A stretch of 64,000 nucleotides of DNA from Ridgeia piscesae (taxonomy: Eukaryota > Annelida > Polychaeta > Sabellida > Siboglinidae), in assembly GCA_025642075.2 (NCBI GenBank), contig JAODUO010000034.1, positions 275,001-339,000 of the forward strand, in the 5' to 3' direction. The notes under the pieces were generated by a model. The model was not told the DNA's origin and searched no databases. It was given only the letters and a program-made list of their open reading frames with translations. Every line of letters starts with the position of its first letter. Positions within the stretch are counted from its first letter, which is position 1. Positions 1 through 64,000 of the stretch are shown in pieces. Both the position numbers and the translations under genes were made by a program.

Positions 1-260
1 AGTCATCTGGTCACTGTTACAGTCACCTGGTCACTGTTACAGTCATCTGGTCACTGTTACAGTCATCTGGTCACTGTTACAGTCATCTGGTCACTGTTAC
101 AATCATCTGGTCACTGTTACAGGCATCTGGTCACTGTTACAGTCATCTGGTCACTGTTACAGTCATCTGGTCACTGTTACAGTCATCTGGTCACTGTTAC
201 AGTCATCTGGTCACTGTTACAATCATCTGATCACTGTTACAGTCATCTGGTCACTGTTAC
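1..260. repeat. 20-bp minisatellite, about 13 units
   Basis: The window opens inside a tandem array with unit agtcatctggtcactgttac. Most units are identical, with single-base variants such as aatcatctgg. The array ends near 260 and is probably intronic in the gene whose next exon is at 721. Its left end lies outside the window. Confidence 0.97.
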
Positions 261-720
261 AGCTAGCAACTTACACTCATACTCTGTTAACAAGTTACTC
301 TGTCATCTGGTGACTCTCCCACTGAAACGGTATTAAGTTTGTGAATGTCTTCTTGCTAAGGAACAACATACATTTATTATGTTATGTATTTTATTAACTT
401 ATCTCAAAGAACATGATTGTAAACAAGTTGTTTTAATCAATAGTGTTATATATTATGATTTTTTTTAAAGAAACTAATATCTTATACAGTGATATAAGAA
501 TTTTCCATAAGGTTTTGAAAGAAATTTGAATTTTATGAAAAGCACATGGAAAGACTATCTTTGCCTTTGGATATTTTGTTTTGTACATACAATTTAGCTA
601 TTATTATTAATATTATAAATAGTCTATTCAGAAGTGACATATCTTAAAAAAGATACTCACCTTAAATAGTACTTCATAGGTTGACGATATCTAAAAAGGA
701 TAATTTTTATGACATTTCAG
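261..720 (+). other. AT-rich intron sequence, no gene seen
   Basis: No coding potential is visible. The segment ends with a standard 3' splice site (ttatgacatttcag) directly before the exon at 721. It belongs to the intron upstream of the first C2 exon in the window; earlier exons of this gene lie outside. Confidence 0.6.
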
Positions 721-3421
721 TGACAACATATTTCTGGGCTGCATGTCGTTTGGAGTGAAACACCTGCTTAGCATGTGCTCTTCAGCTAAGAAGGTACGTA
801 AGCAATGTAGCTATCATAACACCAAAAATGGTGTCACAAAAGGTTGTTTTTTACAGTAGGTTTACATACAAAATAGTAAAATATATTTGCTAAATGTGCA
901 TTAGGCTAGATCTGGTAAGAACTATAAATCATACTCTGTCAACAAACATGTAGTTGTGACAGTTAGTGATGACAGTTAGTGGTGACAGATATATTTGATG
1001 GTGACCATTGTCAACATGTAGTTATGACAATGTAGTTATGACAATTAGTGGTGGTTGACAGATAGCAGATAGTGATATGGAATGTTGACTCGCAGTGGTG
1101 ACAGGTAGCTGTGAATTGTAACAGTAATAGATAGTTGACAAACTATGGTGACAGGTAACTGTGACACACAGAGACTGGTAACAGTGACAGGTAGCAGTGA
1201 CAGTGGTAGCTGTAGCAAGTAGCAATGACAGATAATGGCAACAGTGGCAGGTAGCTGACATGTAGCGGCTTGTGTTGTAGGGCATGTGACATGTAGCGGT
1301 GTGTCTTGTAGGGTGTGTGACATGTAGCAGTGTGTGTTGTAGGGCATGTGACATGTAGCGGTGTGTGTTGTAGGGTGTGTGACATGTAGCGGTGTGTGTT
1401 GTAGGGCGTGTGACATGTAGCGGTGTGTGTTGTAGGGTGTGTGACATGTAGCGGTGTGTGTTGTAGGGTGTGTGACATGTAGCGGTGTGTGTTGTAGGGC
1501 ATGTGACATGTAGCGGTGTGTGTTGTAGGGCGTGTGACATGTAGCGGTGTGTGTTGTAGGGTGTGTGACATGTAGCAGTGTGTGTTGTAGGGTGCGTGAC
1601 ATGTAGCGGTGTGTGTTGTACGATGTGTGACATGTAGGGGTGTGTGTTGTACGATGTGTGACATGTAGCGGTGTGTGTTGTAGTGCATGTGACATGTAGT
1701 GGTGTGTGTTGTAGGGTGTGTGACATGTAGTGGTGTGTGTTGTACGATGTGTGACATGTAGCGGTGTGTGTTGTAGGGCATGTGACATGTAGCGGTGTGT
1801 GTTGTAGGGCATGTGACATGTAGCGATGTGTGTTGTAGGATGTGTGACATGTAGCAGAGTGTGTTGTAGGATGTGACATGTAGCGGTGTGTTGTAGGGCG
1901 TGTGACATGTAGTGGTGTGTTGTAGGATGTGTGACATGTAGCAGTGTGTGTTGTAGGATGTGTGACATGTAGCAGAGTGTGTTGTAGGATGTAACATGTA
2001 GCGGTGTGTTGTAGGGCGTGTGACATGTAGTGGTGTGTTGTAGGATGTGTGACATGTAGCAGTGTGTGTTGTAGGGCATGTGACATGTAGCGGTGTGTTT
2101 GTAGGGTGTGACATGTAGTGGTGTGTAGGATTGTGTTACGATGTGTTGTAGGAGTGTGACATGTAGCGGTGTGTGTTGTAGGGTGTGTGACATGTAGTGG
2201 TGTGTTGTAGGGTGTGTGACATGTAGCGTGTGTGTTGTAGGGTGTGTGACATGTAGCGAGTGTGTTGTAGGGCGTGTGACATGTAGCGGTGTGTTGTAGG
2301 GCGTGTGACATGTAGTGGTGTGTTGTAGGATGTGTGACATGTAGCGGTGTGTGTTGTAGGGTGTGTGACATGTAGCGGTGTGTTGTAGGGCGTGTGACAT
2401 GTAGCGGTGTGTTGTAGGGTGTGTGACATGTAGCGGTGTGTGTTGTAGGATGTGTGACATGTAGCGGTGTGTTTGTAGGGCGTGTGACATGTAGCGGTGT
2501 GTGTTGTAGGGCGTGTGACATGTAGCGGTGTGTTGTAGGGCGTGTGACATGTAGCGGTGTGTTGTAGGGCGTGTGACATGTAGCGGTGTGTGTGTAGGGC
2601 ATGTGACATGTAGCGGTGTGTGTTGTAGGGTGTGTGACATGTAGCGGTGTGTGTAGGGCGTGTGACATGTAGCGGTGTGTTGTAGGGTGTGTGACATGTA
2701 GCGGTGTGTGTTGTAGGGTGTGTGACATGTAGCGGTGTGTGTTGTAGGGCGTGTGACATGTGGCGGTGTGTGTTGTAGGGCATGTGACATGTAGCGGTGT
2801 GTTGTAGGGCGTGTGACATGTGGCGGTGTGTGTTGTAGGGAGTGTGACATGTAGTGGTGTGTTGTAGGGCGTGTGACATGTAGCGGTGTGTTGTAGGGCG
2901 TGTGACATGTAGCGGTGTGTTGTAGGGTGTGTGACATGTAGCGGTGTGTATTGTAGGGTGTGTGACATGTAGCAGTGTGTTGTAGGGTGTGTGACATGTA
3001 GCAGTGTGTTGTAGGGTGTGTGACATGTAGCGGTGTGTGTTGTAGGGTATGTGTCATGTAGTGGTGTGTGTTGTAGGATGTGTGACATGTAGCGGTGTGT
3101 TGTAGGGTGTGTGACATGTAGGGGGTGTGTTGTAGGGTGTGTGACATGTAGCGGTGTGTTTGTAGGGTGTGTGACATGTAGCGGTGTGTTTGTAGGGTGT
3201 GTGACATGTAGCAGTGTGTGTTGTAGGATGTGTTGTAGGGCGTGTGTTGTGTTGTAGGGCGTGTGACATGTAGTGGTGTGTTGTAGGGTGTGTGACATGT
3301 AGCGGTGTGTTGTAGGGCGTATGTGGCTGGTATCATCTGCTCACAGACAGCGTTGGTCGACATAAACACCTGCGTCTGAGCACACCTGGCCATAAGTTAC
3401 CTGCCATCTCTGAACCACCAG
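721..3421 (+). CDS. Two exons encoding the C-terminal half of a C2 domain
   Basis: Exon 721-793 encodes [17 protein letters not shown] and seven more residues, ending in phase 0. Exon 3316-3421 continues in frame with [20 protein letters not shown], then a Pro/Ser-rich tail, ending in phase 1. The combination LGCMSFGV...GWY-LL...GR-KHL is the characteristic C2 C-terminus seen in RGS3-type proteins. The second exon is too short for ORF calling and was found by searching for the expected WY-LL motif. Its acceptor AG (3314-3315) is the last copy of a minisatellite motif, and its first seven bases (GGCGTAT) resemble the repeat (GGCGTGT). Confidence 0.85.
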
Positions 3422-6272
3422 GTACAGTCACATCACACTATCTGCCAAATGTACATATTTTACATTTTGTCGAGATGGTTAGCTGTTATCACGTGCTCAC
3501 AGTCAACGCACACATATCGACTGTTTACACAAAACATCTGCATACACACCCACCAGCATGCAGATATGTATGTATTAATAAAGATGATTGTCTTAGTATA
3601 TTCATTTTAATGTGAAGATCATGTTTTTATTCTGTAAACGGAAGTTCTTCGTCTTAGCTCATCATTCAGTTAGCCACCTGTTTGTGTCGAGCTTGATCAC
3701 TTTGCTAGCTACAGGCTAGACCACTAGAGTATTGTTGAGCTTGATCACTTTGCTAGCTACAGGCTAGACCACTAGAGTATTGTCGAGCTTGATCACTTTG
3801 CTAGCTACAGGCTAGACCACTAGAGTATTGTCGAGCTTTGATCACTTTGCTAGCTACAGGCTAGACCACTAGAGTATTGTCGAGCTTGATCACTTTGCTA
3901 GCTACAGGCTAGACCACTAGAGTATTGTCGAGCTTGATCACTTTGCTAGCTACAGGCTAGACCACTAGAGTATTGTCGAGCTTGATCACTTTGCTAGCTA
4001 CAGGCTAGACCACTAGAGTATTGTCGAGCTTGATCACTTTGCTAGCTACAGGCTAGACCACTAGAGTATTGTCGAACTTGATCACTTTGCTAGCTACAGG
4101 CTAGACCACTAGAGTATTGTCGAACTTGATCACTTTGCTAGCTACAGGCTAGACCACTAGAGTATTGTCGAGCTTGATCACTTTGCTAGCTACAGGCTAG
4201 ACCACTAGAGTATTGTCGAGCTTGATCACTTTGCTAGCTACAGGCTAGACCACTAGAGTATTGTCGAGCTTGATCACTTTGCTAGCTACAGGCTAGACCA
4301 CTAGAGTATTGTCGAACTTGATCACTTTGCTAGCTACAGGCTAGACCACTAGAGTATTGTCGAGCTTAGTTTTCAGAGTTGTCCTATAGAATTAGTGAGT
4401 CCACTACAGGCTAGACCATAGAGTATTGTCGAGCTTGATCACTTTGCTAGCTACAGGCTAGACCACTAGAGTATTGTCGAACTTGATCACTTTGCTAGCT
4501 TCCCGGCTAGACCACTAGAGTATGTCGAACTTGATCACTTTGCCTACAGGCTAGACCACTAGAGTATTGTCGAACTTGATCACTTTGCTAGCTACCAGAC
4601 CACTAGAGTCTCTCGAGCTTGATCACTTTGCTAGCTACAGGCAGACCACTAGAGTATTGTCGAGCTTGATCACTTTTAGCTAAGGCTAGACCACTAGAGT
4701 ATTGTGACTTGATCACTTTGCTAGCTACAGGCTAGACCACAGAGTTTGTACTAGACTCACTCTGCTAGCTACAGGCTAGACCACTAGAGTATTGTCGAGC
4801 TTGATCACTTTGCTAGCTACAGGCTAGACCACTAGAGTATTGCAGCTTGATCACTGCTAGCTACAGGCTAGACCACTAGATATTGTCGAGCTGATCACTT
4901 TGCTAGCTCAGGCTAGACCACTAGAGTATTGTCGAACTTGATCACTTTGCTAGCTACAGGCTAGACCACTAGAGTATTGTCGACTTGATCACTTTGCTAG
5001 CTACAGGCTAGACCACTAAGTATTGTCGAACTTGATCACTTTTCTAGCTACAGGCTAGACCACTAGAGTATTGTCGAGTTGATCACTTTCCTAGCTACAG
5101 GGAACCACTAGAGTATTGTCGAGCTGATCACTTTGCTAGCTACAGCTAGACCACTAGAGTATTGTCGAGCTTGATCACTTTGCTAGCTACAGGCTAGACC
5201 ACTAGAGTATTGTCGAGCTTGATCACTTTGCTAGCTACAGGCTAGACCACTAGAGTATTGTCGAGCTTGATCACTTTGCTAGCTACAGGCTAGACCACTA
5301 GAGTATTGTCGAACTTGATCACTTTGCTAGCTACAGGCTAGACCACTAGAGTATTGTCGAACTTGATCACTTTGCTAGCTACAGGCTAGACCACTAGAGT
5401 ATTGTCGAACTTGATCACTTTGCTAGCTACATGCTAGACCACTAGAGTATTGTCGAACTTGATCACTTTGCTAGCTACATGCTAGACCACTAGAGTATTG
5501 TCGAGCTTGATCACTTTGCTAGCTACAGGCTAGACCACTAGAGTATTGTCGAACTTGATCACTTTGCTAGCTACAGGCATCAGATTTAAAAGATAGCCTA
5601 AGATTCAGGTGTGAACAAACCACAGTCCCCTCGATTGGCAGTCCGGTGCTCAATCGCATGACCACCAGTTAAACAAGTTAAAAGGTCAATTTTAAACAGT
5701 GTGTTATTATACCATATTAATGTGTTTCAATCACAAAGTTCTTGTACAAACCAGCGTCTCTCTCCAACACCCAAAGTCATTGTGAATGAGTGATGTTGAT
5801 TCTCAAGGTATATGCAGCCCTGCCATAAACTAGAGCTACACATAAAGCTGGCAGTCCCTGTCCCATGAGACAGTGGTGATGTAACACATTATCTCCCCAT
5901 ATCACCCAGTAATGAGTCCATTGCCCAGCTCTCCTCCCATACTGCTACATTATGTTGCCATAAGCTGTCTTAATGGACTCCATAGCAAAATATTGCGAGC
6001 AGGTTTAGCCAGCACAAGGCATGTTATGGGTGATTATTGGCTGTGCATGGTTATTGGACTGCTCCGTGGCTTCACCAATTCATTTCAGAAGTCTGTTTTC
6101 CTGCTTGGATGATTGAGTAATGTTTAAATTAGGTATTGAGTGTCCAGGCAATTTTATTTCTGGTGAAGTTTCCGAGTTTGAACCAACAGTGGTAACCTAC
6201 ACTGGTTCTTTCAACAAGATTTCAACCAACATCTAAATCTCAATTGTATATGTCATTAGAAGCCAATATTGG

Positions 6273-6370
<98 letters not shown>

Positions 6371-9308
6371 CTAATGGGGGAGGGGGTGAGTGTCCATGTT
6401 ATTATGTGTGTAAGTGAGTGGCTGAAATCAAGCATGGTTTCAGCCTGAACTTGTGACTTGTTAAGTTGTTCTCAAAAGAGTTCCAACAGTTACTACCAGA
6501 CAGTCATCTACACAGGGTCTCAGTCTTTGGTGACGTGTCAGCTTGTCAAGTCAGCATGTTTTTGTGTGACATCTAACACTGGTAATCTCAGCAAGTTTCT
6601 GACCAGCACTGGTCATTTCAACAAGGTTACTGACATCCCCTACGTAATTATAAACCATCACCCAAGCTTTAGTTTCAGCAGACTTTCTCTCCTCTGTATT
6701 CTGTGCTCATGTGAGAGGGTTTTGCAGTCTCACTCATATGACCAGTCGTACCAGCAAGGTTAGGTTGACTACTGGTGTGGTTGGACTACTGGTGTGGTTG
6801 GACTACTGGTGTGGTTGGACTACTGGTGTGGTTGGACTACTGGTGTGGTTGGACTACTGGTGTGGTTGGACTACTGGTGTGGTTGGACTACTGGTGTGGT
6901 TGGACTACTGGTGTGGTTGGACTACTGGTGTGGTTGGACTACTGGTGTGGTTGGCCTACTGGTGTGGTTGACTACTGGTGTGGTTGGACTACTGGTGTGG
7001 TTGGCCTACTGGTGTGGTTGGACTACTTGTGTGGTTGGACTACTGGTGTGGTTGGACTACTGGTGTGGTTGGACTACTGGTGTGGTTTTACTACTGGTGT
7101 GGTTGGACTACTGGTGTGGTTGGACTACTGGTGTGGTTGGCCTACTGGTGTGGTTTGACTACTGGTGTGGTTTGACTACTGGTGTGGTTTGACTACTGGT
7201 GTGGTTTGACTACTGGTTATGGTTGGACTACTGGTGTGGTTGGACTACTGGTGTGGTTGGACTACTGGTGTGGTTGGACTACTGGTGTGGTTGGACTACT
7301 GGTGTGGTTGGACTACTGGTGTGGTTGGACTACTGGTGTGGTTTGACTACTGGTGTGGTTGGACTACTGGTGTGGTTGGACTACTGGTGTGGTTGGACTA
7401 CTGGTGTGGTTGGACTACTGGTGTGGTTGGACTACTGGTGTGGTTGGACTACTGGTGTGGTTGGACTACTGGTGTGGTTGGACTACTGGAGTGGTTTGAC
7501 TACTGGTGTGGTTGGCCTACTGGTGTGGTTGGCCTACTGGTGTGGTTGGACTACTGGTGTGGTTGGACTACTGGTGTGGTTTGACTACTGGTGTGGTTGG
7601 ACTACTGGTGTGGTTGGACTACTGGTGTGGTTTGACTACTGGTGTGGTTGGACTACTGGTGTGGTTTGACTACTGGTGTGGTTTGACTACTGGTGTGGTT
7701 GACTACTGGTGTGGTTGGACTACTGGTGTGGTTGGACTACTGGTGTGGTTGGACTACTGGTGTGATTTAACTACTGGTGTGGTTGGCCTACTGGTGTGGT
7801 TGTACTATTGGTGTGGATGGCCTACTGGTGTGGGTTGACTACTGGTGTGGTTTGCACAGTGTTGCAAGTTGCAATGCAGAGTTGTAGGAAAGTTGTGGCT
7901 ATCTACCCAACTTATCTGCTATCAGATAATTAACTAATTACCCAGCCAACTTCCACAGTGAGTTTGAGTGGTAAGGGTGGACAAAACCCCAGAGGGTGAG
8001 GGGTGGCACTGGTGATGATTTTACCCCAGATGTGTAATCAGTTGCTGGGGTAGATCTGTTGCCACCAGTTGGATATTTGCAACCAGGATTTTGACAGGAA
8101 CTGTTCATGGAGTATTTCCTGGTGTGTGGGGGGAGGTTTAGACCCAAGACTGGACACAGGATTAAGGATGCCCATCTAGGGCTAAGACCATGTACTGGTG
8201 AGCATGACTTGTAACCTATCCTCTCAACAGTTCTGTTGTGGCATCCTGTATATGTGATTGACCACAACACTGGTCAGACTTGTTGATGTTTGCACTTGTG
8301 GTATGTGACCAGTTTATGAAACTGAATGCATAGGCTTGATTATATCATCCAAAGGATTAATTTTAGCAGTTAGATTCCAGAAGTGTGACTAATCTTATAC
8401 CTTAAACAGACTTTTGTATTTTGGTACAAATAAATTCTGGCCAGATCTGTTAAAAAAAATTGTTATTATCGTTATGATCATTTTAACAAAACCAGGTAAA
8501 ATTAATTGTTTACAAACAAGCTAACATAATATCATAGCAGATATCAGAGAAGTTTGAAAGATGACTAGCGAACAAATCTAATTTCCCTCATCTCGACTGA
8601 ATGGATGTTTGGCCTTCCAAACCCAGATCGTTTCCCTTATGTGTTTTTTACTCTGTTTGATTCTTTGTCTACTAATGTAGCTCCTCTCACAGTCACTGTG
8701 TTGTTTTCTACAATGCTGAGTACGAGTTTTCTTTTCCAATGGCTGTGATCTGCCAATTGTCTTTCCCGGATTACCAAACTTCTTCCTTTAACCAGTCATT
8801 ACGTCTGCATGAATTATAGGACATGTCTGACCGGCATCACTTTGCGACATGTCAAATAGGATTAACACAGGCCAGATGGTGTGACATTTATGTACAGTTA
8901 TGGCCACATACATAATGTGTGCATGTCTACAGAGAGGTTATGTCTCTCTGCTCCAACGACTGTCTGATAAGGAGGTACTTACAGGCATGGTCCAGTGGCA
9001 GTGTCCACTCCTAATGTCCAGTCTGTCAGATGAGGTCAATTTAAGAAACAGCCCATATATACATGTAGTTTATTTTGGTACAACATGCCAATTTTGATAT
9101 CTGAATTCATGCAAGATATAGTAGTAATAACAGGTAGTAATAACAGGTAATAATAACAGGTAGAATGACAGGTATTACCCATCAGTGTTACATGATGTAC
9201 CCATTTTACATGAATCCAGGAACACTTATGGCATTATAGCTTTCGTTATTTTGTTCTAGTTGTTTCCAGTGCTTAGCAACAATCTCTCTAGTCTGTAACT
9301 CTGATTGT

Positions 9309-9363
<55 letters not shown>

Positions 9364-12300
9364 TGTATATCGTGAAAAGTGGTTGAACAATGCCTTGGCT
9401 AATATATTACAATTTACCAATGTCCTAGCTGACATAAGTTAATTTTTTTAAACTTTATACATAAATAAACCCAACAATCACACTGCATAAATGACATTAA
9501 TTGTTTTTATTGATGTGGATTTTTTTTTTTAAATTAATTTCATATACATGACATCAAGCTGAGGAGAAGCCTAAAGTTACCTGTTTGTTTCCATGCATTA
9601 GAGACCCACAGCCAAAGGGGATTGTGGTTGAATTCTGGCCCCCTAATATACCACTAGTGTTATTAGCACTGGGTTAAGGGGTAGCCACACTGTGCTGGAT
9701 TGTATCACAGATTATACAGCTCTTTAGGGTATACTCAAAAACAGAGATAGCTCAGTGTTATAGTTGATCAGGAGTGATGAGTGAGTAATTACCCTGGGAG
9801 CTGCCCTAGAGACTGGGGGTGACCCCAAGGGCTCCACATAAGCACCTCCGAGGGTTTGCATGAAGTCCTAGCTTAGGAAAGTTAGGATGCATGTCATTCT
9901 GATTGCAGAATTCATTTGATTCGTCAATGATCAGTTAGTCTTCAGAAACTAATATTAAAGTACATGGTTCCTGGTTCCAGTAATTGATGTTAATTGAGTT
10001 CCAGCTGTATATTATTGCCAGGGTAGAGAAAAAATGTGTCTCTAAGTGGTTTTAAATAATTATAATAAAGTTTATGTAGACACTCATTTCCAAAGTACCA
10101 CTCTGTTCAATGGTGTTAATAATGTTTCCAAAATATTAATATATAAATTGCATATGTAAAGATTAATAGAAGTGCAGAAATGTGAGTGATAAAACCAGAC
10201 ATTTATAAAGATTGCTAGTATAAAAACTGCAAAATTATTTGTTTTATTTTTTAATATATTTCTCCTCAATCAGCAAAATAGTCTAATCCCTGGTCCAGTC
10301 AGTGCAACAGGGAATTCCTTCAGGCATTCTTTCTTTGAGTTTTAGTTCTCTATTTCAATTATGACAATACCCTGGTAACAAGTCTTTAGTGAATCTTATA
10401 TTAAAAAGTTGTGGCAGGTTTTGCCAAAACATTCATACGTGAAACTTCTGCTAATGTATCAGCCCGTGTCGTGTGTCAATGTCTGTTAGTGGATGTACAA
10501 GATTTTATTCTTCTGTAGATGTCAAATAAAATAGTTTTTAGTTCTTTGCTGCACATTTGTATGACACCTTTACATTGTGGCGAACTGTCTTATTGGGTTG
10601 TGGTTTCACAAAATGTTTCTTGTTGTCAGCACTGAAGGAAGTGTCAGAAGTGAACAAAGATGTCCTTTGGATGGAAGCAGTGACAGTAAGTGACAGTTTT
10701 TACGATATAGCAATTCAATTAATATTCAAGTGATGGGTGTGGTGTAAGTTGTATATTAAACCCTTACTTATCCACCATAGTTTAACGATTTAGGCACAAT
10801 AAGTTACCTTTTTATTACCTTACCCTTGTTATTACTACTTGGTCTACGTGGAGTGATTAGAGCAGCCAAACAAAATTTAATAGAAAATAAGTATGTTTAT
10901 TATTTTAACCCCTGTTAAACATAAAGGTAATACATACATATAGTTAGATAAGGTATATATTAAAAAGTTTGAAATATAAAGAAATATGACAATAAAAATA
11001 TACAAATAGGCAAAAATTATTGTTAAAGTAAGAAATATAATATATATATATATATATGAATGTTTTTACAGAGCAGATTAAAAATATTACATTTATAGAT
11101 CATGGCTTTTGACTCTTGGTTTATGTCAGTATCAACTCTATCAAGCTCAGTATCAGCACAGTACAAACAATAGTTACTTGGTTGCAGATTGTCATCACAA
11201 GAGGGCATGGCGGGTTTGCATTCAGTATTGCCGGCAACAATCCAGTTCGAGTAAATCGACTTGATGTGGGTAAGTGAAAAGATTTAATTACAATATATGT
11301 GTGTATAAAATAAATAAAAAATATGTTAATAATAAATTATTATGTTGTATTAAATAATATTTCGTAAGTTAGTACTGTCATAAACAAATTGAATGCAGCA
11401 TAACAGGTTCGCAGATTATAGAATTGGCCATTTGTAGAACCAGAGAGTCGACTAGGATGAAACCATGACCAGTCCTGTTCTTGTTGTGTTAAAATATGTC
11501 ACAGTTAGTTGTTGAGTTGAATCAAACTGATCTTGCCAGAATATTGTGTATTTATAGATGTGTAATTTAGTAATTAAGTAAAATATAGTTTGTGAAATGT
11601 TGAAGTTATATTCTAAATACATAAATTTTTCTCTTACAGGCTCCCATGCAGACATTGCTGGCCTCAAGTCAGGTGACTACATTGTGCGAATCAACGGACA
11701 GAACATATCTCGTTCCACCGCAAACAGCGTCGCAAAGATCGTCAGGTATGACCACCAGGCGGCGCTCTTGTGCTGACATAATGAAATGAGATGCTAGATA
11801 GGGCATACAGGCATAGCACCACAACCATTCCTATAAATAGACATGTCTTGACCTCTTGTTCTTACCTTACCTTGAGGTCAGAACTGATTGGTCCAGTTGT
11901 TTGTGCCTGTCATGATAACTTTTGCAGACTTTTTGCTGTAAAATATTGACTGTATGAATAGTTGGATACATGTGATAATATGTCTCATTTTCAATTTATT
12001 TAGCAGAAAATATCTGTACCTATTTCTAAAAGACTGCACGTAGGAGCTGGAATGTCTGACTTAATACTATGTTGTTATGGATGGCACTCTAGTTAGTTTT
12101 GGTAAGTTCACAGATATAGAGAATGAAATCTAGTAATTGTTTCTGTGATTTAAGCATAAGCACATGCTTAATTTAGTCATATATTACAGATTTGGAAATC
12201 AAAATCACAACAGATTAAACCAGTAGGTTTAAGGCGAAGTTGCTTGCACATATTAAGTAGACCAGGGAACTTACGATAATAAAACCTGTTTTGATTTTAT

Positions 12301-15300
12301 TCATATAAAAGTTTACATTAATTTCATTTGCAGACATTCTCGTGAGCAGATTGTTCTCGACATTCAGCGACCATATGGGTCAAAGGTCGTCCCCAGGTCA
12401 CTGTCGTCAGGCAGCACATCAGAAAATGGTAGCGACAAAGAGAATTGTGCTCCTGTCCAACATGACCAGCCGTTGCCGTGCCAACAACTCAGTGATGTCG
12501 ATGCGTTGTCGTGGCAGCGGAACAAGAAATCGTCATGGCAACAGGATGTGAAGAGACGTAGTGTTTGTAGTTCGTTTGAGGAGATGATGACATCTAGGAA
12601 GGCTGATGAGATGGAGATGTCTGTGTCTACAGACATGAGTCTGCCGTCTAGTACAGACGTAAGTTGTTGTTTTCACCAAATATATTTCACATGTTAGTTT
12701 CTTTCTTTATTACATGTGATATCAGTGGACTGCAGCGAGACTTAGACTGGTAAAGTTAGAATCCTTTGTTGACCTGTCAAACTTTTGACAGGGTCATTCA
12801 TTTCACATTGCTCCAATTGATTCCGCTTTGTGAATGCATACATGGCTATAGACAGTGGTGGATATTTGTGTATGAAGAGCCTTTGTGTATTAATTGCAAT
12901 GGGCTGAAAGCTTCCCAGAGAAGTTTAAGAAGATCCTCGATTGAACAAGTCTACTAAGAAGACACTTTGGGCAGTGCTGAGGACTGGATCCTTTACTCTA
13001 CAAGAACTTCAACCTTTTTTACTTTTAGGTAAAATTAAAACTTTAAAAGTTGAAGTACTGCCCTATACAGTGAATAATATAGTATAGTACAAACTGATGT
13101 GAGCTGTACTAGAGGCAGTTTGGCCACGCTCCCTCAAACATGACATTGTTATGAATCGCCACTACTCACCACCCATCTCTCTGTTGTGTGTTACTTTATT
13201 CTTCAAACCCAGTGTACAGAACCTTTTGAAACCCAGACGTTTGGGATGTTTATCTGCTGCCACCTAGTGACTACTGTGTTAAGCCACGATGTATGTGTTG
13301 CCACCTAGTGACCACCACGTTACACCATCTGTATATGTGCTGCCACCCAGTGACCACCATGTTACACCATCTGTACATGTGCTGCCACCAAGTGACTACC
13401 ATGTTATACCATCTGTACATGTGCTGCCACCCAGTGACCACCATGTTACACCATCTGTACATGTTCTGCCACCCAGTGACCACCATGTTATACCATCTGT
13501 ACATGTTCTGCCACCCAGTGACCACCATGTTACACCATCTGTACATGTGCTGCCACCCAGTGACCACCATGTTACACCATCTGTAATGTGCTGACACAGT
13601 GACTCAACCATGTTATACCATCTGTACATGTGCTGCCACCCAGTGACCACCATGTTACACCATCTGTACATGTTCTGCCACTTAGTGACCACCATGTTAT
13701 ACCATCTGTACATGTGCTGCCACCCAGTGACCACCATGTTACACCATCTGTACATGTGCTGCCACCTAGTGACCACCATGTTCGACCACCAGTGTATGTG
13801 GTGAATGCACTGCTTCAAAGGTGTTGCTGTTGTGTTTGTGTGAGAAAAAGTCCTACACTTTCCAGTTTTACAAATACTTGACTTTCTCTAGAAGCATTAT
13901 ATGAATTGAATTAAGTTCTTGGCTATTTATTCCTATCCTTTTAAAATTTCTCAAAATTGTCTTCTCTGACATTTGACATTAATTATTTGTGTTTTCAGAA
14001 ATGGAACCATCAGAGTGCCGCTGGACTTCACTGTGACGTGGCCCACCAGATGGTGCTGGCATGTGAGAGTGACTTCGTTGAAGTGATGCAGTCTGGGATA
14101 CAGAGATACTCTCGCCCCTTGAGACACCGAGTTATATCACACTCGCAACATGCCACGTTGTTTCAGAACATTGAAAAGGTTTGCGGGTTTATTTGACACA
14201 AAGAAAGCGTTTAATTATGTTATATTAGTAAAGACGACACCCTTATCAGGATGTTGTGTAATTTTTATTAATATTTTTCTATGGATATACAAGTTATATA
14301 CCCAGGGGTACTTATAGAATATGGACACTAGTGATTCATGGAGATTGTTTTGTGCTGGACACTTACAAATGATAGTGATATGTGACCATCCTGGTGGTTC
14401 TAATGATCCAGGGAGATCCTTCTGGATACTAATGATCCTCGTGGAATCAAATGATCTGCTGAAGACCTTGCTGTCCCTTAAATCAGTGCATGTGTTTCTA
14501 CACATGATCAGATACTTTCAAGGTTCACTTGCAGTTCACAATACTCTCATGAATCCTCTCCATCAGGTATACCTGTAGTTCCCAGGACCACTTACCTTTG
14601 TCAGTCTTACTGCACATGTAACTTCCCTGTGTCTTGACCATTGGCCTTTGTCAGTCTTACTGCACATGTAACTTCCCTGTGTCTTGACCATTGGCCTTTG
14701 TCAGTCTTACTGCACATGTAACTTCCCTGTGTCTTGACCATTGGCCTTTGTCAGTCTTACTGGACATGTAACTTCCCTGTGTCTTGACAATTGGCCTTTG
14801 TCAGTCTTACTGCACATGTAACTTCCCTGTGTCTTGACCATTGGCCTTTGTCAGTCTTACTGGACATGTAACTTCCCTGTGTCTTGACCATTGGCCTTTG
14901 TCAGTCTTACTGGACATGTAACTTCCCTGTGTCTTGACAATTGGCCTTTGTCAGTCTTACTGCACATGTAACTTCCCTGTGTCTTGACCATTGGCTTTTG
15001 TCAGTCTTACTGGACATGTAACTTCCCTGTGTCTTGACAATTGGCCTTTGTCAGTCTTACTGGACATGTAACTTCCCTGTGTCTTGACCATTGGCCTTTG
15101 TCAGCCTTACTGGACATGTAGCTTCCCTGTGTCTTGACCATTGGCCTTTGTCAGTCTTACTGGACATGTAACTTCCCTGTGTCTTGACCATTGGCCTTTG
15201 TCAGTCTTACTGGACATGTAACTTCCCTGTGTCTTGACCATTGGCCTTGGTCATTCTTACTGGACATGTAGCTTCCCTGTGTCTTGACCATTGGCCTTTG

Positions 15301-18300
15301 TCAGTCTTACTGCACATGTAACTTCCCTGTGTCTTGACAATTGGCCTTTGTCAGTCTTACTGGACATGTAACTTCCCTGTGTCTTGACCATTGGCCTTTG
15401 TCAGCCTTACTGGACATGTAACTTCCCTGTGTCTTGACAATTGGCCTTTGTCAGTCTTACTGGACATGTAACTTCCCTGTGTCTTGACCATTGGCCTTTG
15501 TCAGCCTTACTGGACATGTAACTTCCCTGTGTCTTGACAATTGGCCTTTGTCAGTCTTACTGGACATGTAACTTCCCTGTGTCTTGACCATTGGCCTTTG
15601 TCAGTCTTACTGGACATGTAACTTCCCTGTGCCTTGACAATTGGCCTTTGTCAGTCTTACTGGACATGTAACTTCCCTGTGTCTTGACCATTGGCCTTTG
15701 TCAGTCTTACTGGACATGTAACTTCCCTGTGTCTTGACCATTGGCCTTTGTCAGTCTTACTGGACATGTAACTTCCCTGTGTCTTGACCATTGGCCTTTG
15801 TTAGTCTTACTGGACATGTAACTTCCCTGTGTCTTGACCATTGGCCTTGGTCAATCTTACTGGACATGTAACTTCCCTATGTCTTGACCATTAATTGGCC
15901 TTTGTCAATCTTACTGGACATGTAACTTCCCTGTGTCTTGACCATTGACCTTGGTCAATCTTACTGGACATGTAACTTCCCTGTGTCTTGACCATTGGCC
16001 TTGGTCAATCTTACTGGACATGTAACTTCCCTGTGTCTTGACCATTAATTGGCCTTTGTCAGTCTTACTGGACATGTAACTTCCCTGTCTTGCAGCTGGT
16101 GGCTATTTCTGAGTACCTGGTGCGGGGTCTGCAGGACTCAAGCAACTGGACAGTGGGCAGTGATGGAGTGGACATTGGCAAGATATATCAGTCAAAGGTA
16201 AGAAAATCCACGACTGCGGATATAATTAATTTAGGTTTGATATTATCTGAAACATTGAAAAACACCCCTAATTTAGTTAATGTTGTATCTGCAGATGGCA
16301 TTGTAAATTGCATAACTGAGTTGTATGTACACTCATGTGTCGTTTATCCTGTCTTTAATAATCCCGTTGTTTCATGATTTGTCTATTTCTGTGGCACCCG
16401 TCTTGATGCCAGGTATAATAGGGTGTTTCACTAATCTGCACGTTTAGACCAAACCATTTGTGAACCGAAGTGAGCGGATAAATGAGATATGAGTGCACAC
16501 ATACGATATATACTTCTGCGGATTATTTATTTATACAGAATCCATCGGCTGTACATATAAAATGAATAAGTATCAAACCAATAGTGACATGTTCTAATCA
16601 CTCCTCGTAGACCAACTAGTAATAACAACGGTAAGGTACTAATGAGGTAACTTATTGTGCCTAAATCGTTCAACGCCATGTCTGTAGCACTTGTAGAATC
16701 ATTGTACTTTCACTGTTGCTACTGAGATTATAAAAGCAACATATCAGAGGATAATGTTGCATTGAGAAGGATATATGATCTGTAAATTATAAATTACAAA
16801 GTAAACATTAATGTAGCGAGGTTGTTTATCAGTAAAATTCACGACTGTCAATTGGTCAGACCAGGTTTTAAGACCACCTACAGCCAAACAAGGGTAAATT
16901 GTAGACACTACTACGCCTGTGTCTTCTGTAAGAAATATGAAAAACTGTTATCTTGGTGTCTCTCTTTACTTGGCTAAGTAAGACATCCTTCATAGTGCCA
17001 AGTCTATCTTCAGTTTATCAAATCTAAAACGTTAATCTTTCAATGTTGCTGTAGGAGTTGTGGACTTGTGGTTGTCATGTTTGTAGTAGTAGAACAGTCA
17101 TCACATGATAACTGTGATTCAAAGACACTCATCTGACGTGACAATGATGACACGTTCTGTGGCATGTCATAGGTGACGATGATGACAGCGGCCTACACAG
17201 CCTACTGTGGTGGACTGAGGCGGGCTGTGACGCTAGTGGCAGACCTGCAGATGAGCACACAGTTCGACAGCTTCCTCAAGGTATGGCTGCAGATTGTCAT
17301 GGTGTCAGCCAGCTGTACCCCTGGCTGATCAATTTGTAAAACTCTGAATTTAAGCTTAGCCAATGAAATTGCCCACCTGCTCTGTGGTTATCAGTAGAGC
17401 AGGTGACCATAATATATAAACATATTTCAGCCAACCCAAGTTAATAGCAATGTTTACCCCCCTAGTATGCAAACGGGTCATTCATTATATTGGGATAGCC
17501 ACCAGTCGTCACAGCTGATGCAGTCATGACTGGTGAAGTCATTTATTTGTTTGACTTCTCCAACTTAGCACAGGGATCTGTCAGGGTTAGTGTTGAATGG
17601 CAAACAACCCTGGCTTGTGAGGGTGTCGGTTCTTACCCTCCCTACCACTTAGTTTACTGTTAGATCCTGTATCTCTCATGATGCCAAATTTCTTATTTTA
17701 TACTCTCCAATTTAAAGTGATCACATCCTGTTTGGGCCGAAGGCCTCAACATGCTGCGTCCAGATCTGCCAATCTATCCTCTATCGTCTGCCAGCTGATG
17801 CCCTTGTAGCATTCGACTAGTTCATCTCTCTGGTGTCTGGCGTCTGGCCGAACTTTCTCTAGATCGTTTCCCTTTATAAGGTTTCAAGATAGTCATTCAC
17901 AGGGTCCATCAGTTCTCATTCCACTAACGTGGCCTGCCCTGGTCCATTTCCATCTTATGACTTGTTCACGATTACATCTGTGACCATTACCTTCTTATGA
18001 CTTGTTCACGATTACATCTGTGACCATTACCTTCTTATGACTTGTTCACGATTACATCTGTGACCATTTCCATCGTATGACTTGTTCACGATTACATCTG
18101 TGACCATTTCCATCTTATGACTTGTTCACGATTACACCTGTGACCATTTCCATCTTATGACTTGTTCACGATTACATCTGTGACCATTTCCATCTTATGA
18201 CTTGTTCACGATTACATCTGTGACCATTACCTTCTTATGACTTGTTCACGATTGTGACCATTTCCATCTTATGATTTGTTCACGATTACATCTGTGACCA

Positions 18301-21088
18301 TTTCCATCTTATGGCTTGTTCACGATTACATCTGTGACAATTTCCATCTTATGGCTTGTTCACGATTACATCTGTGACCAATTCCATCTTATGACTTGTT
18401 CACGATTACATCTGTGACCATTTCCATCTTATGACTTGTTCACGATTACACCTGTGACCATTTCCATCTTATGACTTGTTCACGATTACATCTGTGACCA
18501 TTGCCTTCTTATGACTTGTTCACGATTACATCTGTGACCATTACCTTCTTATGACTTGTTCACGATTACATCTGTGACCATTTCCATCTTATGACTTGTT
18601 CACGATTACATCTGTGACCATTACCTTCTTATGACTTGTTCACGATTGTGACCATTTCCATCTTATGACTTGTTCACGATTACATCTGTGACCATTTCCA
18701 TCTTATGGCTTGTTCACGATTACATCTGTGACCATTTCCATCTTATGGCTTGTTCACGATTACATCTGTGACCATTTCCATCTTATGGCTTGTTCACGAT
18801 TACATCTGTGACCATTTCCATCTTATGACTTGTTCACGATTACATCTGTGACCATTTCCATCTTATGGCTTGTTCACGATTACATCTGTGACCATTTCCA
18901 TCTTATGACTTGTTCACGATTACATCTGTGACCATTTCCATCTTATGACTTGTTCACGATTGTGACCATTTCCATCTTATGGCTTGTTCACGATTACATC
19001 TGTGACCATTTCCATCTTATGACTTGTTCACGATTACATCTGTGACCATTGCCTTCTTATGACTTGTTCACGATTACACCTGTGACCATTTCCATCTTAT
19101 GACTTGTTCACGATTACATCTGTGACCATTTCCATCTTATGACTTGTTCACGATTACATCTGTGACCATTTCCATCTTATGGCTTGTTCACGATTACATC
19201 TGTGACCATTTCCATCTTATGACTTGTTCACGATTACATCTGTGACCATTTCCATCTTATGACTTGTTCACGATTGTGACCATTTCCATCTTATGGCTTG
19301 TTCACAATTACATCTGTGACCATTTCCATCTTATGACTTGTTCACGATTACATCTGTGACCATTGCCTTCTTATGACTTGTTCACGATTACACCTGTGAC
19401 CATTTCCATCTTATGACTTGTTCACGATTACATCTGTGACCATTGCCTTCTTATGACTTGTTCACGATTACATCTGTGACCATTACCTTCTTATGACTTG
19501 TTCACGATTACATCTGTGACCATTGCCTTCTTATGACTTGTTCACGATTACATCTGTGACCATTTCCATCTTATGACTTGTTCACGATTACATCTGTGAC
19601 CATTTCCATCTTATGACTTGTTCACGATTACACCTGTGACCATTTCCATCTTATGACTTGTTCACGATTACATCTGTGACCATTGCCTTCTTATGACTTG
19701 TTCACGATTACATCTGTGACCATTACCTTCTTATGACTTGTTCACGATTACATCTGTGACCATTTCCATCTTATGACTTGTTCACGATTACATCTGTGAC
19801 CATTTCCATCTTATGACTTGTTCACGATTACATCTGTGACCATTTCCATCTTATGACTTGTTCACGATTACATCTGTGACCATTTCCATCTTATGACTTG
19901 TTCACGATTACATCTGTGACCATTTCCATCTTATGACTTGTTCACGATTACATCTGTGACCATTACCTTCTTATGACTTGTTCACGATTACATCTGTGAC
20001 CATTTCCATCTAATAACTTGTTCACGATTACATCTGTGACCATTGCCTTCTTATGACTTGTTCACGATTACATCTGTGACCATTTCCATCTTATGACTTG
20101 TTCACGATTACATCTGTGACCATTTCCATCTTATGACTTGTTCACGATTACATCTGTGACCATTTCCATCTTATGACTTGTTCACGATTACATCTGTGAC
20201 CTTTACCTTCTTATGACTTGTTCACGATTACATCTGTGACCATTTCCATCTAATAACTTGTTCACGATTACATCTGTGACCATTTCCATCTAATAACTTG
20301 TTCACAATTACATCTGTGACCATTGCCTTCTCAAATGAGACATTGCTGTTACATCTATGGTTATATAATTCTCACGATGTTCTTGTGTTGTTCTCAGGAG
20401 CAGCCCTTGTTGAGTGGTCAGCCGTCCATCATTGAGTTCATCTGTAGACCACACGAAGTACGTATACAAACTGTACCTGCAGAACCAATTATTTCCCAGT
20501 GTACCTTGCTCTGCCCATTAAATAAGGGGAATTTATAAAACATGTTATTTAAAAAAGTTTGAATTGAGCACATTTGTCTAAGCCTAGCCAGGGTTTGTAT
20601 AGAGAGAATGGTAAGTAGCACCAACAGTTCCTCGGTTGTTACTGTACATTCAGGTGATAAGTCAGGGTCGGCTCATGTCAGCATGCATTGAATACATGGG
20701 TAAGTTAAACAACTTCCCCTGGCAGCAACTTCTTTACACACTCAGACCTCTCTATTAAGGACATCTTGAGACTGGGCAAAAGTGACCAGAATAGTCAGGT
20801 GACTGTATTAGCAAGACTAGTTTGCAACACCTTGACTATTATGGAAACAAAATCGTGATGTCCCTGGATGACCTTAATTTTGAGGTGGCTACAATACCGA
20901 GGTGACTGTAAAAAGAGATTTTACTAGATTTATTTTATAACTAGGATTGATATGGGTTTCTGTCCTGAAATAAAACAATATCTTTTCACATGGCTGATGG
21001 TTTTGTGGAAAAAGTCTATAACATATATGACTGAAACAATGCGATATCTGATTGGTTAATGAATGCCCGGTATGTATATATATAATGT

Positions 21089-21134
<46 letters not shown>

Positions 21135-24100
21135 CCATGTTATAATGGCATGTTTTGTAGAGCATACTATTCAATGTACTGGATTGTGTGATAATCTTTG
21201 AAAAGTGAACTTGTTGCTATGGTTGTTTTATGTTGTTTTGTAGCATCTCTGTGACCTTGTCCTGAGCCTCCAGTCGGTGTTGACCTCAGACAACTCATCA
21301 GCCTGTCTCCAAAGTGTTGTCTCAGGTAGCCAGCCATGTCACTAGACATAAAGCAATTTTTTATTGCAGTCTGAAGTTTTAATTTGTACACGAATCCTGC
21401 AAGTGTGGAAACGTATATTGTCAATGTGTCAACAAAGTGTATCATAGATTGGAATTTACTGTTAAGTGTGTAACATACGGCATCTTGACATCCCTCTCCC
21501 TCTCCCCCTCCCCCCTCCCCCTCCCCCCCCCCTCCCCCTCCCCCTCCCCTCCCCTCCCCTCCCCCTCCCCCTCCCCCTCCCCCCTCCCCCTCCCCCTCCC
21601 CCCCCTCCCCCTCCCCCTCCCCCTCCCCCTCCCTCCTCCCCTCCCTCCCCCTCCACCTCCACCTCCCCCTCTCTCTCTCTCTCCCTCCCATTCCCCCTCC
21701 CATTCACCATCCCCTTCCCTCTTCCTCCCATTCCCTCTTCCTCCCATTCCCTCTTCCTCCCATTCCCTCTCCCTCCCATTCCCTCTCCTATTACCTCTCC
21801 CTCTCTCACTAAAGTGCCTATATCCTGACAAATCTAAGGTCAGAAGTCACACAGTAACCAGTAACCACGATGTGACCAGGAAGAGGCAAAAGTCAAGCCC
21901 AGACATAGCCATTGTCCATCTACACAAGAGTGAACTAACTGACCTGTTGTATTGACCGGTTACAGAGCTACGGAAGTGTTGCAGCCAAATCAATGAGACA
22001 CGTGCGACACACCCAAGTAACACTCTGTCAGTGTCATCAGAGTCAGTGAATGTTTCCGTGTCAACACTGATGTCAGGGTCCTCAGTGATGTCAGAGTCAC
22101 TGATGATGTCACAGTCAGCAAGTCAGTTGACAGAGTCAGTGTCACTGAAGTCAAGGTCAAGTGTTGGACAAGTTGGTGTTGAGATCAGTAGTCTACTGAG
22201 TAGACTTGTGTTCCCGCGCCATCTGCAGGTAAGAACGGTCACTCCAAGACGTGTTGTCATCAAGTGGTCGTATTAGAGAGGTGCAGTTATTTCTGGTTTG
22301 TGGAGTGCAGACTACAGAAGCCAGGATCTCTGCTGTCATATCGAATCTTAGGCATGTTTGCTCAGCATACGTTGATCCAGGTCATTTGAGTACCTGGTTA
22401 TAAACAGTGGTGGATTTTAAAAGAATAATATTCATGGGGGTTTATTTCAGCATAAGAAGTGAAGATAGTGTTCGATTGAACGAGTCTACGTGCACACTGT
22501 GCAGTGCTAAAGATTGGATATTGGGTTATATAAGAACTTATTATTTTTTTTACTAATATATGGTATTGTTTTTTTCATCAGTAGAATTTTTGAAGATCAT
22601 CCAGGGGGCATTGTTACTAAGTATTCATACAAAACACATTACCTCGGTACATGAGTTTTTATCAGTTTTTATATATTTTACAAAGAAATAATACTTGCCA
22701 AGTGAAATGTACTGATGGCTATGAGTATAGTTTATAGAAAAAAATATTAGTATGAATCATTGACTCTTGAAATGTCAAATGTGTTGACAGAATTTCCAGT
22801 TGACTGGCCAGACCAGACATATCATCTACTCGGGCGAACTTCTGTTTGACGCAAGTATCAAGGTATGTCATCTTATGTAACTGTGTCACCACTAACTAGA
22901 TACAAATACAGTCATTGTTGTGTTGTCTTATATAATTGTCAACAGATAAAGGAGAGTCATTGTTGTGTCGTCTTATAAAATTGTCACCAGATAAAGGAGA
23001 GTCATTGTTGTGTCGTCTTATATAATTGTCACCAGATAAAGGACAGTCATTGTTGTGTCATCTATATAATTGTCACCAGATAAAGGACAGTCATTGTTGT
23101 GTCGTCTTATATAATTGTCACCAGATAAAGGACAGTCGTTGTGTCATCTTATATACTTGTCACCAGATAAAGGAGAGTCATTGTTGTGTCGTCTTATATA
23201 ATTGTCACCAGATAAAGGACAGTCATTGTTGTGTCGTCTTATATAATTGTCACCAGATAAAGGACAGTCGTTGTGTCATCTTATATAATTGTCAACAGAT
23301 AAAGGAGAGTCATTGTTGTGTTGTCTTATATAATTGTCACCAGATAAAGGACAGTCATTGTTGTGTTGTCTTATATAATTGTCACCAGATAAAGGACAGT
23401 CATTGTTGTGTTGTGATATATAAATGTCACCAGATAAAGGAAAGTCATTGTTGTGTCATCTATATAATTGTCACCAGATAAAGGACAGTCATTGTTGTGT
23501 CGTCTTATTTAATTGTCACCAGATAAAGGACAGTCATTGTAGTGTCATCTACATAATTGTCACCAGATAAAGGACAGTCATTGTCTTATATAATTGTCAC
23601 CAGATAAAGGACAGTCATTGTTGTGTCATCTATGTAATTGTCATCAGATAAAGGGCAGTCATTGTTGTGTCGTCTAAGTTTTTCATGGTGTCACATACAT
23701 TGATATTTTAATTAATGAAATGGTATTTCTAAGAAAGGCATAATTCTGTATACCTCAAGGTCTCGTGCTCATGTTGTCATGGCAGTTGGTTGTGTAAATA
23801 GCAAGGCAATTCCTGGAGATTAAAATAAACTGTTCCTTGTGTCTAGGTGTGGGCAGTGCTGTTGACTGGTGTCCTGTTATTAGAGAGCTGTTCTTGTGTC
23901 CAGGTGTGGGCTGTGCTGGTGATTGACCTGCTGTTATTAGAGAGCTGTTCTTGTGTCTAGGTGTGGGCTGTGCTGTTGACTGACCTGCTGTTATTAGAGA
24001 GCTGTTCTTGTGTCTAGGTGTGGCCTGTGCTGTTGACTGACCTGCTGTTATTAGAGAGCTGTTCTTGTGTCTAGGTGTAGGCTGTGCTGTTGACTGACCT

Positions 24101-26806
24101 GCTGTTATTAGAGAGCTGTTCTTGTGTCTAGGTGTGGGCTGTGCTGTTGACTGACCTCCTGTTATTAGAGCTGTTGTTGTGTCCAGGTGTGGGTTGTGCT
24201 GTTGACTGACCTGCTGTTATTAGAGAGCTGTTCTTGTGTCCAGGTGTGGGCTGTGCTGTTGACTGACCTGCTGTTATTAGAGCTGTTCTTGTGTCCAGGT
24301 GTGGGTTGTGCTGTTGACTGACCTGCTGTTATTAGAGAGCTGTTCTTGTGTCCAGGTGTGGGCTGTGCTGTTGACTGACCTGCTGTTATTAGAGAGCTGT
24401 TCTTGTGTCTAGGTGTGGGCTGTGCTGTTGACTGACCTGCTGTTATTAGAGCTGTTCTTGTGTCCAGGTGTGGGCTGTGCTGTTGACTGACCTGCTGTTA
24501 TTAGAGAGCTGTTCTTGTGTCCAGGTGTGGGCTGTGCTATTGACTGACCTGCTGTTATTAGAGAGCTGTTCTTGTGTCTAGGTGTGGGCTGTGCTGTTGA
24601 CTGACCTGCTGTTATTAGAGAGCTGTTCTTGTGTCTAGGTGTGGGCTGTGCTGTTGACTGACCTGCTGTTATTAGAGAGCTGTTCTTGTGTCCAGGTGTG
24701 GGCTGTGCTGTTGACTGACCTCCTGTTATTAGAGAGCTGTTCTTGTGTCTAGGTGTGGGCTGTGCTGTTGACTGACCTGCTGTTATTAGAGAGCTGTTCT
24801 TGTGTCCAGGTGTGGGCTGTGCTGTTGACTGACCTCCTGTTATTAGAGAGCTGTTCTTGTGTCCAGGTGTGGGCTGTGCTGTTGACTGACCTCCTGTTAT
24901 TAGAGAGCTGTTCTTGTGTCCAGGTGTGGGCTGTGCTGTTGACTGACCTCCTGTTATTAGAGAGCTGTTCTTGTGTCCAGGTGTGGGCTGTGCTGTTGAC
25001 TGACCTCCTGTTATTAGAGAGCTGTTCTTGTGTGCAGGTGTGGGCTGTGCTGTTGACTGACCTCCTGTTATTAGAGAGCTGTTCTTGTGTCCAGGTGTGG
25101 GCTGTGCTGTTGACTGACCTCTTGTTATTAGAGAGCTGTTCTTGTGTCCAGGTGTGGGCTGTGCTGTTGACTGACCTGTTATTAGAGAGTTGTTCTTGTG
25201 TCCAGGTGTGGGCTGTGCTGTTGACTGACCTCCTGCTGTTGACCCGGCCAGACTCAGATGACCAACTGGTTGTGGTTGACACTCCAGTACTGCTCCATGA
25301 CGTCGTCAGCCATGACTTCTCACGTCCTCACCGTAAGTCAGCAGCCTCTGTGTTCTCTCACATGGCCTGGTGCTGATGAGTTGATGATCAATAGGGTGTG
25401 GTTCCTTATTAGTTCCCAAAAACTAGAAGCAAGATAGTAAAAGTCAAATTACCAGTCCGCCCACATGTTAAAAAAATCCCTGTGGCTCTAGCATGCTCGT
25501 TTGTGTTGACCAAATTGTCTTAAAGAAGCACATTGATCGGTTTTGCAAATATTAGTTGAATGACATTTGTTTATTTTATTTTTATATTAAGTACAACACT
25601 GCAAATATTGATGGTTACAATACAGTGTTTCTTAACCTTAGCTGGCAGCAGCCCAAGTGTTATTCACTGGACTTACATGATGACCAATCCATTTGAATAG
25701 TTAATTTATGATAAGTGGTGATAACACGTGTGAAAGGTGTCTTAATCCTAGTTAGGTTCCATATCACTTGAACATTATGAAACAAGGAACAATATCAACT
25801 AGTTGTAATGCATATGCACATACACCTTCTGACTTTAAAAAAAATATCCGCAGGTCAGCAGGATGCCATCTACGTTTCACTGTTGGTAAAAGAAAATAGT
25901 GCCCTCAATTCTTAACTTGTTTAGTTGCAATCCAAATTAAGTTCTCGTTACAAACGGTATGGGGCTTTTAAAGAACATCCCAAGTTATTAACACACCTAT
26001 ACTATTGTTACTATTTGTAGTAACATTGTACCAAGTAACCAAAAATAGTCATTCATTCAAAATTTGCCGGTTGAACATGTAAGAATTAAAATGGCAAGAA
26101 TAGCACAGTTTGTTAGTCTATATCATCATAGAAAGAGGACACCCTTTGTTAATCTAAACATGATGGAAAGAGTTGGGAAAACTGTAAGATTTTGGTACTG
26201 TTTGAAACATGTCATTGTACCTCAGTTATGTCCTGGTGGTAATACACCTTGTACTAAGGAGGCAGACAAGCTGACAGACAATACTGACTAGCCAAATGGT
26301 TTTGTTTGTTGCGCCTCTGAGCTTGAACCTTTTAAGGATATAGGCACTATAGATGTTTTACAATTATTATTATTATAACGTGTCTAGACGTGTTGACTAA
26401 AGTGATATTTTTCACTGAATGTGTACCTGGAGTGAATAAAAATGGCATCTATTTTTGTTATGGACATTATTAATTATAAACATTGGTAATAATAGTGTGA
26501 TTTATCTGAGTTAAGATTTTAGTCTTCACGTTTTCTATTTACATACCCGAATTAAGCAACGATAAAGTTATTATTTTCTGTTCAAAGAATAAGCTTTGTC
26601 TTAAGTAAAATGTGACTTCTTCATATTCAGCTTCGGAGTTTGTGCTGGCAGTAAGCAGTTGCCATGGTGACGGACACAATTACAAGACACGCTTGTTGAC
26701 GTTCTGTGCACCAAACATTGAACAGAAGACAACATGGAGAAACATTCTTCTGCAGAGACTGAGAAGACAACCTCCTGTCTGTCACAGCAGTGACAGCTTC
26801 TTGTAG
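721..26806 (+). CDS. C2-PDZ-DH-PH protein (RGS3-like N-terminus, RhoGEF-like C-terminus), 3' part of gene
   Basis: Fifteen exons join with matching phases: 721-793, 3316-3421, 10631-10686, 11188-11269, 11640-11745, 12334-12658, 13999-14178, 16096-16197, 17173-17280, 20398-20457, 21244-21325, 21966-22228, 22791-22862, 25206-25332, 26631-26806 (stop TAG 26804-26806). They encode about 638 residues; the 5' end lies outside the window. All chosen introns are GT-AG. Domain order is end of a C2 domain, PDZ, a serine-rich linker, DH, a second Ser-rich linker, PH. C2 plus adjacent PDZ is typical of RGS3, whereas DH-PH modules activate Rho GTPases at membranes. The likely role is a membrane-recruited Rho regulator, but the DH conserved region 3 is degenerate (see that entry), so exchange activity is uncertain. 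Introns are loaded with minisatellites. No vertebrate orthologue with this exact architecture comes to mind, so no symbol is given. Confidence 0.85.
1255..3315. repeat. About 31-bp GT-rich minisatellite ending at a splice acceptor
   Basis: Unit of 29-31 bp built from gacatgtagcggtgtgtg plus ttgtagggtgtgt, roughly 65-70 copies with many substitutions and 2-bp length variants. It occupies most of the intron 794-3315 and its last copy supplies the tgttgtag acceptor of the exon at 3316. Long open frames on the minus strand (hundreds of residues of [15 protein letters not shown] repeats) are artefacts of a stop-poor tandem repeat. The left flank (950-1255) is a degenerate tract of related gtgacaggtagc-like motifs. 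Confidence 0.95.
3684..5578. repeat. 48-bp minisatellite, roughly 40 units, with an indel-rich core
   Basis: The unit begins gagcttgatcactttgctag and continues ctacaggctagaccactaga plus gtattgtc. Units at 3690-4360 and 5150-5575 are nearly identical. Units between about 4370 and 5150 carry many scattered 1-5 base deletions and one foreign segment (about 4368-4400). It lies in the intron 3422-10630. Confidence 0.96.
5579..6763 (+). other. Intron sequence between two minisatellites, with a (TA)n run
   Basis: No exon is supported here. Short open frames (for example 5912-6112) have no recognisable domain or splice context. A (TA)n microsatellite of about 90 bp lies at 6277-6366, followed by unremarkable sequence leading to the 17-bp array. 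Confidence 0.6.
6277..6366. repeat. (TA)n microsatellite
   Basis: Uninterrupted TA dinucleotide run of about 45 repeats. Confidence 0.98.
6764..7856. repeat. 17-bp minisatellite, about 64 units
   Basis: Unit ggactactggtgtggtt with variants tgactactggtgtggtt and ggcctactggtgtggtt. Since 17 is not a multiple of 3, all forward frames translate to WLDYWCG-type repeats without stops, which explains several spurious open frames. It lies in the intron 3422-10630. Confidence 0.97.
7857..10630 (+). other. Intron remainder, no exon recognised
   Basis: Mostly AT-rich sequence with a (TA)n run at about 9308-9361 and a small cluster of taataacaggtag repeats at 9120-9170. Open frames at 7938-8270 (-), 8900-9097 (+) and 10084-10269 (-) have no family resemblance. 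Phases of the exons on either side (3316-3421 ending phase 1, 10631 starting phase 1) already match, so no extra exon is required. Confidence 0.6.
9308..9361. repeat. (TA)n microsatellite
   Basis: TA dinucleotide run with one interruption (aaatata) near 9321. Confidence 0.95.
10631..12658 (+). CDS. Four exons encoding the PDZ domain and Ser-rich linker
   Basis: Exons 10631-10686, 11188-11269, 11640-11745 and 12334-12658. The PDZ begins with [20 protein letters not shown], where GGFAFSI is the carboxylate-binding-loop region (usual form GLGF; here G-F-A-F). It continues with [20 protein letters not shown] and [11 protein letters not shown] and ends about RPYGSK (12380). The linker (to 12658) is polar, with [13 protein letters not shown] as a possible kinase-type site. 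The PDZ most resembles the first PDZ of RGS3-type proteins in having PVRV after the loop. PDZ domains bind C-terminal peptides of membrane or scaffold proteins; the ligand is unknown. Confidence 0.9.
10782..10860 (+). repeat. Dispersed repeat, inverted partner at 16594-16673
   Basis: About 79 bp, including gatttaggcacaataagtta, is closely matched in reverse complement by 16594-16673. Both copies are intronic in the same gene. The family is unidentified; it may be a remnant of a dispersed transposable element. Confidence 0.8.
12775..12990 (+). mobile_element. Diverged SINE fragment (same family as 46000-46327)
   Basis: Sequence from about 12795 follows the 3' two thirds of the tRNA-derived SINE at 46000: the landmarks are attgctcca, atggctatagacagtggtgg, tccca-gagaagtt, ttgaacaagtct, ggcagtgctgaggactgga and acaagaactt. 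The tRNA-like head with A and B boxes is absent or unrecognisable. It lies in the intron 12659-13998. Confidence 0.75.
13250..13797. repeat. 42-bp minisatellite, about 13 units
   Basis: The unit contains ccatctgtacatgtgctgcc plus acccagtgaccaccatgtta and ca. The period of 42 is a multiple of three, which makes several frames open on both strands; these are not genes. It lies in the intron 12659-13998. Confidence 0.95.
13999..22228 (+). CDS. DH (RhoGEF) domain exons and following Ser-rich linker
   Basis: Exons 13999-14178, 16096-16197, 17173-17280, 20398-20457 and 21244-21325 encode the DH domain; exon 21966-22228 adds a Ser/Thr-rich linker ([16 protein letters not shown]). Conserved region 1 is visible as [12 protein letters not shown]...RPL, the next helix as [19 protein letters not shown], and region 2 as [18 protein letters not shown] and FDSFLK. 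Region 3, normally P-x-Q-R-I-x-x-Y-x-L-L-L, reads [16 protein letters not shown] across the exon 20398-20457/21244-21325 junction. It aligns without gaps but lacks the Q-R and Y residues. DH domains accelerate GDP release from Rho GTPases; the altered region 3 makes activity doubtful. Confidence 0.82.
14585..16090. repeat. 50-bp minisatellite, about 30 units, abutting a splice acceptor
   Basis: The unit contains acttccctgtgtcttgacca, ttggcctttgtcagtctta and ctggacatgta. The final unit reads acatgtaacttccctgtcttgcag and supplies the polypyrimidine tract of the exon at 16096. Variant units with an extra taat insert occur near the 3' end (about 15890 and 16045). Confidence 0.97.
16198..17172 (+). 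other. Intron, no gene; contains the inverted dispersed repeat copy
   Basis: Holds the 16594-16673 repeat and otherwise AT-rich sequence. A short open frame running out of the exon at 16096 into this intron (to 16377) is read-through, not coding. Confidence 0.6.
16594..16673 (-). repeat. Inverted partner of the 10782-10860 repeat
   Basis: The reverse complement matches 10782-10860 over its full length with about ten differences. Confidence 0.8.
17715..17935 (-). mobile_element. Probable remnant of a LINE 3' end
   Basis: In reverse orientation the segment resembles the C-terminal tail of RTE-like LINE reverse transcriptases, with a weak G-R-P-R-like stretch and W-containing tail, as also seen more clearly at 29650-29800. 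Stops interrupt it. It directly precedes the 40-bp array and its last bases (ggtccatttccatcttatga) form the first array unit. Confidence 0.4.
17938..20330. repeat. 40-bp minisatellite, about 60 units
   Basis: The unit contains catttccatcttatgacttg plus ttcacgattacatctgtgac. Three subtypes alternate (catttccatc, cattaccttc, cattgccttc), and a 29-bp short unit lacking tacatct recurs every several units. It fills most of the intron 17281-20397. The seed is probably the adjacent LINE-like remnant. Confidence 0.97.
21074..21131. repeat. (TA)n microsatellite
   Basis: TA-rich run in the intron 20458-21243. Confidence 0.95.
21490..21812. repeat. Polypyrimidine (CCCTCC)n-type tract, about 320 bp
   Basis: The + strand is almost purely C and T, first ccccctcccc-like, then ctcccattccctcttc-like units. 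It lies in the intron 21326-21965. Arg/Gly- and Pro-rich open frames in every phase are composition artefacts. Such homopurine-homopyrimidine mirror tracts can form triplex (H-)DNA. Confidence 0.97.
22365..22545 (+). mobile_element. Diverged SINE 3' fragment
   Basis: Same family as 46000-46327: landmarks are gagtacctggttataaacag, tggtggat, ttcgattgaacgagtct, gcagtgctaaagattggata and atataagaactta. The tRNA-like head is missing. It lies in the intron 22229-22790. Confidence 0.75.
22791..26806 (+). CDS. PH-domain exons and C-terminus of the RhoGEF-like gene
   Basis: Exons 22791-22862, 25206-25332 and 26631-26806. The PH domain reads [52 protein letters not shown]..., ending in the C-terminal helix with the invariant Trp ([15 protein letters not shown]). 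PH domains beside DH domains bind phosphoinositides or partner proteins and tune exchange activity. The exon at 25206 starts inside the 57-bp tandem array; the acceptor at 25204-25205 was chosen because it is the last one and gives a continuous PH fold. The stop follows 16 residues after the helix. Confidence 0.88.
22905..23675. repeat. 45-bp minisatellite, about 17 units, close to a splice donor
   Basis: The unit contains ttgtcaccagataaaggaca, gtcattgttgtgtcgtctta and tataa. The first bases of the intron after the donor at 22863 (gtatgtcatcttatgtaact then gtgtcacca) already resemble the unit, suggesting that it arose from donor-proximal sequence. Confidence 0.95.
23847..25235 (+). repeat. 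57-bp tandem array of a 3' splice site plus exon start, about 24 units
   Basis: Each unit consists of 30 bp identical or nearly identical to the first ten codons of the PH exon ([10 protein letters not shown]) followed by 27 bp matching the end of the intron (ttattagagagctgttcttg then tgtccag). The last eight units (24753-25205; seven of 57 bp and one of 54 bp) contain no stop and are in frame with the exon at 25206. Several upstream units end in tctag instead of tccag, which puts an in-frame TAG at the junction, and a few carry 2-bp deletions. Confidence 0.95.
25333..26630 (+). other. Last intron, includes LINE 3' tail
   Basis: AT-rich intron. An open frame at 26064-26291 has no recognised domain. 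At 26304-26380 lies a short LINE 3' tail. Confidence 0.6.
26304..26380 (+). mobile_element. Short 3' tail of an L2-like LINE
   Basis: Shares tgcgcctctgagcttga, aaggatataggc and a terminal (att)n run with the 3' end of the LINE at 61650-62352 (gcgccactgagcttgatttt, gaggatattggcgc, (tta)n). It is extremely 5'-truncated. Confidence 0.65.
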
Positions 26807-26897
26807 GAGTCGGTGGATGTCAGCAGAGTGGAGGGGATAATTTCTGTGTCATTGTAGCAATGTGGACAGATTCTTGAGCACGTCACGTTTTTGGCAC

Positions 26898-26964
26898 TGA
26901 CGCACACACGCACACATGCACACACGCACACACACACACACACACAGCGACATATATATATAAT

Positions 26965-27015
<51 letters not shown>

Positions 27016-27028
27016 ATAATATATATAT
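26898..27028. repeat. (CA)n and (TA)n compound microsatellite
   Basis: cacacacgcacacatgcaca at about 26901-26945, followed by TA-rich runs to 27028. It lies in the presumed 3' UTR; open frames across it on the minus strand are artefacts. Confidence 0.9.
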
Positions 27029-27329
27029 ACACATTGTATATACATGTATAAACACTCACCCGCAGGTACATGCATGCACACACAAAGTTAAAACACCCAC
27101 ACACTACCAACGTTGTATATGAACACTTAGCCAGTTTCTAAGTCACAAATCCTGTGAATAGTGGATAAGTTTAAATAAATGTTTGGTTGTACAGTTTCTG
27201 TTTCTCCTTACCGCTATTTTATTTTTAAAGTGTATTATTTCGTTTTTATTGCATATTGTTTTAGAAAATGACAGTGAAAAACTTGTCATGTTAATATTAC
27301 TTAATGGACTTAATTAACAAAATATTAGT

Positions 27330-27515
27330 GTTCTATGTAGAACTGTGAATGTCTGTGGCATAACAGTGAATGTCCGTTGCATAAGATTGAATGTAAGTTG
27401 CATAACAGTGAATGTAAGTTGCATAACAGTGAGTGTAACTTGAGTAAGGGGAAATGGCATTTGTGTAAGAGTGACTGCCACTGATCTAAGAGTGAATGTT
27501 GGTGGTTCACATGTG
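27330..27515. repeat. Degenerate 21-bp tandem repeat
   Basis: Units resembling aacagtgaatgtaagttgcat repeat about eight times with substitutions. It lies in the presumed 3' UTR or downstream flank. Confidence 0.85.
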
Positions 27516-27820
27516 ACTGGAGCATGCTTTGTTATTTGTCTTGTCTGCATTTGTTAGAGTGTAATTTATTGTGTTATTGAATTCTAGTTTTTCATTTCAC
27601 TGATCCATCTATCACATTACAAGCAAGAGGTGGTGAAAATGTCCAGTGCATTGTGCAACTCAGTGACACAGAATTTGAAGGTTTTGGACTGCACCAAATA
27701 ATCTAGCTTTGGATAATCTGTTTTACTAACCTCCACGATATAGGCTTGTTTAATACGGAGTTGTTGAATGAGTTGTTATTTGTTGTTGTTTGTACAATAA
27801 AATGTGTATCATTCTAAATG

Positions 27821-29340
27821 CCTTGTCAAGTATTTTTTTTAAATCCTGTTTGTTCAGGTTTATGGGAGAGTAATAGTGCCCCTGGAAGACTTGTTTATTT
27901 GAGCAATTTTGTTAGTAACCACATAATTAATACTGAACTGTACCTACTTTATAAACGACTGAGTTTCCAAGGTTGACATAAACTACCAAACCAAACCTAC
28001 CAAATGTCTTGGTTCAAATTTTTACTCGGGCAGTACTCTTACTGTTACCGCACTAGACACAGCAGGGAATGTTGTGGGAAAGATTATATTTTGCATGGAT
28101 CACTATATGCATCCGTACGTTAGAACTCTGCTTCAAGCTATAGAGACAATTAATTTGTCGTTGCCATTAACAATGAGCAAGTGTTAGCGAAGAGCAGCGC
28201 GCGTCGGCAGAATACAGGGTGTTAAAGGGAGGATTCCAGCTATTCTGTCCAGAAATGGCCGAGCAGTAATTATTAGCGGAAAGTATGCTGACTAGAACGT
28301 GGGAAAGTTAAATGTCAGAGGGTATTGCGATTAACTCTGCTCACTTCGGCATTATTGCCAATCAATTTTGTTTTCAATCTGCAAGTTTTGTTTATCATTT
28401 GAACGTTGTGGAGACTGAATCTTTCAAGTTGCGAACATTGTTCCGAGCTTAATAAAGTAACTGAACACACATTGGCAGACAGTAGGCTTTAAACCTGAAG
28501 ATGCATGTTGTAGTCATGAGAACGAACATTAGTTGAACAAATAAAAACTTAGAGATCGCATGTATAAAAGTCAAACTCTGTGCAATTGCCTTTCTCGGGA
28601 AGTGTGACATTTCATGCAGAAGATGTCGAAATACCTAACGTGAGATTGCACCCGCCGGCGGCTACAGAAAGGGCATGTTGAGGATGCGTATCAGCGGCGT
28701 GGAATGAATACATTAATCCTGGGGCGGAGCCGGGTCTTCGTCGGAACGAAATTAATATTGAGGCGTCGGAACGAAACTAAGCGTAATTATTGGCGACTGA
28801 ACTGGAGCTATAGACCCCCACTGGTGTCTCGCGCTGTCGGGTCATCGTGACATCGGAACAACGCCGGAACACCGGGCTGCAGGACGATGCTGGACGTCTT
28901 ACGCCACCGTGCCTTCGTCAATTCAGAGTCTCCATCTTGAAGTTAGGCTAGATTCGATCGGCTTACGAGTGCGTCTCGTTGTCACGCAAGAAGAGAAGGT
29001 TAGCTGTTACCGAAGTAGAGTCTTGTGGTGCGTGCTGCGTGTCAGATGTTCCCATTTCCGCGCGACAGGAAAGTCGCTGTACGTGCTGGTTTAGACAGTG
29101 TCAACCAGCACCAGGTTTGCATGGCCAGCAGCCCCGGCTTGCGAGGATAGTGGAAATATAGAACAACAGTTTCTTTTTATAACAAAACAATGTGGGCTTC
29201 GCATATCGACAAAACAGGCACTTCCCTTGATTATAACAACACAATTGTAACATTGATACTGTAAATCAATAACAATGTGAGCTTATGGTGTTAACATGAT
29301 ACCATGTCCAATGCCAAACCTACTGCCGTAATTAGGATCC
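27821..29340. other. Intergenic, no gene recognised
   Basis: No family is recognisable. GC content rises around 28600-29100, where short overlapping open frames (28909-29094, 28979-29161) exist without domains or splice support. Confidence 0.5.
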
Positions 29341-29344
29341 AACA

Positions 29345-29622
29345 GGGCCTGTGTGTCACGATACATGGCGAGACTCCGCTAGCCTGGAGCTGATTGGGGA
29401 TAGGCGACAAAAATCAACGGTGACAGTTGTAGTTTTCGACTGACGAAAATTACCTAAAGCGATTGGGGATGTTTTCTTAGTAATTATATATTACAGTAGT
29501 CATCTTAGCAGTATAGTCATATGGTTAGATACCAGTTCGGATGGCAGATTTACGTAACAGCAAAAGCTAATAAAATATGGATTATAGTCATCAACGCCGT
29601 TTCTGTTATATCATACTAGGAA
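29345..29622 (+). repeat. Copy of the 5' end of the LINE at 53923
   Basis: Begins agggcctgtgtgtcacgata and shares blocks such as gacagttgtagttt, gcgattggggatgtttt, tcggatggcagatttacg and ttctgttatatcatacta with 34521-34810. Shorter matches extend to 53923-54070. It ends where a minus-strand LINE 3' end begins. Confidence 0.8.
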
Positions 29623-29639
29623 ACTTGTATACTACTTAC

Positions 29640-31520
29640 TGCCTGTCACGCTGACTAGCGTTGAGGGCAGCGACGATGTTCCTCCCTTCCCGATCTCTCA
29701 ATCATGCCCCAACTGTGTCTTGCCTCCTTCATCTCTATGTCCACTGTTTGGCGCCATGTTGTTTTCGGACGCCCTCTCTTTCTTTTCTCTTCAGGGGTCC
29801 AGCGCACTGCGGTTGTGGCAATGGATGTGACTTCTTTTCGGAGCGAGTGGTCAATCCACTATCACCGTCTTCTGGTGATGGTGGTTCGCATACTCTCCTG
29901 ATTGGTCTCTTTCAGTATTTGCTCATTTGAACTTTTTCTGGGTCGGAACACAGTTAGGTTTCTCCGGAGACTGAGTGTGTGGAAGGAGGATAGTCTGAAG
30001 ACGTCTTGCTCCGTCATGCGTCAGCACTCTGATACGCAAAGAACGGTACCTTTGTACGTGGCTTATATTGTATTGATTTTGATTCCGCCTTTATGCTCAT
30101 GAAAACACCTCTGGCCTTATTCAGTCGGCTCTGAATGTCCATGCTTGCACCTCTATCCTGGCTAATGACGGTGCCCAAGAATGTGAAGGTGTTAGTACTT
30201 GTTAGTTCAGACTGCCCGACCAGCACTGCTGAAGGACGTGGGATACTCACGTCATCACTGTTTTCTTGGCAAATTTTTAGGACAATTTGTTGGCTGAAAG
30301 TGTTAAGCCTTGTTGTCTTTCTCTTGTATGTGACAACGAGTGTGCGACAACAGAGCAAGGTCATCAGCAATATCTAGGGCTTCAGCAATATCTAGGGCTT
30401 CTAGAATAGGAAAAAGCGTCCATCTGATACTTCTTGGTTTGCTTTTTGTTGCACGTCGTAGTACCCAGTCAATGACAATGTTGAAGAGGATGTAAAGTTT
30501 GAATAAACGTTTCGAAAGAAATTGACAATCTCGATTGGAATCCCGTATGCTCTCAATTTTCGCCATACACTTTCCCTGTGAATGCTATCAAATGCCTTTT
30601 TAAAGTCAGTAAAGTTGATATATAACTGTTTTGCCATTCTGAACACTGATAAATATTTGGTCTGTGCATCCGCATTCTCTACGGTATCCCGCTTTTTCTT
30701 TCCTGAGAGCGTCCTCAATAGCATATGTCATTCGTTTGACCATTATTTTGCATACTTGGTACAGATAGAAGGGTAATTCCACGCCAGTTATTGCAATCAC
30801 CTAATGATCCTTTTTTTGGAACCTGATTATCACACCTTTGTTCCATTCATCTGGTATTCTATCCACCCCGTGGCCATACTGCTGTGAAACCATGGGTCAA
30901 GATGGAATCTGCTAGGTGTGGGTCTGCTTTAAACAGTTCGGCATTGATATGGCCTTGGCCAGAGGCTTTACCGTTCTACAAGGACTTGGTGGTGGCGTTG
31001 CTCTCCTCTTTAGTAGGTAAACCTTCTTGAGCATCTTGAAAGTGTGCTTCTTCGTCGGGTGGTGGTTTGTTTAGTATTTCTTGGAAATGTTCGGTCCAGC
31101 GTATTTCCTGCTCCTTTTCCGTTGTCAATTGGTTACCTTGCTTATCATTGACCAGCGTGTTCTTGGTTGTATGGTCTTCGTTAGCTTGTAGACCGTTCCT
31201 TGTTCATTGCGCACGGCTGGCTCCTCCGCTTGTGTTCCCAGGTCCTCAAGGTGTGTTCGATTATCTGCTCTCACTAGTCTTTTTCATCCTCCCCCTGTTA
31301 GCATCTCTGTAGTTGTCTTGGAACCTTTCCTCTATCTTCAGTGACCTTGCAACTAGTACTTTCTTCTTCATCTCCCTTCTCATTCCAATGGCTTCCCATG
31401 TGTCAGGGGTCATCCAGGCCTTTCGTTTCCTTGTTCGTATCCTAGGCGTTACATGCTGGTATCTTAGTCAAAGGCAGTGTTTCTGCTCAATTTCTAATTG
31501 GAAGCACGCACGCACGCACG
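29640..31520 (-). mobile_element. 5'-truncated RTE-like LINE with decayed reverse transcriptase
   Basis: On the minus strand, fragments of a reverse transcriptase run from about 31300 down to 30000. Recognisable pieces are NWRGI-like sequence near 30800, INFTDFKKAFDSIHRESVWR (30560-30620), a distal stretch STNTFTFLGTVISQDRGA (30150-30210) and a terminal GRPKTTWRQTVDIEMKEARH near 29700-29770. The F-x-D-x-x-K-A-F-D-S motif is RT motif A. Stops and frameshifts separate the pieces and no endonuclease domain is visible, so the copy is dead. The order of motifs places its 3' end at about 29640. Assignment to the RTE-like group rests on the GRP-x-TTWR tail and is provisional. Confidence 0.75.
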
Positions 31521-31694
31521 CACTAAAACACACCTTACGCTTAGTAAAGGGGAACATAGATATGTGGTTATATGTAATGATAGAAGTACATCGGCAATAA
31601 TTCAATTTCCAGTCACGTGACGTCCGGCTTGACCACATATTCTGTTCTTAGGATGCACATTATTTTCTTTTGCAACGATGTTGGTAGACATGGT

Positions 31695-31790
31695 CTATAC
31701 TTAATAATAATAATACAATTTATTTATATATAGCGCCCGAATCAATAGTATTGCTCTCAGGCGCTTTACATAAATGTATAATTAGAAGGT
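31695..31790 (-). mobile_element. Short SINE/LINE tail
   Basis: Read on the minus strand: ttatgtaaagcgcctgagag, caatactattgattcgggcg, ctatataaataaattgtatt and (att)n. The pattern gcgc...ctatataaat...(att)n is the usual 3' end of short retroposons in such genomes. Confidence 0.6.
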
Positions 31791-33100
31791 AAAATTGGAT
31801 GATAAATTATTATTAAAATAGAAGAACCGAAGGCGCCGTAATCGCAGCAATTCGACTGCAGGTAGGTGGGCTGTCGCATCCACCACTGCTATCAGAGAGG
31901 GCCTGTCTTCCAGCGGGTCTGGCGAGCTTCTCTCCATCCTGGTGACGCATCTTAGATTGTTCACCTGAAACACGACAGTGCTTAAGTTTTTGGAAACAGC
32001 TAAGAGTAAGTTTTGAGTAAGAGATCAAGAATTGTGTTGCTAAGGAAACGAAAAACAGAGATCAAGGTCACTCCATGGTACGTGGTCCCCCGGCCACAAG
32101 CCAATGCACACGAGGATTGTATTAGTTTATACACGTATTAACCTTATCAGTAAACATATATTTCTCAGTTTCCTAGCTATTGCTAATCTTGGCCTACATC
32201 TATTCTTTATTGTCAATCCTTCAGACGGGAACGTCTGTCACTCTCGCAAATAATGCTGTCTTCCTGTAAGCCTCGAGACCATCACACATGTTATCGTTCA
32301 GGGGGCGCCGTCTGGCCATGTGTGTCGTCTATGTATCACAGGAGCACATCTCGGACTGGCCGATCTTTCTATTTACATACAACGCATCGTCGGTCTTCAT
32401 TTAAATCATCTTCCTCGTCTTCGCTGTTGCCTTGATTCCAGTTACCACACACCGTGGCTTCTCTTTACTGTACTCATACAAACACACAAACCTATATAGC
32501 GACTATCATATATAACCTAAACAGTTGCGCATTACATAAAATGATTAACTGTTTAATGTTATTTATTAAATATCTAGGTATTTAAAAAATCACCTCCAAT
32601 GTTTACATAGAAGCTCGTGTGTAATGGCGAGAAACCGTATTATCTGCTCAGACTGGGCACTTGCCAAACATAGACTCGCTTCCGATTTACCTTTAAGCTG
32701 TCCCTACCGTTAACTTCACGTGCGACGTTAAAGAGATTCTAAGCTAAGAGCCAGGAAGCGAGTCTATGCGAGGTAGTTACGGCAGGGGTTTCTCCTGCAC
32801 CACCAGAGTCTCTGTGGCCACTTCTGAAGTGACCCCAGTTGATCCCCAGTTAACCCATTCGTCAACAAATTCAGATAATAACCACCCGAAATTCCAAAGT
32901 GACTGATTACACCCATACTTTCAATCTATTTTATGCATTACAGTTTAATATTTTTAGTTATTTACTTTTGCGCTGTACGCCTTGGTAAGTCCTCAACTTG
33001 ATGAGATCGCCACGCGTGCATTAGAAAGACGAAGAAGCATTCCCCGTTATTACCAAACTACTTCCGTGTGTTACCTTCGACTATTACACATTCCCAAAGA
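31791..33100. other. Intergenic, no gene recognised
   Basis: Small open frames on both strands (31782-32028, 32253-32435, 32982-33212) lack known domains. Codon phases change without splice signals. I see nothing supportable. Confidence 0.5.
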
Positions 33101-33107
33101 GAGGCTG

Positions 33108-33205
33108 GTGGATGGTGAATGGATGGATGGATGGATGGATGGATGGGCGGACGAACGGACCAGTGGATGTTCGTGGATGGATGGTTGGGTGGGTGGATGC
33201 ATGCA
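33108..33205. repeat. (GGAT)n / (ATGG)n microsatellite
   Basis: ggatggatggatggatgg followed by imperfect gggtgggtggatgcatg units. Confidence 0.95.
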
Positions 33206-33331
33206 TGAGTGACTGGATGATATGGTGTTCCAGGCCATTCATGACAACCTTCAAACTCTGCCCCACAATCATAGTTTGTAAATATGTGATGTATCATGCT
33301 CTACCACTTTGTGATTATTTCAAGCAACACT

Positions 33332-33351
33332 TCAATCACTCAATCAATCAC

Positions 33352-33448
<97 letters not shown>

Positions 33449-33530
33449 CAATCAATCAACCGAACAATCAACCAACCAAACAAACAAATAAGCAACCAAG
33501 TAACCAACTAATCAATCACTCAATCAACCA
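33332..33530. repeat. (ATCA)n microsatellite
   Basis: caatcaatcaatcaatca extends for about 130 bp, then decays to caaccaaccaaacaaac units. Because 4 is not a multiple of 3, it is open in three forward frames (INQSINQS repeats); these are not proteins. Confidence 0.97.
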
Positions 33531-33749
33531 ACCAGCCATCTAGTCAGTCATTCAATTAATCACACCTCCGTAAAAGTTGGATGACGTGATGTATTGCAAG
33601 TGAGTCACTACTGTCCCAGACCATCCACGCTGACCATCAAACTATGTCTATGCTCCGGGAGGAGCGTGTCCTGGGGCTAACTTTACCCCTGTCTTTGACA
33701 CAATACTTGATAACTGGCTAATCACTCGTCTTAATCATATACAGTGTTC

Positions 33750-34190
33750 CAATAGAACAGCAAGGCTGAATTGATGCAAACATTAAATAAGTTGTAAATG
33801 CATAGCTGAATGTATGACTTCTATATTCGTACAACTTCTTGCAAATGTTCTTCGATAACTTTGTTGGTTTGATTCTCCGATTGTTTAACGAGCTCCAAAC
33901 TCGTGTGTCCTAACTACTGCTCTAGATCGAACGTTGAAGCAGAACTGACGCAAAAGTTAAATAAACAATTAATGATAAGCTGAACGTGTCTGTTAAATGT
34001 TCGTGTAACTTCTTGCAAATATTCTCCGTTATTAGTTTGACTTTCCGATTGTTTATCTGCTCCGTACTATCTACTGTTCCGTGTGGAATGTCGACGCTTA
34101 ACTAACACAACCGTAAAATAAACATTATAAATATTAAGCTGAACTCATCTGCGAAATGTTCGTGCGACATCGTGTAACTGTTGTCCTTGA
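33750..34190. repeat. Degenerate tandem repeat, about 180-bp period, three copies
   Basis: Landmarks recur in the same order around 33765-33890, 33940-34070 and 34095-34190: gctgaa, cgcaaa/aagttaaataaa, agctgaa, tgttcgtgtaacttcttgca and attctccg, ttccgattgttta. Identity is perhaps 60-70 percent. The family is unidentified. Confidence 0.6.
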
Positions 34191-34520
34191 ATTGCTTTAT
34201 TCTTCACTTCGAGGAAGATCGATTAATTTGACAGATACAGACAGTTTGCCGGTTAACGCTCTGTCGTCGTTAGGCACTGTTTATGACGTCACATCTTCGC
34301 AGTCTCGTGAATCTGTATATTCTGACTTTACGCAAAACAAGTTAAAGCGTATCATAATGATTCTTATTAAATATTAAGGTTTAATTTTATATGATTTGTT
34401 AAGTTAGTTTTCGGAATGGGTTGCAGTAGTTGCAAGAATCGGGATAGCTCGTTTTTGCGATCACGTCATCCCGAACGTGTATTACGTCATCTAGAACGAG
34501 ATGTTTGCAGTATTTCTGCT

Positions 34521-35300
34521 ATAGTGTGTCACGATACATTGCGAGATTCCGCGTGACTTGAGTTGATTGAGGACAGGACACAAGAATGATATTCTAATGA
34601 CTGGGGACAGTTGTAGTTTCCGAATGATAAAATAAACTAATGCAATTGGGGATGTTTTGTTAGTAATTATGTATTATGATAATCGATTTAGCAGTGTAGT
34701 TACATGGCTGGATACCAGTAATACCGCTCGGATGGCAGATTTACGGAAAGTCAAAGGCTGATAAAATATGGATTATAGCAATCAGCTCGGTTTCTGTTAC
34801 ATCATATTAGAAAAATCAGGTCATGAATATCTTATGTTATACTTTTATTATCGTGACTGTCCGATTTAATATTGAGCAATTTACGTAGCGCAAATGGCAT
34901 TAACGATTTTAGGCCGTTTGTGTCCTTTTACGGGATTTTCATTTTATTGATTTAGTGATACCAAAACTATCTTTATAACGTTAAATTATATTTAATATGT
35001 TGTACGTGTTACATAATAGGATTAACAAATATGTAATAATGGGTGTTAAAAATGATAATCAAAATATATACAACGGATTATTGTTCGTGATAAAAACCGT
35101 GAATGTTACATTGCTGTGCATTGTGGTTTCACAACAGTTCGATAAATATCTGACAAGTTGTCTAAATGCATGTATATAACACATATATAAATTTGCCCCC
35201 AAACAGGTAATCTTTTAACATGGGGAAAAGATAACTGCCCCCATGTGCCCCAGCCTCATTTTCGAGCGCGAGACTTACACGGCCTATAAATAGCCAGCGT
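34521..35300 (+). mobile_element. Isolated 5' fragment of the LINE found at 53923
   Basis: Collinear with 53935-54640 with indels: gtgtcacgatacattgcgag, gacagttgtagtttccgaat, gtccgatttaatattgag, cattgctgtgcattgtggtt, tctgacaagttgtctaaatg, ctgcccccatgtgccccagc and cctcattttcgagcgcgaga. The last blocks correspond to the first codons of the LINE open frame. It contains only the 5' end of the element, the opposite of the usual 5'-truncation of LINE copies. Confidence 0.8.
35285..35292 (+). promoter_or_regulatory. Possible TATA box upstream of the GPCR
   Basis: TATAAATA lies 495 bp before the GPCR start codon, at the edge of the LINE-derived fragment (the LINE has tatacaat at the equivalent place). 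An octamer-like ATTTGCAT is at 35457-35464. Transcription from here is not demonstrated. Confidence 0.35.
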
Positions 35301-35304
35301 GCGA

Positions 35305-35344
35305 ACGCGCATGTGCGCACGCATGCGCGTGCGTGCGCGCGCGT
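35305..35344. other. 40-nt strictly alternating purine-pyrimidine tract
   Basis: Forty consecutive bases alternate purine and pyrimidine and are CG/CA-rich (for example gcgcacgcatgcgcgtgcgt). This is the classic sequence context for left-handed Z-DNA, 440-480 bp upstream of the GPCR start. Confidence 0.85.
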
Positions 35345-35786
35345 TTAACTTGAGACAACAGGCGACTTTGCTGGCCTTCATTGCAGGACGTTAGCATTTG
35401 ATAAGACGCGCACACCACACACACGCACATTACTGTAAAAATGCTCGCATTTGCGCATTTGCATAATACGAATGTCGCCGATTAGATGCTGTGTGATAGG
35501 CTGCGCATCTGAACCAATCACGGAAGTTAACTTGCAGTAGCACATTATAATGCCAACTGGTTTGATCCGGGCATTGTCAGACATCATCGCGGGTTCACAC
35601 GAAGCACATTGGCGTTAAAAGTTAGTGAAGATTCATGATTACTGTTCCAGTGGGCGACCATATATTTAACTACAACCTATCAACAAGTGTATGTCGCACA
35701 AAGTGAATCAACTGGTAGAGAGCATGTACACGATATCTGAACGGTAAGGTGCAGCTTACTTTTCGCGGCATCTTTTCGTTTGCAAA

Positions 35787-36917
35787 ATGGAAGGACACTC
35801 CGCGGGGAACAGCACCGACGCCGGAGGAGTTTTGTCGACCGGAACGAGTCTTCATAAGGAAATGATCCACCATTGCTCCCCGGTAATGACGGGCTTCAAA
35901 GTGTGTATCGGCATCACGGGAGTCGTCGGCAACATGCTGGTCGTCATCATCGTCTGCAAACACAAGACGTTGTTCCGGAGGCAGGTGAAGTCGGTGTACA
36001 TCGTCAACCAGAGCTTCATCGACGGCCTCGCGTCAGCGGTACTTGTTCTACAGTCACTTCTACGAGCAGATCTCATGTCGGTCATGGGTAAATTCGGGGC
36101 AGATATGTACTGCAAGTTCTGGGTGTCGCAAGTGCCACTGTGGGGGTTGATGATGTCATCCACGTACAATCTGGTGGCAATCTCCATCGAGCGCTACATT
36201 GCCATCGTTCACCCGATCTGGCACCGGACGTCATTTACCGTCGCCAAATCTCGCGTCTCGCTGATCGTCATATGGTTGTTCGGCTTGTCCTACTTGTCCG
36301 CTGTCCTTGTTCCGGAGAGCGGAGTAGTCGATGGCGTCTGTCATATCTCGTATTTCTACCCGGCCTGTGATGTTCCGTTGACGGTGCATATGGTGAGGGG
36401 CACCGTCAGTTGGCTCCTGCCCCTCGTCCTCCATTGCGTGTGCTACTCTCGAATACTCATCATTCTGAGAACGCGAGTCGCCACCAACACAAACGTGTCT
36501 GTCATCAACACCCAAACCACGTCGACCAGACAAGCTGCGTACACGAGAGGATCACACCACACGCCGGGGCACGCCAAAGTATTTCCGTCCGCTTCAGTCG
36601 TCAACCCGTCGTTCCGCGACACAATGCCAGGGCAGACGACTTCTGCCAATGCACTGGTGAGTGAGAGACAGAGACAATACGAGAACACGAGAAAGAACGT
36701 GATCAAGACGTTTGCCCTCGTCACTGCGTGCTATTTTATATGCTGGACCCCGCATAAGGTATACATTACCATGTACAACTTCGGGCTCGTTTGTACGTTC
36801 GGCAGCTTCTTCCAGGCCATGGTAATGTTGGCGTTCATCAACTGTTGCATCAACCCGTTCATCTACATCGCCAAGTTCGATGCATTCAAGATGGCCGTGT
36901 TTGCGATGTTTGAGTAA
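35787..36917 (+). CDS. Orphan class A (rhodopsin-family) G protein-coupled receptor, intronless
   Basis: A 376-residue uninterrupted frame. Seven hydrophobic segments lie at about 33-57 (GVVGNMLVVI, N49), 68-92 (NQSFIDGL, D79), 108-140, 155-176 (W163), 198-228, 305-330 and 338-362. Diagnostic features: N-glycosylation site NST at 8; C109 with C185 in loop 2 as the usual disulfide; ERY (135-137) in place of DRY, followed by IAIVHP; CWTP at 319-322; NPFIY at 356-360. The third intracellular loop is long (about 229-304), Ser/Thr-rich and basic. The C-terminus is very short, with no palmitoylated Cys. It probably signals through G proteins at the plasma membrane. Ligand class cannot be read from the sequence; it looks like the large invertebrate peptide/amine-receptor expansions. 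The first ATG, just after ttcgtttgcaaa, is used. Confidence 0.92.
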   Translation: MEGHSAGNSTDAGGVLSTGTSLHKEMIHHCSPVMTGFKVCIGITGVVGNMLVVIIVCKHKTLFRRQVKSVYIVNQSFIDGLASAVLVLQSLLRADLMSVMGKFGADMYCKFWVSQVPLWGLMMSSTYNLVAISIERYIAIVHPIWHRTSFTVAKSRVSLIVIWLFGLSYLSAVLVPESGVVDGVCHISYFYPACDVPLTVHMVRGTVSWLLPLVLHCVCYSRILIILRTRVATNTNVSVINTQTTSTRQAAYTRGSHHTPGHAKVFPSASVVNPSFRDTMPGQTTSANALVSERQRQYENTRKNVIKTFALVTACYFICWTPHKVYITMYNFGLVCTFGSFFQAMVMLAFINCCINPFIYIAKFDAFKMAVFAMFE

Positions 36918-37440
36918 GAACGACAACATAGATGCATCATAGGCGATGCTGAATCGGTGAACTTCAGTTAAAGGAACACGATTGTTTGTAGGCCTATATT
37001 CCTAGTCAAGTATGCCTTTATATACATTGTTGTTACATTACACATACGTGTGGTTAGTTAAATGATGGCTGACCATTCCTCGTTTCTACATATAATGTCC
37101 ACTTACTACATTACATATAATAGTGTATTGTATGTAATCTAATTATAGCGCCTACGTCTAAAACTGCGGGTAATAGACGACACCCACATATTTTTGAGCC
37201 TTTTTGCATGTTTCGTGTGAAATGATGTTCAAACTGTAATATTGTAAACAAACTATCCAGTTTAAAAACAAACGTTTTTGACAGTATTCTGGGTTGTCTT
37301 ACGTAGTTGTCTGTTTCTGTCGACGCTTTTGTTTTGATCTACCGACGCACTTATGCCTTTTTACTGTAGATCTACATGTGTTTTTCTATCGACGTTTCTC
37401 TTTTGTTTTGTCGACGTATTTGTCTCTTCGGTTGACGCAT
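36918..37440. other. GPCR 3' flank, no further gene
   Basis: AT-rich sequence without a clear AATAAA; from about 37290 it grades into degenerate units of the 22-bp array. Confidence 0.5.
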
Positions 37441-39960
37441 TTTATTGTTCTGTCTTGTATTGTCTCGTCCATGTACTTGTCCTGTCCTATCAACGCACGT
37501 GTCTTGTTCCGTCCACGCACTTGTCTTGTTCTGTCGACGTACTTGTTTTGTTCTGTCGACGTACTTGTTTTGTTCTGTCGACGTACTTGTCTTGTTCTGT
37601 CGACGTACTTGTTTTGTTCTGTCGACGTACTTGTCTTGTTCTGTCGACGTACGTGTGTTGTTCTGTCGATGTACTTGTCTTGTTCTGTCGACGTATCTGT
37701 CTTGTTCCGTCGACGCACTAGTCTTGTTCTGTCAATGTACTTGTTTTGTTCTGTCGACGTATTTGTCTTGTTCTGTCGACGTACGTGTCTTGTTCTGTCG
37801 ACGTACTTGTTTTGTTCTGTCGACGTATTTGTCTTGTTCTGTCGACGTATTTGTCTTGTTCTGTCGACGTACGTGTCTTGTTCTGTCGACGTACTCGTCT
37901 TGTTCTGTCGATGTACTTGTCTTGTTCTGTCGACGTACGTGTCTTGTTCTGTCGACGTATTTGTCTTGTTCTGTCGACGTATTTGTCTTGTTCTGTCGAC
38001 GTACGTGTCTTGTTCTGTCGATTTACTCGTCTTGTTCTGTCGACGTATTTGTCTTGTTCTGTCGACGTACGTGTCTTGTTCTATCGACGTACTTGTTTTG
38101 TTCTGTCGACGTATTTGTCTTGTTCTGTCGACGTATTTGTCTTGTTCTGTCGACGTACTTGTCTTGTTCTGTCGACGTACTCGTCTTCTTCTGTCGACGT
38201 ACTCGTCTTCTTCTGTCGACGTACGTGTCTTGTTCTGTCGACGTACTCGTCTTGTTCTGTCGACGTACTTGTCTTGTTCTGTCGACGTATTTGTCTTGTT
38301 CTGTCGACGTACGTGTCTTGTTCTGTCGACGTATTTGTCTTGTTCTGTCGACGTATTTGTCTTGTTCTGTCGACGTACGTGTCTTGTTCTGTCGACGTAC
38401 GTGTCGTGTTCTGTCGACGTATTTGTCTTGTTCTATCGACGTATTTGTATTGTTCTGTCGACGTACGTGTCTTATTCTGTCGATTTACTCGTCTTGGTCT
38501 GTCGACGTATCTGTCTTGTTCTGTCGATTTACTCGTCTTGTTCTGTCGACGTACGTGTCTTGTTCTGTCGATTTACTCGTCTTGTTCTGTCGACGTACTT
38601 GTCTTGTTCTGTCGACGTACTCGTCTTGTTCTGTCGACGTATTTGTCTTGTTCTGTAGACGTACGTGTCTTGTTCTGTCGATTTACTCGTCTTGTTCTGT
38701 CGACGTACGTGTCTTGTTCTGTCGATTTACTCGTCTTGTTCTGTCGACGTACGTGTCTTGTTCTGTCGACGTACTCGTCTTCTTCTGTCGACGTACTTAC
38801 CTGTATTGTTCTGTCGACGTACTCGTCTTGTTCTGTCGACGTACTCGTCTTGTTCTGTCGACGTACTTACCTCTATTGTTCTATCGACGTACTCGTCTTG
38901 TTCTATCGACGTACTCGTCTTGTTCTGTCGACGTACTTACCTGTATTGTTCTGTCGACGTACTCGTCTTGTTCTATCGACGTACTCGTCTTGTTCTGTCG
39001 ACGTACTTACCTGTCTTGTTCTGTCGACGTACTTACCTGTCTTGTTCTGTCGACGTACTTACCTGTCTTGTTCTGTCGACGTACGTGTCTTGTTCTGTCG
39101 ACGTACTCGTCTTGTTCTGTCGACGTACTTACCTGTATTGTTCTGTCGACGTACTTACCTGTATTGTTCTATCGACGTATAGGTATTGTTCTGTCGACGT
39201 ACGTGTCTTGTTCTGTCGATTTATTCGTCTTGTTCTGTCGACGTATCTGTCTTGTGCTGTCGATTTACTCGTCTTGTTCTGTCGACGTACGTGTCTTGTT
39301 CTGTCGATTTACTCGTCTTGTTCTGTCGACGTACTTGTCTTGTTCTGTCGACGTACTCGTCTTGTTCTGTCGACGTATTTGTCTTGTTCTGTCGACGTAC
39401 GTGTCTTGTTCTGTCGATTTACTCGTCTTGTTCTGTCGACGTACGTGTCTTGTTCTGTCGATTTACTCGTCTTGTTCTGTCGACGTACGTGTCTTGTTCT
39501 GTCGACGTACTCGTCTTCTTCTGTCGACGTACTTACCTGTATTGTTCTGTCGACGTACTCGTCTTGTTCTGTCGACGTACTCGTCTTGTTCTGTCGACGT
39601 ACTTACCTGTATTGTTCTATCGACGTACTCGTCTTGTTCTATCGACGTACTCGTCTTGTTCTGTCGACGTACTTACCTGTATTGTTCTGTCGACGTACTC
39701 GTCTTGTTCTATCGACGTACTCGTCTTGTTCTGTCGACGTACTTACCTGTCTTGTTCTGTCGACGTACTTACCTGTCTTGTTCTGTCGACGTACTTACCT
39801 GTCTTGTTCTGTCGACGTACGTGTCTTGTTCTGTCGACGTACTCGTCTTGTTCTGTCGACGTACTTACCTGTATTGTTCTATCGACGTACTTACCTGTAT
39901 TGTTCTGTCGACGTACTTACCTGTATTGTTCTATCGACGTACTCGTCTTGTTTTTATCGA
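37440..39960. repeat. 22-bp minisatellite with a GTCGAC core, over 110 units
   Basis: The unit is gtcgacgtacttgtcttgtt plus ct, with variants tcgatttactcg, tcgacgtattt, tcgacgtactcg and a longer 26-bp form containing acttacctgtattg. Since 22 bp is not divisible by 3, translation repeats every 66 bp (22 residues) and all forward frames are open for hundreds of codons; these are not genes. A block starting near 38745 is repeated almost exactly from 39481, giving a large internal duplication of about 736 bp. Confidence 0.97.
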
Positions 39961-39984
39961 CGTGTGTCTGGTTCAGTAGATTCT

Positions 39985-40875
39985 AATATAGATGTTATTT
40001 ATTTGTATGGCGTTTGTAAGTAAGTTCTCATTCATGTGACCGAGATGCTTTGTAATGTTTCTGCTTTTTATCTCAGGAACATTTCAGTCCTTTAGCGAAC
40101 TGAGGCTTCTTATAGCAGTCATTTTGGCTTGAGATATTTTAGGGCAGTGCTTGTTGAACATTAAAAATGGATCATATGCTGATCATCATGTAAGTTCCGA
40201 ATAAGACGCCACAATCCATGTGTGAATATGTTATCTATCGGAATTGCACTAGGTTAAGTGAATCTGGTTGGTTTACGTATTAGAGGATAAATACCAAGGC
40301 TATAATACATCATATCACCGAAATGTTTAGTACTTCTGTATTGGTCATGTTTTGACAAATCAATATATTTTAACAAATCGTTTTGTGTGCATTTACATCA
40401 TTATACATGTGTTGAATTATTTTCACAAAATGGATCTAAGTTTGAACACAATAACATTAGAATGGTTGTATATAGCAAGTTATGCTGTAACACATTCAAA
40501 AGCTTGTTGGACTTTCGTGACTTTTGCATCAAATAATTTCGAAAAATCTAAATCTCAGAGTCATTACATTGGCAAGTTAAAGTTCGAAATTTCAGCTTCA
40601 GTGCTAATATAGAAACTAATGGCGATATGAGTTCTAAAATAAAACCAAATTGAGAATCGCAGTTGTTTTATAGTATAAATATTATAACATATGATATACA
40701 TTTTAATTTTTTAATGTTAAATTTTAATGATGTTGAAATATCTGACATCACTCGCGCCGTTTTCCCGTGTCATGATCCGACAGCGTGAGACAGCGGCATT
40801 GTGCTGAAGCTCACCCGCACAGACCACCGACTGTACGAGTGGTTGGCACTTTGTACCTCGCAGAAAACACTGCCC
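39985..40875. other. Intergenic, no gene recognised
   Basis: AT-rich; the open frame at 40352-40612 has no recognisable domain. Confidence 0.5.
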
Positions 40876-40881
40876 AGTGCT

Positions 40882-41258
40882 GCGAAAGGCTCACCGTCTC
40901 GTTCACACACAAAGGCTCACCGTCTCGCTCACACACAAAGGCCCACCGTCTCGCTCACACACAAAGGCTCACCGTCTCGCTCACACACAAAGGCTCACCG
41001 CCTCGCTCACACACAAAGGCTCACCGTCTCGCTCACACACAAGGGTTCACCGTCTCGCTCACACACAAGGGCTCACCGTCTCGCTCACACACAAGGGCTC
41101 ACCGTCTCGATCACACACAAAGGCTCACCGTCTCGCTTACACACAAAGGCTCACCGTCTCTCTCACACACAAAGGCTCACCGTCTCGTTCACACACAAAG
41201 GCTCACCGTCTCGCTCACACACAAAGGCTCACCGTCTCGCTCACACACAAGGGCGTCT
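40882..41258. repeat. 26-bp minisatellite, about 14 units
   Basis: Unit aggctcaccgtctcgctcac plus acacaa, with a few substitutions (cgttca, cctcgc, tctctc). Open in three frames (SHTKAHRLAHTQ repeats); judged non-coding. Confidence 0.96.
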
Positions 41259-41341
41259 TCGTAGCACATTCATCTGCAGTGCGAATTCGCACAGAAGGAA
41301 TCAGATATATTGACGATAGTGTATGCAGTAGCATTGGGTGA

Positions 41342-41447
41342 GCTAGGTGTCACTGTATACATTTGTTCCAGAGATACCGACGTACTTGTGTGTGCTAGGT
41401 GTCACTGTATACATTTGTTCCAGAGATACCGACGTACTTGTGTGTGC
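41342..41447. repeat. Two-copy 51-bp direct repeat
   Basis: The block containing gtgtcactgtatacatttgt, tccagagataccgacgtac and ttgtgtgtg occurs twice in immediate succession, separated only by ctag/cgta junction bases. Confidence 0.9.
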
Positions 41448-41469
41448 GTAGCGCAGAGTTCCAGAGTTC

Positions 41470-42170
41470 AGCGCAGAGAGCGTCGTCGTGATGGGCACAG
41501 GAGCTAAACGACGCCCTCTCAAAGTCAAGCCCATCTACGACGCTCTGGGTCATGACAAGGCAGCAGCTAACCAGGGCTTCGTGCACGTATTGGTACATAC
41601 ATCACTGGACACATCCAGGACAAAGGAAACCTACATGCTTCAAGACATTCCTGAAAGCTCCCGACGACGTATTCAGCACCCTTGCGGGTGGAGCGTATCA
41701 GTCAGACCAGCTGCTATGTGGCTGTGACAGTTCCTGTGTCAGCTTTCAACCCTACTGCTGTGTGGGCGATGCAGGTAAGATAGAACATGTTCAAACAAAC
41801 AGGAAGTAAAGAAACTCTTTCCTACTCTAGGTGCCATCATTCTGCACACACTGCGTGCACACTGCAGATTATCCATCGAACTGGGGACAGGACACAGTTG
41901 CAAAACCCACTATGGTGGATCTTGTAGGACTAGGATGACACGAGGATGATGATGGAGTGTACATTCTCACCGTGTCCGACGTGGCACCACCACCAGAAGC
42001 AGTTGCGGAACTGGTGAAATGCAACTGTGCTGTGAGCAAGTGTAGGGTTAGATATTCATGTGATATTCACATCAAGACATGTACAGAACTGTGCAAGTGT
42101 GAAGCAGCTGAACAGACATGCGCCAACGTTCTGGACAAAGAGGTCCAGAGCGAAGAGAGACGAATATGAT
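41470..42170 (+). pseudogene. Broken gene of a cysteine-rich (CXC-like) invertebrate multicopy family
   Basis: Three pieces in different frames seem to belong together. They are a segment with KTFLKAPDDVFSTLAGG (41640-41690), a middle part near 41830-41940 with a stop, and a C-terminal piece VAPPPEAVAELVKCNCAVSK followed by C-rich CTELCKCEAAEQTCAN (41980-42150). The pattern PAPE-xx-ELV-C-C-K...C-x-C...CTELCKC resembles a widespread uncharacterised invertebrate family with a Tesmin/CXC-like Cys cluster. Frame changes and internal stops indicate a pseudogene; cryptic introns cannot be excluded. No function is assigned. Confidence 0.45.
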
Positions 42171-43278
42171 GAGAGAAATGTCTTTCCAAATACGTTTCTT
42201 ACGGAGGTTCGTATACATATTAGTATAAATGGTCATTTCAGAAAATGTCACAAACACATTAAGTTAGGTTTATTTTCTATTTTATTTATATTATTGAGTC
42301 ATATTTAGAATGGCAATGCATCTACAATCATCGATGTACAAGTATACCAACAAAATTCAAGCTAACAAATCACATATTCTGACATTCACATATCCACATG
42401 CAATAGTAAGGTGAAACGTATCACAACTACTGAGAGCTATAGTCAGGTAATATAATGTTTACCAATATATTTATCCTGCAATTTAGACCATCTTTTTATC
42501 CACGTAACTAAATGAACATAAACTAAGTTTAGCATAATATATTGAAACTAAAAATGTGTGATCAAACATATTTGGGATCTTACGTTTTATGTCTGTTCTA
42601 ACACTTATATGGCTGGTATTACTTTATTCTTTTTTACATCAGAATAATAATTACATTGAATTCCTTATATCTCAAAACATATGAAACGACTCAGACTTCA
42701 AGTTTCTATACCGTTTATTGCCAAAGATATAGCGATTATAAGACTTGGTAACCGGTGGCGGCCATCATGAATTTTCTCATGAAAAAAGGGGACGACAAAA
42801 ATGGAAAGTTTTTCAATTCTTGAGGGTCAATATAACTGAAAAACCCACAACTATTAAAAAAATATATGAAAAAGTCAGAGAATGACACAATAGCATACAG
42901 TAGATCCCTCTCCCTAGATCTGCCACTGCTTGCAGTATATAATAATAAGAAAATTTCTCTAGCGCCATAAATCTAGATAAATTCCATTCGGAGGGGCATA
43001 AATATGTAAACATGTATATATGCAGAATAGTAATAAGTTACGTAAGATTAATAACATTTTATTTGTTAAATGTAATTACAGTACATGTGATAACATAAAA
43101 TAAAATAGTAGTAATAACTGATAAACAAGTTCAAACTAAAGATGATTCTTAAAGTAAAGGGTATATTGATAATAAATGAGTGAAGATATAAATAAAGCTA
43201 AATATGGTTACATTCTGGTCGCAGTCAGCACTGCAATACACGGTACCACGTGACTGACGTGAGCGTAGCGTGGGTAGT
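42171..43278. other. Intergenic / ADPRH 3' flank, no gene recognised
   Basis: AT-rich. Downstream of the ADPRH stop (minus strand) there is a possible poly(A) signal on the minus strand at about 43187-43199 (plus-strand tttattt-type sequence is sparse); I cannot place the 3' end firmly. Confidence 0.4.
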
Positions 43279-45452
43279 TCACCGCTGCTGACTCAGCACA
43301 AATAGTTGTCGTCCCAGAGTCTCGAGGCGGTCTCGATACTCCAGTCTCTCGTAGTTGTTGGCGGGGACGCCGTGGAAGCCAAACATGACCCCGAACCACG
43401 CAGCGGCCATGGTGCCCGTGCTGTCGCTGTCTCCGCCGTGGAAAACGGCATGGTCGCACAGCTTGTGCCACGACGACCCGGCAGCCAGGACGGCGTCGTA
43501 GGCAATCATCGGGGCGTCGTGGCCGCTGGCGCCGGCCCAACCGCTGTAGCTCAGCGTCTTGTAGAACGTGTCCCGTGCGTCGACGCCGTAGTCTTGCGGG
43601 AACACGGGCTGCGAGCTGCCGTCGGAGATGCCTCGAACCTTCAAATAGTTGGTCCACGCGTCGCGGAAGTAAGACCAGGCGGCGACATTCTCGTCCACGT
43701 ACTGCCCGGCATCCATAACGTACTGCAGGCTACGCTCAAGCACCTCCATCAGCCCGGCACCCCACGCCCGTGGCGCCTTGCCCTGCACGGCGTACGAGGT
43801 GAAGAGCGCGCCGGCAAGCGAGCCGAGGAACCCGGTCGGGTGATGGTGCGTCATGCGGCCAGCCTCGATGCTTACGGCCACCAGGTCGTCGAGTTGCTCG
43901 GGGTATGGGTACCGCAGACCGATACACATGGCCCTCATGGCGGCGCCACAGCCCCCGCCCCGAGGGTTGAACGACAGCTGGTAGCCGAGTGGCTGGGTGG
44001 CACGGAGGACTGACACCGATTTCATGCATGTATAACCAGGCGACCGGGCGACCATGTCCGTCATGCTTTTGATGTAGCTGTCCGCGAGCTGACGAAGGTA
44101 GCAACAGGTGTACGCATACAACATTTAATTCAAACAGACAGTCCCACTAAAATATAATAAATATAATCTTATATAGAGTGTTCACTGTAGCGCCATCTGA
44201 AAATCTGCTCACCGCTCTATTAACTATTTTGATAATTTATAGATATAAAATAATGATTGTTCACATTCACACAATCACATATAGACAAATAGTGTATGAA
44301 TTTAGCAAAAAGGTCAGGATCGGATATAATATGCGCTTACAACTACAGCCAGAACGATACACTACTTCACGATATCACGATATCACGATATCACGATATC
44401 ACGATATCACGATATCACGATATCACGATACAAGACAAGACAAGACAAGACAAGACAAGACAAGACAAGACAAGACAAGACAAGACAAGACAAGACAAGA
44501 CAAGACAAGACAAGACAAGATTGTATATGTCGATTTTATTTTTATAAACATATTAACACTACTAGCACCTACACAATCGGCTGATAATCTGTTCCATTCA
44601 TTTACTGTTCTTTGTGAAAATGAGAATGTTCTAATATCTAGTCTACACTGCTTCTTTGCTAATGTAACTCCATGTCCTCTAGTCCTTTCTCTTCCTTAAC
44701 CGAGAACAAAATATTTCTGTCAATATTTTCATACCCATTCAATGCTTTGAGCACCTCAATCTGATCTCCTCTCAATCTTCTGATTTCTAGTGTTGGTAAT
44801 CCACATTCTTTTAGACGCATTTCGTAACTAATATTCCTGGGTTTTTGTATCATTTTGGTTGCTCTCCTTTGTACTCTTTCTAGTATACCAATATCCTTCT
44901 TACGATATGGCCTCCATGCCAGTAGGCAACATTCTAAATGAGGCCTAACTATTGTTTTGTACAGCGGTATTATTAGTTCTTTTTCCTTGTACACTATATT
45001 TCGCCTAATTAATCCAATAATTTTGGTTTTCCATCGCTGCTGCAATTCCACACTGCTCTGATACCTTCATGTCAGCACCAATACTTAACCCTAAGTCCTT
45101 TTCCTTTACGGTAGTATTTAGTACGGTATCACCCATTGTATATTGTGCGTCTTCATTCCCATGTCCTGTGTGGAGGCACTTACACTTCCCAAAATTAAAC
45201 AGCATTTGCCACTTCTCAGACCGTTCCGTCAACTTATTCAGATCATCTTGTAATTGCTGTCTATCTGCATCACTTTTATTTTTTCTAAACACTTTTGTAT
45301 CGTCCGCAAACTTCAACACCTTGTTTGTTATATAATCATCTAAATCATTGATATATATATTAAGAATAAAATAGGTTCCAATAATGATCCCTGCGGTACT
45401 CCACTAAAAACCGATTTCCGTTATACGTATTGGCCCACAGAGGTCACGATAC

Positions 45453-45518
<66 letters not shown>

Positions 45519-47005
45519 CGATACAATCTGCGTTTATTTAAATGGCAATAAAACAGTAAACAACTCGTTTATTTATTATGAGCGCCTGAAACGAAGTAAT
45601 TCCTGTCAAACTCAATTGTTTCATACGCAATGCTGACTTCGAAACCGAAGTGCGTGTATGTCAAGTGTTACAATATTTTGATTCCGCCGATCTACTTTCA
45701 TATAATACTTCACTCCAAGCGAGTTTGTAACATCCTGTTCGCACACCTCTGACAGATTAGGTTTTCGAGATTTAACACATATATTCGCCAGACGGGAGGA
45801 TTAGTGCTGTGTGAAACTTTTCGCAGATGTATCGCCATAAAGTCTACCGATATTACAGTGGCGCAGCTAAAATGAGGCCGGATCGCAAGTAGGCTGTCGG
45901 TTACGGAGGTGTGTGTTCACGCAGACAAGGCCACTCTACTGCAGCCGTCACGGCACTCCAGTATCACCGAGGTCCAAATTGCACGTGTGCATTGAAAAAG
46001 GAGCGCCGTGGCTCAGGGGTAGGGCGTCGGACTCTCGTCTAAGAGGACCCGGGTTCGAATCCTGTGCTGCGGTGTTAAAACCTTGGGCAAGTATTTTCAC
46101 TCTACACTGCTCCAGTCCACTCGACTGTATAAATGAGTACCTGGCTATAGACAAGTGATGGATGTGTACGAGCAGCCTTCGTGCATTAATTGAAGCATAT
46201 GGCTGGATGCTCCCCAGAGAAGTTGAGATGGTGTTTGATTGAACAGGTCTGCCAGGGAAGTAATGTGTAAAGCGCTTTGAGCAATCCTGAGGATTGGATA
46301 CTGCGCTATATAAGAACTTACCTTTACTATCACCGAGGTCCAAATTGCACGTGTGCATTGAAAAACGAGTAGTGTGTAAATATTTTACATATATTATAGT
46401 CATAATATATAGATAATATAGACGTAATACATGTTATAACGCGATATGTTGTTGACACATAGACAGTTCTGGGTTAGGCTGGACGTTTGTTGCTCCACAA
46501 AGATTATTTTGCCTACCATCCTATCGTTCCGGTCGTATTTAAAACCCTGCTTGAACGGTGATATTAGTAGCATCCATTTACATGTTATGTCAATCACCAG
46601 AGAATTCCAGAGAGACAACAGCAAGATATATGACAAATAAAAGACAATAATTATTACGGAGAAACATGTAAAATCCGAACACACTAAATAAAAATGTGCT
46701 CTTGCAAGTTTTACACATGTAATTGTTACACAAACCTGGAGGTACAATTGCTTGCGATCACTGTTCGGACCGCTCGGTGACGCCACCAGTGCTTCCGCCG
46801 TCGCCAGATGCATGACGGTATCGTCGCTGACGTTCCACTCCGGAAGCGCCACGTCGATGTTTTCGATTCCACCAAGGTCAGCCAGCTCCCTGTGGATCTG
46901 TTTTCCCGATGCACAGAATTCCCACTTTCCTCTTTTGTAGCCGAGCGCGTCCCCCGTCCCGCCAAGAACCATACACGCGACGTAGCGTGTCTTCAGCTCA
47001 GTCAT
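43279..47005 (-). CDS. ADPRH: ADP-ribosylarginine hydrolase (ADP-ribosylglycohydrolase, ARH1 type), two exons
   Basis: Exon 1 is 47005-46736 (90 codons, donor CAG|gtttgt) and exon 2 is 44088-43279 (269 codons plus stop, acceptor tcgtcag); both junctions are phase 0. The product is 359 residues, very close to the usual ARH1 length of about 357. It removes ADP-ribose from arginine in the cytosol, reversing mono-ADP-ribosylation, with Mg2+ as cofactor. Visible signatures: [13 protein letters not shown] (18-30), [15 protein letters not shown] (59-73) with the acidic metal ligands, [18 protein letters not shown] (134-151), [16 protein letters not shown] (167-182), [17 protein letters not shown] (278-294) and [10 protein letters not shown] (306-315), the second acidic metal-binding motif. 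All key residues appear intact. Its 2647-bp intron hosts a LINE 3' end, microsatellites and a SINE. Unlike flanking transposons, the gene is GC-rich and undamaged, so it is probably functional. Confidence 0.95.
44368..44521. repeat. (ATATCACG)n and (CAAGA)n microsatellites
   Basis: An 8-bp repeat cgatatca (about eight copies, 44370-44430) is followed by about 18 copies of the pentanucleotide caaga (44429-44521). The pentamer run is the 3' tail of the minus-strand LINE that follows. Confidence 0.95.
44522..45440 (-). mobile_element. 5'-truncated CR1/L2-group LINE, 3' end of reverse transcriptase
   Basis: Minus-strand pieces: an IPQGS-like RT segment near 45390-45410, [18 protein letters not shown] (45260-45316; F-A-D-D is the catalytic RT motif C), [20 protein letters not shown], and the C-terminal [20 protein letters not shown] with [12 protein letters not shown]. 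Stops/frameshift near 45020 split the frame. The element ends in the (tcttg)n repeat (plus strand caaga), as expected for LINEs whose 3' ends are short tandem repeats. It lies inside the ADPRH intron, transcribed in the same direction as the gene. Confidence 0.85.
45453..45517. repeat. (TA)n microsatellite
   Basis: Uninterrupted TA run of about 32 repeats in the ADPRH intron. Confidence 0.97.
46000..46327 (+). mobile_element. tRNA-derived SINE with perfect 38-bp target-site duplication
   Basis: The head has tRNA promoter boxes: A box gtggctcaggggtagggcg (about 46008-46026) and B box gggttcgaatcc (46050-46061). The body contains gagtacctggctatagacaa, gattgaacaggtctgcc, taaagcgctttgagcaatcc and the tail ctatataagaacttac. 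The 38-bp segment at 45962-45999 (tatcaccgaggtccaaattg and onward to gaaaaa) recurs identically at 46328-46365, marking a recent insertion on the opposite strand to ADPRH within its intron. Confidence 0.92.
46366..46735 (-). other. 5' part of the ADPRH intron, no other feature
   Basis: Open frame continuing from exon 1 past the donor (to 46400) is intronic read-through. Nothing else recognised. Confidence 0.6.
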
Positions 47006-47820
47006 GGCTCGCTACAAATACGTGTATGCAACAGATTGTACAGCTTCTCGTACACAAAAAGAGCTACGTTTTTGAAACAATCGTGGTGTCTTGTGTACCG
47101 TTTTTCCCGCTAACGCTAAAATCACTGACATTGAAAACAATGTACATGAAATCTGGAAAGACACACACTCACGAAGTTTCTGGTACCTTACTCTCTCCAA
47201 TGAAAACGGACAGCAATAATAGTGTCCACGAGTAACTGAGCTGCCCCCTTTTCGGACATCGAATAGAGTCAATAATTATTATACAGTTAGCTTTCCCATT
47301 GGCAGGGCTTACAGGGAAATGTAGTGCAATCGTTCCTACAACAGTTATAACACTTTTCATCGGCTGTTATAATAACCTCACTGGCGTGCTAACAGATTTA
47401 AAAGAATATATGTCTCCAATTCCCTATATGTGTGACAACTATCGGCGCCGTAACTTCATTTATGTTGCAGTAACACAGTAACACGGTAACCACCGTAACC
47501 CGGTAACCCCGGTAACCCGGTAAGAGCTACGTGAAGTTCGATTGTCATTCAAAACACGAGTGACAGCTACTGTATATAGACGAGCGGGTTAATTGTTGAT
47601 GTTCAATGACGTGTTACATCAGTTTATTGCTGGACGCCAATGAACCGTGAAAGCGGAGGTGTACGCAGTATCTCACGCGTCTCGGCCACACCGTCACCTC
47701 ACTCACCTCACCACCTGCTCGTAATAGTAACATCAACATACATGTTTCCTACGATAAACCAACCATGCAGACGTTACACGAAAACAGATTTAACCGTCCG
47801 ATGGCGAAGAAGCCCGTAAG
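47006..47820. other. ADPRH upstream region and a gtaacc-rich tract
   Basis: No gene recognised. At 47466-47525 there is a short degenerate repeat of ggtaaccc/agtaacac units. I looked here for a left LTR matching sequence after 51220 and found none. Confidence 0.5.
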
Positions 47821-47831
47821 GCTCTGTACAA

Positions 47832-48038
47832 GTGCAAGTTGTGGGTGTAGACAAGGACAGCACTGGCGTCGAAGGAGGTTTCTTTGTGTCAGCTATACAC
47901 AACAACACACAACAGTGTGAATGGATCGCCTTGTTGACAGTATGTGACAGTCTTGTGCCGTTGAAAGTAGACAGCGGTGCCCAGGTGAATATACTGAGTC
48001 TGAGCGATTATGAGGGGCTTGCCAGTAAGCCCTACTGA
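47832..48038 (+). pseudogene. Gypsy-like aspartic protease fragment
   Basis: The fragment contains VPLKVDSGAQVNILSLSDYE, where D-S-G-A is the retropepsin active-site motif followed by the usual hydrophobic V-N-I-L. It ends at a stop 10 residues later, and sequence downstream to 48360 continues in other frames. Confidence 0.8.
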
Positions 48039-48397
48039 CAGAGCGACGTCCCAAGCTGAAAACGTACAATGAAGAAAACATCGAAACTCTTGGAATGTGC
48101 ATTGCTACAGTCAACCACATGGGAAAGAAACATAGACTACAATTTGTAGGTTGTTCCCAAAGGAAGACAGTCACTTATCGGTGCCAGCGAATGGGCTTGG
48201 TGACAAGAGAGTGTGGCGTACGGATAGTTTGCACAGTTAAAGAAAATGGGGTCCTGACAAGTGCAGAAATAAAGAAAGAGTACCCGGATATATTCAAGGG
48301 ACTAGGCTGTACTGTGTACCCTTTGTGGCGAGGGAAGTCCCGCAGTCTCAGAAGCAGAAGTTGAAGAAAAAAGCTTGACAGACTGGTTCAGACAGGG

Positions 48398-49117
48398 GTG
48401 CTGGTCAAAGCCGAAAGACCAACGGATTGGGTGCTGCCACTGGTGATAGTGGAGAAGCCCAACGGTGATCTGAGACTGTGTCTAGATCCAATGGACCTCA
48501 ATGAATACATCAGAAGAGAACACTACCACCTGTCACACAGGTCTGAAATCCTCAGTGAGATGGCAGATGCAAGGTACTTTACCAAAATGGACGCATCACA
48601 AGGGTTCTACAAAACTCAGCTAGACGAAGAGAGTACACAGCTATGTACAGTCGCTACGCCTTTCGTCCGATACTCCTTCAAAACACTTCCATATGGGATC
48701 AACTGCGCACCAGAAATATTCCACGCCAAGATTCAGCAACTGTTCGAAAGCGAGACAGGAGTCAAAGTCTTCATGGATGACATAGTCGTCTGGGGACGAA
48801 CAAGAGAAGAGCACGACGCTCGACTGAAGAGGGCGTTGGCCACCGTCAGACGCTCTGGACTCAAACTGAACGAGAAAAAGTGCGTATTTGTTGTCACAGA
48901 ATTTACGTACTTAGGAGAAAAGCCAGATCCGGACAAAGTTGCTGGAATTTGCAACATGCCAGTACCCACGACCAAAGAGGAAGTACAGAGAGCACTTGGC
49001 ATGGTAAACTACATGGCCAAGTTTGTGCCGAACTTGGCGGTAAAGACAACAGCCCTGAGACAACTGCTACTCGAGAAGAACGACTGGCAGTGGGAAGCCG
49101 AACAGGCAAAGGAATGA
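48398..49117 (+). pseudogene. Gypsy-like reverse transcriptase
   Basis: 239 codons. Visible RT motifs: PLVIVEKPNGDLRLCLDP, ADARYFTKMDASQGFYKTQL (motif A Asp), RYSFKTLPYGINCAPEIFH (motif B) and VKVFMDDIVVWG (catalytic FMDD). The thumb/connection reads LGMVNYMAKFVPNLA. A TGA at 49115-49117 interrupts the frame, which then continues into RNase H. Confidence 0.92.
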
Positions 49118-50032
49118 CAAGACATAAAAGACTTCTTCACGACGGAACCACTCCTGAAGTTCTATGATCCAGCTAGAAGAAGCAAAATATCAAGTGATGC
49201 TTCAAAGGATGGCTTGGGAGCCGTACTTCTACAGGAGCACGATGGAACTTGGCTTCCAGTTGCGTTCATCTCGCGTGCCATGACCTCTGCAGAAAAGAAC
49301 TATGCTCAAATTGAGAAGGAGCTTCTATGGCTAGTCTTTACATGTGAGAAGTTCCATGAGTATGTGTATGGGGCTACGGTAATAAGAGAAACCGACCACA
49401 AGCCCTTGGTTTCACTCCACAAGAAGAATATGTGCAATCTGACGCCTCGCCTACAACGAATGATGCTGCGATTGAGAAGGTATGACTTGAAACTCGAGTT
49501 CAAACCGGGAAAATACCTGATAGTAGCCGACACTCTGGTACGTGCATTTGACAAAAGTGTAAAGAAGAGTAATATAGAAGAGGAGATCAAAGCACACGTG
49601 GATATGATCAGACACAATGCACAAGTGAGTGATCCAATGTCGGAAAAGATTGCCATCCACACGAAGGAAGATGAGGAACTACAAGATGTCCTGAATGCAG
49701 TGCACTTCGGATGGAAAAGTGATCATGCGCAATCACTGAAACCATACTACCACTTCAGAGGTGCTATCATTGAAATCGATGGGGTGTTGGTGAAAGGACC
49801 GAAAGTTATCATACCTAAAACACTACAAGGTGATATGCTTAAGAAGATTCACGAAGAACATCTAGGAATAGAAAAATGCCAGGCCAGAGCAAGACAAGTG
49901 ATGTACTGGCCCAACATCAACTGCATTGAAAACCACATAGGACGATGCGGTACATGTCAGAAACACAGGTACAAGCAGGCAAAAGAGCCAATGGAACAAC
50001 ATGAAGTACCCAAAAACCTCGGCGGAAGATAG
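49118..50032 (+). pseudogene. Gypsy-like RNase H and integrase zinc finger
   Basis: The frame continues from the RT after the TGA. RNase H is recognised by SSDASKDGLGAVLLQ, YAQIEKELLWLVFTCEKFH and TDHKPLVSL. The integrase N-terminal HHCC finger is HEEHLGIEKCQARARQVMYW with CGTCQKHR. Stop at 50030-50032, 10 residues after the finger. Confidence 0.9.
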
Positions 50033-50330
50033 GAGCCGACTTATTCACGCTAGTTTGCCAAGAACTTCTTGGTGGTTGTCGAGTGTCGACTATACATCAA
50101 ACTACCCAGAAGTAGCCAAACTAGAAGATCTGTCGTCCACAAACACCATAAGTCACATGAAATCCATCATGGCAAGACACGGTCTTCCTTCTGTGGTTGT
50201 GTCAGATAATGGACCACAGTTCAGCAGCCGTGAGTTCCGACATTTTGCAAAGCAATACGGCTTCAAACATGTGACATCTAGTCCTGATACCCACAGAGTA
50301 ATGGAAAGGCGGAAAAAGCGGTACAAATAG
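50001..50330 (+). pseudogene. Gypsy-like integrase catalytic core fragment
   Basis: A different frame from the zinc finger: VDYTSNYPEVAKLEDLSS, MARHGLPSVVVSDNGPQFSS (the second catalytic Asp in SDNGPQF) and FRHFAKQYGFKHVTSSP. The frame ends shortly after HRVMERRKKRYK, where the catalytic Glu would be expected. Confidence 0.85.
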
Positions 50331-50945
50331 TGAAGCGTTTGTTGAAGAAAGCCAAAGGAGAATGACGAGGATCCGTACCTGGCAATGCTAAACTACAGAA
50401 CTTCACCACTGTTGGGAAGTGACCGATCTCCTCGAGAGATCTCAATGAACAGAAAACTGAGAACGAAGCAGCCCAGCGCAGAAGAACATGTCGCCATGCA
50501 CAAGTTGCCAGACATCAAACAGAAGCGCTATTATGATCAGGTAGCAATCAACTCAAGCCACTAGAGACTACTGACACAGTCAGGGTCAGAGGTGATGGTG
50601 TGTGGAGTGAGAATGCGCAAGTACTGGCAAGGGTAGCACCCAACTCGTACGTGGTGGAGCTTGAGAGGGGTAGGCGTTTACGAAGAAACAGACGTCATCT
50701 GCTAAAGACACAAGAGGTTTGTGCCAGTACACGATGATGACGACGACAGAGAGAAAGGGGTTTGTGTAGATCACCCGTCGGGAGGAGCCACAGTCTCAAC
50801 ACATCAGTCAGCAGTGACTCCGGAGGCAGCACAATCAAGCCACTCCACAGACCAGTCACAGCCTGTGTCAACAATGAGTGATGTGCGCACTACACGTAGT
50901 GGCCGGATCATCAAGCTGCCGAGTCGTTATGTACACGACTAAAGT
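50331..50945 (+). pseudogene. Integrase C-terminal remnants
   Basis: Fragmentary frames include a NYRTSPLL-like part near 50390-50420 and the final TRSGRIIKLPSRYVHD (50890-50940), which is the usual polyprotein end. Several stops and frame changes intervene. Confidence 0.7.
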
Positions 50946-51642
50946 GATAGCAATGGGCAGAATAATCCCATTCATATAACATTAGACGACACAAAGGGCA
51001 GTCTACCCTGGTTTCTAGTTATAAATGCAAGTTTCTTTGCCTATAAAGTAGATAATCAGGAGTAGTCAAACAGGACATTATCATGCCTTTAATTGGACTG
51101 ATACAAACTGAACAGTTAAGAACAGTGAATGAAGACTTACGAACTTGTGAGATAACATCGAAATGTGCAGAACTAATGTGCATAAAACTTATAATGTACT
51201 TTAGTTAAAGCAAGAAGGGAAGATGTAATGAGATTATCGTGGTGTTAAACACAGCACTTTACGGTAATACAAGACTGAGGTAATAAAGGCACTGTGGACT
51301 AGGGTAAAAGTTGACTCACGTGTTGCTTTTATGATACATACGGTAAACATTCATCAGATTCGATCGCCTCAACGTTTACTGTTCTCAGATTACGATCGAC
51401 TCAATGTTTATTGTTTCCGTCGACATCATCAGGTTCAATAAGAGAGGCTTAGCATAAAACGATGTTTGTTGTTTACACGAAAGGCGAGGCTGAGTCACCG
51501 CCGTTCACGGAATGTTAAGCTAATTAAGCCAACGCAGTACTATGTCAATCAATTCGCGTGAACGTTATTCATTATGAATAAATTCGAAGTCGAACAATTG
51601 GACGAGCGTTTATTCTTTCACCCTGAATCATGGGGTAAAAAC
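50946..51642. other. Downstream flank of the Gypsy-like element, possible LTR
   Basis: Non-coding. Sequence from about 51222 onward may be a 3' LTR, but its right border and a second copy are not seen. Confidence 0.4.
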
Positions 51643-53549
51643 TAGTGCTGGTTCGATATTCGATATATCGAAGTATCGCGATACTTGCGAAAGTTCGATA
51701 CCGATATTTAGTGGTATCGCGATACTTCGATATTTTTTGTATCGAACGCCCACTGTTCGATACCTTCGATACCTTCGATACTTTCGATACTTTCGATACC
51801 TTCGATACCTTCGATACCTTCGATACCTTCGATACCTTCGATACCTTCGATACTTTCGATATTTCGATACCTTCGATATTTCGATACTTGACATCGAGTC
51901 CATTCGACGACGTCGTTGCGAATACGCAACATAGTTGTCGATGACGACGTTGTTTATGGGAGCTATCACTACATCGCTTCGCAGCCTAAATTGACTTAGG
52001 CGTGGTTGCTTAAAAATAATATAACATAAAATGTGAATTGTTTTCTAAAAGTTTATTATAGAGTTAGTCTGTATAATAACTGTTTTCTGTGTGCGATTTT
52101 AGCCTAGGTCAGACTTCGCTTAGCCTCGTTATCCAAACCAAGGTTGAAGGTTCCTACGTGACGCTCTCGTTTGGTGGCACTACCATGTCATCTTTCTCCC
52201 TACTTTACTTACGGTTACGCGTACAAAAACACACATCCTATAGCATCCTATAACATGAGTGTTTATTGCACGCACTAGTATTTATGAAACTAGTTTAATA
52301 ATAATATTGTTAATAAATAATAATTATTCGAACGCGATGCGGAGGCTTTGTTTATCCGGGTTCCGTTTGGTGGCGCTGTTTGGTGTTTGGTGGCGCCACC
52401 ATTTGCCGTACACGACGCCCACAACCAAGACGAACGACAACAAGTCGCAACGTTCATCGCCAATTTAGCACTTTTCCAACAAAGAGTGTCTGCTATGCTA
52501 GAAACGTATCAAAGATAGCGGGGAAAATATATAGAATTTGACGAAACATGTCACCAATCAAGAAGCTATCAAAACGTGATGATCAACTTTCATCGTACGG
52601 CAAGTCGACGTCGTCGACGTCGTGGTCGTGGACAACGTCGCATTGCCATTGATGATTGACTCGAGAACGTGTTCTTTCGAAATATTCGACCATGAGCAAG
52701 CAGTGGACATCAAGTTACAGTCGAAGCGAATCGCCATCGGTTGCCGAATCTACTAAGTAACTGCGGCCACAGCGTCAAGAAGTGACATATACGACGTGAC
52801 TGATTAACGATGACGATTCGCTTACTGCATCTGCTGCCACTGTGACACTGGCACTGGCCAAACAGGTTCACCACTGGCAGAGCCAGAGGTAGAGGAAGAA
52901 ACTGACCTGTTCTTGAAAACAGTTGCAAAAACATTATGGGGTTTGTTATATGTACTTGATAACGTGGTATTTTAAGTTTTATATTTAACAAAATGGTGTG
53001 AACTGGGAAGTACAATTGTAATTTTAATTAATATTGTTTCTATTATTAATTAGTGTTATTTTATTGTAATATTGAATCTGTTGTTTGTGTAATTACATAA
53101 ATTGAAAATTGCATATTAATCATTGTTTGCATGACTATAAAATTATCACATATTTCCCTACAAGTGAAACATTTTGTGTGTTTCTGTGGCATTAGCCTAT
53201 GTGGATAGTAGTGTTTCTTTGGAGATCTCTAGTGTACTGTATTACACTTATAAGGTAAATTGCGAGTATCGATTAAAAATCTGGTATCGATTGATATCGA
53301 AGAATTCTGGTATCGAACCAGTAATATATCGATCGGTATCGAAAAATTCTGGTATCGAACCAGTAATATATCAATTGGTATCGAAGAATTCTTATATCGA
53401 ACCAGCACTACTTCTGTTGCATACTGTGCTTCTACTGGGAACTGTGTTCTATGTGAAAATTAGACTTAATTACAACGTAAGTATCGAGTATCGAAAACAA
53501 TTCAGGTATCGATCGGTATCGAACAAAACGTGGTATCGAATCAGGACTA
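51643..53549. mobile_element. hAT-like non-autonomous or decayed DNA transposon with 8-bp target duplication
   Basis: Left end TAGTGCTGGTTCGATA (51643-51658); right end, read inverted from 53549, TAGTCCTGATTCGATA: 14 of 16 match. It is flanked by gtaaaaac (51635-51642) and gtaacaac (53550-53557), an 8-bp direct repeat with one mismatch, the size generated by hAT transposases. Both subterminal zones (51650-51900 and 53260-53545) are dense in tcgata/tatcga motifs, probable transposase-binding repeats. No transposase frame is recognisable in the interior, which also holds unexplained AT-rich sequence. Confidence 0.8.
51756..51896. repeat. (TTCGATACC)n 9-bp array within the hAT-like element
   Basis: About 14 units of ttcgatacc/ttcgatact. 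Divisible by three, so several frames are open (DTFDTF, RYLRYL, EGIEGI repeats); not coding. Confidence 0.96.
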
Positions 53550-53557
53550 GTAACAAC

Positions 53558-53922
53558 ACTGATTCTGGCGAGCGCAACTAGATTACACAACACATTCTTC
53601 AAATCTTTCGTACGGTGAGAATGACGGGGTTCACTCTTACAAGACGGTGCGGCGACGCGTGACGATAGCGACGACTCTACCACCATGCAAAGGGTGACGT
53701 CATAGGCTCAGCAATTATAGGATGTTTTATTGGAACAATCTCAAACTTGTCAAAATACTATGTGAAGAAGTACCTTTTTGTTGGTGGTCTCGTTCTTCGT
53801 GTAATTGATGTAGACCTATCAGCGTAATCGTTAACAGCTGTCTGACAAATACACACTCCGTCAGTCGTACTGTGACCTACTGCGAGCTAATACTGTCTGA
53901 CGGCCGCCGATTGGTGATCAAT
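53558..53922. other. Intergenic between transposons, nothing recognised
   Basis: No domain or repeat relationship seen. Confidence 0.5.
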
Positions 53923-54440
53923 AGGGCCTGCAAGTGGGTCACGATACATGGGGTGACTCCGCGAAACTGGAGCTTGGGGACTAAGCGAGACTAATTGGGG
54001 ACTGGACACAAGAATACTATTCTAACGATGGATGACAGTTGTAGCTTCCGACTGATGAATACTAGGAAAATCAGTTTATAAATATCTTGTGTTATACGTT
54101 TCTTACCTTAAATGTCCGATTTAATATTGAGTTTATCACACTATCATAGACACAGCGATTTACGTTGTGCAGATAATAGACACGATGTTAGACCGCATGT
54201 GTCTTTTACGGAATTTGCGTTTTACATTGCTGTACGTTGTGGTTTCGATAAACACTTATATCTGACAGTTGTCTAAATGCACATAATCATAACACATGTA
54301 TACGTTTGGCCGAAACAGGTTGTACTGCGCGAAAACTGGCACTCTTCATTATTAGTCAAGATCGCCAAACACAAGTACTTGCCGCTATTGCCATGGCAAC
54401 CACCATAATAATGGATTAAAATTCATGATTTCCGTGATCA

Positions 54441-55652
54441 TTGTCACCAGCAAAATGTTCCACTACTTGTAATAATCCTTCGGACAATATTACTGAAATA
54501 CGCTATTTCGGGACAGTTCGATTATTACGACCAAAACAAAACAAAGTCCCATATGTTAACATGGAGTATATGGACCTCCTGCCCCCAACTGCCCCACAGC
54601 CTCGTTTTCGCGCGCGACACCTGCACGCCCTATACAATCGCGCAGCACTGACGGCTTTGAATGTGTCATCTCGGGTGTCACTCCCACCTCATGTGTCAAC
54701 TGACGTGCCGAAGCGACGCAAAAGAGGCAGAAAAGGAGGCGTGCGAGAAAGATCAAGGAGAATGAAATTCAGAACACCACTCCCGACAATGGTGATGGGA
54801 AATACACAGTCAGTGCGTAACAAAATGGACGAACTCGAAGCTTGCGTTCGCGTTAACAGTGAGTACAGAGAAAGTGCCGTGATAGACTTGAGTGAAACGT
54901 GGCTCGATGAAAACGCGACAGACACTGAAATCAATCTGCCTGGATTCACCTGCATCCGAGGAGACCGTACTTCTGCATCTGGAAAGAGGCATGGTGGAGG
55001 CGTGTGTCTCTTCATCAACCAACGCTGGTGTAACAACGCAACCGCGAGTGCCAAGGTGTGTTTACCGGACATTGAATTCCTCACTGTCAGTGCACGTCCC
55101 TTCTACCTTCCACGTGAGTTCCCAAAGATTTACCTGTGTATGGTGTACTGCCATCCCAAAGCAAATGTAGACAATGCGTGTAGTGTACTGACAGATCACA
55201 TTCATGAACTTGAGAAAAAGTCCCCAGATGTGCCGATTATTATCACGGGTGACTTTAATGAATGCAGGCTCAACGCATCTCTTCCTAACTTTCATCAATT
55301 TGTGAAAGTTCCAACAAGGAAAGACAGAACACTTTATCTCTGGTACTGTAACGTAATAGAAGCATACCGCGTCAGAAGATTGCCACCTCTTGGCAGCTCA
55401 GACCACTGCATGCTGAAGCTGCTTCCCTTGTATCGACAAGAAATTAGGCGCGAGAAGGCTAAACGAATTCAGGTAAAGAAATGGGATGCCGACTCTGTAG
55501 ACATGTTGAAAGGATGTATGGACTGCACGGACTGGGATGTCTTTATAAAATCAAGTGCAAATTTTAATGAAGCAACAAATGTAATTAGTGGATATATCAC
55601 TTTTTGTGAAGAACTTTGTATAAGTGCTTTCCAAACAATAAGCCGTGGGTAG
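54441..55652 (+). pseudogene. LINE endonuclease-domain open frame
   Basis: 403 codons. After a basic N-terminal stretch (KRRKRGRKGGVRERSRRMKF) comes an APE-like endonuclease: MGNTQSVRNKMDELEA, IDLSETWLDE (catalytic Glu), GFTCIRGDRT, GGGVCLFI, VYCHPKA, IIITGDFNE (catalytic Asp/Asn) and LGSSDHCMLKL (catalytic His in SDH). This makes the first nick for target-primed reverse transcription. The frame stops at 55650-55652 rather than continuing into RT. Confidence 0.88.
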
Positions 55653-55693
55653 ACTCTGAAATGAAGAATCTCTTGTGTCAGGAAAGAGATATT

Positions 55694-55937
55694 TTGAGAA
55701 AAAGTCCCCAGATGTGCCGATTATTATCACGGGTGACTTTAATGAATGCAGGCTCAACGCATCTCTTCCTAACTTTCATCAATTTGTGAATGTTCCAACA
55801 AGGAAAGACAGAACACTTTATCTCTGCTAGTGTAACGTAATAGAAGCATACCGCGTCAGAAGATCGCCACCTCTTGGCAGCTCAGACCACTGCATGCTGA
55901 AGCTGCTTCCCCTGTATCGACAAAAAAATTAGGCGTG
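55694..55937 (+). repeat. Internal duplication of LINE sequence 55210-55452
   Basis: Offset of 484-485 bp and about 97 percent identity by eye: it repeats the ITGDFNE-to-SDH part of the endonuclease, including atgtgccgattattatcacg. The junction at 55694 uses the shared ttgagaaaaag, and the right junction lies within aaattaggcg. Confidence 0.93.
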
Positions 55938-57101
55938 GGATTAAAGAAAATGATAACTGGTTACAAAGAGAAGGAAAACAGAATCTGTGTAGAAAACGAA
56001 AACCAGGTAGCGAACGAACTGAACATTTTCTTTGCTCGATTTGAAACTACTGATTTCGTCCAGAAGCGTGCACTGGAATTACAAACTCTAAACAGCGAAA
56101 ATGGACATCCAATAACACTACAGGTAGAAGTAAGAAAAGAACTAGCAAAGATTAATCCAAAGAAAGCTCCTGGTCCTGACAAGATCAGTGGCAAATGTCT
56201 GAGAGAGTGCAGCAGAGAATTGGCCCCCATCGTCCACTATCTCTTCCAGCAGTCGGTAGACACACACACGGTGCCGTGCTTATGGAAATCGTCCTGTATT
56301 GTTCCCATTCCAAAAAAGCCTCGACCATCCCAGAACAATGACTATCTACCTGTGGCCCTCACCTCCCTAGTGATGAAATGTCCGGAACGACTTCTTCTCC
56401 GGCGTACCTCCACGGAAACGTCACAGTTTCAAGATCCTCATCAGTTTGCATACAGGCGAAACAGGAGTACCGAAGATGCAATTCTCACACTTGTTCACCA
56501 TGCTCAGAAACACCTGGATACACCCAAAACTTCAGCCCGTATTCTCTTCTTGGACTTTTCAAGTGCGTTCAACACTATCCAGCCACATATACTACTCCAG
56601 AAACTGAGAGCCATGCTTGTGAATCCATCATTGCGCAAGTGGATTTGGGATTTTCTTACAAACAGAAAACAGTGGGTGAAGATCAACAACACCATTTCTT
56701 CTACCATCACAACAAACAGTGGCGCCCCCCAGGGCTGTGTGAGTTCACCAGCACTGTTCTCAGTGTACACAAGTGACTGCAGGCCAGTTGACAGCTCTAT
56801 CAGCAAGGACCATCTCTTCAAATACGCTGATGATAAGGTCTTACTCGGTTTGATAAGAGAAAATAACCACCAGATCTATATGAGACAGAAGTTCAAAACC
56901 TGGTTTCATGGTGTAATTCGAACTGTCTACAACTTAACACCAAGAAAACTCACGAAATGGTCATTGACTTCCGCAAATCAGTTAAGAATAGTGCTGCTAG
57001 ATCGTGTAGTACGGTCAGCCAGCACAACCATTGGCTCGACACTCCCTACAGTGGATGAACTCTACGAAACATATATGATAAAAAAACAAGGGACATCTTA
57101 A
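55935..57101 (+). pseudogene. LINE reverse transcriptase open frame
   Basis: 388 codons. RT motifs: NPKKAPGPDKISGKCLRECS, WKSSCIVPIPKKPRPSQNND, FAYRRNRSTEDAILTLVHH, RILFLDFSSAFNTIQPHILL (motif A), SGAPQGCVSSPALFSVYTSD (motif B) and FKYADDKVLLG (catalytic YADD). The C-terminal part after 56870 looks frame-shifted relative to the family (NFRKSVKNSA-like sequence in another frame), so activity is unlikely. Confidence 0.88.
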
Positions 57102-57405
57102 AGACACTTCTCACCCATTGCACGAATTCTACTATGTTGCACAGTCTGGTTGTAGGTTCATTTCCGAAAGAACACGCACGAACCGTTATCGAAACACATT
57201 TCTTCCAACTTCTGTTAGGCTACTAAACGCGAAATCGGGGAGGGGAAAATGATCGGGGAGGATACAATGGGGCGCACTACTTTCCTACAACTTTGCACTG
57301 TCACTTCTAATTGTCACTACTAATGTCGTAGTGTTATGTGAATATTTACCACAAGAATTTCCACTTTGGGGAACTATTAAAGGTTATTGTATTGTATTGA
57401 CTCTA

Positions 57406-58685
57406 TATCCTTTTATTGATGAAGTTTTCCTCAACCTAGCAGCATATCCGATCGAGATTGACCTTTTATACCTGTCAAAACAGTCCGTCAAGTATTCGAC
57501 TTCGCTTTAGTCTCAATGCAATTATGCAAAACCAACTATTACTAGAAAAGTGTCGATGAGTTTTTTTTATAATGTCCGAGCTCATAAATTGGCCTACAAT
57601 GCAGGCTGTAATAAATAATATTGTACGTTTTATATTATTTTTCGAATTTAAACCGACTTTATTATATGACAGAAGGCGTTGACTGTAGTCACTGAGGTTG
57701 ATATTTCTCGTAATATGTAGTAATCCATGTAAGTCTATAAATAAATGTGCTAAAATCGTATATTGTGAACGTTGCCTCAAATGTTATCTTAGTAGACTGA
57801 CATCACAATTAAAATATTTCATTTAACGTCGAGTTCTCTTTTTATTGTTGCAATCTGAAAAATTAACATTTCAAAACATGCAATGAGAGCTTCAGAAAGT
57901 CTTCATGATGTCACTCCTGTCAGAACTTGTCTTCTAAAGCGATGGGCACCACGGTAGCAGCATATTTTGTTTACAATATTCAGGCCAGTAACCTTTTTTT
58001 TTGGCAGTAGCTTTTCAAATCTACTGGCCCCCCAGGGCAGTGGTTACAAAAGCTTAACGTCAAGGCCTGTATCGTGTAGTGGGACAATGATGCCAGTTAT
58101 GACAAGTACTTGGATGGTGCAGATGCCTATTATTGTTACAATTTTTCGTAAATAAATGTATATATTTTGGTTATCTTGACTGTGTTGGTGAATTTGATGT
58201 GACTAGTAGATTTGGCTGCGGACTAACTGGCCACTAGTCCTGTGGACTTGTGGTGAAGTTAGTTTCAGCCGGTTACCGTGATGATCACTTTTTTCAGCCA
58301 TTTTTATACGGTTGATAGAGTGAATACGGAATCGCCTCTTCGTTTCCTTTCTTTAGTCTGGAGAACGTGGCTAATTACTGCAAAAGTAGATCTTTCGTAA
58401 GGTAGCAGTAGAAAACTTTATGTTTGTCGTTGACTTATCCCCCAGTGACTATTTTCTAAAGCACATCAGTAATTTAAAATCCATTACCCGACTGGCACAC
58501 AATTAAGGGGCATCATACTAGGGTGCATTTTTCTTAAAAAGACAATTTCCCAAATTTTCCACGAGGTCAGATAATGTTCTCTTAATCATATAATCAACGC
58601 TTACTATGTTGTTTACGCCAACAGTTCTGCTATAAACAAACACACATACAATATAAAAGAAAGACAGAGCAATTGTTTTGAGAAT
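57406..58685. other. Intergenic, no gene recognised
   Basis: AT-rich, with short open frames (57475-57780 minus, 57967-58155 plus) that match nothing I know. Confidence 0.5.
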
Positions 58686-58686
58686 G

Positions 58687-58692
58687 ATTTAT
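58687..58692 (-). terminator. RPL35 polyadenylation signal
   Basis: AATAAA on the minus strand (taaataaatcattc), 31-36 bases after the RPL35 stop codon. A close signal is typical for ribosomal-protein genes. Confidence 0.75.
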
Positions 58693-58722
58693 TTACTGCA
58701 TTAACGGGTGTTGTGTGTGTGC

Positions 58723-61700
58723 TCACGCCTTGACGGCGTACTTCCTCATCGGGTACAGCCGCTGTTTCCTCTGCATCTTCTTCGTCTTCAGAGACAACTC
58801 GTACTTGGTGAGTGCACGTCGGATGGCACGTGTCTTCTTCGCACGCAGGTCCTTCGGCTTGTACTTCTTGTCTCGGTAGAACTTCCGCAAGTTCTCCTTC
58901 TGTGTCTGGTTGATGACAGTGAGCACTCGTGCTATCGACTTGCGCACAATGTGACTGCAAGCACAAGCAGGACATGTTAAACACAATGAGGTAATGACTG
59001 CATCTAGTGCAATCTGTCTCATGACAAACACTGATGCATGTGAATACACGTTTTTAGTGGAAATTGTATTCAAAACAAAGGTAATCTTGCTAATTCAATT
59101 AAAATAAATTAACAAGTAACACTATCACAGATAAAACTTAACATATTACGTTTGCGGTCAGTCTTTTCAGAAACCGAATGTCAACAACATTTTCAGTAGC
59201 AGAACTGGTTGAAATACTCATCACCAAAGACTGATAAACTTATGCACAAACATATAACTTTCTGAACAAGTTTGTAGTGGTATTGATGTAAATAATGGCA
59301 TATTAATAAATAGCAGAAATGAAATGTATGGATTAATGTATGTGCTCTGCTAGTAAATTTAAACCAAAGGATGATTGGCACTTTCTTATACAGTATATGG
59401 CTTTCCTGAATAATTTTGTTTTTAACAGGAAATGAAACAAGTAACATAAGCACATCAATATTTAGTCAGTCTTTTCAGAAACCGCTTGTCAACAACTGTT
59501 TCAGTAGCAGAACTGGTTGAAATATTCATCAACAAAGACAACACAATATTCCCCCTGTTTTCATTTATATGAACAAAACAGGACTGTTATTCAATGATAA
59601 GACAAGAAATAAAATGGTCATATAAATTCAAAGTTACAGAACATCAAAATCAATTTTGGGAAATAATAAAAATATAAGTTAGGCACACATCAGTCCTATC
59701 GATCCATATGTTACACTTCACAAGAAATCAGACAGAAATTGTATTCATCATTTGTGCACCTTTCCCAAGTCAGAATTACACTGAAACAGATGTGTTTTTA
59801 CGCTTTAACATTCACCACAGGTGGTGCTTTGCTCCTGTATATGTAAAGTTATATAGTGCAGGTAACTTTGTGTCCATTTCTTTCAAAGCATGTTATACTG
59901 ATGTATTAACAAAACAAAAACATCACCAGTAAATAAGTATGATGATCTAAAGCAAACTAACAAAGCAACAATGTAATAATGTATTCAATAAGAGGATTGT
60001 CATTGACTGCCTTCTCAGAATTTTTTCACATCAACAGATCTCAGTAGCAGAACTGGTAATTATACAATTCATCACCAAAGGCATCATGTGAAAATGGTTT
60101 AGTTTTTAATTTATATAATTTACATACAAATGTCTTAAAACCAACGTTTAATTTTATTTATATCAATTTATATAATTTACATTTCTCTTTTTAGTACTGT
60201 ATGTTTTATATAGTTTATATATTTATTAATATACATTTATTATAGTTCCTGTAGAGCACATCGACCCGCCATACGGGAATTAGTGCTCTATAAAAAATTA
60301 TTATTATTAGTTTGCAGCCAATAAATTTTTTAAACTGAAAGCATGACTACTAAAACTAATTGTTTTTGTGCATATCATTAAGTACTTTGTTGTTAATACA
60401 GAAAACATCAGAGACATTAAATTCACACAGAATTACATTTTTTAATAAAGAAAATTTTCAACTGAATAATATTTTTATTGCGCCTTCTCAGAAATTTGTT
60501 CACATCAATAAGTATCAGTAGCAGAACTGGTAATTATACAATTCATCACTAAAGGCGCTACAAAGGCTAGATAGATCACGTTAGATTATACACTGCACAA
60601 CATGAGGTGGACCAGTCAGGAGAATATATTCAAACTGCACGAACAAATTTAACTTTGAAAACAAATTGTATAATCACGTCCAAAAATATATATTATAAGC
60701 ACAAAGAATATGAACAAAACACTGAATAATCGTTATCAGTGGAATGTAATAAAATTCAAATGTATTGTGTTTTTGTGTATCTTTATCACCCATTGCGAAT
60801 TGACTAAAGGCACACATCAGTCCTATCGATCCAGGTATTACACTTCATAATAAATCAGACCAAAGTTTCATCATTTGTGCACCTTTTGAAGGGTTCTAAC
60901 ACTGAAGAGTTAATAACAGTGTTTGCCCTAAGTAAAATTATGGGTGAGGTGATAGGATTGGCCGAGTGAGCACGGACACCTAGAAGTATATATTAAAAAC
61001 TATCTTCAAAATGGTGGCTTCTAAAGGCTGTTTTAACGTACTCCACAGGAAATACTGAGGAAACAATGCAACTGTACCATGTAAAACATGTTTATAGCAA
61101 GAAATAGCAATTCTGGCATATTCTGAGTGAGGTGGCCCACCTCGCTCATCATATAGCAGGGAACACATTGTAACACTACATTAGGAACCTGAGAACTTAC
61201 ATTTTGGACAGCTTTGATGCTACACCTCCAGTCACCTTGGCCACACGGAGCTGAGACAATTCCTACAAACAAAACAGTACTGTCTCAGTGCAACTTCCAC
61301 GAGCAAGTAAATCACAACAGGGCCTGAAATATGGCAAACAAAACATGAGACTTATAGGTATTGTTGAATGGTGAGTAACAATAATATTAAAACTTCTGCA
61401 TTGCTTATATACTCAAGCTCAGACGCGCAACATACAAAATCATCAATCAAGTGTAATGATGAATCGAGGACAGGCAAGAGTTGCCATTGGAGGATCACTG
61501 AGAGATTGGGGTTGTGATGCAGATATCTAATGTGCTACAACAGATGGCAGTGAAACAAGTATTACAAATCCACATGTACAAAATATTGGCAATTTAACCA
61601 ATGTTTAATAAACTTTATAAAATATGTTAATTTCAAACAGCACATATCAAAAACATGCCGTTGCTGTTTCTACCATATCCGTGATCTTCGTCGTATTCGC

Positions 61701-63484
61701 AGATTTTTATCACTTTCTGTTGCTAAAACCATCGCGACAGCTCTAGTAAGCAGCAGACTTGACTACTGCAATTCCCTCCTTTACAATACTGCGAACAAGG
61801 ATATTGCAAGACTTCAATGTGTCCAGAACTGCTTGGCAAGGGTAGTTACCCGTTCTCCTCGTTTTTCTAGCTCGGTGCCGCTTCTAAAATCATTGCACTG
61901 GCTCCCTGTGCATTATCGCATTATTTTCAAGATTTGCACAATATCCTATCAAGCACTCGCATCTAAACAACCAACATATCTAAACTCAATGCTAACTCCA
62001 GCAAGGAATTCCAGAGAGCTACGCTCAACCAGTAGTAACCCACTTTACATTCCTCGGGTTAAGACGAAAGCTGGGACCCGAGCTTTCTCGGTTGCTGCAC
62101 CAACTCTGTGGAATTCGCTTCCTGTCAGTGTCAAGTCGGAAGGTAATATAGTTTCCTTCCGCCGACATCTAAAAACATATCTCTTTAATGCTGCCTATCC
62201 TCCTTAGCTTCCTAGAACCTTCGTCCATCCATCAACGACTCACGCACTGTTCTACGTTTACGCAATTGCTTAACCCCTTGGTTTTGTCGCGCCACTGAGC
62301 TTGATTTTCGAGGATATTGGCGCATAAGAAGTTATTATTATTATTATTATTAAGACGTGGAGCAACCGAGGTGACTTACAGTCTTCAACTCGCCGAGCTG
62401 CTTCTCGAGATCATCCTTCTTCTTGCCGCGCAAGTCACGCGCCTTTACCTTGACCTGAACAAAAATCAACATTTCATTACCACCACACCAAATTATGCAA
62501 CAATCACAAACATAGGCCTTTTCAAGTTAAAGCTAATCTGTTATCATAATATAAGGTTAATCAGTTCAGGATGAGCACGAGTAATTTATCTAATTACATT
62601 ACAAATTTATTCCGGATTTTAAACAAGTGGCTAATTAACTTGATCATTGATGCTGGCACTTTACTAAATCTTAATTCTGCCATTGGGCCTATAACAAAAT
62701 GTTTGTCTAAATTTGACACATCTATGCATTAGTTCCACCATACCACATTTTTTCAGCCTAAGACCAACCCAACTTGTGCGAGTAGTGCAATCAGTTGAGT
62801 GATATAGCATGGGTTGCTCTTTGTACCTCAGAAATGTGCAAAAGTGCAATATCTTTGTAATATAATATAAATATGCCTGGGATGACCATGATCATGTTGG
62901 ATGGTGAAACTGACACATGGAAGAATAAGATTTAGGCAAAAATGTGATGATGGGAAAATCGAGGTGACGCCAGATTCAACAAAAGTGCCCCCAGTTGATG
63001 GAAGTTTTTTTAACAAGTTCATGCATATCACATACACAATCATGGAAAGTTAGACGGATTGAAGCATGTTCCATTGAAGCTGGCATACAAATAGATTAGA
63101 GTTGATCGTGGACTGGGCTAGACAGAAACTGGTGTTTCCCGACAAAGTATTTTATTTTGTTCAAGGACAATCACATTCACGTGCAAAGGACAACAACACT
63201 GGGCGCATCTGTTGGCAAATTTAGGAACGGAAAAAAGCGACAAACGTGTATATGTACAGTAACGTATTAGGACTGCAGTGGATAAGGCCGAGCGAAAATG
63301 CATTTGTACAGCAATGTCCTGTTGGGGAAATACAGTGAAATTAATACACATAGTTACTACTTTGCATGTAGTTTCAATGATAACGATTTGGTGAAATTTC
63401 TACAAACAGAAGTTAAGGATGGGATACGATGAAACATCCAGATACACAACACTAACCATGTTGATAGAGTAATGGCCGAAAAAG
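58723..63484 (-). CDS. RPL35: Ribosomal protein L35 (uL29), four exons
   Basis: Exons on the minus strand: exon 1 about 63484-63457 (5' UTR and the ATG codon only, donor ATG|gttagt), exon 2 62454-62380 ([20 protein letters not shown]...), exon 3 61262-61201 ([20 protein letters not shown]) and exon 4 58954-58723 ([20 protein letters not shown]... to MRKYAVKA, stop). Phases 0, 0 and 2 match. Total 123 residues, the usual animal length. It is a component of the large ribosomal subunit near the peptide exit tunnel. The presumed start site CTTTTTCGGCC at 63484 is a 5' TOP-like pyrimidine tract, implying growth-regulated translation. Intron 3 hosts six C/D snoRNA candidates; intron 2 carries an L2-like LINE on the opposite strand. 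It is divergent from ARPC5. Confidence 0.95.
59159..59233 (-). ncRNA. Intronic box C/D snoRNA, family A copy 1
   Basis: Minus strand: terminal stem cagtctt/aagactg, C box GTGATGA (59224-59218), guide ccagttctgcta followed by D' box CTGA (59196-59193), a C'-like gttgac, and D box CTGA (59170-59167). The guide complements the conserved 28S rRNA segment agcagaactgg. The second guide before box D is acattcggttt. Confidence 0.82.
59469..59539 (-). ncRNA. Intronic box C/D snoRNA, family A copy 2
   Basis: Same layout as copy 1: stem gtcttt/aaaagac, C box TTGATGA (59532-59526; first base deviates from the purine consensus), guide ccagttctgcta with D' CTGA (59504-59501), D box CTGA (59478-59475). The second guide differs (gacaagcggttt). 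Confidence 0.75.
59683..59757 (-). ncRNA. Intronic box C/D snoRNA, family B copy 1
   Basis: Minus strand: stem gcaca/tgtgc, C box ATGATGA (59751-59745), D' CTGA (59731-59728), C'-like tgaagtg, guide tggatcgatagga immediately before D box CTGA (59693-59690). The guide complements cctatcgatcc, which I recall from conserved large-subunit rRNA upstream of the peptidyl-transferase region. Confidence 0.75.
60009..60082 (-). ncRNA. Intronic box C/D snoRNA, family A copy 3
   Basis: Stem gcctt/aaggc, C box GTGATGA (60075-60069), guide ccagttctgcta with D' CTGA (60044-60041), C' TTGATGT, D box CTGA (60018-60015). The stem and second guide differ from copies 1 and 2 but match copy 4. Confidence 0.85.
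60230..60310 (+). mobile_element. Short retroposon tail with (ATT)n
   Basis: tgtagagcacatcgacccgc, catacgggaattagtgctct and ataaaaaattattattatta form the hairpin-like gagcac...gtgctc end and (att)n tail typical of short retroposons. It is inserted in RPL35 intron 3 between snoRNA copies A3 and A4. Confidence 0.55.
60480..60558 (-). ncRNA. Intronic box C/D snoRNA, family A copy 4
   Basis: A strong 7-bp stem gcgcctt/aaggcgc, C box GTGATGA (60549-60543), guide ccagttctgcta with D' CTGA (60518-60515), C' TTGATGT, D box CTGA (60491-60488). It is the best-formed member of the family. Confidence 0.87.
60810..60880 (-). ncRNA. Intronic box C/D snoRNA, family B copy 2
   Basis: Stem gcaca/tgtgc, C box ATGATGA (60874-60868), D' CTGA near 60855-60858, guide tggatcgatagga before D box CTGA (60820-60817). 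It is closely similar to family B copy 1. Confidence 0.77.
61650..62352 (+). mobile_element. 5'-truncated L2-like LINE, C-terminus of reverse transcriptase
   Basis: One frame from about 61655 to 62207: [74 protein letters not shown], and [20 protein letters not shown] to [16 protein letters not shown]. This is the conserved C-terminus of jockey/L2/CR1-type RTs. The 3' UTR ends in (tta)n at 62333-62352. It is inserted antisense in RPL35 intron 2, very near exon 2 (62380), and the C-terminal frame is undamaged, suggesting a young copy. Confidence 0.87.
62455..63456 (-). other. RPL35 intron 1
   Basis: No further gene or clear snoRNA found. Several tgatga/ctga pairs occur by chance but lack flanking stems. 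Confidence 0.5.
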
Positions 63485-63774
63485 ACCGAAAACGAGGCTG
63501 GTATAGATTGAGATTACTCTCAAACCCTCAACTATAACAGGAGGAGAGCGCTAATTAATTAACGTATGAATCATCAATAATATACTGAGCATATAAAATA
63601 TTAAAATAGATAATAACTCAAGCTGATGCGACAATTTTACTAACTTGACGAAGACTCGAGGCTTTGCGTAGGCGTACTTCCGGGTGTGAGCGAAATATGA
63701 GTGAATGTGCTGGTGTCCACTGAAGTTAACAGTTTCTCACTTTTATTTCAAAGCAAATAACATATTATTATAAC
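63485..63774. promoter_or_regulatory. Divergent promoter region of RPL35 and ARPC5
   Basis: Only about 290 bp separate the RPL35 TOP-like start (63484, minus) and the ARPC5 start codon (63775, plus). No TATA box is obvious in either direction. The segment includes a GC-richer patch (cttgacgaagactcgaggct, cttccgggtgtgagcg; 63640-63700) with an ETS-like cttccgg on the plus strand, probably near the ARPC5 start site. Confidence 0.6.
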
Positions 63775-63920
63775 ATGTCGAAGAACACCAGGGATACACT
63801 GTTTAGGAAGGTTGACGTTGACCAGTACTCGGAAGACAAGTTCGAAGAAGACGAACAAGGAGACGGAACAGTAAATGGGGTTGGGCCGAACGAGGCTGAG
63901 GTGCAGACGCTTCTTAGTCA
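63775..63920 (+). CDS. ARPC5: Arp2/3 complex subunit 5 (p16-Arc), first exon only
   Basis: Starts MSKNTRDTLFRKVDVDQY, then an acidic stretch EDKFEEDEQGDG, ending EAEVQTLLSQ with donor CA|gtatcc (phase 2). The N-terminus with FRKVDVD-Y followed by an acidic Gly-rich segment and E-x-E-V-x-x-L-L-x-Q matches ARPC5, a 150-residue helical subunit of the actin-nucleating Arp2/3 complex. The exon boundary after the Q agrees with animal ARPC5 genes. The rest of the gene lies beyond the window. Confidence 0.93.
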
Positions 63921-64000
63921 GTATCCTTTTCCAGTCACGGATGTTTGCGTTGAAGCGAAAGTCGTTGTTGCTAATTGCATATTGTCAAGGATAAATTACT

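What the first reader, a model, noticed from the sequence alone, without database searches (positions are those of the whole stretch)
23847..25235. Tandem array of about 24 splice acceptors, the last eight in frame with the PH exon
Each 57-bp unit joins the last 27 bases of the intron (including ttcttgtgtccag) to the first 30 bases of the exon (VWAVLLTDLL). In the final eight units (24753-25205) there is no stop and the distance to the true exon (453 bp) is a multiple of three. Choosing any of these acceptors would therefore add multiples of 18-19 residues (pattern VWAVLLTDLLLLESCSCVQ) inside the PH domain. Older units tend to carry TAG at the junction or 2-bp deletions. It looks like a machine for length-variable protein isoforms, or a buffer of decoy acceptors. 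It may be the most unusual structure in the window.
Basis: partly seen in the sequence, partly recalled or inferred. Interest (0 to 1): 0.88.

Follow-up and report, generated by a model that had tools for sequence, protein, structure and literature searches.

The report
Splice-site minisatellite in worm RhoGEF gene
In the genome of a likely annelid worm, the end of one intron together with the start of the next exon is repeated in tandem to give 25 copies of the same splice site, and 10 of 108 other exons sampled carry the same kind of repeat at an edge, so the stack is probably a tolerated by-product of runaway duplication at splice junctions rather than a device for making protein variants.

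Summary
In detail: 25 copies of the acceptor (T/C)AG|GTGTGG at 23847-25206, units of 57 bp (three of 55, one of 54); only copies from 24753 on read open into the exon. The isoform-machine reading is not supported. (1) A close relative (unnamed; an ENA contig of the same length as those of the 88% GPCR and ADPRH matches) runs from a matching intron tail straight into the same exon through one acceptor, with no array. (2) The same kind of array spans a splice junction at 10 of 108 other exons sampled in this genome: five acceptor arrays, five donor arrays. (3) Only 2 of those 10 units are a multiple of three long. (4) The antisense strand of the array has the longer open run. Junction-spanning minisatellites are described in amphioxus as 'mirages', where RT-PCR suggests normal splicing. 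This genome is not Branchiostoma; erythrocruorin-linker matches (annelid by recall) point to an annelid. The 25206 copy is likely the one used for the normal protein; the rest would be tolerated cryptic sites. New is the class in a likely annelid and its frequency. No RNA data were available, so acceptor use remains open.

The parts
23830..25235 (+). 57-bp minisatellite spanning the intron/exon junction; 25 acceptor copies at 23847, 23904, 23961, 24018, 24075, 24132, 24187, 24244, 24299, 24356, 24413, 24468, 24525, 24582, 24639, 24696, 24753, 24810, 24867, 24924, 24981, 25038, 25095, 25152, 25206
24753..25205 (+). last eight units, open and in frame with the exon (seven of 19 residues, one of 18)
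25206..25332 (+). exon VWAVLLTDLLLLTRPDSDDQ..., part of a likely PH domain; donor gtaagt at 25333; likely the acceptor copy used for the normal protein
   Evidence: the relative's ORF P0088 enters the exon at the same point
22791..22862 (+). upstream exon (start 22791 or 22800), ending ATCAAG|gtatgt, phase 0
   Evidence: by eye
26631..26806 (+). last coding exon of the PH region, with stop
   Evidence: by eye
11641..11760 (+). PDZ exon of the same likely gene (approximate limits, by eye)
   Evidence: Pfam PDZ_6 32.3 bits, cut-off 27
13999..14178 (+). exon with the start of a likely DH (RhoGEF) domain
   Evidence: Pfam RhoGEF E 0.018, 15.7 bits, below the cut-off 27.6; limits by eye
14595..16088 (+). 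50-bp minisatellite in the same gene, ending 7 bp before the acceptor of the exon at 16096
17944..20331 (+). 40-bp minisatellite in the same gene, ending 66 bp before the acceptor of the exon at 20398
22908..23675 (+). 45-bp minisatellite starting 45 bp after the exon end at 22862, in the same intron as the acceptor array

Best explanation
The array is a minisatellite that copies one 3' splice junction 25 times in a likely RhoGEF (PDZ-DH-PH) gene; the copy next to the exon (25206) is likely the acceptor that makes the normal protein, and the 24 upstream copies would be tolerated cryptic acceptors that sit in the intron. Shown: the unit is 30 bp of exon start plus 27 bp of intron end; a close relative has a single copy at the same place; arrays of the same class sit on splice junctions (called by eye) of 10 of 108 other exons sampled. 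Inferred: a tandem duplication across the junction is not purged because splicing can still use the exon-proximal copy, so it can grow by slippage or unequal exchange like any intronic minisatellite. Inferred: copy choice rests on exon length (127 nt from the last acceptor, about 1.5 kb from the first) and on decay of stop-containing transcripts, because the acceptors themselves are near-identical. Each of the 24 units holds at least one branch-point-like yTnAy motif in its exon-derived part, 31-38 nt before the next acceptor; that it serves as a branch point is inferred. Low-level use of upstream copies, including the eight in-frame ones, would be expected as noise.
For: Array anatomy; yTnAy motifs in 24 of 24 units. 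Relative without the array: P0088 (unnamed ENA contig of 317,607 bp, the figure also given for the 88% GPCR and ADPRH hits P0002, P0090, P0091) reads ...CVVMAVGSLNSKAIPVPCVQ and then VWAVLLTDLLLLTRPDSDDQ; the window's intron tail before the array reads HVVMAVGCVNSKAIP in one frame (12 of 15 identical) and the exon is 40 of 42 identical. Genome-wide class: 10 of 108 exons, 5 acceptor arrays (L018, L080, L094, L112, L114) and 5 donor arrays (L028, L074, L110, L113, L120). Proximal array edges crowd at exon edges: 18 between -60 and +50 bp of the match edge against 2.7 per 50 bp at 50-400 bp (bins chosen after seeing the list). Unit lengths are not selected for frame: 2 of 10 multiples of three. 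Literature: amphioxus mirages, for which Adh3 data and globin RT-PCR suggest no interference with regular splicing (PMC3087553, section 16 read whole; PMC3902484, one passage). No RNA fold stronger than shuffles in the last units (z 0.87).
Against: No transcript was seen, so use of 25206 is not shown. Acceptor strength does not favour 25206 over its neighbours: the sequences are near-identical. The last eight acceptors are all non-TAG while 9 of the first 17 are TAG (probability 0.012 under random placement), which selection for an open frame would also give. The relative's state is not polarised by an outgroup: it may have lost an array. The protein search that found it scored only the 7992 candidates sharing most words, so relatives with arrays may have been missed. 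Junctions in the ten comparison loci were called by eye from HMM match edges and GT/AG; L094 is uncertain and L114 has only three copies. The 108 loci are not all independent: several lie in one gene, and at least four pairs of fetched stretches overlap.
Confidence: 0.8

Rival explanations
1. Isoform machine: the eight in-frame acceptors are used on purpose and lengthen the likely PH domain in 18-19-residue steps.
For: Eight copies open and in frame, 57 = 19 codons, all with AG. No TAG among the last eight acceptors (probability 0.012 under random placement). The Pfam PH score hardly changes when one unit is inserted (18.4 against 18.0 bits, both below the cut-off).
Against: Absent in a close relative. 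Exon-derived columns vary more than intron-derived ones. Unit length in frame in only 2 of 10 arrays of the same class. The antisense open run is longer. The insert repeats a hydrophobic stretch inside the domain.
Confidence: 0.07
2. Dual-specific array: every CAG|GTGTGG can serve as acceptor and as donor, so transcripts that land on an upstream copy are spliced again from the regenerated AAG|GTGTGG and lose the array, or keep a random number of units, as reported for the polyubiquitin gene UBC.
For: All 25 sites are AG|GT. As a donor CAG|GTGTGG scores 5 of 7 consensus positions, the commonest score of the best GT near the sampled exon ends (37 of 108), and 5 or more is reached by about 4% of all GT in those loci. 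UBC is a tandem array of AG|GT dual-specific sites with a ladder of isoforms (PMC10809524, abstract and section 7).
Against: 0 of the 5 other acceptor arrays has GT after the AG, so re-splicing is not what lets such arrays persist in this genome. GTGTGG lacks the consensus A at +4 and T at +6, and the TAG form scores 4. A single 57-nt unit would be a very short intron.
Confidence: 0.08
3. Assembly artefact: the array was inflated or invented by the assembler.
For: No raw reads were available; the relative has one copy.
Against: Units carry scattered private variants and indels, and 10 of 108 sampled exons, on ten different contigs, show different junction arrays.
Confidence: 0.04

Closest known systems
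'Mirage' minisatellites of amphioxus (Adh3, globins BflGb6 and BflGb9, TnC, PGBD5; PMC3087553 and PMC3902484)
   Same: Tandem repeats whose unit spans an exon-intron boundary, at 3' or 5' boundaries; many but not all copies keep AG or GT; edge copies escape homogenisation; unit lengths overlap (10-72 bp in Adh3).
   Different: Other lineage: this genome's ADPRH groups apart from Branchiostoma and it has erythrocruorin-linker matches. More copies here (25) than in the two BflGb6 haplotypes (6 and 3). Instability and normal splicing, reported in amphioxus, are untested here.
Human UBC array of dual-specific splice sites (PMC10809524, abstract and section 7 read)
   Same: A tandem array of AG|GT at a fixed spacing that is a multiple of three.
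   Different: In UBC each unit encodes a whole functional protein and splicing in both roles is shown; here the unit is part exon, part intron, and no use is shown.
Human IFI6 (6-16/G1P3) minisatellite with multiple splice donors (title seen in a reference list; content recalled, paper not held)
   Same: A minisatellite that supplies many copies of one splice site; five donor arrays of that sort were found in this genome.
   Different: The window array supplies acceptors; splice donor use in IFI6 is known to me from the title and recall only, and use is unknown here.
Intron gain by tandem duplication of AG|GT (model discussed in PMC3087553, section 16)
   Same: Duplicated junctions could furnish new splice sites.
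   Different: No new intron is seen here; the array enlarges an existing intron.

Membership tests
Mirage-type (junction-spanning) minisatellite | Repeat unit contains an exon-intron boundary | tested here: met
   30 bp exon + 27 bp intron per full unit, with small indels in four of 24
Mirage-type (junction-spanning) minisatellite | Copies carry the splice signal (many, not necessarily all) | tested here: met
   25 acceptors found by their AG|GTGT in an array of 24.8 copies
Mirage-type (junction-spanning) minisatellite | Both 5' and 3' boundaries are affected in the genome | tested here: met
   5 acceptor and 5 donor arrays among 108 exons
Mirage-type (junction-spanning) minisatellite | Length instability between alleles or cells | not testable with these tools
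   No second haplotype of the locus found in the assembly; array absent in a relative
Mirage-type (junction-spanning) minisatellite | Normal mRNA splicing from the authentic boundary | not testable with these tools
   No RNA data
Mirage-type (junction-spanning) minisatellite | Distribution: described in cephalochordates (not part of the structural definition) | tested here: not met
   ADPRH clade of the window, 99/99 support, separate from the Branchiostoma clade (100/100) on an unresolved backbone; seven erythrocruorin-linker exon matches above cut-off
Dual-specific splice-site array (UBC-like) | AG|GT at every unit boundary | tested here: met
   25 sites
Dual-specific splice-site array (UBC-like) | Sites used as both donor and acceptor | not testable with these tools
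   Donor consensus score 5 of 7 only
Dual-specific splice-site array (UBC-like) | Unit is a self-contained coding module | tested here: not met
   27 of 57 bases are copied intron

The most novel reading that the evidence does not exclude
In this annelid lineage splice junctions themselves are the preferred seeds of minisatellites: about one exon in ten carries a stack of 3 to more than 40 spare acceptors or donors grown from its own boundary. Introns thus grow from their ends, independently of the amphioxus mirages, and the genome holds thousands of ready-made splice sites from which new isoforms and new introns can be drawn.
Probability: 0.4. Interest if true: 0.78.

Novelty: new member of a known kind. 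Interest (0 to 1): 0.57.

Why it matters
The papers that I saw treat junction-spanning minisatellites as a feature of amphioxus. Finding them on 10 of 108 sampled exons of a likely annelid would make them a recurrent outcome of genome evolution and a natural experiment: dozens of near-identical splice sites side by side, differing mainly in position, ask directly how the spliceosome picks one of many equal acceptors or donors, and whether duplicated junctions feed intron gain. It also warns that gene predictors may misplace exon borders in such genomes.

Tried and rejected
Isoform machine: rejected as the main reading on the relative's single copy, the unit lengths of the other arrays and the pattern of variation. 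RNA structure masking the decoys: no fold stronger than shuffles in 24981-25260. A second allele of the locus in the assembly: none found. Microhomology CCTG at the first duplication: seen by eye, not pursued. PDB sequence search of the PH region (with the mistyped letters, see below): two chance-level matches, no PH relative. Papers: no report of junction-spanning repeats in annelids was seen in the searches; two found no paper, and the listings of 41, 55, 58 and 59 were cut (20 of 128, 15 of 17, 12 of 39, 12 of 48). An earthworm metallothionein paper reports intronic minisatellites, but the passages seen say nothing of junction spanning (PMC12783039); passages of PMC4039745 and PMC2812944 were not closer. 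Structure prediction was not run.

Full report
What is there. TRF finds one array at 23830-25235, period 57, 24.8 copies, 95% matches. Cutting it at each AG|GTGT gives 25 acceptors: 20 units of 57 bp, three of 55 bp (the same GAGAG to GAG deletion) and one of 54 bp. Each full unit is the first 30 bases of the exon (GTGTGGGCTGTGCTGTTGACTGACCTCCTG or near it) followed by 27 bases of intron end. Acceptors are CAG in 16 copies and TAG in 9. Read from each acceptor the sequence is open into the exon from 24753 on; all 16 earlier starts meet a stop. The first unit differs most from the consensus (5 substitutions), the others by 0 to 3 substitutions plus the indels named. By substitution, 12 of 30 exon-derived columns and 4 of 27 intron-derived columns vary. 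The unit matches nowhere else in the 628-Mb assembly that the search can see (25 matches, all here), and no second allele of the locus was found.

The gene. Upstream lie a PDZ exon (32.3 bits, over the Pfam cut-off of 27) and an exon with a weak RhoGEF-domain match (15.7 bits, below the cut-off of 27.6); the exon at the array belongs to a weak PH match (18.4 bits, below the cut-off of 25.1). The order PDZ-DH-PH makes a RhoGEF likely, not proven. The same gene carries three other minisatellites close to splice sites: 14595-16088 ends 7 bp before an acceptor, 17944-20331 ends 66 bp before one, and 22908-23675 starts 45 bp after an exon end (junctions by eye). By hand, arrays with period above 15, leaving out the C-rich stretch at 21491-21805, cover about 15.3 kb of the 64 kb.

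A relative without the array. A protein search with the open frame 24753-25373 gave one protein, P0088 (122 aa, unnamed, ENA, longest contig 317,607 bp); only the 7992 candidates sharing most words were scored. It reads MLACVVMAVGSLNSKAIPVPCVQ and then VWAVLLTDLLLLTRPDSDDQLIVVDTPVVLHDVVSHDFSRPH. The window's intron just before the array reads HVVMAVGCVNSKAIP in one frame (12 of 15 identical), and the exon is 40 of 42 residues identical (the BLAST alignment, which runs on past the exon, is 48 of 58). So in that relative the intron tail runs directly into the exon through one acceptor. Without an outgroup, gain here and loss there are not told apart.

A genome-wide class. I took exon matches of three Pfam families in the same assembly: PH (23 of 23 rows), myosin head (50 of 75 rows: the 30 best as loci and 20 of the next 24) and protein kinase (40 of 135 rows, chosen for short matches without having seen their DNA). 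Five loci with the same or nearly the same score as another locus (L012, L020, L021, L061, L063) were dropped beforehand as likely duplicate contigs; that was not checked by alignment. The remaining 108 are not all independent: several exons share a gene, and at least four pairs of stretches overlap. TRF arrays (period 15 or more, 3 or more copies, 80 bp or more) reach or overlap the match edge in 13 of 108. Reading these, ten have a unit that contains exon end, splice site and intron: acceptor arrays L018 (32 bp, 43 copies found), L080 (20 bp, 18), L094 (40 bp, 12, of which 11 keep AG), L112 (45 bp, 11) and L114 (36 bp, 3); donor arrays L028 (41 bp, 32), L074 (53 bp, 10), L110 (34 bp, 10), L113 (34 bp, 15) and L120 (38 bp, 13, of which 10 keep GT) (the fetched stretch cuts several arrays, and copies beyond the mismatch limit are missed). 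L026 and L047 lie just upstream of the acceptor and L078 is doubtful; they are not counted. Proximal array edges fall between -60 and +50 bp of the match edge 18 times, against 2.7 per 50 bp at 50-400 bp (Poisson P about 2e-5); the bins were set after seeing the list, and match edges only approximate exon edges. These 18 spread over all three families (4 of 20 PH, 7 of 48 myosin, 7 of 40 kinase loci).

What this says about function. If such arrays were kept for in-frame isoforms, unit lengths should favour multiples of three; 2 of 10 do (36, 45), below the one third expected by chance. In the window the open run follows from the unit: 57 is divisible by three and the consensus holds no stop; 12,525 of 20,000 shuffled tails stay open, and the antisense strand has an open run of 274 codons against 161. 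Against this, the last eight acceptors hold no TAG while 9 of the first 17 do (probability 0.012 under random placement); a recent local expansion explains it as well, since units 18-22 differ from one another at a single site. The donor-like score of CAG|GTGTGG (5 of 7) leaves room for re-splicing or for a UBC-like ladder (PMC10809524), but none of the five other acceptor arrays is AG|GT.

How it most likely works. A duplication across the junction leaves an intact exon-proximal site, so it can be tolerated like an intronic repeat and then expand. The copies are near-equal acceptors. The exon-derived part even supplies a branch-point-like yTnAy motif in 24 of 24 units (two in 22 of them), 31 to 38 nt before the next acceptor, while the 60 nt before the first copy hold none; the motif is short and its use is inferred. 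Use of the last copy is inferred from exon size and from the amphioxus precedent, where Adh3 data and globin RT-PCR suggest regular splicing (PMC3087553, section 16 read whole). Some leak to upstream copies is likely.

What it is akin to. The same structure was named 'mirage' in amphioxus. This assembly is not Branchiostoma: ADPRH is 64% identical to B. floridae, like skates at 63-64%, and forms its own clade with unnamed relatives at 71-88% (33 proteins chosen from 120 listed); the GPCR's best named relative is Lamellibrachia; and seven exon matches to the erythrocruorin-linker family exceed its cut-off, a family that I recall as annelid. The backbone of the tree is unresolved, so the phylum rests on the last two points. 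In the searches named under Tried and rejected no report of such arrays in annelids was seen.

Noticed in passing
L028:1595-3138 (G000:C64) and L018 (G000:C1375): A 41-bp array of splice donors CAG|GTAGGT and a 32-bp array of acceptors TAG|GAGAGT at the edges of two other PH exons.
   Followed up: yes
L022 (G000:C64:137814-140942): A PH exon match in an open frame of 973 aa, with a 30-bp minisatellite that starts 9 bp after the match: a trap for gene prediction.
   Followed up: partly
window 22908-23675: The 45-bp unit looks by eye like the first 45 bases of the intron after the donor at 22863, so both ends of this intron may have been amplified.
   Followed up: no
window 26285-26376: A dispersed repeat of about 92 bp: 39 other places in the genome match it at 89-96% (a lower bound); SINE-like in size.
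   Followed up: no
window 37436-39979: A frame open over 847 codons on the plus strand, most of it a 22-bp array of about 110 copies.
   Followed up: no
G000:C1015:211404-215193: Myosin-head exon matches occur in pairs for the same profile stretches (from 91 and 121-152), as for mutually exclusive exons.
   Followed up: no
window 48029-50330 and 54438-57101: Reverse-transcriptase/integrase-like and endonuclease/reverse-transcriptase-like open frames, that is retrotransposon remnants, named by eye.
   Followed up: no
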